Assembly (NCBI GenBank): GCA_001683735.1
Contig: LUGG01000022.1
Span: 868,001 to 932,000, forward strand
DNA length: 64,000 nt
Source of the DNA: Grifola frondosa
Lineage: Eukaryota; Basidiomycota; Agaricomycetes; Polyporales; Grifolaceae
Direction: 5' to 3'
A program made the position numbers and the translations under genes. Under the pieces are notes generated by a model. That model did no database searches, was not told the origin of the DNA, and saw only the letters and a list, made by a program, of their open reading frames with translations. Shown here piece after piece: positions 1 through 64,000 of this stretch; positions within the stretch are counted from its first letter, which is position 1, and each line of letters begins with the position of its first letter.

Positions 1-413
1 TCGCCGACTCCTCCATCGGGTGCAACAGCGCCCGCGCCCATTCCCACTCCTCCATCGGGTGCAACAGCGCCCGTTCCCACTCCTTCGTCTGGTGCGACAG
101 CGCCCGCGCCCGTTCCCACTCCTCCATGGTGCGACAGCGCCCGTTCCCGTTCCCACTCCTCCGTCAGGTGCGACAGCGCCCGTTCCCACTCTTCCATCGG
201 TGCACCAGCGCCGCGCCGTTCCCACTCCTCCAGGTGCACAGCGCCCGTTCCCACTCCTCCGTCTGGTGCGACAACGCCCGTGCCTGTTCCCACTCCTCCA
301 TCGGGTGCAACAGCGCCCGCGCCCGTTCCCACTCCTCCATCGGGTGCGACAGCGCCCGTGCCCGTTCCCACTCCTCCGTCAGGTGCGACAGCGCCCGTGC
401 CAACTCCTCCTTC
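1..413. repeat. GC-rich coding minisatellite, 39/33-bp units (left arm)
   Basis: Tandem units of 39 bp, with shorter 33-bp variants, encode 13- or 11-residue Pro/Ala/Thr repeats. Several units carry small deletions that break the frame. Unit composition differs from the matching array in the right arm although flanking sequence is identical, so the array has changed, or been mis-assembled, since the arms were copied. Confidence 0.85.
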
Positions 414-699
414 GACTGGCGAAGTAACACCTACATCCGACACGGAAGCGCCTGCCACCACTTCTAGTGCAGTAGCAGCAGTCAAGCCGCGCCAACGAGG
501 CAAACGAAAAGCAACTGACTGTGTACCTATAGAGCGCCCCAAACGAGTGCGCACCATGCCTAGGAGCAAGGAAGCACCACAAAACCCTAACGAAAAGGAT
601 AAGCAACCTCCTAAGAAGCATAAGAAACCTGCCAGAAAGGATAAGCAACCTGCGGAAAAGGATAAGCAACCTGCCAAGAAGCGCGGCAAACGAACTTGA
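1..699 (+). CDS. Mirror copy, C-terminal part of Agaricomycete nuclear-type protein (partial)
   Basis: This is the left-arm duplicate of the 3' part of the minus-strand gene ending at 2614, stop at 697-699. It encodes the tail of a Pro/Ala/Thr-rich repeat (units such as TPPSGATAPVP), then a Ser/Thr linker and a strongly basic tail with KPRQRGKRKA, RPKRVR and several KDKQP repeats ending KKRGKRT. The basic clusters look like nuclear localisation signals. From about 280 to the stop one frame is open; upstream the frame shifts inside the minisatellite, as it does in the right arm at different places. The rest of the gene would lie left of the window if the palindrome is real. No function is known to me. 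Confidence 0.55.
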   Translation, partial: SPTPPSGATAPAPIPTPPSGATAPVPTPSSGATAPAPVPTPPWCDSARSRSHSSVRCDSARSHSSIGAPAPRRSHSSRCTAPVPTPPSGATTPVPVPTPPSGATAPAPVPTPPSGATAPVPVPTPPSGATAPVPTPPSTGEVTPTSDTEAPATTSSAVAAVKPRQRGKRKATDCVPIERPKRVRTMPRSKEAPQNPNEKDKQPPKKHKKPARKDKQPAEKDKQPAKKRGKRT

Positions 700-1620
700 G
701 GACTCGGAGGGTAGATGGTCGGGCGAAGCGACGCGTAGTAGCGGGTGTATCTAGTATTTCTACCACATATGTTTTCTTGTGCACCGGGACGCATTCAGTT
801 ACCTTTCTTGGGGTTTCCACCACATATATTTTCTTGTGTATTGTCTCGCATTTCTTGCGAGTTTTGGGCCATCTTGACTCTTTAGTTGTCATATTACGTG
901 GCGACACTTAGCACGTACACTTTATTTCTGTTTATTATATGTTGATAGCGGGATCAGTTGTTCATTCAAAAATTAAGATGTCTTTGTGCTCGTCACAGAA
1001 AATAACATAGAGTATGATAGAGTATGTATGACTTAAGAGTATGAAGACGGACTTCGGAAAAATATATATATTATATGATTTAAACTTATCATGTTATGCC
1101 CTGTTGAACGGTAGACACGGAACGGAGGGATACTTGCATTCGTACAGCAGTGTAACAGCGTGTATTTCCAAGTCGTTCAAACTCCGCCGAGGGGGCGTAC
1201 TTGCAGTGTCGTTTAAACTCCGCGAGGGGCGGTACCGAGAGTGTAGTCAATCCCAAGGAACCAAATAATAATGCAAGGGGCAACGGACGATCTCATCGCC
1301 GAGGAACGATCGAATCTGAAGGCACAAAAAATCGGGAATGTGGAAGCGAAAAGAGCCAGGGTGGCGGGTAAAAGCGCGCGGTCGGGCGGGAGGCAGGCGC
1401 TACTGCCCGCCACCAACAGCGAGCGGGAAGCGACCCCAGAGGGAGCGCACGGGATCCCGGGATCATGAAGGTCCAGCCTGCCTAATGCGGCAGGATCAAG
1501 TGTATTTTCGTGTCATCTGTAATTCATACATTACAGGTGTATCTGTGGCCATAGATGCCAATGCATCATCTTTCACCTGTGATCACACGGTGTTCATGTA
1601 TCAATATGACTTGTACGCCT
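700..1620. other. Non-coding unique part of palindrome arm
   Basis: I see no convincing gene here or in the mirror stretch 1693-2613. Short open frames have no recognisable product and run straight through the mirrored arm. The inner 150 bases are AT-moderate and the section around 1260-1460 is GC-rich. Confidence 0.6.
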
Positions 1621-1692
1621 GGTTCTTGTCGCAAGATATCCATCTTTTAGAGTATATTCTCGACATTCCAACAATATATCCAGTATCATCGC
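1621..1692 (+). pseudogene. DUF6533 gene fragment forming the palindrome loop
   Basis: The loop between the arms translates on the plus strand to a peptide containing FLSQDIHLLEYILDIPTIYP. This matches the helix region of the DUF6533 genes at 47.8-49.5 and 55.5-57.2 kb, where the copy at 55.5 kb reads FLLARYPIILQNALSLPTIY; the closest stretch there lies near 56.90-56.97 kb. The match is also clear at the DNA level, for example the shared stretch GGATATATTGTTGGAA on the opposite strand. The fragment stops at both arm boundaries, so the foldback either captured or was inserted into a piece of this gene family. Sixteen bases on each side already belong to the perfect arms. Confidence 0.75.
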
Positions 1693-2613
1693 AGGCGTAC
1701 AAGTCATATTGATACATGAACACCGTGTGATCACAGGTGAAAGATGATGCATTGGCATCTATGGCCACAGATACACCTGTAATGTATGAATTACAGATGA
1801 CACGAAAATACACTTGATCCTGCCGCATTAGGCAGGCTGGACCTTCATGATCCCGGGATCCCGTGCGCTCCCTCTGGGGTCGCTTCCCGCTCGCTGTTGG
1901 TGGCGGGCAGTAGCGCCTGCCTCCCGCCCGACCGCGCGCTTTTACCCGCCACCCTGGCTCTTTTCGCTTCCACATTCCCGATTTTTTGTGCCTTCAGATT
2001 CGATCGTTCCTCGGCGATGAGATCGTCCGTTGCCCCTTGCATTATTATTTGGTTCCTTGGGATTGACTACACTCTCGGTACCGCCCCTCGCGGAGTTTAA
2101 ACGACACTGCAAGTACGCCCCCTCGGCGGAGTTTGAACGACTTGGAAATACACGCTGTTACACTGCTGTACGAATGCAAGTATCCCTCCGTTCCGTGTCT
2201 ACCGTTCAACAGGGCATAACATGATAAGTTTAAATCATATAATATATATATTTTTCCGAAGTCCGTCTTCATACTCTTAAGTCATACATACTCTATCATA
2301 CTCTATGTTATTTTCTGTGACGAGCACAAAGACATCTTAATTTTTGAATGAACAACTGATCCCGCTATCAACATATAATAAACAGAAATAAAGTGTACGT
2401 GCTAAGTGTCGCCACGTAATATGACAACTAAAGAGTCAAGATGGCCCAAAACTCGCAAGAAATGCGAGACAATACACAAGAAAATATATGTGGTGGAAAC
2501 CCCAAGAAAGGTAACTGAATGCGTCCCGGTGCACAAGAAAACATATGTGGTAGAAATACTAGATACACCCGCTACTACGCGTCGCTTCGCCCGACCATCT
2601 ACCCTCCGAGTCC

Positions 2614-5180
2614 TCAAGTTCGTTTGCCGCGCTTCTTGGCAGGTTGCTTATCCTTTTCCGCAGGTTGCTTATCCTTTCTGGCAGGTTTCTTATGCTTCTT
2701 AGGAGGTTGCTTATCCTTTTCGTTAGGGTTTTGTGGTGCTTCCTTGCTCCTAGGCATGGTGCGCACTCGTTTGGGGCGCTCTATAGGTACACAGTCAGTT
2801 GCTTTTCGTTTGCCTCGTTGGCGCGGCTTGACTGCTGCTACTGCACTAGAAGTGGTGGCAGGCGCTTCCGTGTCGGATGTAGGTGTTACTTCGCCAGTCG
2901 AAGGAGGAGTTGGCATGGGCGCTGTCGCACCTGACGGAGGAGTGGGAACGGGCACGGGCGCTGTCGCACCCGATGGAGGAGTGGGAACGGGCGCGGGGCT
3001 GTTGCACCCGATGGAGGAGTGGGAACAGGCACGGGCGTTGTCGCACCAGACGGAGGAGTGGGAACGGGCACGGGCGCTGTCGCACCCGACGGAGGAGTGG
3101 GAACGGGCGCTGTTGCACCTGGAGGAGTGGGAACGGGCGCTGGCGCGCTGGTGACCGATGGAAGAGTGGGAACGGGCGCTGTCGCACCTGACGGAGGAGT
3201 GGGAACGGGACGGGCGCTGTCGCACCAGACGAAGGAGTGGGAACGGGCGCTGTTGCACCCGATGGAGGAGTGGGAATGGGCGCGGGCGCTGTTGCACCCG
3301 ATGGAGGAGTCGGCGAGGGCGCTGTTCCATTGGATGCAGGCGAAGGAGTGGGCACGGGCACTGTTCCATCCGATGCAGGAGGGATAGGAACTACTGCATT
3401 GGATGAAGAAGCACGCGCTGCCGAAAAGCCCGGAGCAAGATCGGATCCTAAAGCACCGATGTTTGCCTGAACCGAGGAAGATCCGAATGGTGGTTCCCGT
3501 TCACATAGGTTGTCATGGAACGTGCGCTCTTCAGCCGCTTGCAGTGCAGCGTCCAAATTCTCAGAGCGATCCGCAAAGAGATGGTCCGGAAGACGAGGGA
3601 AGACGAGTTCTGGCTGAGGCGATATCCTGAAGAGATCAGAGGGGAGAGGTCCGGAAGGATTAGAGAGACTATAGTGCGACAGGTCTGCCGGAAAATGCTG
3701 GTCATTTTCCAGCTCCTTGGCAGCATCCAACCACAAGTTCTCGAGTGCGCCAAGGCTGTAGGACTCCGCGTTGTTGCCTGGAACGCCGGGGGATGACGTG
3801 GACAGCTGTGACGTCGCCGTCGGATCGAACGAGAATGATGCGGGCGGATTCGTTGAATCCAGCTGTGGGACTTCCGAAACTGGCTGTGGGACTTCTAAAA
3901 GTCCTGGTGACGTTGTTCGTGTAGACGCTTCTTCGGTGATGGCTCTTGAGGAAGATGGCCGAATTCCTTGACGTTTGAAGAGCGCGTGCGTTGCGGATAT
4001 GGGGAGCTACGTTCCGAAATTGTTAGCTGTAGGTGCGTGGATATCAAAAGATTACTTACGGTATACCGTTTTGAGATGCGTATTGAATGGTGTAACGTAC
4101 TTCGCTTCGAAGTTCTCACAGGAGTGCTCGAACGTTTGTCCTTGTTCGGTAGCACCAACATGTATGCTGGACATCTAGATTAATACGGCGAACATGTGGT
4201 CGCAGTGTATGGACTTACCTCATCGTCCGAATAGCACCCCTTCCACAGGCGATGGGCCGCCAACGAGTGCAAAGATAGTGCATCCGGTTTGTTGGGCAAT
4301 AGCGCTCAAGACATTGTTCACCACGCCGGGCATTTCATTGAGAGCACTGAGGAACAGGATTAGTTCGAAAATGAGACATAACTTGGTAACATACGTCTGA
4401 TATTCCTCGGGAGTCCTCTCTCCGCTCGAAGGCTCAGCCTTAGCCGGCTGCTCCGCACGCGCGATCTCCATTTCGGCAGTGATCTCGGCCTTAACTTCGT
4501 CTGATTCTGCATCGAACACCGTGCGCGTAATGCGTTTGATGATGTCCAGAATCTCTTTCCTCGAAAGACGGCGTCCTTGAGCCTGGATCTCCGCTTTCAC
4601 GAGAGGCCCAACTCGTTCGCTGTAATACTTTTTCGAGTAGACCTCGACTGCCTGGTATTGGCGTGTCGCCTTGCCTTTCGTTGCACTCGAGGTCACCAGG
4701 TCATAGATTGTCTTGGCATTTGCGGCGGCCCGCCCGTTGTTGCCACGGTTGTTTGAGAACCACTCGCGAAGCTTCTGTTTATTGTGATTACAGACTAGTG
4801 ATACATAGTGAGAACAACATACGTACTTTACGCCGATTGTTGCATGCGTCCCCATATATTGTCATCTGTTCCGGTGACATTTGGCTACATTCGGGGCCAA
4901 AGAGCCTGTCTTGTTCTGGAAATTGTTGAAACCAAGCGTGATATAAGGTTTCCCAGAATTTGTGCAGCGTTCGCTGCTTTTGATGTTCGAGATATGTACC
5001 GAGCCTAGCTTTCAAGAACTCCATCTCGGGCGCAGTAGTCCATCTTGGGGAGCCATATATTACGAGGTCGCAATCGTAAACAGTGAGCACGAAGCCTTCC
5101 AGAAGATACCGTACTGGGATAGCAAGAAACGAGGGAGTGGGTTCATGCGTTCTCGGAGCTGAGTATACACGTTTGAACAT
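2614..5180 (-). CDS. Uncharacterised Agaricomycete multicopy protein, HMG-like segment and basic tail
   Basis: I propose four exons: 5180-4827, 4774-4219, 4166-4060 and about 4006-2614, with GT-AG introns of 52-53 nt. The protein of about 800 residues starts with a WTTAPEMEFLKARL region, then KLREWFSNNRG, an HMG-box-like helical segment (VYSKKYYSERVGPLVKAE...), and a conserved module containing TGCTIFALVGGPSPVEGG and IHVGATEQGQTFEHSCENFE. It ends with a Pro-rich repeat and a Lys-rich tail with apparent nuclear localisation signals. I know this order of modules from hypothetical proteins of mushroom genomes; the function is unknown, and a nuclear, DNA-associated role is inference. A G appears missing in the run at 4237-4240, the joint of exons 3 and 4 is one base out of phase, and the repeat shifts frame. 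The first ATG at 5180 may not be the true start. It lies 160 bp from a divergent RNase H1 N-domain gene. Confidence 0.65.
2903..3390. repeat. GC-rich coding minisatellite, 39/33-bp units (right arm)
   Basis: This is the counterpart of the array at 1-413, inside the minus-strand gene. The units encode TPPSGATAP-type repeats on the minus strand. Several frame changes occur within the array, so the repeat region of the protein cannot be read as one frame. Confidence 0.85.
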
Positions 5181-5340
5181 CCAATCAAGTTGCCGCGATC
5201 TATTCCCAAATTACGGCCTCTGATACGATTTTATCGACCAATTAATGAGCTTGTCGTCCAGTGATCGCATCACTTATAACAGCGTTTGATCTTGACGGGA
5301 GAATAGTACAACCCCGCACCTGTCTACAAACAATTCCCCG
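5181..5340. promoter_or_regulatory. Short divergent intergenic region
   Basis: Only 160 bp separate the proposed start codons of the minus-strand gene (5180) and the plus-strand gene (5341), so both promoters must lie here or overlap the genes. A CCAATC at about 5200 and a TTATAA at about 5275 are compatible with core elements, but this is positional inference. Confidence 0.4.
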
Positions 5341-6271
5341 ATGTCCGTGCACAAGAGTGAGAAGGTCGAAGCCGCCGAGGACGCGCCTGGTTCGCCGCCG
5401 CCGGCTTCTACCTTCACGCTCGCGCAGCTCCTCGCTGCCATCGAGCTTATCCGTGAGCAAGAAGAGGGTGCGTTCCATGTTCTTTTTGTACCTTCCTTCC
5501 TCACACCGTACACTTCAGTCGCTGCTCAGGTCGCCGCCACCCAGGTTGCTGCTGCGTCTTCGACCGCCAGTGTGGAGAACGTTGGACCTTCTCGCTGTGA
5601 CAATCGTGATGGTGATGGTATGTTCATATTGCCGTTCTACGACTTAGTCTGACATTCTCCAGGCGTCGCTTCCGATGATAGCGATGAGGAACTTTACTGG
5701 CGCGACGACCGTTCGACAACGAGGCCCTCATTCAGGCCTTGGATTCCGCAGCTGACATCACGCCAGCGGACGCTACCCCGGCTGCTCCTGTGGCTGCTGG
5801 ACCTGCGCCAGTCGCACCTGCTGGGCCTGCTGCTGGTGCGCTCGTTGTACCCGGACCCACTAACATCATTACCGCTACTCCGACTACGTCTACTTTAGTC
5901 GGCGACACTCCTCCCGCTTACACTGCCGCTGCACCCCCTCCTGCCTGCCCTCCTGCCTGCCCTCCCGCTGGCCCTCCCACTGGCCCTCCGCTGGCCCTCC
6001 TGCTGGCCCTTCCACTGGCCTCGGCACAGTTAACCCTAACTCCCGCTGGTACGCCGTTACCAGAGGAACTGAAGTGGGCGTCTTCCAGGGATGGTATGTT
6101 TTTATTTGCAGATTCGTTCTTCACCAATATTGACCAATCAAAAGGATTCAAACCAGTACCTACGTGACTGGCGTCAGTGGAGCGATCTTCACGCGCCACA
6201 CCTCCCATGCTCAGGCAGAAAGTGCGTTTCAGCATGCTCTCCTGCTGGGCATAGTTCAGCGTGTCGGGTGA
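5341..6271 (+). CDS. Agaricomycete protein with C-terminal RNase H1 N-terminal-type domain
   Basis: Exons 5341-5467, 5519-5617, 5663-6093 and 6145-6271 are joined by GT-AG introns of 45-51 nt. The N-terminus (MSVHKSEKVEAAED) leads into an Ala/Pro-rich middle with a Gly-Pro-Pro run. The C-terminus reads WYAVTRGTEVGVFQGW, then TSTYVTGVSGAIFTRH and SAFQHALLLGIVQRVG before the stop. This is the pattern of the RNase H1 N-terminal (Cauli_VI-like) domain, which in known proteins binds RNA:DNA hybrids or double-stranded RNA. No RNase H catalytic domain follows. Two one-base gaps, in T at 5712-5713 and in C at 5988-5989, must be assumed for one frame. It is divergent from the gene at 2614-5180. Confidence 0.7.
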
Positions 6272-7988
6272 GGAGTGCTGGCCAGAAGCGTTGCTTGAGG
6301 ATTTGATTTTGCATCGATGATCATGATTGGTTGTTCAGTGCTTTGCTAGCTTTCTTGGTATCGCGTGTAGAAGTGTCATTTGTACCCAATATGATTGGTT
6401 TGTTCGTAAGATTGACGTCTATTCGAGTATTACTTGAGGAGTGACATCATAAATTCTGGCACTCGTGGGTGCAAGCAATCTTGAAAAAAAAACATCTCGA
6501 TATTAAGCACCGACATACTAACTACGAAACCGGAACGAAGACGTGCTCGATCCGTAGTCATAATCAGTACGGACGTCGCGAGACGGCCGACATGCTAGTG
6601 TCCGGTACGCTCGCTGCCGCACACATCACTCCCTTGAGATTCCCATCCTCCCCCAAGAATTCCTCGACAGCTTGGGGAACTATGCGACATAATTGGGGAC
6701 CACATAGTTCGAGTAAATAATAGAAGTGAGATATGAATGTGCACAAGTCTGGAAGAATGGAGGGAATGGTCTTACGAAGGACATTTGGAAAGAAGTTGAT
6801 TACTGCGTGGGTTCAAATTGAGGCTGTAGGACAGTGCATTCAGGGGACCTGGAATTGGCTGGTCGAGAGGCGGCGTTGAGCTGGGTAGCCAAGATCGTGG
6901 TTTTCCTTACCGAAGAATATCGTAATGAAAGATAGAATGGAGGATACGGAGTAGGTTTGAAAGTATTGGCCGCCCGACAGAGCTACGAAAGCACAAGTAA
7001 CTGTACTGTTAGAAGGGTTTCGAGCAAATTTAATGAAATGTATGTCGGGAATGTGGAGGAACCCATCTGGTAGGCATTTGAAATTAATCTCAAACGATCG
7101 TGAACGCATCAAGGGCGCACTGCTTGATTGTAAGCCAGTTACCAACGCTGCGCTCTGTGGGTCTTGAAATTGGCAGAAGTGAATTTTGAGGCATATTTAA
7201 TGATGAATCAATTGGTTCTCTTCCAAAGATATCGTAACGAGAGATAGAATGGAGGATGGGGAAGCATATCAGCAGAGAGCTCAGGCTTGGTCGTAGCAGC
7301 GGATGATTGAAATGTCGAAGAGGAAGCTATTGGGTCCAAAAGCCTGCTACACATGCAGAGCTACCGAAAGCGCTAGCAAGTGAATATTATATTGTTGAAA
7401 TTTTCTCGAGCCTCAACTCAAACCTGCTGGAGAACTCATGATCTAGTAGGCATTTAAATCTCGTCTACTTAATCTCAGTCGATCGTCAACCTTGCGCGCT
7501 ACTTGATTGTGAGCCAGATACTAACGTCTTACATTGCTGCACTCTGCAGGTCTTCAAAAAGCGCAGAAGTGAATTTAATTTACATATAAATACCTCTCTA
7601 TGTTTTGCGTTTATGTATTTATTTCTCTGGACCACCGCAGAGAACATGCACGGTCTTTATTTTTTATTCAATCGTGGATTGGCCGATCACGTGAGAACCG
7701 AACTACCGGTATGAATTCTCAGCAGCAGCGGAGTTGGAATTGAGCTGGACACGTATATATGGCGCTCTTCGATGAAGAGTCTCTCCATTCCCTCTTGCCC
7801 TCCTACTTTCACCATCGCTTCGTTTCTTCGCCTTTCCTTCGTGGAACACCTTCTGGATACATTTATTTACTTTATATCGTAGTAAGCATTAATTTTACTG
7901 TGTCGGCGCATTGGTATCTGACCTCTCACTCAGCGTTCACGTATGCTGACCTGTCGGGATTAGTAGGGAATAATTCTTATGTCGGAGG
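6272..7988. other. Intergenic region with no recognised gene
   Basis: I see no gene. The region is AT-rich and holds an old direct duplication at 6895-7588. A frame at 7759-7992 has no recognisable product. Confidence 0.6.
6895..7588. repeat. Diverged direct repeat, two copies
   Basis: Copies at about 6895-7200 and 7212-7588 share, in the same order, ATCGTAA..GATAGAATGGAGGAT, AGAGCTAC.GAAAGC, GTAGGCATTT, CGATCGT.AAC and GCAGAAGTGAATTT. They differ by many substitutions and by insertions in the second copy. This looks like an old local duplication or two related element remnants. Confidence 0.65.
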
Positions 7989-8649
7989 TTAAGAGGGTGG
8001 GCATGGATCATGATTGATGGCCGGTAAGTTTACCCTCGCGTCTGGAAGGCTTACAATTGACGACGTTGTTCGCAGGTGTCCGTGATGCGCGCGTGAGGTA
8101 AGGAATGTGCGTACGAGGCCGCACAATTGACTAAAGTTGTGCTGCAGGTAGTGTGCGGGCCCTGTCGTCTTGAAGCGCGGCGGCGTACACAGGTATGTGG
8201 TCTCCGACATGGTGCATGACCTTGGACTGATGTCGTGCAGGGTACTAATATAGGCCGCCAATCGGGTATCTAGTAAGTCAACACTTTCCTGCGGAGAATC
8301 CATACTGATTCTCGATCAGTAGTCTTCGTGCCGGATGCGTAGGGCGTTAATCGATCGCTGTTGGGTCTTGAGGTGGTTAATGGGTGTCCTTTCTTGATCG
8401 TGACGTGTTCGGCATAATGCCGGGTCGTCGAAATCTTAGTTGAATGTAATGTTGCTTTTCTTGGGATGTCCGGGATGGAATGGGGGACTTCTTTCTTGGG
8501 TGCTTGGCAACTGCGGTCAGGCAGAGATAAGCCAGGGTGACGGCGGCCTGGGTTTAGGAGGAGGTGGTTTAGTGGTGATGGTGTAATGGGCGCTGCTGGG
8601 GCGGGGTGATAAAGATGGCGGATTGGTTAGGCACGGATGGGTTGGACAT
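7989..8649 (-). CDS. Hypothetical protein
   Basis: A minus-strand reading begins MSNPSVPNQSAIFITPPQQR at 8649. If one base is added near 8593, it stays open through a basic Pro/Ser-rich stretch to about 8283. A second frame from 8303 reads TRLAAYISTLHDISPRSCTM, TYLCTPPRFKTTGPAHYL and CGLVRTFLTSR and ends near 7989; a GTAAGC donor after SSI suggests a further intron. The second part resembles conserved hypothetical proteins of mushrooms, but I cannot give a function. The two frames may be one gene broken by consensus errors, or a pseudogene. Confidence 0.4.
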
Positions 8650-9738
8650 ATGCGGCGTCGTCGATGGTAGGACGGCTGGGGCTACAGCAGGAGGAGGGTG
8701 ATTGAGGTTCTGTCAATGTGGAGTTAATGTCGCCCGATATCTGCGTTGTAACACAACGTTCAATCCGAGCTGGTGACGAACAATACACGCGGGCTGATGA
8801 AGTATCGCCTTTCGCAGTGACTTATTCGGTACCTTGGCGTTACGATCGGGTTACTGTGGAGCTTGCATGTCCATACTTAAGCTTTGTTCCTAATATATTA
8901 TTATGCTCTTGCCTAACTTGAACAGGTCTCCCTGCACATCGACGAGACTGTCAACATCTAAAAATATCTAAGACTATTGGCTGTTGATCGAAGCTGTCAC
9001 TTGGGGACTGATCCCCGATTCCAAACGGGTGGTTGCCTAGGTGAGTCTTTTCATTACGAGCTTCTGCGTGTCGTATTGAGCAAAACGTCTAGACATATCT
9101 AAGCCTATTGGCTGTCGATCGAAGCTGTGTCTTGGGATTGATCCCCGATTACAAACGGGTGTTGCGCAGGTGAGTCTTTTTATTATGAGCTTCTGCATGT
9201 CATATTGGGCAAAACAATCCGTCGCTCAATTGTGCTGAGACTCAGTAGTCAGCGCTGAGCGCGTTGAAAGTTGTGCCAGCACATGAGGCTGCGAGCTGGT
9301 ACACTCGCACGTATCGAAGTCCACTGGTCACATAGGCAACAGATCGAGAGTTTATGCAGCTCCTCGCATCCGTTGAATATGGCCTGAGATTTGTACTTGA
9401 AAGCGGAATGAAGTATCTCAATGATAACGGACACCTCACGCAGGCATGAATCGAGAGTTCTTGCAATTCGCTTCTGTACAACTACAGTTCGTGTCGGAAA
9501 TATATGGCTGACATGCTTGAATTCCAGATCAGGACGAGGAACGTTAACATGCGTTCACGTTGGCTCGAATGTGGGGCTTGCACTTTCATAATGGGACACG
9601 TATCCTTCCATGGCACCAATCCGGCGTGTACGGCTTTTGGCTTGTTCGGGCCACGGTACGTTTTTTTGACTTCGATATCCTGCGTCTATATGACCGATTC
9701 ATTACGATACCAACAGCGGCTCTTTCTCTCATACTCCA
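8650..9738. other. Intergenic region with tandem duplication
   Basis: No gene is recognised. Apart from the duplicated block at 8960-9215, the sequence up to the KDZ start holds only short frames without recognisable products. Confidence 0.5.
8960..9215. repeat. Tandem duplication, period about 126 bp
   Basis: Two adjacent copies share ATATCTAAG.CTATTGG, CGATCGAAGCTGT, TTGATCCCCGATT-type, CAAACGGGTG, AGGTGAGTCTTTT and GAGCTTCTGC.TGTC blocks. Each copy contains AGGTGAGT, which looks like a splice donor, so the block could derive from a duplicated exon end; no protein match is visible. Confidence 0.75.
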
Positions 9739-12700
9739 ATGCCTTTCTCTAAATTTTCCGTGCTCCGCGCTTTCGCCCGCAAGATCGGCAACTTCATGCC
9801 GCGCCGTCGTGTCACAAATATTCACTATTATGCTGCTGAGGACGACGACGATGACGACGACGACGACGACACTCTCGTTCCTCCATCAACAACTGTCTCT
9901 CTTCATCGCCACGTCACCTATTCTATCAATATCGATACTGACAGGACCTCCGTTCGCACTACCTTCTACGAAGCACCCTCTTCTCCCAAGCGTCCTCGTC
10001 TATCTCTTGCAGAGTCGCCTACCTGTGCGACGCCTAGTGACGGGGCAGACTTTCACGCCTCGGAACCTTTGGACCTTGAATATATATGCAACCGTCTCGA
10101 AGATATAGAGGCAGATTTGCAGCCTCGAAGACGCACGGCTGGGGTACGTAGCTCTTGCACGGTTGTCGATATGCCATTGAACTATTCAATTTTAGGACCG
10201 CCCACTTTTGGAGTGGATCCCGAAGGCAGACCAATTTCTTTCGGAACTTCTTCGCCTTGAAGGTCGTGGTGACTTCACCAGCATAGACTGTCCTACATGT
10301 GCTGGCGGGATTCCTACATATCGTTGCATGGACTGCCACGACGCCGCGCTCTACTGTAAGGAGTGCACAGTAACTCACCACATCTGGAATCCTCTCCATC
10401 GGATTCAGGTGCGTTCTTGCTTTCCTTCTCCTACATTTCTGACCTATCAATGTCTAGTACTGGACTGGGACACATTTTCGCAGAGTTACTCTCAAGGCAC
10501 TGGGCCTGCGAATCCAACTGGGACACGCGGTTGGGGTACAGTGTGCCAACCCTCAACAAGCATTTGGGAATGACTTCGTTGTCCTGGACGTTTGCGGTAT
10601 CCACGAAGTCTCCGTAGACTTCTGTGCCTGCGAACTTGCACTCCCTCATACTATCCAACTGCTTCGATTTCGGTGGTATCCCGCTACCTCAGTCAACCCC
10701 AAAACCGCTGCCACCTTTGCTCTGCTTGAACATTTTCACCTGCTATCAGTGCAGTCGAAGATATCGGGCTTCGAGTTTTACTTATCCCTTGCCCGTCGGA
10801 CTGACAACACGGGTGTATCACCCCCGAAGGTACGCTATCAATGCTAAGTTGTTATATTATGTGCTCATTACAATTGTATAGGACCGCTATCACTCCTTTA
10901 TGCTTATGGTTCATGAGTGGCGGCACCTCAAGATGATGAAGCGCGCTGGACGGGGCAATGATCCGGGGGTATTAGTGCAACGGCCGAGGGCGAATGCGCG
11001 GTTTTGTGTCCTGCTTGTCCCCATCCAGGCATCAACTTACCCGATGATTGGGGCGATGCCCCTCCGGAAACAGCGTAAGTGACATATTTAAAATCATTAT
11101 ATATGCAGTCAATGCAAATGCTGGTCTCTAGGTGGCTTTATCGACTCTTTCTCGGCATTGATGCGAACTTCCGCCTCAAACGCAAGAACGTATCTTCGGA
11201 TGCTGTTGACCCTGGCCTTAATCACGGCTACGCGTACTTCGTCGAAGAGACCCGCTACAAGGCCCATCTGGCAGCATATAGCGACTTGGTGCCAGAGCCG
11301 ATCAATATATGCAACAACCACGACGCGCTCAAGCTCGCACACATGAAGAGGTCTGGTGGGACGGCTGCGAGCGGCGTGGCTACGGCAGATTGTGTCCGGC
11401 ATGATATGAAGCAACCCTGCTCAGTTGCGGATCTTCAAAAAGGCGAGAGGTGAGTTTGCCACGGACACACTCGAAACGTATCACTCACAATCACATATAG
11501 GCATGTGAACATGGACTATGTCGTCAATTCGACTCTCAAGCGAAACGTTCCTAAGAAGGTTGATGGCGGATATGATGTGTCGTGCTCTTATGATAAGAAC
11601 GTGGAGGAACGGTTCTTAATCTATGGCTTTACGACACTCGAGGGGCACGATATTCGCTGGCTCGTCCCCAAGTTCCACCTACCTGCTCATCGAGAGTTGT
11701 GTCGCGCAAATTATTCATTCAACTTCACGCCGGGCGTTGGCCGCACCGATGGCGAGGGTGTCGAGCGCGGATGGGCCGCCGCAAACCCCTTTGCTACCAG
11801 TACTCGAGAAATGGGCCCTGGTTCACGCCGTGACCTGTTAGATGATGTCTTCGGCGATTACAACTGGAACAAGGTGACGAAGATACGTAAGTCAGTGTAT
11901 TTGTCCGAAATCATATCGTCCTCATTTTATTGATTCCAGCCGCTACATTTTTGGCGAAGATCAAGGAAGCAGTTCAACAATGCAATGATCATGCGAATGC
12001 CTTCAAGGAGCTCCACTCGACATTACCATCCGAGGACACGGACACGTGGTTGCTCGCCGTCAAGGGCTGGGAAGACGATTCGTCTTGTCCCAACCCGTTT
12101 GAAATTAAACGTTCAAGTATGTGATTTATATTACCCGTTCAACTCATATTAAATCTGTACACCTCTAGCACTCAGCCAAGCCGCTATCCGATTGCAACTC
12201 GCTGAAGAAGACGCTGAGGCTTTACGTACTGGAAAGGCAACTATTCTGCACGAAGACTTTACCGCAAGCAGTATGATCGTTGTTGGCCTCGAGCTGGAAG
12301 AACATCAGTGAGTGCTGTCATTTTTAATACAGAAGAATATATATCTAACATTCGATGCGTCGGTAGACGCCGTCTCAAGGTAGATGCCGCAGCGCTCGGC
12401 CAACACGCCACAGATTTGCAACGTGCAAAGCTTATTGAAAGACAGAACACTCTTCAACGCAAGATCGACGCTTGGCGCGAAGTTCAACTCCTGTACATGC
12501 CCGGGTAGCAGCACATCGCCAGCGCACGATCTCTACCGACACCACTGTTCTTCCGCAGCACGTGCCTTTATTGCTGCCATCTGCGGTCTGCAATAAAATC
12601 CCTTGTGACACGTCCCTCCTGGAGCAGGAATGGCGCTTGCGGCATGCACAGGCCCATGACGTCTTGAACGACCTGCGCGGACACCTTGAGTTACGGAGCC

Positions 12701-13383
12701 ATCTTTACAAATATAAGGACCGCTTCGTCCGTGGGCAACACCATAACACTCGCGCGAGGACCATTATAACCGGCGTCCAGTCCAAGGTCGATGCTGACGT
12801 CTCTCGCTATCGGACTGCGCAAGCCGCGCTCGTCTCCATGGCCGCGATTCTTGGGAAGTCGGGCTGGCAGGCCGCCTTATGGCCACTCAACGACGGCGAT
12901 GTGCGCCATGTTACAGAGGGCGAGGATGGTGAGAGTGAGGGTCGACGAACACTATCGTGGATCTGGAAGGCCTGTGGAGCGGTAGTCGAATGCGACAAGG
13001 ATGGCAGGGTTCAAGAACATCTCCAAGATTGTGAGTTAAGATTTTTTGTGATGTGTGCACATCGCTTATGGATTGTCTTAGCCCTTCGGCGAGAGTGGTG
13101 TAAAGCAAGGGCTCGGGCTTATCGTTGGTGGGAAGAGTGTAAGCTGCTCGAAGAGGAAATGCGTCGGGTGCTGGCGTTTCATGTTTGGATGGCGCAGCGG
13201 TGGCGGGGATTACTCGACCGGCAGGTGTTCACCTCTCCGGGATATATGGAAGGAGCTAATGCATACGCGCACCGTCAAGCGGAGATTCGCTTGGAAATGC
13301 ACAACAAATGCACTTTTGCTTGGCGACATGTCCAGGAGTGGTTGTCTCTGCAGGACAGCGCTCCTCCATTCACGCAGGACTAG
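9739..13383 (+). CDS. KDZ transposase with CxC2-type cysteine cluster
   Basis: Exons include 9739-10143, 10196-10408, 10458-10829, 10882-about 11073, 11132-11449, about 11501-11890, 11940-12118, about 12169-12307 and 12367-13383 (with a 51-nt in-frame intron 13031-13081). After an acidic run encoded by a GAC repeat comes a zinc-binding cluster with CPTC, CMDC and CKEC pairs and HHIWNPLH, then SLLEHFH-like helical sequence. The transposase core carries GIDANFRLKRK, SYDKNVEERF and GRTDGEGVERGW, fitting the D-D-E residues of the Kyakuja-Dileera-Zisupton fold, and the end has KDRFVRG and EWCKARARAYRW as in family members. One G is missing in 10965-10969 and one C in 12500-12502; otherwise the gene is complete. 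No terminal repeats were found. KDZ enzymes move their own elements by cut-and-paste. Confidence 0.9.
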
Positions 13384-14146
13384 TCCTTCCTGCGGACTAG
13401 CCTCCCGTGACCCATTGTACGTGGTTTCTAGTGACGTGGCGTCGAAAATTGGCTCTTTCTGCCGTGGTCGGTCGTCTGCCTCCTTTTGAATACTTGCCTA
13501 TTTTGGTTAAATACTTGCAATGCAATTTCATGTGTTCAATATTAATGTTGCTGCTACGGCGCGGACAGAGTGATGGGATAAACATAAAAAATGTTACATT
13601 CATCAAATTGAAAATTCTACGAAAAAAAAACCTAGAGGGAACCAGAAACATAACCAGAAATATCTGCATTCTCTAAAAAAACATATCTAGATTAAGGGAC
13701 AAAAACATACAAGCAGAAACATAACAAAAAATCTGTATTCTCTAAAAAACATATCTAGATTAAAGGACGAAAACATACGGATGGACGACATTAAGATCGA
13801 CATAACGCGAGAGGCACCGACAGATGGACTGCAAAACCGAACAGAGTATCTCAAGATCGATCGAACGGATATCTCAAGATCTTTCTGCAAGGGTTGTATA
13901 CGGCGTATCAGAGAAGGTGCGCACGTCACGGCGCATCGAGGAGCGAGAGCGCACTGGAGCTCGTCGTTGGCAACAGCGAGGGGAGGTCCCAGAGTGAACA
14001 GCCCGGATGCTCGCCATAAATGGACGGCTGAGAGCACGTGGCACGAATGTCCTGTAAGTACAGGCGAAACATGTATGAGCATGACTGTGATTACAATCGT
14101 TCATGTATATCGATTAACCTGTAAGTACATTGTATCATGTATGCTA
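13384..14146. other. Intergenic, with short tandem repeat
   Basis: No gene is recognised. An A-rich tandem duplication lies at 13645-13780. From 13790 the sequence is more GC-rich and may be a remnant of the region downstream of the DUF6533 fragment. Confidence 0.5.
13645..13780. repeat. A-rich tandem duplication, period about 68 bp
   Basis: Two adjacent copies contain GAAACATAAC, CTAAAAAA.CATATCTAGATT and GGAC.AAAACATAC in the same order. Confidence 0.75.
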
Positions 14147-14432
14147 CTGCCAGCCTCTGGTGCAAGAACAGTAAGGTGGCTGCCGAGAATGGACGCTTCC
14201 ACACGAGTTGGTATTCACGATCAAACGTGATTAAATACTCATAGACCAAGATGGCCGCGATGAATAAGAATGAGAAAATGAGTCGAGATCGTAAGTGGAC
14301 AACTGACCGGTTGCCGATACAGTGCAACATATTGTGATGAAGCTACATGATAGGATATGTTAGATAAGGAAAGAGTGCGGTGCGAATCACTCACACTTGC
14401 TGATACTCTTCGGCGCTGACAATAGATGTCAT
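14147..14432 (-). pseudogene. DUF6533 membrane protein, 5' fragment
   Basis: The minus strand starts MTSIVSAEEYQQ at 14432 and, after introns at the same places as in the 49.5 and 57.2 kb copies, continues ILVYEYLITFDREYQLVWKR and PFSAATLLFLHQ, the first helices of the DUF6533 family. Similarity ends near 14150. Upstream sequence is also shared with the other copies, including CTTATATCCACCCTCG about 70 bases before the start, so promoter and first exons were copied together. Only the N-terminal part remains. Confidence 0.8.
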
Positions 14433-15436
14433 GATATTAGCTAGTCCGAATGACTTGTGAGGAGTCAATACTTTAGGAGAGACAGAGAGATCCAACCCTT
14501 ATATCCACCCTCGAGAATAACATCACCGCGCTTACATCTTCTTGCGTTCGCGAGCTGATTGATCGTATCTGTGTTATGACATTATTAGAAACACAGGTTT
14601 TGACTACACCATGAATGAACGAAGGGAAGAGGACACAAAAATGCACGGAAACAAGTCAGAAGCGATGCTCGCCTTAGTACCGCCACCCCGCATTCAACAC
14701 CGATAACATTCACTTAAGACACCAACAAAGATCAGAAGATTCGTCATGAGTACTTACTTTACTGCTGCATCACTTCCGAGAATGTTGTTCGGAACACTTG
14801 TCCGTTCGAACCAGCCCAAACGTCAGTGAAAACAACAGGTAGAGCACCGCCCATTGACCAGATATCTTCTCGAAGGTCACACAACAGCACGTAAAGGCGT
14901 GCAGGCGGCGATTGTAAATGATAATCAATGGCTGAATGAGGATGTGAGAATGGAGTCGAACCACAGGCTGTGTATCCGAGTACGTTAGCCGACATAGAGC
15001 CACGCCTCGAAAGATGTGCGGCGATCACGGTAGATTACAACGGTGTTCCGCCGTCGCGAAATATCATGCATGCCAATAAAGTGTAGCGAAGTCCACAAGA
15101 CATTCAGTACCCACGATATATCTCATGTTATACAGTCCGTACCTTGGATATATCCTAGTGCTACTCCCTACATCAGCAAAACTCGAAACACTCTGATTTC
15201 CTCTGAATGACTCTATTTCGTCTGAGTGTCTGAACCACCAGATCATTCCAGACATAACAGAGGTTTCATAAGCCCTTGTCATCTGAAAGCTCTGAAGCCT
15301 CTTGATGATCTTCAACAGAAGCTTCAGAGCCTCAGAACAATAAGAATATCCAGACCCAGCTCAGATTTCAGATGGAATAGAGCCTCAAGATTTATTTACA
15401 GACTGCTCAGAGCTTACAGATCGCCTAGATAATAAT
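14433..15436. other. Intergenic; upstream copy of DUF6533 promoter, then unassigned
   Basis: 14433-14760 resembles sequence upstream of the DUF6533 gene at 49.5 kb. A minus-strand frame at 14759-15028 contains DIWSMGGALPVVFTDVWAGS but I cannot assign it. 15170-15430 is rich in CTCTGAA/TTCAGAG words and holds a hairpin with 10-bp perfect arms at 15289-15298 and 15321-15330, suggestive of a small non-autonomous element. Confidence 0.45.
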
Positions 15437-16975
15437 TTAGCTACTTGTACATAGCACCTCTGCAATCAGCACCGACAGCACAAAGTGCTCCAACATGTAC
15501 GTACACCACCTGTTAGCCACGGTATGTTTGCATCCGACGGCGCGATACGAGCAGCTTCCTAAGTACGTCCGTAGTCCCGCACAGATGAATGCCTTGTTCG
15601 CACCGGTGTTGCAGTTGATAACGGAGCCCGCGACGTAGAGCAGCATGTCTATGAAGATCAGGTGAACGACGTACGCACCATTATGAGCGGCCGCAGGCAG
15701 CTGCACAACCGTGTACGTGTCGATGCCATTTGCCTAGATAGTGATAGACTTCATGCTGTGGAAGATCGGTGAGTAGGCGACGATGCACGAGAAGATGAGG
15801 TCGTACGCTGTGCATGTGTAGAACATCTCCGCAGCGCGGGAGTTGAGCATGGCCTGCCGGCGCCGCTAGACCATTGTGCTCGCAAGCATAGGCTTCGACG
15901 CGCGCTCCGAGCTGCCTCTAACGTCGAAGATGCCCATGCAGTACGGTTGGTGTTCGCCGCCTGTAGTGTACGAGCTGATACTAAATGTGTAAGCATACCT
16001 CTCGATAGATGTGTTGAGTGTGATGTCTGTGCGTACCGTGCGCGCGACATCTGGAGAGTAGACGAGCGAGTTCGAGTAGATGATCCCGGCAAGATCGAGC
16101 ACAACGTCCGCTGGCATGCGCGCAGGTGCTCAAGCATGAGCTGTGCGCTGGCCGCTGCGAGTTCGTGGTAAACTGAGGCTGGGCACAACGTGAAGCCAGA
16201 TACCTTATGGCCTTCGACTAGGTCCGCAAGGAGGCTGAAAGGCGTCTCGAACATACCGTCGATGCCCTCCGCAGAAGGCAAGCCAACCCAGGAGTCAAGC
16301 AGCGAAAAGCGGGGCTTGGGGGTGTCGAAGCGAGCGCGGCAGCAGCCTGTGGGGTGTTCTCCTCGAAGGTCACCCAATAACACATGTCGGCAAAAGGACA
16401 CAGCGGGAGGTCCACGAGATAGACGCGAGGGCATTGAAGACCTTGCGCCACGCGATATCATTGGCAACGGGGAGCGCGTACGGCCCAGCAGGGGCAGCAC
16501 AAAGCACGGCGAAGTCGGAGGCATCCTTCCGCAGCGAGGGGAGGAGCAGGGGTGTAATTCGGGGCCGCGCACAGCGACCAGCCGCAGCGCATCATCCAGT
16601 TTCAGCACCCCAGCGGTGACCAGGCCAAGGCTAGTCAAAAAGAGAAAAACACACCTATGGCCAGCCACAGCATCGGGCTTCACGAATCTTCCTCACAAAC
16701 GGCACACGCTCATGCAGCTCCACGCCCATCCCAATGTACTGCCCGCCCTGCCCGCTGAACGCAAACAGCACCTTCGCCCGCTCCCTGCCCTTCTGCGGCA
16801 CGACCTCCACTATCTGTGTGTTGCGCAGGTTCCCGAGGAGCTCCACGGCAGAGCGACTGGTGACTGCCACGCGGTGCGGGAAGAGCTTGCGCCGCGCAGT
16901 GTTGGAGTATGCAATGTCCATGAGCGCGAGCGCATCGTGCGGAGCATCCTCAAGTTGAGCAATGGGTGCCGCTAA
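15437..16975 (-). pseudogene. Non-reducing polyketide synthase fragment (AT start to PT domain)
   Basis: Read on the minus strand with several frame changes, the order is: MDIAYSNTARRKLFPHRVAV (linker after the ketosynthase), VLFAFSGQGGQYIGMGVELH (start of the acyltransferase), LVTAGVLKLDDALRLVAV, LYLVDLPLCPFADMCYW, then FSLLDSWVGLPSAEG, LVEGHKVSGFTLCPASVYHE, SLVYSPDVARTVRTD, SISSYTTGG..CMGIFDVRG and QLPAAAHNGAYVVHLIFID. The GHKVSG.TLCPASVY motif is the start of a product-template domain, which points to a non-reducing PKS. Most of the acyltransferase core with the active-site serine is gone, and ketosynthase, carrier and thioesterase domains are absent. In-frame stops confirm a dead fragment. 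Confidence 0.8.
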
Positions 16976-18291
16976 GGCCGCTGGAACAACCTAGTGATAA
17001 GTGATGAGAAGTGGGGAGAGTGGATGAGAGAACGAGGTGCGCGATGCAGCCTAAGGTGAGTGAGAGCGTGAGAGTACGAAACGAAGTTGAACTTGCGCGC
17101 TTCGAACTTCTCAGTTCTGGCGTTCGGTGGCTGCCGCCTCACGTTCGAGTTCACTTCCACCTCCACGACTCGCTGTCATACCTTGGCCCTCAGGCGTGTC
17201 TCTCTTCTTGCTCTTGGTCTCCGTCGGTTGGTTTTACTTACCTGGTCTGTCACCCCTGCATATCCCTACGAGCGTACATGCCTGTGCCCGTCGCCCGTGC
17301 CCCGCACTGCACCACTCGCACCCTACTCCGACGGTCACCTCTCGTCCACGCTCCACGCCTGCCCACCCACTGCTCCGCACTGCACGCCCGTGCCTATCTG
17401 CACTCACACCCCGTGCCCACCCTCGTACATGACCGCCCCGCGCACTGCACCCCTTGTACATCATACCCACGGCCGCCTCCCATCCATGCTCCATGCTCGC
17501 GCCTGCAGCTCCCTATCTTGCCATAGCGGGGCTCGCGCACATGCCCCGTCAGCGTGAGCAGCGACTCTCAATCGGATCGGGGCACATTGTCCTCCTGGCA
17601 CAGAAGTGACGACGTACGAGTACCAGGTGCGCCCGCATACAAGCAGCCCCATGTCACTGTTGTCCTCATGTGCCCGCGCTCCGCAGGTGCATGTGCCGTC
17701 CGAGCTCTCCTCGCTCGTCTCCTGCGAGCTAGATTTCCTTCCAGTCTGCTGCGGCGTGGCATCCGTGAGCAGCGCCATGTCTACGCCCTCGCCCGTGCGC
17801 TGGCGCGCGACATATGTGGACGCGCAGATGCAGACACCGACTAGTGCGCGGTCCACGCCCGTCCGCACGTATGGGTGTCTGCGGAGCACTTGGTCGTTTC
17901 TCGCATGTCTTCGCGCTTCTGTGCAAGATCCTCATGCGGATTCGCGTCGACAAGTGTTCGCCACCCACGGGCCAGTTCCTCACCGGGCGCCTCGAGGAGG
18001 AGGTGCAGGCGCTGCACATGCGCATCATCGCCACGCTCGTACCTACAGCCACCTCTCATCCGCGCTCCACACCTGCGTTCGCACTGCGCCACACCGCATA
18101 CCTGTGCCTGTGCTCGTGCGTGTACCCAGGCCCGCACGACTCATCCACGCTCACACTCCGCTCGACAATATTGTGTTCGGAGTCGCCTTGCTTTGAGAAC
18201 GTCATCCTTACTAGCTCTGCATTGCTTCTAGCTGTACTTTGGGTCGCTTTCATCTTTGGTAGCTGCGGCAACGCTGGTGAGGTCTCTTTTA
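16976..18291. other. C-rich, low-complexity intergenic region
   Basis: No gene is recognised. The plus strand is very rich in C and in CACGC/CCCGTGC words, giving long overlapping frames of Pro, His, Ala and Arg that I treat as composition artefacts. One frame near 17890-18030 encodes RVDKCSPPTGQFLTGRLEEE, which I cannot place. Confidence 0.5.
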
Positions 18292-19320
18292 TGTCGGCCT
18301 TTCGTGCACCTCCGCGGAAGGGAGAGAACTTCGAGCTTGCCGCCGATCTGAACAGCGAGTATCGAGAGAAACGCAAAGATGCGATCAAGAAAGTTATCGC
18401 GAACATGACCGTTCAGAAGGGTGAGTTTCGTCTTAATGACTAGAAGTATGCCTGCTAACGCGTCTGGTAAGACGTCAGCGGCCTGTTCCCCGACGTCCTG
18501 AAGAACATGCAAACCGACGATCTCGAACAGAAGAAGCTTGTTTACCTATATCTCATGAACTATGCCAAGACGCAACCCGAACTCGTCATCCTTGCCGTGA
18601 ACACTTTCGTGAAGGACACGGATGACCCAAATCCGCTCGTTCGCGTGCTCGCAATCCGTACCATGGGTTGTCTCCGCGCGGAGAAGATCATCGATTACCT
18701 GTGCGATCCCCTCCAGAAGTGTTTGAAGGACGACAATCCGTACGTGCGCAAGACAGCTGCGCTCTGTGTCGCGAAGCTGTATGACTTGAAACCGGAGCTT
18801 GTGATCGAGGACGGATTCCTGGAGCAGCTGCAGGAGATGATTGCGGACAGTAACCCCATGGTATGCAATATCCGTTCTATCATCAAATGCAGGCATTCTT
18901 ACGACCTTCAGGTTGTCGCGAACACAGTAGCAGCACTTACAGATATACATATCGCCGCCGTAGCTGCCGGATCGACGCGGGACGTGTTCGTCATCATGTC
19001 CAGCATCCTCAACAAGCTGCTCATCGCGCTCAACGAATGCTCAGCATGGGGACGCGTGGCCATCCTGAATGCCCTCGCCCGGTATGAGTCGCAGGACGAT
19101 CGGGAGAGCGAACACATCTGTGAGCGCGTCGTACCCCAATTCCAGCACGCAAATGCCAGTGTTGTACTCGCCGCCATAAAGGCGCGCTATAGTCTCTCAT
19201 TTTGTAGCACAGGCTCTAAGACATCTCTGAGCAGGTTATCATGATCCACATGCGGGGCATTCGCTCGGAGAACCTCACAAAGCAACTCGTCCGCAAGATG
19301 GCTCCACCACTGGTCACACT
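18292..19320 (+). pseudogene. AP-complex beta-adaptin, 5' part, interrupted by foldback element
   Basis: Exons 18292-18420, 18472-18860, 18912-19181 and 19235-19320 encode the N-terminal trunk of the large beta subunit of a clathrin adaptor (AP-1/AP-2 type): [76 protein letters not shown] and [20 protein letters not shown]. These are armadillo-like helical repeats that sit in the adaptor core on Golgi/endosome or plasma membrane. The intron at 19182-19234 begins GC rather than GT. The reading reaches MAPPLVTL and is cut by the element starting at 19321; the next residues lie at 23425. The sequence cannot tell AP-1 from AP-2 beta. Confidence 0.9.
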
Positions 19321-19499
19321 CACTACTGGTCACCTAGATTGTACTACAATATAGCACAAACCTGCCAAAGCCGTTGTGAGTTAGCAGGTCAGGTTGTAAA
19401 ATTGGGCTGTAATACAATGCTGGGCTGATTGTATTAGCTATTGTATTACAACAGTAGCATTGTAATACAATTAGGCTGCAATGTATTACAACTAGGGCT

Positions 19500-20465
19500 G
19501 GTTGTGATATTCCTATAGTACAATCAGGTCTCATTGTAATATCCAGTAAAACAACCAGGTCTGATTGTAATATTCGATAAAACAACCAGGGCTGATTGTA
19601 ATATATAGTAATACAACCAGGTCTAATTGTAATAGCCAGTAAAACAATCAGGCCTCATTGTAATATTTGATAAAACAACCAGGCCTCATTGTAATATTCA
19701 ATAAAACAACCAGGTCTGATTGTAATATTTGATAAAACAACCAGGCCTCATTGTAATATTTGATAAAACAACCAGGTCTGATTGTAATATTCGATAAAAC
19801 AACCAGGTCTGATTGTAATATTCGATAAAACAACCAGGTCTGATTGTAATATTCGATAAAACAACCAGGTCTGATTGTAATATTCGATAAAACAACCAGG
19901 GCTGATTGTAATATATAGTAATACAACCAGGTCTAATTGTAATATTTGATAAAACAACCAGGCCTCATTGTAATATTCAATAAAACAACCTGGTCTGATT
20001 GTAATATTGCATAAAACAATCAGGCCTCATTGTAATTCTAGATAATACAACCAGGTCTGGTTGTAATATTAATAAAACAACCAGGCCTCATTGTAATATT
20101 CAATAAAACAACCAGGTCTGATTGTAATATTCGATAAAACAACCAGGTCTGATTGTAATATAAGTAATACAACCAGGCCTCATTGTAATACTAGGTAATA
20201 CAACCAGGTCTGGTTGTAATATTTCATAAAACAATCAGGCTTCATTGTAATATTCAATAAAACAACCAGGTCTGATTGTAATATCCAGTAAAACAACCAG
20301 GCCTCATTGTAATACTAGGTAATACAACCAGGTCTGGTTGTAATATTCAATAAAACAATCAGGCCTCATTGTAATTCTAGATAATACAACCAGGCCGGTT
20401 GTAATATTCAATAGTACAATCAGGTCTGCTTGTAATACTTCATTATTACAATCTCACCTGGTTGT
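19500..20465. repeat. Foldback element 1 left-arm satellite, unit about 31 bp
   Basis: About thirty tandem units alternate between forms containing ACAACCAGGTCTGATTGTAA and ACAATCAGGCCTCATTGTAA, joined by TATTCGATAA-type spacers. Many units contain an imperfect 20-bp dyad of the form TACAATCAGGCCTGATTGTA, so each can fold or bind a dimer. Translations of this array are repeat artefacts, not genes. Confidence 0.95.
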
Positions 20466-22554
20466 ATCATCCATATCTGGCTAATAGGCTTCGGGGCAAA
20501 TACCTGATTTGTCATATGTTGTGGAAACATACCGCTTTTGGTATGTTTTGGCTTCAGCCACCATATGTTTTTCCCTCTATTCCTCCTTCAATTCTTCACC
20601 AATTCTCTTCATTCTGGGTGCATCTGAAAACGCTCATTCTGTACAGTTATATTATGTAAATATTTTAATATGTTATTCGAATTAAAACATACCATTCTGG
20701 GCAGTTACCCCAGAATGTTTTTCTGAATTCCCCCCTCAAATATTTACCAAATCTCTCCATTCCTTTATTCCCCTTGTCGCATGAATGTCCCATTTAATGT
20801 TCTAATTTACTTTGGCAGAATATGCGATGAAAAACATTCCATTTCTGGTGGGTGCAGGCTCAGCCACACCAGAATTCCTCCCCTTGCCCCTCCATCAGTT
20901 CTGCATGGAATTTCTTCATTTAACATTCCCCTTGCTCTAATTAATGTACTCTTTGATATTATCTACAGTACAGAGTCACAAAACTACATGAATATTCGTC
21001 TCCCCTTGCTTTGCTGGCTGATATTCACCCCAGATTGAGAAGTTAATACTTCACCAATTCACAGCGCATGAGAAACCGTCTGAAATGTAGAATTTGTCCT
21101 AATAAGGCGATCTTTACGCGAAATGAATCCGTCTGGTATTTGCCTATAATGCTCAGAACAATCCTGTGTGGCAACTCCCACACTGCCCCTCCAATATCTT
21201 CGTGTACATTTACTCATTTTTGTATTCCTTTTTGCGCACATTGTACACAGTATGTAGCGTCAAAATGAGCCACTTATGATGTCTTCATTCGCATTATTCA
21301 CAACTCTATGATGGAATCACTCAAATGTGATGATTCCTGCCTAGAATTATTTGTAGCTTCTGTGAAAATATGTAGACACATATAAATACACTACAAATGC
21401 GCCTGTACATGTTTCAGCAAAAATTAGAAGAATCTATGAAGATGTGGATGAGATATGAAGAGATTACCTTCAGAACACCCAATTGTGGCTGAATGCTCAG
21501 TACTGCTATTCCGAGCTCAAGTCACCTGTACAGTGAATCTGGAGCCAGATACACTGATCCATTGATTGCACATTCAGTTCCTCACCGAATTTTGTGATGT
21601 TAGGCTTGTTTTGAAGCTGTATTATATCTCTATTCAGCTCTGCAATCCGATCTTTTATTCACTTTGATATATTAGTACAATTGAGTAATCAGCTGGTGAA
21701 GCTGATAAGGAATTTGCTATCTCACTTCACGTCTGATAAGAATGATTGAGAGCTCATTTTAAAGCCCTTATGAATGCTAATAAAATAAAAAAATCCCCTC
21801 AAGATTTGATCAAAATCCCATCCGAAAAACAATGGAGGAAGTGTACCCATTACCCTTGAATACTGATGTGTGCATTGTGAAACGAATACCGGACGGATTC
21901 CTTTCGCGTAAAGATCGCCTTATTAGGACAAATTCTACTTTCAGACGGTTTCTCATGCGCGTGAATTGGTGAAGTATTAACTTCTCAATCTGGGGTGAAT
22001 ATCAGCCAGCAAAGCAAGGGAGACGAATATTCATTGTAGTTTGTGACTCTGTACTGTAGATAATATCAAAGAGTACATTAATTAGAGCAAGGGGAATGTT
22101 AAATGAAGAAATTCCATGCAGAACTGATGGAGGGGCAAGGGGAGGAATTCTGGTGTGGCTGAGCCTGCACCCACCAGAAATGGAATGTTTTTCATCGCAT
22201 ATTCTGCCAAAGTAAATTAGAACATTAAATGGGACATTCATGCGACAAGGGGAATAAAGGAATGGAGAGATTTGGTAAATATTTGAGGGGGAATTCAGAA
22301 AAACATTCTGGGGTAACTGCCCAGAATGGTATGTTTTAATTCGAATAACATATTAAAATATTTACATAATATAACTGTACAGAATGAGCGTTTTCAGATG
22401 CACCCAGAATGAAGAGAATTGGTGAAGAATTGAAGGAGGAATAGAGGGAAAAACATATGGTGGCTGAAGCCAAAACATACCAAAAGCGGTATGTTTCCAC
22501 AACATATGACAAATCAGGTATTTGCCCCGAAGCCTATTAGCCAGATATGGATGA

Positions 22555-23262
22555 TACAACCAGGTGAGATTGTAATAATGAAGTATTACAAGCAGACCTG
22601 ATTGTACTATTGAATATTACAACCAGGCCTGGTTGTATTATCTAGAATTACAATGAGGCCTGATTGTTTTATTGAATATTACAACCAGACCTGGTTGTAT
22701 TACCTAGTATTACAATGAGGCCTGGTTGTTTTACTGGATATTACAATCAGACCTGGTTGTTTTATTGAATATTACAATGAAGCCTGATTGTTTTATGAAA
22801 TATTACAACCAGACCTGGTTGTATTACCTAGTATTACAATGAGGCCTGGTTGTATTACTATATATTACAATCAGACCTGGTTGTTTTATCGAATATTACA
22901 ATCAGACCTGGTTGTTTTATTGAATATTACAATGAGGCCTGGTTGTTTTATTAAATATTACAACCAGACCTGGTTGTATTATCTAGAATTACAATGAGGC
23001 CTGATTGTTTTATGCAATATTACAATCAGACCAGGTTGTTTTATTGAATATTACAATGAGGCCTGGTTGTTTTATCAAATATTACAATTAGACCTGGTTG
23101 TATTACTATATATTACAATCAGCCCTGGTTGTTTTATCGAATATTACAATCAGACCTGGTTGTTTTATCGAATATTACAATCAGACCTGGTTGTTTTACT
23201 GGATATTACAATGAGACCTGATTGTACTATAGGAATATCACAACCAGCCCTAGTTGTAATAC
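22555..23262. repeat. Foldback element 1 right-arm satellite
   Basis: This is the inverted counterpart of the left array, with roughly 22 units, so it is shorter by several units. Forms and spacers are the same in reverse complement. The length difference shows that the arrays change independently. Confidence 0.95.
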
Positions 23263-23424
23263 ATTGCAGCCTAATTGTATTACAATGCTACTGTTGTAAT
23301 ACAATAGCTAATACAATCAGCCCAGCATTGTATTACAGCCCAATTTTACAACCTGACCTGCTAACTCACAACGGTTTTGGCAGGTTTGTGCTATATTGTA
23401 ATACCAAAATGGTGACCACAGCTG

Positions 23425-23729
23425 TCACACTCCTCTCCAATCCCCCGAAGTGCAGTGGGTTGCATTGCGGAACATCAACTTGCTTCTGCAAAAGCGGCCA
23501 GAACTGCTGTCCAGCGAGATGCGCGTGTTCTTCTGCAAGTACAATGATCCATTGTACGTGAAGGTGGAAAAGCTAGATATCATGGTGAGGCTCGCTGGCG
23601 AAAGCAACATCGATGCACTCCTGAGCGAACTGAAAGAGTGAGTATCGGTTTCGTTCTGCACTCGTGCAAGACTCACGCCTGGCTAATAGGTACGCATCCG
23701 AGGTGGATGTTGACTTTGTGCGGAAGCAG
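23425..23729 (+). pseudogene. AP-complex beta-adaptin, continuation after foldback element
   Basis: The exon resumes with VTLLSNPP, then [40 protein letters not shown] and [14 protein letters not shown]. After an intron at 23638-23689 it continues YASEVDVDFVRK and is followed by a GTGAG donor at 23730. This is exactly the sequence that follows MAPPLVTL in beta-adaptins. One C is missing in the run 23442-23446. Nothing downstream resembles the rest of the trunk, hinge or ear, so the gene is truncated as well as interrupted. An intact copy would have to exist elsewhere in the genome. Confidence 0.88.
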
Positions 23730-24355
23730 GTGAGATGAGCTCACGAAGTCCTGCAGGCAAGCAGCTCGGTGGGTAGCGGGCTTAGCGCACGGCTACATGT
23801 GGTGTATGCGGACGAGGATTGAGAACTGTGGGTGGCGGAGCGGAGAAGATTACTTTGACAAGATGTTGTTTGGGCGTCGTGTGTCTGTGGCATCAGACGG
23901 GGCTGTGGGGATCGGATCGTGGATGCTTGGTTCACACGCAAGCAGTTGCGGAGGGGCTCGAGCGGAACCCTCGAAGATGTCCAGGAGTGGGAGCGCAAAC
24001 GGGCAAGTACCTTTTCTTAATGGTTTGTGAGGTCTTCTGGGTCTGCACGGTTGAAGTCAAGACAATTGAGAGGATACAGACGAAAACGACCGCCAACCAA
24101 GTTGCTAAGATCAACAAGATGGTCAAGAATATTTAAAACGACAAGTACCGGAAATTCTCTGGTTGCTATGAGTGCTCTTTGAGGTCTCTTAATACTCTGA
24201 GATTGTCTAATAATTTTTTGTCTGAACTATCTCGATTGTCTGACAGCTCTGTATGTCTCACTGATCTTAATTTAAGATGTCTCAGATGTATTTAGATGAT
24301 TTAAGACGAAATTAGACATATCTGGATTTTGCTGATGTACCATTCAGTAGTCCCA
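23730..24355. other. Unassigned region after truncated beta-adaptin
   Basis: Frames at 23797-24136 have no recognisable product. 24160-24340 is rich in GTCT/AGAC and CTGA words, similar in style to 15170-15430, and may be another small element remnant. Confidence 0.4.
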
Positions 24356-24597
24356 TCCCATGATGTATCCTATCATGGATACATCACGGAAGAGAGATAC
24401 ATCCTCCATCTATGACAGATATATCCTTCACGGTGATGCATTCATCGAGAAACAGATACATCCCATGTATATATCCGCTATAGGCTCGGGCGCGCATTGG
24501 CAAAAGGGATGGCGTACGCGGCCTCGAACGACGCATGCCGCAAACACGAGTGCAAGACATATACCACTGAGCTACCCTGACACAACGATTCACTGAT
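24356..24597 (-). mobile_element. tRNA-derived SINE candidate
   Basis: On the minus strand TAGCTCAGTGG (A-box type) near 24575 is followed about 34 bases later by CGTTCGAGGCC (B-box type), the internal polymerase III promoter layout of tRNAs. No pairing acceptor stem is seen, so it is not a working tRNA. The body that follows has several GATACATC/GATATATC words. A related arrangement lies at 44.7-45.0 kb. Confidence 0.4.
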
Positions 24598-24850
24598 TAG
24601 CAGAAACTTCATCCACATATTGCTCAAACTGTGGATATACCAATTGTTTCGCATGCTTCTCAAGTCCATCAAGCTACGGATACATCCCCTACCCTGTAAT
24701 ATCAAACGCGTCTGGCTAATCATCGACACCATCAATCTACCTCCCCATGCACTGCACTAGAGGACGCCACTGGCTCGTCGGCGGGTGGCAATTGTGTATC
24801 CTCCTGAGTAGACATCGGGTCAGTATTATGATTACAACCCCCTAGCGCGC

Positions 24851-27800
24851 TCATACCATCCTGATCTTGCCCGTGAAGGCCTCTATGCTCCTGTGCAGTA
24901 GCCTGCTATATCGATCAGCTTGTCTGTGTGGATTCCGAACAGGTCAGCAACCAAATCTCCCGGACATGTTATCCACTTACTTGCGTGCATAACCCTCCTC
25001 TCCTGTCTTGGCATCCACATGGTGCTGCTCTGCTTGCTGTTCCCAATGCCCACGCCACCACCGGAATGTCCGTACCGTCCGCCGCATCTCCTCCTCAAGC
25101 AACAGGACTTCTTCATGCCAGCGCGATTGAAGAGCGCTGCGCCGGAACCAGTGCGTGCGCATGGCTAGCTCGACTTAGCGCACGTCCTTCTGAAAGCGTT
25201 GCTCACTCACCATCAGCCAAGAAGTTCTTGATCGCACCCTCCGATACCTCCCCACGAACGTGAAGTCCTCCCAGATCCAAGATGGAGTCTTGCGGCTGTC
25301 TCCCAGCTGCTCCTCCTCCGTGTACATTGCGAACGGTACGACATCCGTGGTCTTCAGCACACGGTAGCACGCATCATCTACTTGCCTAAGGCGATCAACG
25401 CACGTCTTGCACGACGATAGGTGTCAGCCGCACGACCGACCGCTTGTTGCTTGCGTTGAATCTTCCGCATCGCACGCGTGTTCTGGATTTGGCCTGAAAC
25501 GTTGCGGCGTTGGTATCTGAAAGAGAATGCGGTGATCAGGTGGGTACGAGTATCAGCCAAAGCATCATTCGCCTGGCCCTGGCGAACCTGGCGCTCCAGG
25601 TCCACGAGCGCTCTCATCGACGGGTGTGCAAGTACCAAAGGACTGTATGCGGACGGTAACTCGATGTTGATCGCGTTGATCTCGTCCCAGCCTTCTGCCT
25701 TCGCTTGCCGCGCACGCCCCGCCGTCGCCGTTGCCTTCCGTTTCTTCGGTGCAACAGTCGCTTGGCTCGCTGAGGTGTCATCCTCTTCGCTGTCCTCATC
25801 TTCTTCCTCCTCTCATCCTCATGACACCCTCGTTCACCGTCACTGAACCATGGAAAATTGATCGGAAGCGACCACCCATGGCAAGCCATCTGCACATCCA
25901 CCATAGCCTCATCTACCATGGGCGCGACAAACCGCACGTGTGTGACTCTCCAGCTTCGAGCCCTAACTTCAATTGCACGTGCTTTGCTTCGAGCTGTGTC
26001 TTCGTGGCCTCACTGCCGTCATCCGAAGTGAGATCTGCCAAAAGTGAAAACCTTGGCGAGACGGTCAGAGCACACCTCGCCCAAGAGAAACTAGGACAAC
26101 ACTCACTTGAGATTATCCAATGCGACGCCCTCCTCTACTGCGCCCAACATCCCCGCACCTTCCCCCCTGTGGCCTCCACCACAGCGTCCAAGTGTCGTGA
26201 TCTCTTTTTGGGATGGAGCTGCATATGTGATGGTTAACACATTGACTTGCTTAGAATCATATGCACTCACCGGCCTCCTTGCGAGGTTCATACGGATTTG
26301 GAAGATCCTTGTGGTTCCCCATATGTACCACTTGCTTCAGCCATGCGGCCTCTTCCCCCTTCCATTCAATGAGTTTTGGGTTCGGAATGTTGGCCTCGAC
26401 TTTCTGTAAATGTTCTCGAGCCTGTTGCAATTGCACAATGGCGGTCGAGTGTTTCTGGCGAAGCGCGTCGGCTAAAAATGGATTTCAGCGAGACAGTTGG
26501 CATCCAAAGGCATGATACAAACCAAGGCTGTGTATACGCCGAATGTTCATGTCAGAATGATGGTCATTGATGATGTCGTGCCTATGGCCCGAGGACATCT
26601 CCCGCGTGCGTCCCCCGAGGGCATTCAAGGAGGCCCAGATGCTTCCGGTGCTTCACCATCTGTCATCCCAACGCCCGGCAACCAATGGAATGAGAATTTG
26701 TACCGACATTCAGGACGATGGGCTGGCAAATGAAACTTGCCCACAGCGGCGAGGGTCCACGGGAAGTATCTGATCTGTATCGTCTTCAAGTCAGTCACAT
26801 GCTCCTTCATCCACTTCAGACGTGCTAGCAGTAGGATCCGGTACTGGCAATTTATATCGTACCCGGACACGTGTCTTAGTAGACCCATGTATCGTGTCAA
26901 TCCTGATAGCAAGGCGAAATCGACGTTGGCAAAGCTAGGAAAACCGTCATCAGTCCGGACTATTCACGACGTTGTCAATGACTTGCCGTTCTCCTTTCTG
27001 GAGATCCACCCCCCCGCCGGGCAACACGAACATGTGCCGCCCGCATGACAATCCCACCGTTCCGGACACCTTCGCCCAGTAGCCACCGTAGCCCATCGCC
27101 CGAAGTTCGCGCAAGTGCTCACCTGAACGACACCAATATAAAGTTAGCAGCCATACCGGGCGCACGCCACTCTGCTCTCATACCTCAGGTTTCCACGGAC
27201 CCAGGTGTCGTTGAAATCGGGTAAAATCGTCCTCATTGGCAAAATACGCCGCTCCCAGCGTTAAAGGAAAGTCGTTGGGGTCCGTTGGTTTCATCTTCTG
27301 ATTTTGATGAAAATTGCCATCGATTGTGTGAAAAAGAGATCCAGGAATCTGCGTCAGTCCATCAGCCAAACTCATGGCCGGCACGACAGTATAAGATACC
27401 CACTGAAGATGTTCGGGGCGCTCACACCATTTAGGATCCATGTTCATATCTGGTTGAGGGCACGCTGGACACAACACCGCCAGCGACCCTGCGCGCATGT
27501 CACGCGATGGCGGAACTCCCGCACGTTTGCAAGCCCGCAAGAAGGTAAACTCACGGCTGGCTGTCAACAGTTCTCGATAACGGTCCTGCCAAGTTTCGTT
27601 TTGTCAGTCAAATCCGCAGTACATAATCATCTAGCTTACCGGGACGACATCTGGACACACGTTGTCTATGAGCCGCCGTAGATATGTGAAGTAATCTCGC
27701 GCATTGACCTGACTTTGCAGAGACGCTAGATGGAAACAGCGAAGGCCATTGATCGTGAACGCCGTCCGAGGCGTTGTCCACGAACCTGGCCAGAAACCCG

Positions 27801-28597
27801 CTTGTATGAGCTGCAGAGGCTCTGGGCATGGCGTCGATCCAGCGGCCTGTGGACACGCGCAAAAGCGGACACAATATGTGTGAACGCCATGCTCGTGCAC
27901 AATGGTCATCATGCGAGTAGACAATGCTGTTGGGCACCGCGCGCCATGTGGCCCAACTCCAATTTTAACCCCAGGTCCCCAAAGAAGTCCGCCGCCAAAA
28001 GCTCCCCGGCACGGTCCACTTCTCAATCACATGGAATGGGTTGTGCTGGTGGTCCTCAAGAATACACTGCTTGCACACGGTCGGCCCATGGTAGCACTCT
28101 GTGCAGTGATACAAGTCGACGGGGGGGCAGCATCATTGGGGACTGCTGCACACCGTGAACAAGCCGTAATACCCAGATTCGTCACTCGCGCGCCATCCAT
28201 GCCCTCAGTGCGGGCGCCGCCCACTGGTCCAAAAATTGGCTCATTCGCACGGAGGGAGGCTGTATGGAAGATTTAGTGCAAATTTCTCGCACGCTCGTGG
28301 TATCACTCACTATGGTATTATTTAGACGTGCTTTTTTGAACGACTCGGAGGTAGAGTGAGTATCGGCAGAGTAGGCGGAGGCAATGGGAGAGGCAAAGCT
28401 CGCCGGTGGGGCAGAGTGCACGCAGGCGTACTACCACTACTTTGCAAGCTCGCGAATGGGTCCCACTTGGGTAAAGACTGCGTCGTTCGCGCAATGGCGT
28501 TGCTGGCATTGGTAGGGACCTTCGCTTGGAAACCCGCATTCAACGTGAAGCGAGCACTGCCCTTGCTCGGGCCCGGCGCTGAGGGGGGGCCAGACAT
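24851..28597 (-). CDS. Second KDZ transposase, different subtype
   Basis: The minus strand reads from MSGPPSAPGPSKGSARF (28597) through a zinc cluster (CSRC, CTEC, CKQC, then HQHNPFH) and FTINGLRCFHLASLQSQVNA. The core motifs are SLFHTIDGNFHQNQKM near 27.31 kb, VSGYDINCQYRI near 26.86 kb and GVGMTDGEAPE near 26.66 kb, the D-D-E positions of KDZ enzymes. Between 26.5 and 25.8 kb the frame is poorly resolved. The C-terminal part is clear: GWDEINAINIELPSAYSPLV, RYQRRNVSGQIQNTRAM, SWIWEDFTFVG and ALQSRWHEEVLLLEEEMRRT, with a last intron at 24980-24891 and stop near 24851. One C is missing at 28121-28127. It differs widely from the 9.7-13.4 kb enzyme. Confidence 0.82.
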
Positions 28598-30114
28598 GCA
28601 CAGTACGTCCAGTATAGCTCAAAAATTTTAGGTGGTCTCCCACCGGCACATGCCGATGGGATCGACCGATCCAGCTCTTCGCACATGGTCACAGTTTCTA
28701 TGTGGGCACTAAGTACAGCAAGCGCATAATGAATTTATTTAATCGATCCGTCTAACCACCAATATTGCTTCAGCCCTGGACCATGTGCGACTATGTCGGG
28801 ATGAAGGTGCGTGCGAGTTACCTGGGTGCAATGCAACGAAGTGTGAGGACTCACCGCGTCAAGACTTTCTTTATCATATCCACACTTGCGGCATATCGCC
28901 CAGCGCTGGGCCATGTAGGCCGACGTGAGCTCCTACGTGCAAGTCATCTGTGTGCTATGGTAATGGAGTGGCAAGTACTCACCGCGCCAAGTCTGTCAAG
29001 TCCACGCCGGCCCAACGAGGATCGGTCGAAGGCAGATGCAGCCTACCACGGTCGCCGTGGAGGCAACCATGGTTGCAGGCACGGGTGGTGGTCCCTCGCC
29101 ATAGAGACGAAGGACCCGTGGAACGAAATGAATGGCAGCCAGGACGAGGTGGGTGACAGCGAGAACGAGGAAGCGGCCAGGACGAGGTCGGAGCCAGCGA
29201 GACCATCGGTCGTGGGTGCAGCCTACCACGGTCGCCGTGAAGGCGACCATGGTTGCAGGCGCGGGTGGTGGTCCCTCGCCATGGAGGCGAAGGACCCGTG
29301 GAACAAAGTGGTAGCGGCCAGGACGAGATGGGTGACAGGGAGGACATGGGCGACGGAGTCATACAAGCGAGGAGGTGGAATATAGCGAAGGAGTTATGGC
29401 GGAGCTGGAATACTGCGCCTCGGTCACCTCGGGGACCAGCCTCGGTCCCCAGCCTCGGTCACGAGACTCGGTCACGCCAGCTTTGGTCACGAGACTCGGT
29501 CACGCCAGCTTCGGGCACGAGGTTCACGTTGTGGGCGGCTATCATGATTCACACTTCATTTGGTTCCGTATTCGTACGTCTGTACTCTCTCACTCCCACT
29601 CCCGCTGGCACATCCCTACTGCAAGACCCGTCTCAAGCCCTGCTCCATCAGAGCCCTGTCTTCACGACGGAGTCCTGGTATAGCTCCACTGCCCAGATAC
29701 CCCGTCCTCACGACGGAGATTTGGTAGTGTTCTTGCCGCCCGCCCCATCAACTTCAAACGTTCGCGCCTCCCTCCTTTACCGCCTCATCGTGCTCTGCTT
29801 CCCTTGTTGCTTCCCTCTTGTTTGTGTGCCTGCCCGTGTTAAGCGTCATCTGCATCCCCTGGTACGACATCTGAAGACTCGCACAGGTGTGCATACCGAG
29901 TGAGTGGATTCGCCTCGCCGTCATTGAATACTGACCTCGCCCCACGTACCACTTCCCTAGCCATGCCAGTCGAAAGAAGGGGACATGTTCTCGTGGGGCG
30001 GGATGCCATCATGGCAGCGTTGCATGCCCCCGCCCCGAAGGCCCACTTCGCGCGTCGGACTGCCGTACCCTCGCTTTGCTGGACGACCGCTGGTTGATTT
30101 CTTCGCCGAACATG
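28598..30114. other. Intergenic with tandem repeats
   Basis: No convincing gene. A 180-bp direct duplication lies at 29038-29340 and a short GGTCACGAGACTC array near 29440-29520. Frames from about 29930 (MPVERRGHVLVGRDAIMAAL) may be the true N-terminus of the next gene, but they do not join in frame. Confidence 0.5.
29038..29340. repeat. Direct tandem duplication, period 180 bp
   Basis: GCAGCCTACCACGGTCGCCG at about 29038 recurs at about 29218, and similarity continues through GGTGGTGGTCCCTCGCCAT and AAGGACCCGTGGAAC to the end of each copy. Both strands are open across it, so any translation is uncertain. Confidence 0.85.
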
Positions 30115-32482
30115 TCGTTCATTCCTGAGATCCCGATTCACAAGGAGGGGGAGGTGTTCGGCCTATGCGCAGATGCCATGTTGAACGTCTTCGAGCTGTG
30201 GAAGTGGCCGCAATTTTACGATCAAAGTCTTCCCCATGCCATGTCAGCTCCTGGCAATCCGGATCTGATCGGCAACCTGACTCACCTCTCATTTCCGATG
30301 GAGGATGACATGCACGTCTTACCTGTATTCACTGACTCCCGCGCTCCCTGGTGGCATTTCAACAGCAACGATTTCCACGTCGACTTGGAGATCCCAGGTG
30401 CGCAGGTAGGCTGGTTGTCTGCCCCGGTGGTCGTACGGTTGCGCGAGGCAGTTATTGAGGCGACCTTGTGCGTGCGTTCTACTTTGGACGGGGATGGAAA
30501 GATCGCTGCCGACAGCGCCCGTTTCATCTGGCGGCTAGTCCAACGCCTGCGATCTGCCGTCGTGAGGCTCGAAGAGATCCCAATGAGTACGTTTGAGGTG
30601 GCAGAGTGGTTCAGGGAGGTGCAACGCTTACTGTTAGAAGTCCCGCTTGGATTATCCACATGATTGTAGTTCACCCTCGCCTCGCCAACCCTGCATTTGA
30701 CGATTCCAGCCATGTTCTTCCCTTACGAGGCGTGTTGACGGGACACTTGTCGTTGGCTGAGAACCTGTTCCGCTGCGGTATTCCCGTGTGGTGGGTTAGG
30801 CCCGCTCACACATTGACAACGGCCACCGTGATCATGCGCGTCGTCAACATGATACCTGCCTCCATCCATTTCAATCCGAAGACTCTCATGAAGCATGGCA
30901 AGTATACGCACGTTGCTCCTAGGTGGCTCCACACCAGCACATTCGACAACTTGTCCGAATCTATAGTTCAGCAGCTGCACCACTTCAGCCTGACCAATCG
31001 CCCTACGTTACGCAAACTCGCTCCGGTCTGGCAAGAGACCAGTCAGAGGAGCAATGACGACGGAGTCACCGGGCAGGCGGACGACTCACCTGCGCTCGCG
31101 GTCGGATACCCCAACGTCGATGATATCAACCACGGTGGAGCTGCTGAGGATTGGGAGGTTGAGGTAGAGGTTGCAGGTGTGAACATTCCTTGCAAGTCTC
31201 CTGTGCCCGAGGGGTCCGAGCTGGGCCGGCGGGGACGGTAGAAATTTGCGACCCCTTACCCACCTCCCAGGGCAGAACTCCACAGCCGCGATCATGTGAT
31301 TGCCGTCCTGGTGCGTGATATCTTTTCGCTGCGGGTGAATTTAGCAAGCTCACACAAATTGATGTAGGTCGTAAACAGAAAACAAATGCGCCTGGTGCTC
31401 GGAATGGCGGGACGTCGGATGTGCGAGCAGCCGCACAGCGCAAGCGCGGGCAGTTACATCCCGTAACACAGGCGAGTTTGGGCGTCGCTCTAGAGCCATG
31501 CCAATCAGCTCCACCTCTCTGGGTGCCCCGCGTTTGTCCTGGTTGGGCCCAAGCTCTGCCTGCGTTCAGGCTGATGCCCAAAAGTGACTCTCCTCCCCAG
31601 CACTTGTTCTCGCTCCCTCCCCCCCATTTATTCTATGCTGAGGGTCAACTCACGGGCGCGCGGATGCATAATTGGTTGCGTATCAGGATGTATTTATCGC
31701 TCACGGCGCTCAATCCGCCGGCAGACGGAAAGTGTTGATGACAACGACGCAGTGGCGCATTGCGTTAGAAGGCAAATATTGTGCAATCCCCTACCAAGCT
31801 TTAGTCGTCAAACCGGTCTCCACCCCTGAGGACATAGCAAAACTGCCATCGAGCCCTCTGTTGAGTGAGGAAAGACGCAAGCGCACTTTGCATCGTGAGC
31901 AAGGTGGCTCCACTGCGGTCACCAGTGCCGAAAAGCGTCGGCAGAAACGGATCGCTGATCGGATCGACATCGCTGTGCGTTTCGGAGTCCACGCCGGCTT
32001 TGCGTCTTATCGTGCAGACCTCACTTTACCCCAGTGGCGGAGCTGCTACGTCTCACCGCCATAGCCGACACCGATCGCGCCTTGTGGGCCGAGGTTGTTT
32101 GGGAGTTGGCATCATGAATTTTCGCCTCGAGCTGTTGGACATCGACCGGGATTTGTTAGCTTCCCTGTATGGAGATGAGGACATGTCTGCGCTGCAGACA
32201 GGCAGTTGGAGCTGTTGAGGATCTGGCATGGAGAAGGCTCTTTGGCCCGATGTACGAGCGAGACACCTGTGCAGATGAGCTTGGCGCGGAGGATTGGCAA
32301 ATCCGTCGGGAGGCACATATCCGGTGGGCCCGGGCACTACAGTCTTGGCCACTGTCGACCTGGCATGGCGCGATGAAGACCTTCAAGACCGTCGCGCTTA
32401 TGACGCCTTCGAGGCTCACGTGGTGGATGTGTACTGCCGTTCATTCTACGAAGTGCGCGGCCGCCTTCCAACTGTGCGCTAG
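30115..32482 (+). CDS. Agaricomycete-specific hypothetical protein
   Basis: From MSFIPEIPIHKEGEVFGL the reading gives LNVFELWKWPQFYDQSLPHA, RAPWWHFNSNDFHVD, VAEWFREVQRLLLEV and, after a frame change near 30640, WIIHMIVVHPRLANPAF, LAENLFRCGIPVWWVRPAHT and HGKYTHVAPRWLHT. Further on come FSLPPPHLFYAEGQLTG, MHNWLRIRMYLS, TTTQWRIALEGKYCAIPY, NFRLELLDIDRDLLASL and YDAFEAHVVDVYCRSFYEVR before a stop at 32482. I know this order of blocks, including the LF.AG.PVW..RP signature, from large uncharacterised protein families of mushrooms. No catalytic motif is visible. Several frame changes and a poorly resolved stretch at 31240-31570 remain. The true start may be upstream near 29930. Confidence 0.6.
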
Positions 32483-33710
32483 TGACACCTGCATCCTTCG
32501 CCCGTCATCGGAACACTTAGATATCATTGCTCGCCGTATGTTGTGTTGTACATGTAGGCTCGTTTCTTCAGATCGAAATTAAGATGTTTGGCTGCAAAGC
32601 GCGTGAGGATAGTCAGACGCCTTAACTTGGCATTAAGACATCTTATCGGGGGCGGCCGTGACGACGCCGGAGCGCATTAGTCGGGAGGGCATTAGTCTCG
32701 TGCCTAGTCACCCGTTCAGACGTTCAGTGGGTGTCTTACTTTGCCGCTGGCGTGCTGATTATTGCAGGCGCATCGTGTTGCACCCATTCCAGTTGGCGTG
32801 GCGTGGGACCGACGAGTGTGCAACCTCGACTGACTTGGCCAAAATCCATGGCGCCGCAGAACGAGGAGCAGAGGGCGCGATTGCTGAAGGCGGCCCAAAC
32901 AAAGCTATTACGAGAAAAAAAAGTGAGTTTTGACCACTTCGAGGAGGCTTCGAAGCTGATGAGGATGATACAGGTCACTGCAAATGACGGCGCCCACTCC
33001 ATTGACCCCCGTGGACGCCAGGTGCTACCACGTCCGCTATCAGTTCGCCACCGCCCAGCAGCGGTTCGCCACCGCCCACCAGAATGCACCTGTGAGTGTC
33101 ACATTCATGGCGCTATGCGCAACGCTAACCACCGTCGTTAGAATCGATCGTCTGCCTATCTTGGGCCGCCCCTTCTTGCCAGACGAAATTCCTTGGCTGC
33201 ACACACTTTTGGAGACATGGGGTATTATAACGACCTGCCCAAATTTGTGGAGGACTTCCACGCGATTATCATCACACGAGGACGAACCCAAGCGTGCTCG
33301 CGGCATGGGTGAGAGCCAAGGACGACTGGATGACTCAGGGCGACATCATTCTCGAGTTGATTGAAGACTATCTAGTGGTGGACATATTGGAACATCGACA
33401 GGGGGACAATCTCAGGGCATGTGGAAGGGACTAACTGAGGTAGTATTCCGAATTCAGTGGATCATGACTGCGGCAGAGTTCGATTGCATGCCGCGGAGGT
33501 GGGGCATCCATTATCTGACACAGGAGTGGCTGAAATCATTGAGGACGAGGCGTTGGAAATTGAGGATTAGACGAGCGTGGCCGCATGTATGTACGAGCGT
33601 AGAGTATTCCGTGGTTGGGGTGAAATTACCTTGTTGCTCAATTGACTTGCATGCATGAATTTCGGACAAGGAAGGGGCGATGACATTGAACAAGTAGTAT
33701 CGAAGTACAT
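32483..33710. other. Unassigned region, possible gene remnant
   Basis: Plus-strand frames include MAPQNEEQRARLLKAAQTKL near 32850 and DDWMTQGDIILELIEDYLVV near 33330-33370, both with coding-like composition. They do not join into a gene I recognise. Confidence 0.3.
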
Positions 33711-34020
33711 TCAAACACGAGCCAATTTGCACACTACTCCAGCCATATACTGATCAACAAAATACCGAGCGCCGTCGCACGCGGAATCCGCAATATGCAG
33801 TTTCATGTGCGGGCTCGTCCCAAGCATGATGAACGCGGTTTCCCTGGGAGGATGAATGAGATTGGCAGAGCGGAGGTAATGTAACCGCTTACTGGTCCAA
33901 GTAGACTCCCGGGTATAGCCCACACACTACTACATACGCAGGCACCTGCTTCGTGCACTCCTTCACGCGCTCGTTCAGCTGCAATGACGACGCTGTCGCA
34001 CTCGCCAGTGACTCGTCATC
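33711..34020 (-). pseudogene. 3' part of split gene with second RNase H1 N-terminal-type domain
   Basis: Minus-strand reading directly next to foldback element 2 gives DPDDESLASATASSLQLNER, then VPAYVVVCGLYPGVYLDQ. After a GTAAGC...CAG intron it continues ETAFIMLGTSPHMKLHIADS and ARYFVDQYMAGVVCKLA to a stop near 33711. The VVVCG..PGVY and FV.QYMAGVV pattern is that of the RNase H1 N-terminal (Cauli_VI-like) domain. The 5' part with another such domain lies on the far side of the element at 38756-39210; joining the two across one 7-bp duplication keeps the frame. Confidence 0.65.
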
Positions 34021-34189
34021 CACTACTGGCTACCTGTATTGTAATACAATATAGCATCAACCTGCTACAACCGTTGTGAGTTAGCTGGTCAGGTTGTCAA
34101 AAATGCCGTAGTACAATACTGGGCAGATTGTAATATATATTGTATTACAATAGGAGCATTGTAATACAGCTAGGCCACATTTTTTTACA

Positions 34190-35385
34190 ATTAGGGCTGC
34201 TTGTAATATTTCTATAGTACAATCTGACCTGATTGTAATACTAGATAATACAATCAGGCCAGGTTGTAATTTTCGATAAAACAATCAGGTCAGATTGTAA
34301 TATTCAGTAGTACAATCTGACCTGGTTGTAATATTCAATAAAACAATCTGGTCAGATTGTAATATTCAATAGTACAATCTGACCTGGTTGTAATACTGAA
34401 TAATACAATCAGGCCAGGTTGTAATTTTCGATAAAACAATCTGGTCAGATTGTAATATTCAGTAGTACAATCTGACCTGGTTGTAATATTCAATAAAACA
34501 ATCTGGTCAGATTGTAATATTTAATAGTACAATCTGACCTGGTTGTAATACTGAATAATACAATCAGGCCAGGTTGTAATTTTCGATAAAACAATCTGGT
34601 CAGATTGTAATATTGAATAGTACAATCAGGTCAGGTTGTAATACTAGATAATACAATCAGGTCAGATTGTAATACTAGATAATACAATCAGGCCAGGTTG
34701 TAATTTTCGATAAAACAATCAGGTCAGATTGTAATATTTAATAGTACAATCAGGTCAGGTTGTAATACTAGATAATACAATCAGGCCAGATTGTAATACT
34801 AGATAAAACAATCTGGTCAGATTGTAATATTCAATAGTACAATCTGACCTGGTTGTAATACTAGATAATACAATTAGGCCAGGTTGTAATTTTTGATAAA
34901 ACAATCTGGTCAGATTGTAATATTCAATAGTACAATCAGGTCAGATTGTAATATTTAATAGTACAATCAGGTCAGGTTGTAATACTAGATAATACAATCA
35001 GGCCAGATTGTAATTTCAACAGTACAATCTGGTCAGATTGTAATACTGATGATACAATCAGGCAGGTTGTAAATTCAATAAACAATCAGCCAGATTGTAA
35101 TACTACTGGTAATACAATCTGACCTGATTGTAATCTCAATAAAACAACCTGGTCAGATTGTAATATTCAGTAGTACAATCTGACCTGGTTGTAATACTAG
35201 ATAATACAATCAGGTCAGATTGTAATTTTTGATAATACAATCAGGCCAGATTGTAATTTTCGATAAAACAACCAGGTCAGATTGTAATACTACTGGTAAT
35301 ACAATCTGGCTGATTGTAATATTCAGTAGTACAATCAGGTCAGGTTGTAATACTTCATTATTACAATCCCACCTGCTTGTATTAT
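34190..35385. repeat. Foldback element 2 left-arm satellite
   Basis: Roughly forty units of about 31 bp alternate ACAATCTGACCTGGTTGTAA with ACAATCAGGCCAGGTTGTAA and related forms, with spacers such as TATTCAATAG or TTTTCGATAA. The core is the same dyad as in element 1, but the unit variants differ (CTGACC/GGTCAG forms dominate here), so each element has homogenised its own array. Confidence 0.95.
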
Positions 35386-37404
35386 CCATATCAGGATAAT
35401 AGAGCTCGGGGTAAATACAGGATTTGTCACATGTTGCGGAAACATACCACATTTGGTATGTTTTAAACATAGCCACCATATGTTTTCTCCTCCACTACTC
35501 CCTCAATTCTGCACGATATTCTTCATTTTAGGTTCGTCTGAAAGCGGTCGTCGAGTATAATTAGATTATGTACATATCTTTGTATGATATTAAAATAAAA
35601 ACATACCATTCTGGGCAACCACCCCAGAATGTTCTGCTGCATTGCTCCTCAAATCTTCACCAAATTTCTTAATTCCTTCATCCCCTTGGTCGCATTGATA
35701 TCCTATTTATTACTTCTCATTTGTTTGGCAGAATATGTGACGGAAAACATACCATTTCTGGTGGTGCAGGCTCAGCCACACCAGAATTCCTCCCCCTCCT
35801 CCTCCCTCAATACTTCATGGATTCTCTTTATTTAACATTCCCTAGTCCTACATATGTTACTTAATTTTATGTAATAGATACAGCCCCAAACAAGATAATA
35901 TTTCGTCTCCTCCTGCTTTGCTGGCAGGGATCCTCCTAATTTGGGAAATGAATATTGGACGGAATCTGGAACGAAGGGCACCGTATAAAAGGTGTATTTT
36001 ATCCTAATAAGGCGATGTTTACGCCGAAAATTCCGTCCGGTACTCGCTTCAGACACACACAAACAGTATTCAGGGGTGGCTGAAACATTTCCCCATCCTT
36101 CCTGAATGGGATTTGCCCTAATTTCAAGCGGACTTTTGGATGATTCCTTTATTGGGGTATCATTATGAGCTATACATTCACGCTTATCAGAGACGATCCC
36201 ATATGGTGAAATCCTTATCAGCTTCCCCTATAGATTATACAATTGTCTACTACACGAAATAAATAACAGATCGGATGGAGGAAGGATAAAGGAATATAAC
36301 AGCTTCCAAACAAGTCCAAGATCATAAAAATGAGGAAGATTGAGGGAGTAATTAGGAATCAGTGTACTTGCCCCTGATTCACTGTACAGGTGACTTGAGC
36401 CCGGTACAGCAGTATTGAGGTTTCAGCCACAATTAGGTATTTTCCTCATATCTCCCTCACTTCCTCATGTATTCTTTAATGCTTTGTTGTATATTGTAGA
36501 GCTATATGAGTGTTATATTATGGAACTTTTGATGTTTTTAAAGCTGCCAGAAAAATCCTATCAGGGGGATATTACATTTCAGTGTTTGGGATTCAGCATT
36601 ATCAAATATGCATCAAACAGTAAATAGGAGATTTTATGAGACTATATACATGGAGATGTTACAAAAGAGATAAAAAAAGAGCAACTGGGGGAAGGATATT
36701 GGGTGATCAGTGTGGCAACTGCCACCCAAGTTGTTGTGTGTGTCCTGAAGCGAGTACCGGACGGAATTTTCGGCGTAAACATCGCCTTATTAGGATAAAA
36801 TACACCTTTTAGACGGTGCCCTTCGTTCCAGATTCCGTCCAATATTCATTTCCCAAATTAGGAGGATCCCTGCCAGCAAAGCAGGAGGAGACGAAATATT
36901 ATCTGTTTGGGGCTGTTACTATACATAAAATTAAAGTAACATATGTAGGACTAAGGGGAATGTTAAATAAAGAGAATCCATGAAGTATTGAGGGAGGAGG
37001 AGGGGAGGAATTCTGGTGTGGCTGAGCCTGCACCACCAGAAATGGTATGTTTTCCGTCACATATTCTGCCAAAATGAGAGTAATAATAAGGACTATAAGC
37101 GACCAAGGGGATGAAGGAATTAAGAAATTTGGTGAAGATTTGAGGAGCAATGCAGCAGAACATTCTGGGGTGGTTGCCCAGAATGGTATGTTTTTATTTT
37201 AATATCATACAAAGATATGTACATAATCTAATTATACTCGACGACCGCTTTCAGACGAACCTAAAATGAAGAATATCGTGCAGAATTGAGGGAGTAGTGG
37301 AGGAGAAAACATATGGTGGCTATGTTTAAAACATACCAAATGTGGTATGTTTCCGCAACATGTGACAAATCCTGTATTTACCCCGAGCTCTATTATCCTG
37401 ATAT

Positions 37405-38585
37405 GGATAATACAAGCAGGTGGGATTGTAATAATGAAGTATTACAACCTGACCTGATTGTACTACTGAATATTACAATCAGGCCAGATTGTATTACCAG
37501 TAGTATTACAATCTGACCTGGTTGTTTTATCGAAAATTACAATCTGGCCTGATTGTATTATCAAAAATTACAATCTGACCTGATTGTATTATCTAGTATT
37601 ACAACCAGGTCAGATTGTACTACTGAATATTACAATCTGACCAGGTTGTTTTATTGAAAATTACAATCAGGTCAGATTGTATTACCAGTAGTATTACAAT
37701 CTGGCCTGATTGTTTTATGAATTCAACCTGCCTGATTGTATATCAGTATTACAATCTGACCAGATTGTACTTTGAATATTACAATCTGACCTGATTGTAT
37801 TATCTAGTATTACAACCTGACCGATTGTACTATTAAATATTACAATCTGACCTGATTGTACTATGAATATTACAATCTGACTCAGATTGTTTATCAAAAT
37901 TACAACCTGGCCTATTGTATTTCTAGTATTACAACCAGGTCAGATTGTACTATTGAATATTACAATCTGACCAGATTGTTTTATCTAGTAATTACAACTG
38001 GCCTGATTGTATTATCTAGTATTACAACCTGACCTGATTGTACTATTAATATTACAATCTGACCGATTGTTTTATCGAAATTACAACCTGGCCTGATTGT
38101 ATTATCTAGTATTACAATCTGACCTTGTATTATTAGTATTACAATTGACCTGATTGTACTATTAATATTACAATCTGACCAGATTGTTTTATCGAAAATT
38201 ACAACCTGGCCTGATTGTATTATTAGTATTACAACCAGGTCAGATTGTACTATTAAATATTACAATCTGACCAGATTGTTTTATTGATATTACAACCAGG
38301 TCAGATTTGTACTACTGAATATTACAATCTGACCAGATTGTTTTATCGAAAATTACAACCTGGCCTGATTGTATTATTCAGTATTACAACCAGGTCAGAT
38401 TGTACTATTGAATATTACAATCTGACCAGATTGTTTTATTGATATTACAACCAGGTCAGATTGTACTACTGAATATTACAATCTGACCTGATTGTTTTAT
38501 CGAAAATTACAACCTGGCCTGATTGTATTATCTAGTATTACAATCAGGTCAGATTGTACTATAGAAATATTACAAGCAGCCCTAA
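37405..38585. repeat. Foldback element 2 right-arm satellite
   Basis: Inverted counterpart of the left array with a similar number of units. Between about 37.7 and 38.2 kb several units are short by one or a few bases. Confidence 0.95.
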
Positions 38586-38755
38586 TTGTAAAAAAATGTG
38601 GCCTAGCTGTATTACAATGCTCCTATTGTAATACAATATATATTACAATCTGCCCAGTATTGTACTACGGCATTTTTGACAACCTGACCAGCTAACTCAC
38701 AACGGTTGTAGCAGGTTGATGCTATATTGTATTACCAAAATGGTGACCACAGCTG

Positions 38756-39210
38756 CGTCATCAGGGTCGAGCTTGGGTGGTCGACGTGGGCGAACCATGC
38801 GGCAGAAGACGAAGGAAATGGACAAGCAGGGGATGTGGGCCGAGGGGGGTGAGTTGGCGTGGTGGGGACGGCACGGGTGTGAAGGGAGGAGGGGACTCTG
38901 AGGCCTTGGAGGCTGGGAGCACTATGGGCTGCTGGGCCATCTGCAGAATCCTCGTCTTCCTCGTTCAGAACACCCAACGGGCCGGGACCATGAATGAACG
39001 CCTCACGGGCCTCCGCAAGTGTCTTATAACTGGCGAACGCCGCATGGGGCACTCCACTCACAAGAGAGCTTGTCAATCCCCTAAAAATCGACAGTCAATC
39101 TTAAGACTCATCAAGAAGGAAGATGACTTGCCAATTGGCGAATAACCCGGTGCGTTTTCCCTTCCAGATGACGTAAATCTTGCTTTTGCCACCGGGCTGG
39201 CCTTGGGAAT
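38756..39210 (-). pseudogene. 5' part of split gene with first RNase H1 N-terminal-type domain
   Basis: The minus strand encodes KSKIYVIWKGKRTGLFANWQ. After a GTCATC...TTTTAG intron it gives GLTSSLVSGVPHAAFASYKT and LAEAREAFIHGPGPLGVL, another RNase H1 N-terminal-type domain, then an acidic and Pro/Ser-rich linker. The linker ends at the foldback element in a frame reading CRMVRPRRPPKLDPDD, which joins the sequence at 34020. A one-base shift within the linker must be assumed. The start codon was not found; stops precede the domain near 39.21 kb, so an upstream exon is likely. The gene is divergent from the family gene at 40443. Confidence 0.65.
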
Positions 39211-40442
39211 GAGTCGAGGATCATCAGGGCGAATGTTTGCATTGTTGAGCACGTTCATGCGTGGGCCCATGCAGCGTTCAGTCGCCTCGGCTTCAGTCGG
39301 GCGACCTCTATGTCCTTAGTCGCTCGACCAAAGTATGGCCAAATACAGCCAAATACAGGCGCCCAAACAAGTCCAAACCCCTGCTCGCTCCTCGTCTCGC
39401 TTGACAGCGCCCACTCCTCGTAGCGACCGCCTCCTCGCCTTTTTCCCTCACGCTCTGGCTTACTCGTCCCTTGAACACCTCAGTGAAATCCATACCGGCA
39501 TGGCACGCGCGTGCGCTGCTCGTTGGCGCCTGGCTCGAGTTCACCTCGAACCAGGCAGCTGCTCGTTGAGATCACGCCGGTGCTTTCGCGGCTATCGCGA
39601 GGGCATCCGTGGTGAATTCGGAAGACGCATGCTGGACAGCTTCCTCGCCTTGTTGCCCTACAGTCCTCGCCTCATCACAGTCTAGGTTACTCACTCCGGG
39701 AACATCCTCAGTGAAATTCACCAGCACGGCGGGCACTCGCGCTGCTCTTGAGAGTTGGCGCCTGGCTCGAGTTCACCTCGAACCAGGCAGCTGCTCGTTG
39801 AGATCACGCCGGTGCTTTCGCGGCTATCGCGAGGGCACCCGTGGAATCCTGAAGGCGCATCCACACACAAATTGGAGTTCTGCAGTTTACCTGGTCGTGA
39901 GGGCACCTGTGTGCAATGTTTGCTTGATCCTGTCCCATTTGGAGGCCCACGCGGGAGCTGAGATCACGGTAAGTGTGAATGCGGGCTTGAATAGCTTTAT
40001 TTACACAGTGGAGTTATGTGCGGGGTCCACACGGGGGCCCACGTTGTTATGATGCACACCGCGCCTAGACAGTTGATGAACCCTTTGATTGCTACCTGTT
40101 TGTTTCCAACCAATTATACGATGATCACGGTCCTCCACGCATGCTCTCCGGAGCCCGCCTTCATCCGTATATGCGTGACGACGCCTAGTCTGGATGATTA
40201 TCCGGTTTGCTACACGTGAACATGGAACATAGAATCCATCAGCAACCAGAACAGGCCCATCGATAAGTTGAATTTGGGGCCAATACCATGGCGCTGCGAG
40301 TCGGCCGACCGTCCACCGGGCGTGGACCTGACTTCCGGCAGCGATGTCTTGGTTGTGGGGACGTGTGTTGATTTTGGGCCCCCTCGTCCTGATCCTATCC
40401 GGTGCAGACCTCACATCACATCGTCGTTCACGGGCCTCCCTA
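39211..40442. other. Intergenic with direct repeat
   Basis: No gene is recognised. It contains a direct duplication at 39460-39905. A long minus-strand frame at 40001-40645 is the antisense of the next gene's first exon. Confidence 0.5.
39460..39905. repeat. Direct repeat, period about 232 bp, with identical 84-bp core
   Basis: The core from 39522 to about 39605 recurs unchanged from 39754 to about 39837 (GTTGGCGCCTGGCTCGAGTT through GCTATCGCGAGGGCA). Flanks on both sides are similar but diverged (CTC.AGTGAAAT.CA before it). Confidence 0.9.
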
Positions 40443-42763
40443 ATGGGCGCGAGCAATTTCACTCCGGCGGAGGTGACCTGGTTGCAGGAACAATATGCGA
40501 CGCAGGAAGTCCGCGAACTTCTCAAGGCGGAGGCGCGTGGCTGCCTGAAGGCGATTGCAACCCTTCTGACAACGCGATACACCGCCGACTTCCGTGACTG
40601 CCTCCCCGCCGAAACCGACGCCGAGTTTGCAAAAAGACGGGCCAATAAGACGTTGGCTGAGTGGGATGAGCTGGTCCAGAAGCATGCAGAGACAACTGAC
40701 GCGCGTGCCGAACGCTTAAGAAAGCAGCCACGGTAAGTCTTCAGTTATTTACCAAATTGGCCGTTGCTCAGCAATCACAGCGCATATACAACTGGGTGAA
40801 GGCGCATAGCAAAAACCGGAAAACTCATGCCGAGGTGACGAAAATTGCGCCCATTCCGACGGGGCGCTCACCACGTAGTGTTGCCATGGCTTAGTCACAC
40901 CTATTTCAGCTTTTTAAGTATTTTGACATGAGTTTTGCAGGCAATTACATGATCTTAATTGAAATTAATAACTAAAATGTATATGTATTTGAATGTAACA
41001 CCACCATTTGCATAATTATCTTGAATATGTTTCAATTTCAGTTACATGGGTAAAACAGCTGACTACAAAGTCTGACTTTGCAATCGGCTTTTTGGACATA
41101 TCTCCATCAATATAAGGTATAACATTTTGATATGTGGCAAGATTATGCGGCTATATATAAGCTACAAAATGAGTGTAAGAACACTGCAATATGTGAAAAA
41201 CTGCACAAGTTATGAGTCATATATCATTTAGGCCTGACTTAGCTGCAGCAACACTATCACCACGCAAGAAATCTGCATGGGACGTCTATAGGGCTGAGCA
41301 TCCGGACGTGATGGAAGTGCCCGTGGTCACTGCGGATGACGGGAAACGACGCGGCGATCTGACCGCATTCACCAAGATGGCACAGCTCCAGTACGCGTCC
41401 ATGTCACCGGCCGACAAGGAGGCGTATGCGCAAAGAGCAGAGGAGGCGAACAAGACAACTGACGAGGTGGGGGATACGGCGCTCACCGTGGAAGCTCGTC
41501 GAGCAGCGTACGCATGCAATTTGGCGGATCTCAAGATGTATTACTGATACCTGGCTTTTTAGGAAAGCAGGGCAACTGCCTGATTACATCAGGGCCACCA
41601 TAAATCATTGGCAGGTTGAGACGGGTTGGGTGTCTTTCTGTTTTGCGGGAGGGATTGACGACGTGGGCGAGTTGTCTGCATGCGCATGAGTACCTGCAGA
41701 ATGGTCAGGGTTTGCTATGGCTGACAAGACTGCGACAGCGAGTGGACTGGTCGTGACGCGCAAGGGCGAGGATTTGAAGACATCCTGTGTGAGAAAGCGG
41801 GCTGGTCGTCCGAAAAATTGCGGGCATTGTACTTGGAGTTTCTGAGGTCAATCTTCGATCGTGAGTGCCATTACCCATGTCGTCAACGTGTCCTAATTGT
41901 TCTGGGTGTCAACGACCAGCTACTGCGAAGACGGTGGTCGAGGAGGCTCCACAGCCTTTGACTAACGAGGTCGTGTGTGAGATCGGCGAGAATGGCGGTG
42001 GCTGCAGGGGCGGGACAATTGGCCCCTGAAGAAGTTGTGGAATCCGTGACGAGATCGCAGTCTGAATTACCGCAGCCATTGGCCGAGGCGATAGCCAAGA
42101 TCGCGCCATTGAGGGCGGCCGAGCCCTCTCAGGACCAGCATGCGGATCCGTTAGACGAGGAGGTGATGCGAGGCTCAGTTGATGCGCGTGCGACAGAGGA
42201 GGCGGTTGATCTGCCTGCGCCAACTGCCCCGGATAGCGATGGGGGAGCGGAGACTACTGTTGTGAGTGTCCCGGAGAGGGCTCACCCTGGCGTGACTAAG
42301 AAGGGGACGAAGGTAGCCGCGGAGAGGGCCCCCCTGGCCTCACTAAGAAAGGGAAGAAGGTAGTCGCTGCAGCGAGAGCTCGTGCAGGCAGCGCACCCCG
42401 ACCTAAACAAGATACGAGTGGCCGACAAATTGGGGCCTCGACGGCAGTGGTAGTTGCATCTGAGAGTACGACGAGTCAACGGACTCCGCGCACACGCACT
42501 TTGACGTCGAGAGCTCTGGGTGAATCGTACGTGTTTCATTATCCTTCATGATGTCAACCAAATTACTAACTTGTCGCAGTGTTATGTCTATAACAGAGCG
42601 GAAGGCCGCGCAGGTGGACAGCGGATGCAAGAATGACCTGAAGCAAGCGTCAAAGAGCCGACGCGTTGCTATTGAGTATGTGTCTGTTATCGGACGTTTT
42701 TCCGTTTACTAATGTGATACTATTACTAGACCTGCAAACAAGAAGCGCGCCAAAAAGGCATGA
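40443..42763 (+). CDS. Second member of the Agaricomycete HMG-like/basic-tail family
   Basis: The first exon reads MGASNFTPAEVTWLQEQYAT, RANKTLAEWDELVQKHAETT and, after an intron, RIYNWVKAHSKNRKTHAE. From 41212 comes KSAWDVYRAEHPD then YASMSPADKEAYAQRAEEAN, an HMG-box-like helical segment. Next are LPDYIRATINHWQVETGW and FCFAGGIDDVGEL, the counterpart of the TGCTIFALVGG block of the gene at 2614-5180, and FEDILCEKAGWSSEKLRALY. The end is Ala/Pro/Glu-rich with GTKKGTK-like and ANKKRAKKA basic clusters and a stop at 42761-42763. The module order equals that of the 2.6-5.2 kb gene, with different sequence. It has frame changes near 40737, 41550, 41670, 41775 and 41990, and an AT-rich 320-bp insert. 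Either a pseudogene or badly polished. Confidence 0.55.
40889..41211. other. AT-rich segment inside the family gene
   Basis: About 320 bp of AT-rich sequence follow the first coding block, far longer than the 50-nt introns elsewhere, with no open frame. It could be an inserted element or mark the border between two separate genes. Confidence 0.4.
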
Positions 42764-43150
42764 GGAGGGACTTAAGGGACTGCAGCCGGGAGTGGAGGAG
42801 TGCGTAGACCAATGAATAGACGTCGGCCATCTGGCCGACGTTTCAGATCAGATAGCGTGCCATATAGCGGGAGATTGAATTTCAAGCATGAGGAACTAGA
42901 CAACGCCAATGTCCCAAACGACTGATCAGTCAGTCCAAATGACTGGTCAGTCGGACGCTAACGACCGTGCATCAGACGCTAGCGACCGTGCCATGGCTAG
43001 CCACCTCCATGCCGGACCATTGGTCTTGGCGGCGGTGGCTTGGATGCAACGATACAGTACCCAAACAATGCCATGCCGTGGTGGTGTGGCGATTAAGACA
43101 GGTGCACAAAGTGACTTACCCGCACTCCACTGCCTTGCCCTCACTCCACA
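42764..43150. other. Intergenic; perfect 10-bp hairpin at 42820-42841
   Basis: ACGTCGGCCA (42820-42829) and TGGCCGACGT (42832-42841) form a perfect inverted repeat with a 2-base loop, 57 bp after the stop of the upstream gene. 42910-43000 holds repeated GACTG.TCAGTC and GACGCTA.CGACCGTG words. No gene is seen. Confidence 0.6.
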
Positions 43151-44521
43151 ATGGCCCGATTTCTAGCTCCCACTGCCCATACCCGCCGTGTGAAGGCTTC
43201 CCACCGGGATACACGACAGTATTCTAAGGCTCTCAAGGCCCTTGTCGAAAGCTTCACTCGCGCCTATCACCCTGAGCTCCCCGATAGCTGCTGTAAATGT
43301 CAGATTGGAGGAGTCCACAACTTCAAAATGGTGTTGCACTACGTCGTCGGCATGGTGGGCAAATGGGGAGCATTGGTAGGTGGTGAACTAGTTATACGTC
43401 TGTCGGCACTGACCGGCTGCCACAGTGTCTGAATTGTAAACAATGGCACTATCCGCCACAGCCGCAGCCGACGGCGGCCCAGATCGCGACCGTGGAAGCT
43501 CAGCGGGCGGCAGATCTGCGGGAGGAAGAGATGCAGAAGGATCAGAAGCTCGCTGAGCGCTTGCAGCGTCAGCTTGACCGACAGGTGAGTGGATTGTCTG
43601 ATTGTGGGTACAAGTATTGAATAATGTTCAGGCCCTGGCTGCAGAAAAGAAGGAGTTGAGGCTGACAGATAAGGTACGTTGTCACCTTTGTGCAGTTGTT
43701 TTGGCGTTGCTGACGGAATATCAGGTACAGAAAAATCGAGCGCGCATGCTGGAGTGCAAGCGGCTGCTGGAGGAGTCCGTAAGTATGATTGGTGGGTATA
43801 ATGCCGAACGTTGTTGATCCTCCCATAGGTGAGCGTGCTCGCCCATGTGAAGGGAGGCGGTAGTGTTAGCGCGGCCTCCCAGGCAGTAACGCGGGCTGCT
43901 GGGATGTCCACTGGGCAGAACAAGGTATGGTATTACGAAGTGAAACACATCTGATAGCGCTAACGACGGTAACAGCGTGCACGTCCAGATTGGACCGCGG
44001 CGACGACGACAGCTCCTCCGAGGACAACAGTGGTAAAGACGAGGAGAAGCGTCGTGCCAACAAGCAACCCGGTGTGAAAGCGAGCAAGCAGGATGATGAT
44101 CTGCAGGAGATGCGAATTGTGATATGGTACGAGGTGAGTGATCGTTTATGCTTGGTGGCCCTTCGTCGTTTGACGTTAGCGCCAGAATTTTCAAGACCCG
44201 TACGTGTGGAACGGGAGAGTGTCCAGGCGGGGTTTCACCGTCAAGACCGCGATCGGCGTCGAGGAAACAGCGCGCCTCGAGGCTCTTGGGATCACGTCAA
44301 CCGTGCTACTGCAGCAGTGGACAGACGCGAACGACTTGTGTAGTTGGAAGGATGGGATACGGACCGTCACGTATGTCCCTGGAGATCCGAAGGTCTGTTC
44401 TGTGCTGCTTCAGAAGTATTCGGTTTGGATCTGCCCTGGGTTGAAGCACCAGGTGTGGTTGTTGATGAACAGAGAGGATGGGCCCTTCGGTGGATTAATT
44501 GATCTTACTAGAACATGCTGA
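43151..44521 (+). CDS. Agaricomycete hypothetical protein with cysteine pairs and coiled coil
   Basis: Seven exons: 43151-43375, 43426-43584, 43632-43673, 43725-43778, 43829-43924, 43976-44133 and 44186-44521, all with GT-AG introns of about 50 nt. The N-terminus is basic (MARFLAPTAHTRRVKASHRD). CCKCQIGGVHNF and KWGALCLNCKQWH give two Cys-x(1-2)-Cys pairs, a possible zinc knuckle. A Gln/Glu/Arg-rich coiled coil follows (EERLQRQ-type, exons 2-4), then an acidic DDDSSSEDN stretch and EMRIVIWYENFQDPYVWNGR with a C-terminal domain to a stop at 44521. I recognise the layout from uncharacterised mushroom proteins. One base seems missing near 43990. This is the best preserved of the unknown genes here and lies 387 bp downstream of the family gene, same strand. 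Confidence 0.75.
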
Positions 44522-45009
44522 AGTAACAGTACATAGAAGAGTCCGTGCAACAAAATTGACATAAGTGTTCAGTTAATCCGGAGTGTGCGAGTTTTTTGGA
44601 TCATCCTGGGAGACATTGGTGCCAGATATATCCCTTCGTGAGATGTATCCCTTGGTGGAGGCATCGGCGTGTTTGGAAGTACTGTAGGAAAATACACTTC
44701 GTATATTATTATGAAAGGCATATATCAATGCCACTATAGTCTAACAGTATGACTGACGTGCTGATGATCGGGATGTCGTTGGTTCGACTCCTGCTTGCTG
44801 CAGTGATCCATTTTGATGCTCCATACCAAGCCATGAGTCGGGTTGTATCCGATTGGTTGGATGCATCTGTGTCGGATACATCTGATGGATTGGATATATC
44901 TGTGTCGGATACATCGCATGCAGAGCAAGTTGTTCATATGGGTAAGTGACTATATACCATTGGGATATATCTTGGTGTCTAACTGTGTTACACATGATAT
45001 ATCCGAGGA
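44522..45009 (+). mobile_element. tRNA-derived SINE candidate with GATACATC-type body
   Basis: TAGTCTAACAGTATGACT near 44728 resembles a tRNA A-box region and GGTTCGACTCC near 44780 is a perfect B-box consensus. The body that follows carries several GGATACATC and GGATATATC words, and similar words lie upstream near 44620-44660. The same head-and-body style is seen on the minus strand at 24356-24597. Exact element ends were not found; the core is about 44700-44990. Confidence 0.4.
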
Positions 45010-45929
45010 ACTGAAGTCCCTCAAGTCCAACCTGCATCTTGTTGTACCGAACAATTCCGAAACTGCAAAGATGAACTTTAGTGACCCGAAAACGCGCATC
45101 TGCAAAACACAGCCAATTACCACCTTGCACACCTCATCGTTGTCCTAGAAGTGAGAGAGAGACACGATGACTGCATAGGCCCAGGCACATCTGCAAGGTC
45201 CCCGATTATCCCTCTCGCCGCCGGTCCCATCTATAATCCCACTACGATCCCTGTATCTCTGACACACGGGGCATCTGCATCACTCCTCCGACCACATCGG
45301 ATGCTATGCATCCTACATTCGCTCCACTGCAAGTGCCAAACGAAGATGGATGCGTCGATTTTGCACCGAGGACGTGACAGACGTCAAGATGACCGGTCCT
45401 AGTGTACATGAGCGTAGAAACTAGAAAGGCTTGTGGCAGGAAAGAAGGTGTAGAACACGTACATCGTCCGCATGCATACGAACACGAACCTGGTAAGACG
45501 TTGAGCCACACTGATAATGCCGAGATTCTGGTCAGGCTCAAAGACAGTGGGTGAAAAAAGAGAGGCCTCGACGTGAAGAGTTCGTATCATCATTTGGAGA
45601 TTCTGCAACTGGCTTTGTTACAGTATCTGTCTATAAAACAGAGAAATACGTGAGGAATTTCTATGTCACAGAGATTCACCTCAGCGACGACTGGTCTGAA
45701 TACTCACTGTTAGAGCCCCGTTTCCAAGAAATGAGCTCACTAGCGATTTTGAAATCACTGTCTCGTCATTGGGATGGAGGGAGCCGATGCATTCGACAGG
45801 TGCAAGTGGACGAATTACGTATGCGAATTCGAGAAATTGCACAAAAACATGGAAATAGCGAGAACAGCTCGAATACGCATGTAGCCATTGTGCGGTAGAA
45901 CGAAGTCAGGACTAAGCAAGGTGGAATGA

Positions 45930-47560
45930 AGGTGTCGCATGCATAGAGGATACTGGTCCGCTTTTCTGCAGCGTGAATTGTTGGACCCGGCGCTGTCACA
46001 ACATGCCATTGTCAGGAAGCACGCAAGCAAGAGAAACGGCATACATATGTACCGTACAAGTAAAATTCAAATGCCACGAACATCGGAGGACAAGGTGGAG
46101 CATGAAGGGAGCCATGGCGCAGCTTCATGCACATGTAGGCTCATCAAAAGTGACAGATGCGCCTGCCGTGGCCATCTCCTTGATCGTCCGACTGGTGGCG
46201 ACATTGGAGGCCTGAGGCGACGTGAGGCCAAGGATTGAATTTGCTCGAACAGACGCCGCGATCGCACAGGTCGATGTGAACGATCGACCGCCGTCCACGT
46301 GTACTCCACGCGTCAATATTTCAATACTCTCTATGCTCGCGTATTTTGTACGAAGCTAGTTTCTTCTTTGTATTATTCAAGTTTCCTCGACGATCCACTC
46401 CGCCTGTGGTGCGCTATCTCAACTGGGCACCCGAACGTTCCTTGCGCTACGCTCCGCATGAGAGCAATGCGGACCTGACGACAGTGATGTATTATAGCCC
46501 GAGTGAGTTACCATCGCATTGCGGCAAGCTCGTAATCGCTGTCGGACCAAAGTGCGTTGTGCAAGTATATTCTCTCGATCCTTCTGACCGATGCACCTGA
46601 AATTGCAGCATTTGCCCGACGTGCACGCTTGAAATACGTATGTGACTTGCTTGCGTAGTAACCGAAATCTCCCAGCGTCTCTGAAGGATGGTGCTGGTTG
46701 GCGCTGTTGGACTTTGAACAGCGCAAGCAGCCTCCGATCGTGAACACCGGTCAGAAGAAATTCTGCATTATCGGTACGTAGCAGTCTCATTACATACTCG
46801 GAGGGGTTGCTGGTTGATATTACATGTGGTGGTCCCGCTGGAGGTACGTTCGCTGCGGAGCCTTTTCTCCCCGTTTATTGGCGTTCGATGCTAAGCTCTA
46901 TTTTAAGCATGCCTTCCCAATTCCCATACGCTGTCCACTGCGGGGCTTCACGCTTTCCTACGCTGAGGTCGTAGCAGACGCCAACCGTCGCTCGTGCAGT
47001 TGGTTAATATTATGCCCAATGAAGTTGCCTCAGTCACTCATAGAACTTTTACATTGGTTTGCGAGACCGCTGAGTGGGCCCACGGTTTGTCGCCTACACA
47101 TGCGCGCTATCCACTACACAATGAGGACGTTCAGGCGAGAGCTTATCTGGATATTGACGTAACGTCACTGTGTGTTCAAGCTGTGTGTCCCGCTCGGACG
47201 TTGCATGAAATTATGAGCCGGGATCGGATCAGGGAAGATGGTGGTCACAGAAGAGGGCAAAGATAACGTTCCTCGCTTCCCCCACCTACGTCTCAGATCG
47301 TGAGTCTTGCATTTACAGGGTCATGAGCGAAGCTGAGCAGTACGCTGTGGAGTTCGTATGGCTCGATTGCAGCGTGTCTCGCATGTGCAGTACATACACT
47401 TCTGGTACGTGCTCAAGCATATTCCCTCAGCACCGATTACTTTGGTGCACATCGGTGTTGGACATACCGTGTGATGAGCGTGATCATTCTGTTTTTCCAT
47501 TCGCAGCGCGCCATGATGAACACCCACCAGTGAACCATTGATACCGATGTACCTATCTAT
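45930..47560. other. Unrecognised duplicated block (first copy)
   Basis: This block, repeated at about 53720-55290 and 62230-63500, has no frame that stays open in all copies. Conserved stretches such as the one around 47320 (MSEAEQYA in one frame) and 46500-46560 suggest it once carried a gene, but I cannot name it. Confidence 0.4.
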
Positions 47561-47838
47561 TAGATAGAGCTTCCGAATAATAACTGGGCATCACCTTCGC
47601 CCACAAATATAGAGGGGTATATGCGAAATAGTGGTGTGGTTTAGTCTACGATCATGTGGCGGCAGGTCTATAAATTATGATGCCAAGTACATTATTCCAA
47701 GAATGCGACACCGAAGTGTAACGCCCAACTTCAGTCGCGTTCCATTCCCGCAAGCATCTTTCTTCTAAGGTTAGCATTAGCGCATGCAAGGTGTCAACGA
47801 TTCATATCATACGAACCAGAACATATCACTGTCCTAGT

Positions 47839-49525
47839 TCACACTCTGACCCTGGACGGACCAGGTTCGGCTTCTGATGGCGCAAGAACACTAGCATGGC
47901 CTGAAGCCATTTCCTGGTCGCGGTTCAGCGTGTTCTCATGCTCGCTTTCTTCACCGGGTTCCTGCTCGTCCGAGGAGCCAGGGTTGATCGCAGAGAACGA
48001 GAATTCGTGCTCCAGAGGGGCGCCTAGAGGTTCGACGAAGTCCGCAAACTGGATAGAACCGACAAACGACGGGCGACTTGCATCTTCGGTGCCGCGCTGG
48101 GATGCATCGACCTCGCGGAGATTGAGCATGAATCGTGATATGATGATTGCTGTTATTCTGTATGATAACGGATATCAGCAGAAACCAAAATGAACAGCAA
48201 TTAATTGCGGTTACTTACGGGTCGATGAAGGAGGCGATATACGAGGTATCTTCCTGATGATGGTACACACGTCTCGTGAGTGAGTATCGGCAGGGGATGC
48301 TAGACACATCCACCTACAAAAGTTTCTCCAAAGTATCGCAATACAACATCTGCAATGTTCAAGATCAACAAGGCTCTATGAGGCACATAGTTGTCAAATA
48401 ACAGCAGGTCTGTGTTGACCATTCGTGACCTACAAGAAGTATATCGTGCCTGATGGAGTTTCATCAGGTCGGCACATATATCGAGGCAGGCATTGATACT
48501 GACCATCCCTCAAGATCAATGTGTGCAATGGAGTTCGGAGATTAGCCTCTGCGACACCTCGACTTCTCCAGTATGTCTGGTGTACAGTCACTGCAAGAAC
48601 AAGCACGTCCGCAGTGATTGTTGTTGCACGCTCTACATATCCCACTGCGAGTGTTACGTGAGCTAATCACTCAAGCAATATGACGCCGATAGCAATACAT
48701 ACATCTATATGACATACGGATTCAGTCGACAAGATGCAGTGACAGGGACGAATTTCACTGACGTGTTTGTGAGCTCCGATGAGACCAACCTGACATTTGT
48801 GCAATTGATGGGAGGTGGAGCTACAATCACCAATTGCTGCACATCCACAAACTAGAGGTATATGTCACACTTCAATTATATGCAAAGCTCAATGCAGAGG
48901 ACAGGGCTCACCAGTTCAATGCCAACGGGGACCAGTGTCAAGGTGAATATCAACGATGCAATTCGCCATCGACGACCAGACAACGCATACACTCGGAGAC
49001 ACGAGCATGCTTCACAGAATATGGATGGCCAATCAGCCGCAAGAATATCATATGATCAATGGGGACTCACCAGCCACAAGCAAAATGAAGACAATACCCA
49101 AAGGTACCTGCAACCAAGTTAACGCGGAACAGCTCTAAAAATTTGAGTGGGTTGAGACAGTCTACAGCAATTGGACACGAACTATACCGTTGATGATAGT
49201 GGAAGTATTGTTGGAAGGGTGAGAATATTCACTAGAAGAATAGGGTATCTTGCTAGCAAAAATGCTAAGGTGGCCGCCGAAAAGGACGCTTCCAGACCAG
49301 TTGTAATTCACGATCAAACGTGATTAGATATTCATAGACTAGGAGAGCTGCGACGAATAAGGACGAGAAAATGACTCGAGATCGTAAGTAGACAACTGAC
49401 CGGTTGCCGATACAGTGCAACATATTGCGATGAAGCTACGTGATAGGATACGTTAGATGAGGAAAGATTGCATTGAGCACCACTCACAGTTGCTGGTACT
49501 CTTCGGCAATGGCACCAGATGACAT
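47839..49525 (-). CDS. DUF6533-family seven-helix membrane protein (copy 1)
   Basis: The gene has the same exon pattern as the copy at 55543-57231. It starts MSSGAIAEEYQQL at 49525, continues ALLVYEYLITFDRE, the first helices, then EACSCLRVYALSGRRW, YVERATTITADVLVLAVTVH, ALLILNIADVVLRYFGETF and SRFMLNLREVDASQRGTEDA, and ends with an acidic Ser-rich tail at 47839. DUF6533 proteins are predicted integral membrane proteins of basidiomycetes with unknown function. One base is missing in the T run near 49280-49283 (minus sense: KRPFSAAT), which shifts the frame in exon 3; otherwise it looks whole. It is divergent from the Zn2Cys6 remnant at 51.5 kb. Confidence 0.78.
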
Positions 49526-51538
49526 GATATGAGGTAGTTCGAAGGACTTGGGATTGAATGCTTGGGGAGGGACGGGGAGATCCAACTCTTATATCCACCC
49601 TCGACGACAGCATCACCGCACTGAGATACCCTCGCTGTCACTATCTGATTGACCGTATCTATGCTGTGATATTTCCAGAGGCACAGTTTCGTCCAAAACG
49701 CAATTAAATTATATGGAATGGCCCACTCCAAGAGGACATTCCAATGCACAAAGCTCACCTCAGCACCGCATTCAAGCACTGGTGATAATGCTCACTCAAG
49801 ACCCCAGCGTATCACGGTTGAGTCCCTGACAACGCGAAGGAACACTTGAAGGTTCGCCGCGAGTAGTCGAGATAAGGCGACTGCAATGATATATCGCTTC
49901 CGAAAATATTGCAACACGCATCCACGGACCATGCTAGACATCAGTAAGATGAACAACGCAGAGAACAGCCTGATCGGCCATGACATCTTCTCCGAACATA
50001 CAACAGCACGGATTCAAGGTGCGCAAACGACGGTTGTAAATAGACAACCCATCATCGAACGGGGGGGGGTCAGAAGGAAGTCGAAGCAGAGGCTGCGTAT
50101 CAACCACGGTAAGTTCGTTGTTTGCCAGATGAGATGGGAATAGAGCCAGTGGCGATCTCGATCTCGGTTGCACATTATCCGTCGAGCGATGTGCTGCGTC
50201 CACGGCGGAGTGCAACGATGCTCCGCCGTCACGCAACGATATATATACCAGCGATGAACAAAGTTCAACTCCGCATCATTGTTGTGCCGAACGTCATAGA
50301 AGAAGGTGGACTTCAGCCACCTGCAAACGCGCATCTGCAATATACAGTCGCCCGCGATCGCGCGTCATCATTGGGCCAGCTGCTAGAAGTGCGAGTGAAC
50401 AGCAGGGACCATCTCGGTCGCTCGCAGGAATGCGCGGAAGATGTGGAGTGCGCGTGTCGTCCCATACAAATAAGTTCCATCTGACTGTAGCATTCTAAAG
50501 CACAGGTGGTTCCTCGGAGAAATCATTCATGTTGGCTGAGAGCTCTGAGAAGTCCAAAAACAGTGCGGGGAAGAAATTATAACGATTTGAGCTTGCCGCA
50601 AACACTACATGGTCCTTCGGATGTTTGATATGTAGCTTATACATTCGGCTTGGAACAGCAATTATGTGACGGACGTCTGCGCACGACTACGTCAGTCGGG
50701 GCGTAGAGTCCTGCAGGATTCAGCGACCGCTCATCGTTCGAAGCCCACGTGATTCACTCACATCGCACAATACGCGTACCATAGCAAACGCACTGTGGTG
50801 CTGAATATAGCGACAGCGATACATTCTGCAGTCCCCCGTCGGCAGGCCAGCTACTAGTCGGGGAAGACTGTGTGGCTTGGAGAAATTGCATAAAGAAATG
50901 GAGATGATGAGAACGGCGCGAACGCGCACGCCAATGGTCGGCTGAACATATGGTGATGACTGTGTGAGTAGGTGAGTGTAATCAGGTGGACTGTGAGGTG
51001 GCGCACAGACATTGGTCGGATGCGGATTTGTGAATGCAAGATGGCGCATGTTGAGAGGATACGCGAGGGGACCATCTAGGACGGGGAAAAGTGTCAAGCC
51101 AAGCCGCAGGGAGCTCGGAAGCGGCGCAGTAGCATATATATGTCCTCTGCTTGTTCACAGCGTGCATTTTAGTTGTATCTGGTATTATCTGGTATGCCAC
51201 ATGCAATCTATCAGCAGGCTTGCGCATGAGAGGAATGACGTATGGATGCAGCACAAACTCTAACGCCACAAGGACCGGAGAGCAAAGTGGACAACGAAGG
51301 GTTTGTAGGACATTGAGAGCGATAAGCAAGCGGGAAGCAGTGAGATAGCAGATGGGAAGAGAGGGGACCCGGCAGAAGGAGGACGGCGGCTGATAATGTT
51401 CGCAGAAGAAATGGGATGAGGAAGACGGGAGCCTAGTCTACCGGGTCATAGGAGACCGGGAGTCAGGGCGAGAGCGACGCTCACGGTGGCTCAACCTTGG
51501 CCCACTCAGGAGAAATCCGGACAATGCTCGTCGCGAGC

Positions 51539-52880
51539 ATGGAGTCTCTGTCACCAGCAACATCCATCGACTACGACGACCCCTCGGGCAAGCGACGGTG
51601 GACGGCGGGCCCGTGTACACGAATTGTCGGCAGGGAAAGAACAGGTGCGTGAGGACGGGTCCGCATCCCCTTGTCGTCACTGTTAGTTGAGCGGCACCCC
51701 TTCCAGAGAAGAAAGATGTGCAGGCCATGTCCAAGTCAGCGTGGAGTAAGTTCTTAGCCGTCCGCTTGTCGCCGCACAGCACTGTTACCCACCGCTTCCA
51801 TTCGCACTCACACGACTCTCAAGTCTGGAATAATAAGCATCCTCACCCTATAATCGTTCTTCCGGCTGATCGCCACCTTGTCGTTGTCCCCATCACCCAG
51901 GTCATACAGAGCCAGGCATAAATCCTCCGTTGCGCGCATTCTCTCCACCGTCCACTCCCGAAACCAAGCTTAGAGCAAAGTGGGCAGCGAAGAACATCAT
52001 GTGAGAAGTAGCAAGTACGTATGACCAGGACAGTCTCTGCAAGTCTCTGGCAGTGAGTCGGAGATGGCGATCTTTGTGGCTGCGATCGATCTAACGCGCT
52101 CCACGTGGCATACGCGGCTACCAGAGACCAAGACTTGTCCGTTTATGTCTTGCGGTATGCACACTCGTTTCGCACATAGCCTCTTCCGTGCGGTCCTCGA
52201 AAGCTCACTGGCGCCCTGCTCCTAACCCCCACAACCTGCCGAGGCCACATTTGCGACACCACGCCCAACCAGCCCTGCTTCAAGGTATATCATCGGGAAC
52301 GTGTACCGTAGCTAATCCATGAGCGGCAAATGGAGCCTCACTATGCAGCTGCCCCAGTTAATTTCGTCGTGATTGGAGCCTTCTGGATGCACTTCTCATC
52401 GGCGCAAGCATTGTTTTCACACATGTAAGCATCTCCTACGGATGCTTACGGGCGCTGCAGAATGTAAATTGTTACGCCAGCTCAGCGATCTCTGGCGCAG
52501 ACACACAGCGTCCGAATCATGGCCCAGAAACTCATTTCCCAGGGTTCTCTCATGAGAAACTTCAATCTCTTTCAATGCTCATTGCTCTGTTGTCCTCATG
52601 TGTCTTGGTTCTGCAAGTCGTCAACACCCGTCGCATATCTCTCGTTCGTACCTCTTGATCCACCTCAGCTTTTTCCGGACGTCCTATGTTGCGTGCCTGC
52701 GGCATGGAGCACGAATGGATGGCTCCCGAGCGGGCATGCGATGCGCATGGCGCTGGATTTAGACCTGCACTGTGCGCTGGAGAAGGTAGCAGACGACGGC
52801 GGAAAGAAACGGACTGAAGAGGAAAGAAATCTCGGTGGGTATCGGACTCTCTCTCTCACTCCAAATTTACGTCCCTGACA
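51539..52880 (+). pseudogene. Zn2Cys6 transcription factor remnant (copy 1)
   Basis: MESLSPATSIDYDDPSGKRR is followed by a zinc binuclear cluster, CTNCRQGKNRCVR then EDGSASPCRHC, readable only across a 2-bp AC duplication near 51615 and another shift. At 52695-52850 AAWSTNGWLPSGHAMRMALD and LDLHCALEKVADDGGKKRTE match the middle-homology (fungal_trans) domain of Zn2Cys6 regulators. Most of the regulatory domain is missing. This family binds DNA through the six-cysteine cluster; here it cannot be functional as read. Confidence 0.6.
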
Positions 52881-52889
52881 CTATTCAAT

Positions 52890-53418
52890 ATCACGGTTGT
52901 GTCCGCGCGGACCTGGCTATGTCTACATTGATTTTACCGTCAGTGCGTAGAGACGAGCCGAAAGTCTTCGTATGGTCTGACATATCGCGCTCGACGTTGC
53001 TCGACATCTTCCCCAGCATTATCTCTTCTTCGGCATGTCCCTCGCCAGAGAATCCGAGCTCCCTGGGAAGACAGCGAGAACTCATGGTCCAGCATTGCAC
53101 CGAGAGGTTCAACGAAAGCCACAAAGTGCAGCGAGCACTATTGAGAGCGGAACCTCGCGCTGAAGCCTTCATTCGGTCGACATCATCTACAACAATATTG
53201 AACCCGAAAATGTTTGCACGGACAGTTCGTGGCTTCGCTGACACACGATAGCGTGGACGCTGTGATAGTGCATCAGCAAAGCTTGCGGCACTCGAGGATG
53301 ATACCCGAGAAACAAGGGAAGGTTCAAAGGACAGACGGGTGGCGTTCGTGTTGATATGTCCTGGGGAATCGATCTCACGCAGATTGAGGAGGAATCGCGA
53401 GATGAGGATAGCTGACAT
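52890..53418 (-). pseudogene. DUF6533-type C-terminal exon, second paralogue
   Basis: The minus strand begins SAILISRFLLNLREIDSPGH, the last helix and adjoining motif of the DUF6533 family, followed by a Ser-rich tail and, in another frame, VAFVEPLGAMLDHEFSLSSQ, matching FVEPLGAPLEHEFSF of copies 1 and 2. No upstream exons are seen. A shorter version lies at 62040-62290. Confidence 0.6.
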
Positions 53419-53719
53419 GCTGTGATTGAGATTGCGCAGGCATCATAAATGAGGAAGGGACGGAACGGGATGAGCATGCCGACGTATTAATGCACTAGCT
53501 AATGAACTGAAGTCGATTCTGGTGGTGATGTGTGATTCACAATGAAAATAGGTCATCAAATCATCCTCCGACTGAGTCAGACGAGAAGCTGGCGTCATCT
53601 GCAGCTTTTAGTCTCGATTAAATTCCAAACGACGCTTCGTGTGTAGTTGTCTGTAGAAAAGGAGGGGCAACGGTTCTAGAGGAAAACTAGGAAGATGTCA
53701 AATGCCTGTTAGTCGATGT

Positions 53720-55290
53720 GTACACTGCCGCTAGTGGCCGCGAAACTAAGCAAGGTGGACTGAGGGTGTCGCAGGAAAAGGTTGCTTGTCTGCAGCGTGA
53801 ACTGTCGGACCCGGCGCTGTCACAATATGCAATCATCAGCAAGTACGCGAGCAGAGAAACGACATACAATACGTACAATAAAATTCAAATGACACAAGCA
53901 CGGAGAAAATGTGGAGCGTGAAGGGAGCCATGGCGCAGCTTAATGTACAGGCTCATCGAAAAGTGACAGATACGCCTACCGTTGCAATCGAGAAGTCCGA
54001 CTAGTGGCGACATTGGAGGCGTGACGAGGACTGAGCCTTTTGCTCGAACAGACGCCGCGATCGCACAGGTGGATCTGTAGATATGAACGATCGACTGCCG
54101 TCCACACTGTCAACGCGCGTCAATGCTCTTAAGAGTCTTTTCTTCATGCGAGATGCATTTTCTATGAATTCGAAGCTGATTTCTCCTTTATATGCTGTCA
54201 CGTTACTTCGACGATCCTCACACCCGAACGTTCTCTGTGTCATAACCCTAGGCTCTGGATGAGAGCAGCGTGGACCCGACGACGGTGACAGTGTGTCCTA
54301 GCCCGAATGAGTTGTGATCGCATTGCGGCAAGGTCGTAATCGCTGTAGGGCCAAAGTACAGCGTGCAAGTGTATTCCTGACCGATGCGCCTGGTATTGTA
54401 GCATTTCGCCTGACATACACACTTGAGATGCGCATGCGATTTGCTGGCTGGTGCGCGAACGTAACCTCCCAGCGTATTTGAAGAATAAGCTGCTGATCAG
54501 GGCTGTTGGATTTTGAACAGGCCAAGCAAGGTCCGATCGCGGACGCTGGTCGGAAGAAGCTGCCTAACTTCTGCATTATCGGTGAGTGGCAGTCTCATTG
54601 CATAGTAGGTTACTGGTTGATATTACGAGTGGTGCTTCAGGCCTTCTTACGTTGAGATCGAACAGACACTACCCGTCGCTCGCGCAGTTGGCCAAGAGCG
54701 TGCCATATGAAGTTGCCCCCATGAGTCAGAAAACCTTCTACATCGGTTCGCGAGACTGGAGAGTGGGCTGTCACTCCACCACGGTTCGTCGCGTACACAT
54801 GCGCGCTATCCACTACGCAGCGAGGAAGTTAGGGTGAGAATTTAACTTATATTGACATACCATGACTGCGCGTCCAAGAGAAGTGTGCGGCTCAGACTTT
54901 TCATGAAATTGCGAGCCAGGATCGGATCGGAAACGGGGGAGACGGTGGTCACAGAGGAGCACAAAGATATGGTCCCTTGCTTCCCTCACGTACGTCTCAG
55001 ATTGTGAGTCTTGTATTGACAGAGTCATGAGCGAAGCTGAGCAGTATGCTATGGAGCTCATATGGCATATGGTTCGATCGCAGCGTGTCTCGTCAGTACA
55101 TACACATCAAATATTTGGTGCGTGCGCCTCAAGCATACTCTTTTAGTACCCATGATTCTGGTGCACGTCGATGTTGGACGTACCATGTGGTGAACATGAT
55201 CGTGCTCTTTTTCCATTCGGAATGCACCATGATGAACAACCCACCAGTACGCCATTGATACCAATGCATCTATGTATTAGATACAGATTT
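53720..55290. other. Unrecognised duplicated block (second copy)
   Basis: Counterpart of 45930-47560, with frames disrupted at different places. The best plus-strand stretch is YEVAPMSQKTFYIGSRDWRV near 54705-54765, also partly visible near 47020 and 62940; I do not recognise it. Confidence 0.4.
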
Positions 55291-55542
55291 GTATAGTGAC
55301 TGGGCAGCGCTGTCGCCCACAAACATAGAAAAGATATTCGAGTTGGTTGCATATGATACGATCATGCGGTTGCAGGTCTATGAGTCATGACACCAAGTAC
55401 AATATTCCAAGAAAGCATCGAAGTGTGACGCCCAACTTCAGACGTGCTCCAATTCCCGCAAGCATCTTTCAGGGTTAGCATTAGTGCATGCAAGGCATCA
55501 ACGATTAATATCATACGGACCAGAACATATCACTGTCCTAGT

Positions 55543-57231
55543 TCACACACTGACTCCGGACGGACCAGGTTCAGCCTCTGATGGCGCAAGAACGCTAGCA
55601 TGGCCTGAAGCCATGTCTTGGTCGCGGTCCAGCACGTCCTCGCGCTCGTGTTCTCCACCGGCGTCCTGTTCATCCACGGAACCAGGATCGATCGCAGAGA
55701 ACGAGAATTCGTGCTCCAGAGGGGCACCTAGTGGTTCGACGAAGTCCGCAAACTGGATAGAGCCGACGAACGACGGGCGACTTGCATCTTCGGTGCCGCG
55801 CTGGGATGCATCGACCTCGCGGAGATTGAGCATGAACCGTGATATGATGATTGCTGCTATTCTGTATGATAACGGATATTAGCAGAAACCAAAATGAAGG
55901 GTAATTAATCGCGGTTACTGACGGGTTGATGAAGAAGCCAATATACGAGGCTTCGTCCTGACGATGGTACATATGTCTCATGAGTGAGCATCGACAGAGA
56001 TGCGAGACAAATCCACGTACAAAGGCCTCTCCCAAATATACAAATATGATATCTGCAATGTTGATGATCAACAAGGCTCTATGAGGTGCATAGTTGTTAA
56101 AATAGCATCAGGCCTGTCTTGAATATTTGCGGCTTACAAGAAGTATATCGTGCCTGATGGAGTTACATCAGGTCGGCACATATATCGAGGCAGAAATCGA
56201 TACTGACCATCCCTCAAGATCAAAGTGTGCAATGGAGTTCGGACAGTAGCCTCTGCGACACCTCGACCTCTCCAGTATGTCTGGTGTACAGTCACTGCAA
56301 GAACAAGCACGTCCGCAGTGATTATTGTCGCACGCTCTACATATGCCACTGCGAGTATTACGTGAGCTAATCACTTAAGCAGTATGGGGTCGATAGTAAT
56401 GCATACATCTACATGACACACGGATTCAGTCAACAAGATGCAATGACATGGATGAATTTTACTGACATATTTGTGAGCTCCGGTGAGGTCAGCAAGACGT
56501 TTGTGCAATTGATAGGAGGTGGAGCTACAATCACCACTTGCCGTACACCGTTAAACTAGAAGCATGTGTCACCCTTCAATTACATGCCAAGCTCAATGCA
56601 GAGGACAGGGCTCACCAGTTCAATGCCGACGGGAACCAGTGAGAAGGTGAATACCAACGAAGCAATGTGCCATCGACGACCAGACAGCGCATACACTCGG
56701 AGACCCGAGAATACTTCACAGAATACATAACGGCTAGTCAGAAGTGAGAATATCATATGACCAGTGGGGACTCACCAGCCGAAAGAAAATTGAAGAGCAA
56801 ACCCAAAGCTACCTGCAACCAAATCAATGCGGAACAGCTCTGGAAATTTGAGTGGGCTAAGACAGTCTACAGCAATTGGACAAAAACTGTACCGTTGATG
56901 ATAGTGGATATATTGTTGGAAGTGAGAGAGCATTCTGCAGAATAATAGGATATCTTGCTAGCAAGAATACTATAGTGGCCGCCGAAAATGGACGCTTCCA
57001 CACGAGTTCGTATTCACGATCAAATGTGATGAGGTACTCATACACCAGGAGAGCTGCGACGAATGGGAATGAGAAAATGGCTTGAGATTGTAAGTGAACA
57101 ACTGACCGGTTGCCGATACACCGCAACATATTCCGATGAAGCTATGTGATAGGATATATTAGATGAGCAAAGATTGCGGCAAGCATCACTCACAGCTGCT
57201 GGGCCTCCTCGGCGGTGGCATCGGATGACAT
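55543..57231 (-). CDS. DUF6533-family seven-helix membrane protein (copy 2, intact)
   Basis: Start MSSDATAEEAQQL at 57231; after a 52-nt intron FIGICCGVSAT, after a second ALLVYEYLITFDREYELVWK and RPFSAATIVFLLARYPIILQ. Later exons give CEVFSGLRVYALSGRRWHIA, LVFTFSLVPVGIEL, YVERATIITADVLVLAVTVH, TPLHTLILRDG, TIYFLALLIINIADIIFVYL, DEASYIGFFINP and AIIISRFMLNLREVDASQRG. An acidic tail follows to the stop at 55543. The order of helices, the LRVYALSGR loop, the LRDGTIYF motif and the SRFMLNLRE end are those of DUF6533 proteins, whose function is unknown. All proposed joints keep frame, so this is the one copy that looks functional. A TATAT-containing block about 60 bases upstream is shared by all copies. 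Confidence 0.85.
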
Positions 57232-59282
57232 GATATGAGGTAGTTCGAAAGACTTGGGATTGAATGCTTGGGGAGAGACGGGGAGATCCAACTCTTATAT
57301 CCGCCCTCGACGATAGCATCACCGCACTGAGGTACTCTCGCTATCACGATCTGATTGACCGTATCTATGCTGTGATGTTGGCAGAGGCACAGTTTCATCC
57401 AAAACGCAATTGAATGGCCCACGCGAAGAGGACATACAAAAATACAGTGCTCACCGCAATCAAGCACTGATAATGCTCACTTAAGATGCCAGCGCATCAC
57501 GGTTGAGATCCCGAGAATGCGAAGTGAAGTTTGAAGATTCACCACGAGTAGTTGAGATAAAAAGACTGTAATGATATATCACTTCCGCTACAACACGTAT
57601 CTATGAACCATGCTAGATTATCAGTAAGATGAACAACGAGGAGCACAGCCTGACCGGTCACGACGTCTTATCTGAACATGATACAACAGCACGGACTCAA
57701 GGTGCGCAAACGACGGTTGTGAATAGACAACCAATGGTCGAACGGGAGCATCAGAGGGAAGTCGAAGCACAAGCTGTGTTCAAACATGGTAAGTTAGTTA
57801 CTTGCCAGGTGGGAACTGAGCCAGTGGCGACCGCGGTCGAGGTGGCACATTGGCCAACACAGAATCATGCATCGAGCGATGTGCTGCGACCACAGCGGAG
57901 TGCAACGATGTTTCGTTGCCACGCAACGACATATATACCAGCGAAGAACACCGGTGCATCATTGTTGTACTGAACGGCGTAGAATTTCAGAAGACGGACT
58001 TCAGCCACCCGAAAATGCGCATCTGCAAAATACAGTCGCCTGCATCATTTTGCCAGCTGCCAGAAGCGTGAGTGAACAGCAGGGACCGTCACGGTCGCTC
58101 GCAGGAACGCGCTGAAGATGTAGAGCGCATGCATTGTGCCATACAAACGCAGTTCCATGTGACCGTAAGATTTCAAGGCACAGGTGGCCTCGGAGAAATC
58201 ATTCGCGTTGGCCGCGATCTCTGAGGAGTCTGAAGACGGTGTGGGGAAGAAAATAGAACATTTGAGCTTGCCGCGAATACTTCCCATGGTCCTTCGGATG
58301 TTTATACGTAGCATGGATCATTCGACCTGGAACAGCAATTACATGACCGACGTCTGTGTACGACTGAGTCAGTCGTGGCCTAAAGTTTAGCCAGCGCTGC
58401 AGGATTGGTCAGGATACCAGCTCATCGCTCGAAATCCGTCACTCACATCGCAAAGTATGAGTACGCTAGCAAAGGCACTTCGGTGCTGAATAGAGCGACA
58501 GCGATACATTTTCGCAGTTCCGCATCGGCAGGCCAGCTACTAGCCAGAGCAGATAGAGTGGGTTTGAAGAAATTGCACAAAGAAGTGGAGATGATGAGAA
58601 CGGCGCGAGCGCGCATCCATCCAACACGGTCGGCGGAATAAATGATGATGACTGTGTAAGCAGTTAGGTATGATCAGGTGGACTGTGAGATGGCGCTGAT
58701 GAGAGCATGGGGTGCGATAGCGCAGACAGTGGTCGGATGTAGATTTGTGAGATGCAAGATGGCGTATGTTGAGAGAACGCGCCAGGGGGAGGACCGCAGA
58801 TTCACCCAGGACGGGGAAGAGTGCAGCCAAAGCAAAGCAAAGACTAAGGAAGCTCGAAGGTGGCACAGTAGTAGATACACGTGCTCTGCTTGTTCACAGC
58901 GTGCGTTTTAGTTGCATCTGGTATTATCTAGCATGCAATCCGTCAGCAGGCTTGTGCATGAGAGGAATGACGTACGGAATGCAGCACAAAATCTAACGCC
59001 ACAAGAACCTTAGAGCAAAGTGGATAACGAAGGGTTGTGTAGAAGACATAGAAAGCGATAAGCAAGAAGGAGAAAGCAGTCAAGTGGCAGGATGGAAGCG
59101 AGGAGGGGGACCCGGCGGAAGGGGACAGTGGCTGATGTTCGCAGAAGAAATAGGATGAGTTTCCGTAGGCAGGGAATCTGGTGTCGGAAAGACGGGAGCG
59201 TGGTCTGGCGGGTCATATGGGATGGGAGTCACGGCGAGGGCGACGCTCACGTTGGCTCGCGCTTGGTCCATTCAGGAGAATT

Positions 59283-61855
59283 CCGGCCCATGTTCGTCGC
59301 GGCAACGTCCATCGACTACGAGGGGTCCTCGTGCAAGCGACGGCGGACTGGCCTGCACGAATTATCGAATGGGAAAGAACAGGTGCGGAGGAGGGGTCTG
59401 TCTTCCCCCGATGTCGCTGCCAGTTGACTTCCAGAGAAGAACAATGTGCAGGCCATGTCCAACCGAGTAAGTAGCCATGGGCTTGTCGCAGCACTCTTAC
59501 TCACCGCTTCTATTCACACTCAAACGACTCTCATGTCTGGAAGAACAACACCTTCACCCATATTCGCTCATCCGGCTCACCGCCACCTTGTCGTCGTCAC
59601 CATCACCTAGGTCATACGGAGCCAGGCATGCAATCCTCCCGAGCGCCCATCCTATCCTCCATCCAGTCCCGGCACCAAGCTTAGAGCAAAGTGGCCAGCG
59701 AAGAACATCATGTGAGAAGTAGCAAGTACGCATGACCAGGACATTAATCTCTGCAAGTCTCTGGCAGTGAGTCGGAGATGGCGATCTTTGTGGCTGCGAT
59801 CGATCTAACGCACTCCCGTGGCCATAAGTGACCAAGATCGACCTGTCCATTACCACTACGTTCCAGCGTAGTCGTTTCTCACATAGCCTCTGCCGCACGG
59901 TCCTCGAAGGCTCAAGTACTGGTCCCCTGCTCCTAACTCCACAACCTGTCGAGTCCACTTTTGCGACACCACGCTCAACCTGGCCTGCTTCAAGCCATCA
60001 TCCTGCTCGGGAACGTCTATACTAATCCATGAGCGGCAAACGGAGGACTATGCGGCCGTCCCAGTTACCCTCGTCGTGCTTGGAGCCTTCTGGATGTATT
60101 CATGCTCTGCTCATCGGCGCAATCGTCGTTTTCATGCGTGTAAGCACCTTTCCGGCATATTCCTCGCGAGAATGACGGGCGCAGCAGAGTGTGAATTGTT
60201 ATGCCAGCTCAGCGATCTCCGGCGCAGACACACAGCGTCCGAATCATGGCTCAAAAACTCGTTTTCCCGGGGTTCTCTCATGACAAACTTCAAGCTCTTT
60301 CAATGCCCATTACTCTGTTGTCCTCATGTGTCTTGCTTCTGCAAGTCGTCAACACCCGTCGCACACCTCTCGTTCGTACCTCTTGATCCACCTCAGCGTT
60401 TTCCGGACGTCTTATGTTGTGTGCCCTGCATCTCGCTCCCATGCGTAGCATCCTCTTCATGTATACCAGCACTGTGCATCGATGACTCTTTCGACGAGTG
60501 CATACGCTGTATTTCCTGAGAGTATCGAACGAGACGCTGACCTGTGCGATATAGTTCTACTACTCCAACGAATCCTATTACGATGGGCCTAGCCAGTACC
60601 GTAGAGCCCATGAATGATAACGGCGTCTGATCGCAATGTACTCTATCCGGGGTTTGGGAGGCAAGTGACACGACAGTAACATGCATGCATGTCCTCACGA
60701 AAACGACAGCGGTTCATTCAAGGGGCAGCCTTTATCACACGTGAGCGAACGCCCATAGCGCCTTTCTCCTGACGTTCATCTTCGCGCTCAGCTTCTTCTC
60801 GGGATGCCACATCTTTATCCCGGTATTCGATCCTCGCTACGATATCTATGAGGCGCTCATAGAGCACATGCCTTGGACGTTCGACGCGGCTCTCACCATT
60901 GCAGCCAAAATCCGCAGCGGGACAGACCCTCTCATCCTCGCGTTCTACCGCTGTCTTGAGGAGGCGCAAGGCATCGCGCGCTCGTCGCCTTTCGGGACCG
61001 TCGTGTGCAAGGAGGCAGTACAAGGTGCGCCTTTGTATATATATGCGTCCTACATGCATGAGGCTGATGGGAGTTTGCGCGTGGGGACTAGGAATACTGC
61101 TGCTTGCGGCGTGGAGCACGAATGGATAGCTCCCGACCGGGCATATTCAATATCACAGTTGTGTCCGCGCAAATCTGGCTATGCCTACATCGGTTTGACA
61201 ACCAGTACGTGGCTGTTTCGATTACACCGTGCACACGCTGACTTAGGCAACAGGATGAGCCTGGGTACCGGTCGTCCGATCGTCCTTCGTGATCAGAGCT
61301 CGATCCGACACTGCCGTATCCTCCTTTCACACCTCATGACGTCCCGATGGATGTTCGCCTCGTATCACAGGTTGAACTCATCGCGTAAATGAGTCCGTGT
61401 CACCTCATGACTTCGCCCGTTCCTGCTCACGTGCTGGGACAGCGTAAATTTATGAGACGCTCTCCCCGCTGAATGGTCAAGTGAATCATAGTACGCTTGC
61501 GTTCGTCCGGCGCGCCAACATCGCGCTCGACAAATGGTGTGCAGACTGCGACGAGCTCCATCATACGCGTCTCTGTTTCTCTTCACTGGTCCCCATGCAG
61601 ACCCTAATGGACGCTGCAGGGCAGACAATGGGGGAAGATGCGCTCACGCGCAAGGTCCTGACAAAAGAACTGCACTACGCGAAGTTGTGGCTCTTCTGTG
61701 TCGCGCAGCGCAGCGTGTCGTGACAAGATGCCATTCGAGCTGCGCGAGCTCTCGCAGTCGTGCTCTCGACGCATCTGGCCACGCTAGCGATGTCTTATGT
61801 CCCCGCCGTGCGCTTCCTGCTTATGCCCGTGCTCAATCTCCTCTGTGTGGATGAG
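59283..61855 (+). pseudogene. Zn2Cys6 transcription factor remnant (copy 2)
   Basis: MFVAATSIDYEGSSCKRRRT leads, after a frame change, to ACTNYRMGKNRC, in which the second cluster cysteine is Tyr. The regulatory domain is better kept than in copy 1: SFFSGCHIFIPVFDPRYDIY, AALTIAAKIRSGTDPLILAF, YRCLEEAQGIARSSPFGTVV, NRMSLGTGRPIVLRDQSSIR, HSTLAFVRRANIALDKWCAD and ELHYAKLWLFCVAQRSVS, typical of fungal_trans. The segment with GHAMRMALDLDLH kept by copy 1 is deleted here. Frames change at least four times. Confidence 0.65.
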
Positions 61856-62039
61856 CGCTGGACGCGGGCTGTACGTCAATGACCGCCTCGTCTGGTGCCT
61901 ATTTGCTTCTGTTGCTTTTGCACACCGATACTGATGCGCTCGGGTAAGGTCCCTCCTCGTATTCATTCCCACGGGCCCTTCTTCTGGCCAGCGTCTCGCG
62001 GGGACCTCATCGTCGCTGTATTTATCTCGAGCGCCTTTC

Positions 62040-62290
62040 AGGGCGAACCTCGCCCTGAAGCTTTCATTCGGTCGACATCATCTACAACGATATCGAACCT
62101 GAAAACGTATTCACCGACACATTAAGATCACAGTTCGTGGCTTCGCTTCTACACGATGATGTGGACGCCGTGATGGTGCATTAACAAAACTTGCGGCACT
62201 CCGGACGACACTCGGGAAACAGGGGATGATTCAAAGGACGGACGGGTGGCATCTGGCCTGTGATGCGCTTACCGTTGCGCGACTGGTGGC
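62040..62290 (-). pseudogene. DUF6533-type C-terminal remnant (short copy)
   Basis: The sequence matches 53150-53345, for example GCTTTCATTCGGTCGACATC near 62070, with small deletions. Only part of the tail region is left and no frame is kept. Confidence 0.5.
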
Positions 62291-63500
62291 AACATCGCGA
62301 CAGGAGGCAACGTGAGGCCGAGGATTTCCGAAGAGATGGCGCGATCGTACAAGAGGATCGGTAGATATGAACGATCGACTGTCCCCCACATGTGCTCCAT
62401 ACTCGACGCGCGGCAATGCTCTTAGAGTCTTTTCTTCATGTGAGATGCATTTTCTATGAATTCGATGCTGATTTCTCCTTTTATGCTGTCACATTACCTC
62501 GACGATCCACACCCTAACATTCTCTGTGTCATAACCCTAGGCTCTGGATGAGAGCGACGACAGTGACAGTGTATCCTAGCCCGAATGGGTTGTGATCGCA
62601 TTGCGGCAAGGGCGTAATTGCTGTAGGGCCAAAGTACGGCATGCAAGTATGTTCCTGACCGATGCAGCTGGTATTGTAGCATTTCGCCTGACATACACAC
62701 TTAAGATGCGCATGTGATTTGCTCGCTGGTGCGTGAACGTAACTTTCTAGCGTCTTTGAAAAATAAGCTGCTGATCAGGGCTGTTGGATTCTGAACAGGG
62801 CAAGCATGGTCTGATCGCGCACGCCAGTCGGAGGAAGCTGTTTAACTTCTGCATTGTCGATCCGTGGCGGTCAGTGCATAATAGGTTGCTGGTTGATATG
62901 ACAATACCCGTCGTTCGTGCAGTTGGCCAAGATTATGCTGTATGAAGCTGCACCAGTGGTTCAGAAAACCTTCTACATCGGTTCGCGAGACTGGGGAGTG
63001 TGCCGTCGCTTCATCACGGTTCGTCGCGTACACATGCGCGCTATCTACTACACAACGAGGAAGTTAGGGCGAAAAGTCAACTTATATTGACGTACGATGA
63101 CTGCGCGTACAAGCGAAGTGTGCAGCTCGGACTTTGCATAAAATTGCGAGCCGGGATCGGATGAGAACCAGGGAAGATGGCGGTTACAGAAGAGGGCAAA
63201 GGTAAGGCCCCCCGCTTCCTCCATGTACGTCTCCGATGGCGAGTCTTGCATTTACAGAGTCATGAGCGAAGTTGAGCAGTACGCCGTAGAGATCGTATGG
63301 TCCGATCGCAGTGTATCTCACATGTGCAGTACACAGACCGTTTCCTTTCGCTCGTGCTAAAGCATATACACTCGGTACCGACAATTCTAGTGCGCATCGG
63401 CGTTGGACATACCGTGTCCTGACCATGATCGTTCTCTTCCTTCGTTTGGAATATGCCATGATGAACACCACACCAGTAAGTTATTGGTACAACTAATACA
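62230..63500. other. Unrecognised duplicated block (third copy)
   Basis: Counterpart of 45930-47560 and 53720-55290, with further deletions, for example around 62890-62930. No open gene. Confidence 0.4.
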
Positions 63501-63796
63501 CCTATGTATTAGATAGAGCTTCGACATCATGACTGGGCAGTGCCTTGGCCCCCAAACATAGCAAGTATATATGAGATAGCGATGGTGGTATAGTGTACAT
63601 GATACGGTTATGCTACGCAGGTCCTACAAATTATGACATCAAGAACATTACTCCAAGAAAGTATCAAAGTGTGATCCTCGACTCCAGACACGCTACAATT
63701 CCTGCGAGCATTTTTCCTCCAGGGTCAGCATCAACATATGCAAACAATCAACGAGAGAGTAATGTCATACGAACGAGAATGCATTGCTGTGCTGGC

Positions 63797-64000
63797 TCAG
63801 CCTCTGACTCTGGAAGGACCGGGTCCGGCTTCTGATGGAGAAAGTACGGTAGCATGGCCTGAAGCGGTTTCTTGGTCGTGGTCCAGCACATCCTCCTGCC
63901 CAATCTCTCCACCGGCTTCCTGCTCGGCCGAGGAGCCAGGATCGATCGCAGAGAATGAGAGCTCATGCTCCAGAGGGGCACCTATGGGTTCGACGAAGGC
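63797..64000 (-). CDS. DUF6533-family membrane protein (copy 3, 3' end only)
   Basis: The minus strand at the window edge reads AFVEPIGAPLEHELSFSAID, then an acidic tail with EQEAGGEIGQED and TASGHATVLSPSEAGPGPSR, and stops at 63797-63799. This is the C-terminal tail of the DUF6533 gene seen complete at 55543-57231; the rest lies beyond the window. The part visible is open in one frame. Confidence 0.75.
   Translation of the reverse strand, partial: AFVEPIGAPLEHELSFSAIDPGSSAEQEAGGEIGQEDVLDHDQETASGHATVLSPSEAGPGPSRVRG

What the first reader, a model, noticed from the sequence alone, without database searches (positions are those of the whole stretch)
19321..38755. Unrecognised family of satellite-armed foldback elements with 7-bp target duplications
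Two elements (19321-23424 and 34021-38755) share tips CACTACTGG.../CAGCTGTGG..., inverted arms of 1.5-2.0 kb built around a 31-bp satellite, a unique inner arm, and a related loop. Both have exact 7-bp target duplications (TCACACT, CGTCATC). Neither carries a transposase. The architecture resembles the Drosophila foldback element Galileo (P superfamily, 7-bp duplications, tandem repeats in long arms), but I know of no such element described from mushrooms. The link to the P superfamily is inference; the left tip CACTA is also CACTA-like.
Basis: partly seen in the sequence, partly recalled or inferred. Interest (0 to 1): 0.87.

Follow-up and report, generated by a model that had tools for sequence, protein, structure and literature searches.

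The report
Foldback transposons of the KDZ superfamily
Two pieces of mobile DNA in a maitake-mushroom genome have long mirror-image arms built from a repeated 31-letter unit; longer copies with the same ends carry a gene of a known mushroom transposase family (KDZ), not the fruit-fly P family, and one pair of copies looks as if it flipped the DNA between them.

Summary
Both elements have the stated ends, satellite arms and exact 7-bp duplications, and their joined flanks match continuous empty sites elsewhere in the genome (one for element 1, three for element 2). The host, identified as Grifola frondosa, holds 28 elements with two exact tips: 21 have exact 7-bp duplications, 2 have one mismatch, 1 has 6 bp, 2 carry exchanged duplications, 2 have none. 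The P-superfamily idea is not supported. Two ~14-kb copies with the same tips, the same kind of satellite and their own 7-bp duplications carry a KDZ transposase gene (PF18758) with a CxC2 cysteine cluster. Seven-bp duplications and 5'-CA..TG-3' ends are published for Kyakuja, a KDZ lineage. The window elements are best read as non-autonomous foldback relatives: they share ~165 bp of end sequence (96-97% for element 2, 81-83% for element 1) and satellite, but no interior, with the KDZ copy. One opposed pair has exchanged duplications; re-inverting the 3 kb between them restores both duplications and an open frame, as in Galileo inversions, though misassembly is not excluded. My literature searches showed no KDZ foldback. 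New here: a satellite-armed foldback branch of KDZ, convergent with Galileo.

The parts
19314..19320 (.). left 7-bp target duplication TCACACT of element 1
   Evidence: single copy at the paralogous empty site C5:311902-312421
19321..23424 (+). element 1 (family I copy), non-autonomous foldback element of 4104 bp
19321..19485 (+). left terminal domain of element 1, tip CACTACTGGTCACC
   Evidence: 93.3% to its own right end, 80.7% to the left end of the 14-kb KDZ element
19488..20442 (+). 31-bp satellite, left arm of element 1 (about 31 units)
20443..21136 (+). inner arm, left copy (boundaries approximate)
   Evidence: 41 genomic matches listed, a lower bound
21137..21884 (.). loop of element 1; inverted in one related copy (C1:3335741-3340071)
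21885..22578 (-). inner arm, right copy (boundaries approximate)
   Evidence: 98.9% to the left copy
22579..23257 (-). 31-bp satellite, right arm of element 1 (about 22 units)
23260..23424 (-). right terminal domain of element 1, tip CAGCTGTGGTCACC
   Evidence: 82.6% to the right end of the 14-kb KDZ element
23425..23431 (.). right 7-bp target duplication TCACACT
34014..34020 (.). left 7-bp target duplication CGTCATC of element 2
   Evidence: single copy at the empty site C34:368184-368283
34021..38755 (+). element 2 (family II copy), non-autonomous foldback element of 4735 bp
34021..34185 (+). left terminal domain of element 2, tip CACTACTGGCTACC
   Evidence: 97.0% to the left end of the 14-kb KDZ element, 93.9% to its own right end
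34186..35352 (+). 31-bp satellite, left arm of element 2 (about 38 units)
35353..36052 (+). inner arm of element 2, left copy (approximate)
36053..36744 (.). loop of element 2 (approximate); the inner segment is inverted in the copy C32:297216-303858
36745..37423 (-). inner arm of element 2, right copy (approximate)
37424..38590 (-). 31-bp satellite, right arm of element 2 (about 38 units)
38591..38755 (-). right terminal domain of element 2, tip CAGCTGTGGTCACC
   Evidence: 95.8% to the right end of the 14-kb KDZ element
38756..38762 (.). right 7-bp target duplication CGTCATC
18507..19244 (+). upstream part of an adaptin-like gene copy interrupted by element 1
   Evidence: Adaptin_N, 8.2e-55; flanks 92-94% to an uninterrupted paralog

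Best explanation
Elements 1 and 2 are non-autonomous foldback members of a cut-and-paste transposon family of the KDZ superfamily, most likely Kyakuja-like. Two ~14-kb copies with the same ends carry the KDZ transposase gene. The transposase is inferred to recognise the shared ~165-bp ends, and probably the 31-bp satellite units, which would act as arrays of binding sites for its cysteine-cluster (CxC2) domain. It moves what lies between such ends and inserts it with a 7-bp target duplication. The long inverted arms also recombine. Within a copy this flips the loop and may homogenise the arms; between opposed copies it inverts the DNA between them. Shown: shared ends, 7-bp duplications, empty sites, the KDZ gene inside tip-bounded 14-kb copies at two sites, and exchanged duplications at one pair in this assembly. 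Inferred: that this transposase moves the small elements, that the satellite is its binding array, and that recombination rather than misassembly made the inversion.
For: Two 14-kb copies (C7:86242-100381 and C7:115027-129245) have the same exact tips and different exact 7-bp duplications, CGCTGTC and GTATAAG. In the first, read in full, satellite arms reach almost to the gene; in the second, 1.48 kb of satellite in the left arm was read and the right arm was not. KDZ and CxC2 domains. The KDZ region (3.78 kb) is 99.87% identical between the two. Element 2's ends are 97.0% and 95.8% identical to the matching 14-kb ends, closer than its own two ends are to each other, 93.9%. Apart from KDZ/CxC, no Pfam domain was found in any of the 22 ORFs of at least 75 aa listed upstream of the gene's conserved part. 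No CA..TG plus 7-mer pair encloses the gene between the satellite arms (0 found, 0.2 expected). Inner arms are absent from the 14-kb copy, which argues against a KDZ gene dropped into such a foldback. Kyakuja is published with 7-bp duplications and 5'-CA..TG-3' termini (PMC12730594, section 3.2 read). Empty sites. Exchanged duplications at C36.
Against: The link is by shared ends, not by an observed transposition. The published Laccaria Kyakuja families have no terminal inverted repeats, whereas these have kilobases of them. Family I ends are only 81-83% identical to the 14-kb ends on the matching side, so cross-mobilisation of element 1 is less certain. The non-autonomous interiors share nothing with the KDZ copy outside satellite, so they are not simple internal deletions. 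Two of the 28 elements have no duplication, nor does a related element at about C2:3254790-3256265. The transposase gene is not shown to be functional: a naive spliced reading is open over 1073 codons, but the deposited protein is a 438-aa model. The dyad signal in the satellite is modest (11-127 of 2000 shuffles reach it). Arms within a copy are only slightly more alike than arms of different copies.
Confidence: 0.85

Rival explanations
1. P-superfamily (Galileo-like) foldback elements: a P-type transposase moves them and the resemblance to Galileo is by descent.
For: 7-bp duplications, long internally repetitive arms, exchanged duplications at an inversion; the same traits are described for Galileo (PMC2775673 passages; PMC3688188 abstract).
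Against: The only two copies with these exact tips found to hold a transposase gene carry KDZ. No P-element profile match in the genome, though the control was silent, so that is uninformative.
Confidence: 0.03
2. The KDZ gene is a passenger: a separate KDZ transposon inserted into a satellite-armed element that is mobilised by an unknown transposase.
For: The genome is full of KDZ genes (128 domain matches), so nesting is plausible a priori; published Kyakuja lack TIRs, so a nested copy would be hard to see.
Against: Both 14-kb copies hold the gene; no enclosing CA..TG plus 7-mer pair was found between the arms; the gene ends about 190 bp from the right satellite arm; the inner arms that a foldback would have are missing; duplication length and termini fit Kyakuja itself.
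Confidence: 0.1
3. Arms and exchanged duplications are assembly artefacts.
For: Opposed 4.5-5 kb repeats can be mis-oriented by an assembler; the C36 inversion rests on one assembly. I had no reads.
Against: This cannot explain 21 of 28 exact duplications at different sites or the continuous empty sites. It remains possible for the C36 inversion alone.
Confidence: 0.05

Closest known systems
Kyakuja (KDZ superfamily), as described in Laccaria and other Agaricomycotina (PMC12730594)
   Same: KDZ transposase, 7-bp target duplications, 5'-CA..TG-3' termini
   Different: Laccaria families are described as lacking terminal inverted repeats; here arms run from about 1.5 kb (element 1, right) to 3.7 kb (C32:297216, left), with many non-autonomous foldback copies. 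No Tet_JBP match lies within either 14-kb copy (22 matches in the genome).
Galileo (P superfamily, Drosophila)
   Same: foldback form, tandem repeats inside long arms, 7-bp duplications, middle segment in opposite orientation between copies, exchanged duplications at an inversion
   Different: transposase superfamily is KDZ, not P; by eye no target consensus in the 21 duplications, whereas Galileo has GTAGTAC. Galileo sequences were not compared letter by letter.
Zisupton / Dileera (KDZ)
   Same: KDZ superfamily
   Different: 8-bp duplications are reported for both; here 7 bp
Mutator-type foldbacks such as Tm1 (seen in a search listing only)
   Same: foldback form
   Different: no MULE domain found in the scanned ORFs of the 14-kb copy; duplication length differs (9-11 bp for Mutator, recalled)

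Membership tests
KDZ superfamily | KDZ transposase domain inside a copy with the same ends | tested here: met
   PF18758 matches inside C7:86242-100381 and C7:115027-129245; the deposited protein of this gene matches positions 1-217 at 1.9e-60
KDZ superfamily | CxC cysteine cluster associated with KDZ | tested here: met
   PF18803 6.4e-39
Kyakuja lineage | 7-bp target duplication | tested here: met
   21 of 28 exact; of the other 7, 2 have one mismatch, 2 are exchanged, 1 has 6 bp, 2 have none
Kyakuja lineage | 5'-CA..TG-3' termini | tested here: met
   CACTACTGG...CCACAGCTG
Kyakuja lineage | no terminal inverted repeats (as described in Laccaria) | tested here: not met
   kilobase inverted arms
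Kyakuja lineage | placement in the Kyakuja clade of a transposase tree | not tested
   no labelled Kyakuja/Dileera/Zisupton proteins were fetched
Zisupton / Dileera | 8-bp target duplication | tested here: not met
   7 bp
P superfamily | P/THAP transposase in the element or genome | tested here: inconclusive
   PF12017 no match, control silent; the elements' long copies carry KDZ instead
CACTA/EnSpm | 3-bp duplication and CACTA at both ends | tested here: not met
   7-bp duplications; right tip CAGCTG
Foldback form (descriptive, not a lineage) | long, internally repetitive inverted arms | tested here: met

The most novel reading that the evidence does not exclude
KDZ transposons have independently evolved the Galileo/foldback life style. 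Satellite arms act as arrays of transposase-binding sites for the cysteine-cluster domain. Satellites turn over between families (31-bp, 22-bp and perhaps 21-bp units) while tips and an inner module persist. Opposed copies reshape mushroom chromosomes by inversion.
Probability: 0.5. Interest if true: 0.78.

Novelty: new variant of a known kind. Interest (0 to 1): 0.62.

Why it matters
Foldback elements are often orphans whose transposase is unknown (recalled). Here the likely transposase-bearing partner sits in the same genome, recent enough that two copies are 99.87% identical in the gene region. That ties the foldback form to a further transposase superfamily (KDZ, abundant in this mushroom genome) and makes the idea that satellite arms are binding arrays testable. 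It also gives a candidate natural inversion made by such elements in a fungus, with the same exchanged-duplication signature as in Drosophila.

Tried and rejected
P superfamily: rejected because the transposase-bearing copies are KDZ; the P profile search itself was uninformative. CACTA: rejected on duplication length and right tip. Nested KDZ insertion: tested by looking for CA..TG plus 7-mer pairs between the arms (none) and by the absence of inner arms; not fully excluded. I first took the inner-arm relatives on C8 (14-15 kb apart) for a second autonomous element; reading C8:330682-348000 showed 2.9-kb inverted arms around ORFs that look like copia polymerase (my recognition, not a profile search), so it gives no second transposase. 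TET/JBP cargo: none of the 22 matches lies in the 14-kb copies. The 22 ORFs of at least 75 aa starting at 2850-7200 of L061 (14-kb copy) gave no Pfam match and one 160-aa piece gave no homolog. The first gene-model attempt failed and was rerun with wider intron limits. In one search satellite units were anchored on TTGTA, so conservation of those letters there is by construction.

Full report
OBSERVATION. Element 1 (19321-23424) and element 2 (34021-38755) begin CACTACTGG and end CCACAGCTG, and are flanked by exact 7-bp repeats TCACACT and CGTCATC. TRF finds 31-bp arrays in both arms of both, and the repeat finder shows the inverted arms. From outside in, each side is a ~165-bp terminal domain, the satellite and a unique inner arm; a loop lies in the middle.

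HOST AND COPIES. The window is C19:868001-932000 of a 39.06-Mb genome. A deposited protein matching the 14-kb copies' gene is A0H81_06621 of Grifola frondosa, on a contig of 1,982,350 bases, the length of C7 here, so I take the host to be Grifola frondosa. Exact tips were searched genome-wide: 32 left, 30 right. I paired neighbours by hand into 27 left-right elements plus one with two right tips (C13:6753-11017). Of these 28, 21 have exact 7-bp duplications, 2 have one mismatch (C1:3335741, C19:542068), 1 has 6 bp (C6:1981571), 2 carry exchanged duplications (the C36 pair), and 2 have none (C2:3398926 and C13). Five left tips and one right tip had no exact partner and were left out. A related family with tips CACTAGTAG/CAGCTGTAG and a 22-bp satellite has two paired copies, one with an exact 7-bp duplication and one with a single mismatch; the degenerate left-tip pattern used gave 36 matches against 7 for its reversed control, so single hits of it may be chance. 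A further relative with CACTAGTGG-like tips (about C2:3254790-3256265) shows no duplication.

EMPTY SITES. Element 1 lies in an adaptin-like gene copy (Adaptin_N 8.2e-55 upstream). The joined flanks with one TCACACT match C5:311902-312421 gaplessly over 520 bp at 95%. Element 2's joined flanks match three other places over 517 query bases at 98, 97 and 94%. I read 100 bases of one, and it has a single CGTCATC. Element 2 also splits a short open frame on the minus strand at codon 12.

THE TRANSPOSASE-BEARING COPIES. Two tip pairs are ~14 kb apart: C7:86242-100381 and C7:115027-129245, with different exact duplications CGCTGTC and GTATAAG. I read the first in full. It has satellite arms of about 2.6 and 2.8 kb and, between them, a gene with a CxC2 cysteine cluster (6.4e-39) and a KDZ transposase domain (4.6e-33 in one open stretch); the deposited protein covers the whole KDZ profile (1.9e-60). 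Of the second copy I read the left 1.66 kb, which is tip plus satellite, the right junction, and 3.78 kb around the KDZ gene, 99.87% identical to the first copy. Other KDZ genes in this genome are at most 42% identical over partial lengths. A spliced reading is open over 1073 codons with seven short introns, but it is a naive model that differs from the deposited 438-aa one. Twenty-two further ORFs of at least 75 aa starting between 2850 and 7200 of L061 have no Pfam match.

LINK BETWEEN SMALL AND LARGE COPIES. Element 2's left and right ends are 97.0% and 95.8% identical to the matching 14-kb ends; its own two ends are 93.9% identical to each other. Element 1's ends are 80.7% and 82.6% to the same. 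Outside satellite, neither element shares interior sequence with the 14-kb copy. So they share ends and arms, as non-autonomous elements do, but are not simple deletion derivatives.

ARMS AND REARRANGEMENT. Inner arms within a family I copy are 97.0-100% identical (8 copies); arms of different copies range from 95.8 to 99.7% with a mean of 97.9% (112 comparisons), so homogenisation within copies is only a slight signal. Seven of those eight copies hold the loop (one in two pieces). Six of the seven can be oriented by their tips, and in one of them, C1:3335741, the loop is inverted relative to element 1; C13, with two right tips, cannot be oriented. The inner segment of C32:297216-303858 is inverted relative to element 2. 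The pair C36:87289-92351 and C36:95401-99942 lies in opposite orientation with exchanged duplications. Re-inverting the 3,049 bases between them pairs CATTTTT with CATTTTT and GCCGAAG with GCCGAAG, and a 197-aa frame then reads through the second site where the assembled order breaks it. This is the signature described for Galileo inversions in Drosophila (PMC2775673, passages read). Misassembly of this one place is not excluded, and chimeric arms, the further Galileo test, were not examined. The inverted segment also holds a Plavaka transposase fragment (3e-31).

MECHANISM. The best account is cut-and-paste transposition by the KDZ transposase acting on shared ends. By analogy with Galileo, whose THAP domain binds repeated sites in long arms (PMC3688188, abstract read), I infer that the satellite is a binding array for the cysteine-cluster domain. 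The satellite unit has a modest dyad symmetry: 20-22 of 31 positions, reached by 11-127 of 2000 shuffles depending on the arm. That is weak support only.

CLASSIFICATION AND NOVELTY. Kyakuja in Laccaria makes 7-bp duplications and has CA..TG termini but no TIRs, whereas Zisupton and Dileera make 8-bp ones (PMC12730594; abstract, sections 3.1.1 and 3.2 and passages read). These elements therefore fit KDZ, Kyakuja-like, with an added foldback form; no tree was made. In the listings of the full-text searches (30 of 68 papers shown; none; 8 of 8; 8 of 369; 3 of 3; 8 of 12) I saw no paper on foldback KDZ elements or on foldback transposons in mushrooms; I saw titles and abstract beginnings only, and the library holds only open-licence papers. 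The nearly complete CH1 genome paper mentions Copia and Gypsy densities but no such element in the passages I saw.

OPEN. The inner-arm module recurs at about 80% in elements with other satellites or none and its origin is unknown.

Noticed in passing
window 1-13414 (C19:868001-881414): The left part of the window belongs to a large palindrome centred near 1658: 1-3316 is self-complementary at 96.5% and 9989-13414 matches C19:857899-861327 in inverse orientation at 99.88%. A KDZ gene sits in each arm.
   Followed up: partly
window 26335-27339, minus strand: KDZ transposase fragments between elements 1 and 2 (2.2e-15 for 26643-26933).
   Followed up: partly
window 46942-52700 and 54631-60429, with a third partial copy at 62045-63998: Tandem duplicated blocks at 80.5% identity.
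   Followed up: no
C57:21065-23196 (L031) and C6:1918718-1921877 (L034): The same left tip with the same 20-base left flank occurs on a small contig and on C6, which suggests a retained second haplotype or a duplication.
   Followed up: no
C8:331595-347543: Inverted arms of 2.9 kb related to the inner arm, without satellite in the arms, around ORFs that look like a copia element (copia by recognition).
   Followed up: partly
C7:1137415-1142431: Foldback with 99.7% identical arms of at least 2.1 kb and 21-bp satellites, sharing the inner arm at 82%; its tips were not located.
   Followed up: no
genome-wide: 22 Tet_JBP dioxygenase matches (21 over the cut-off), several about 1.4-1.9 kb from KDZ matches, none inside the 14-kb copies.
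   Followed up: partly
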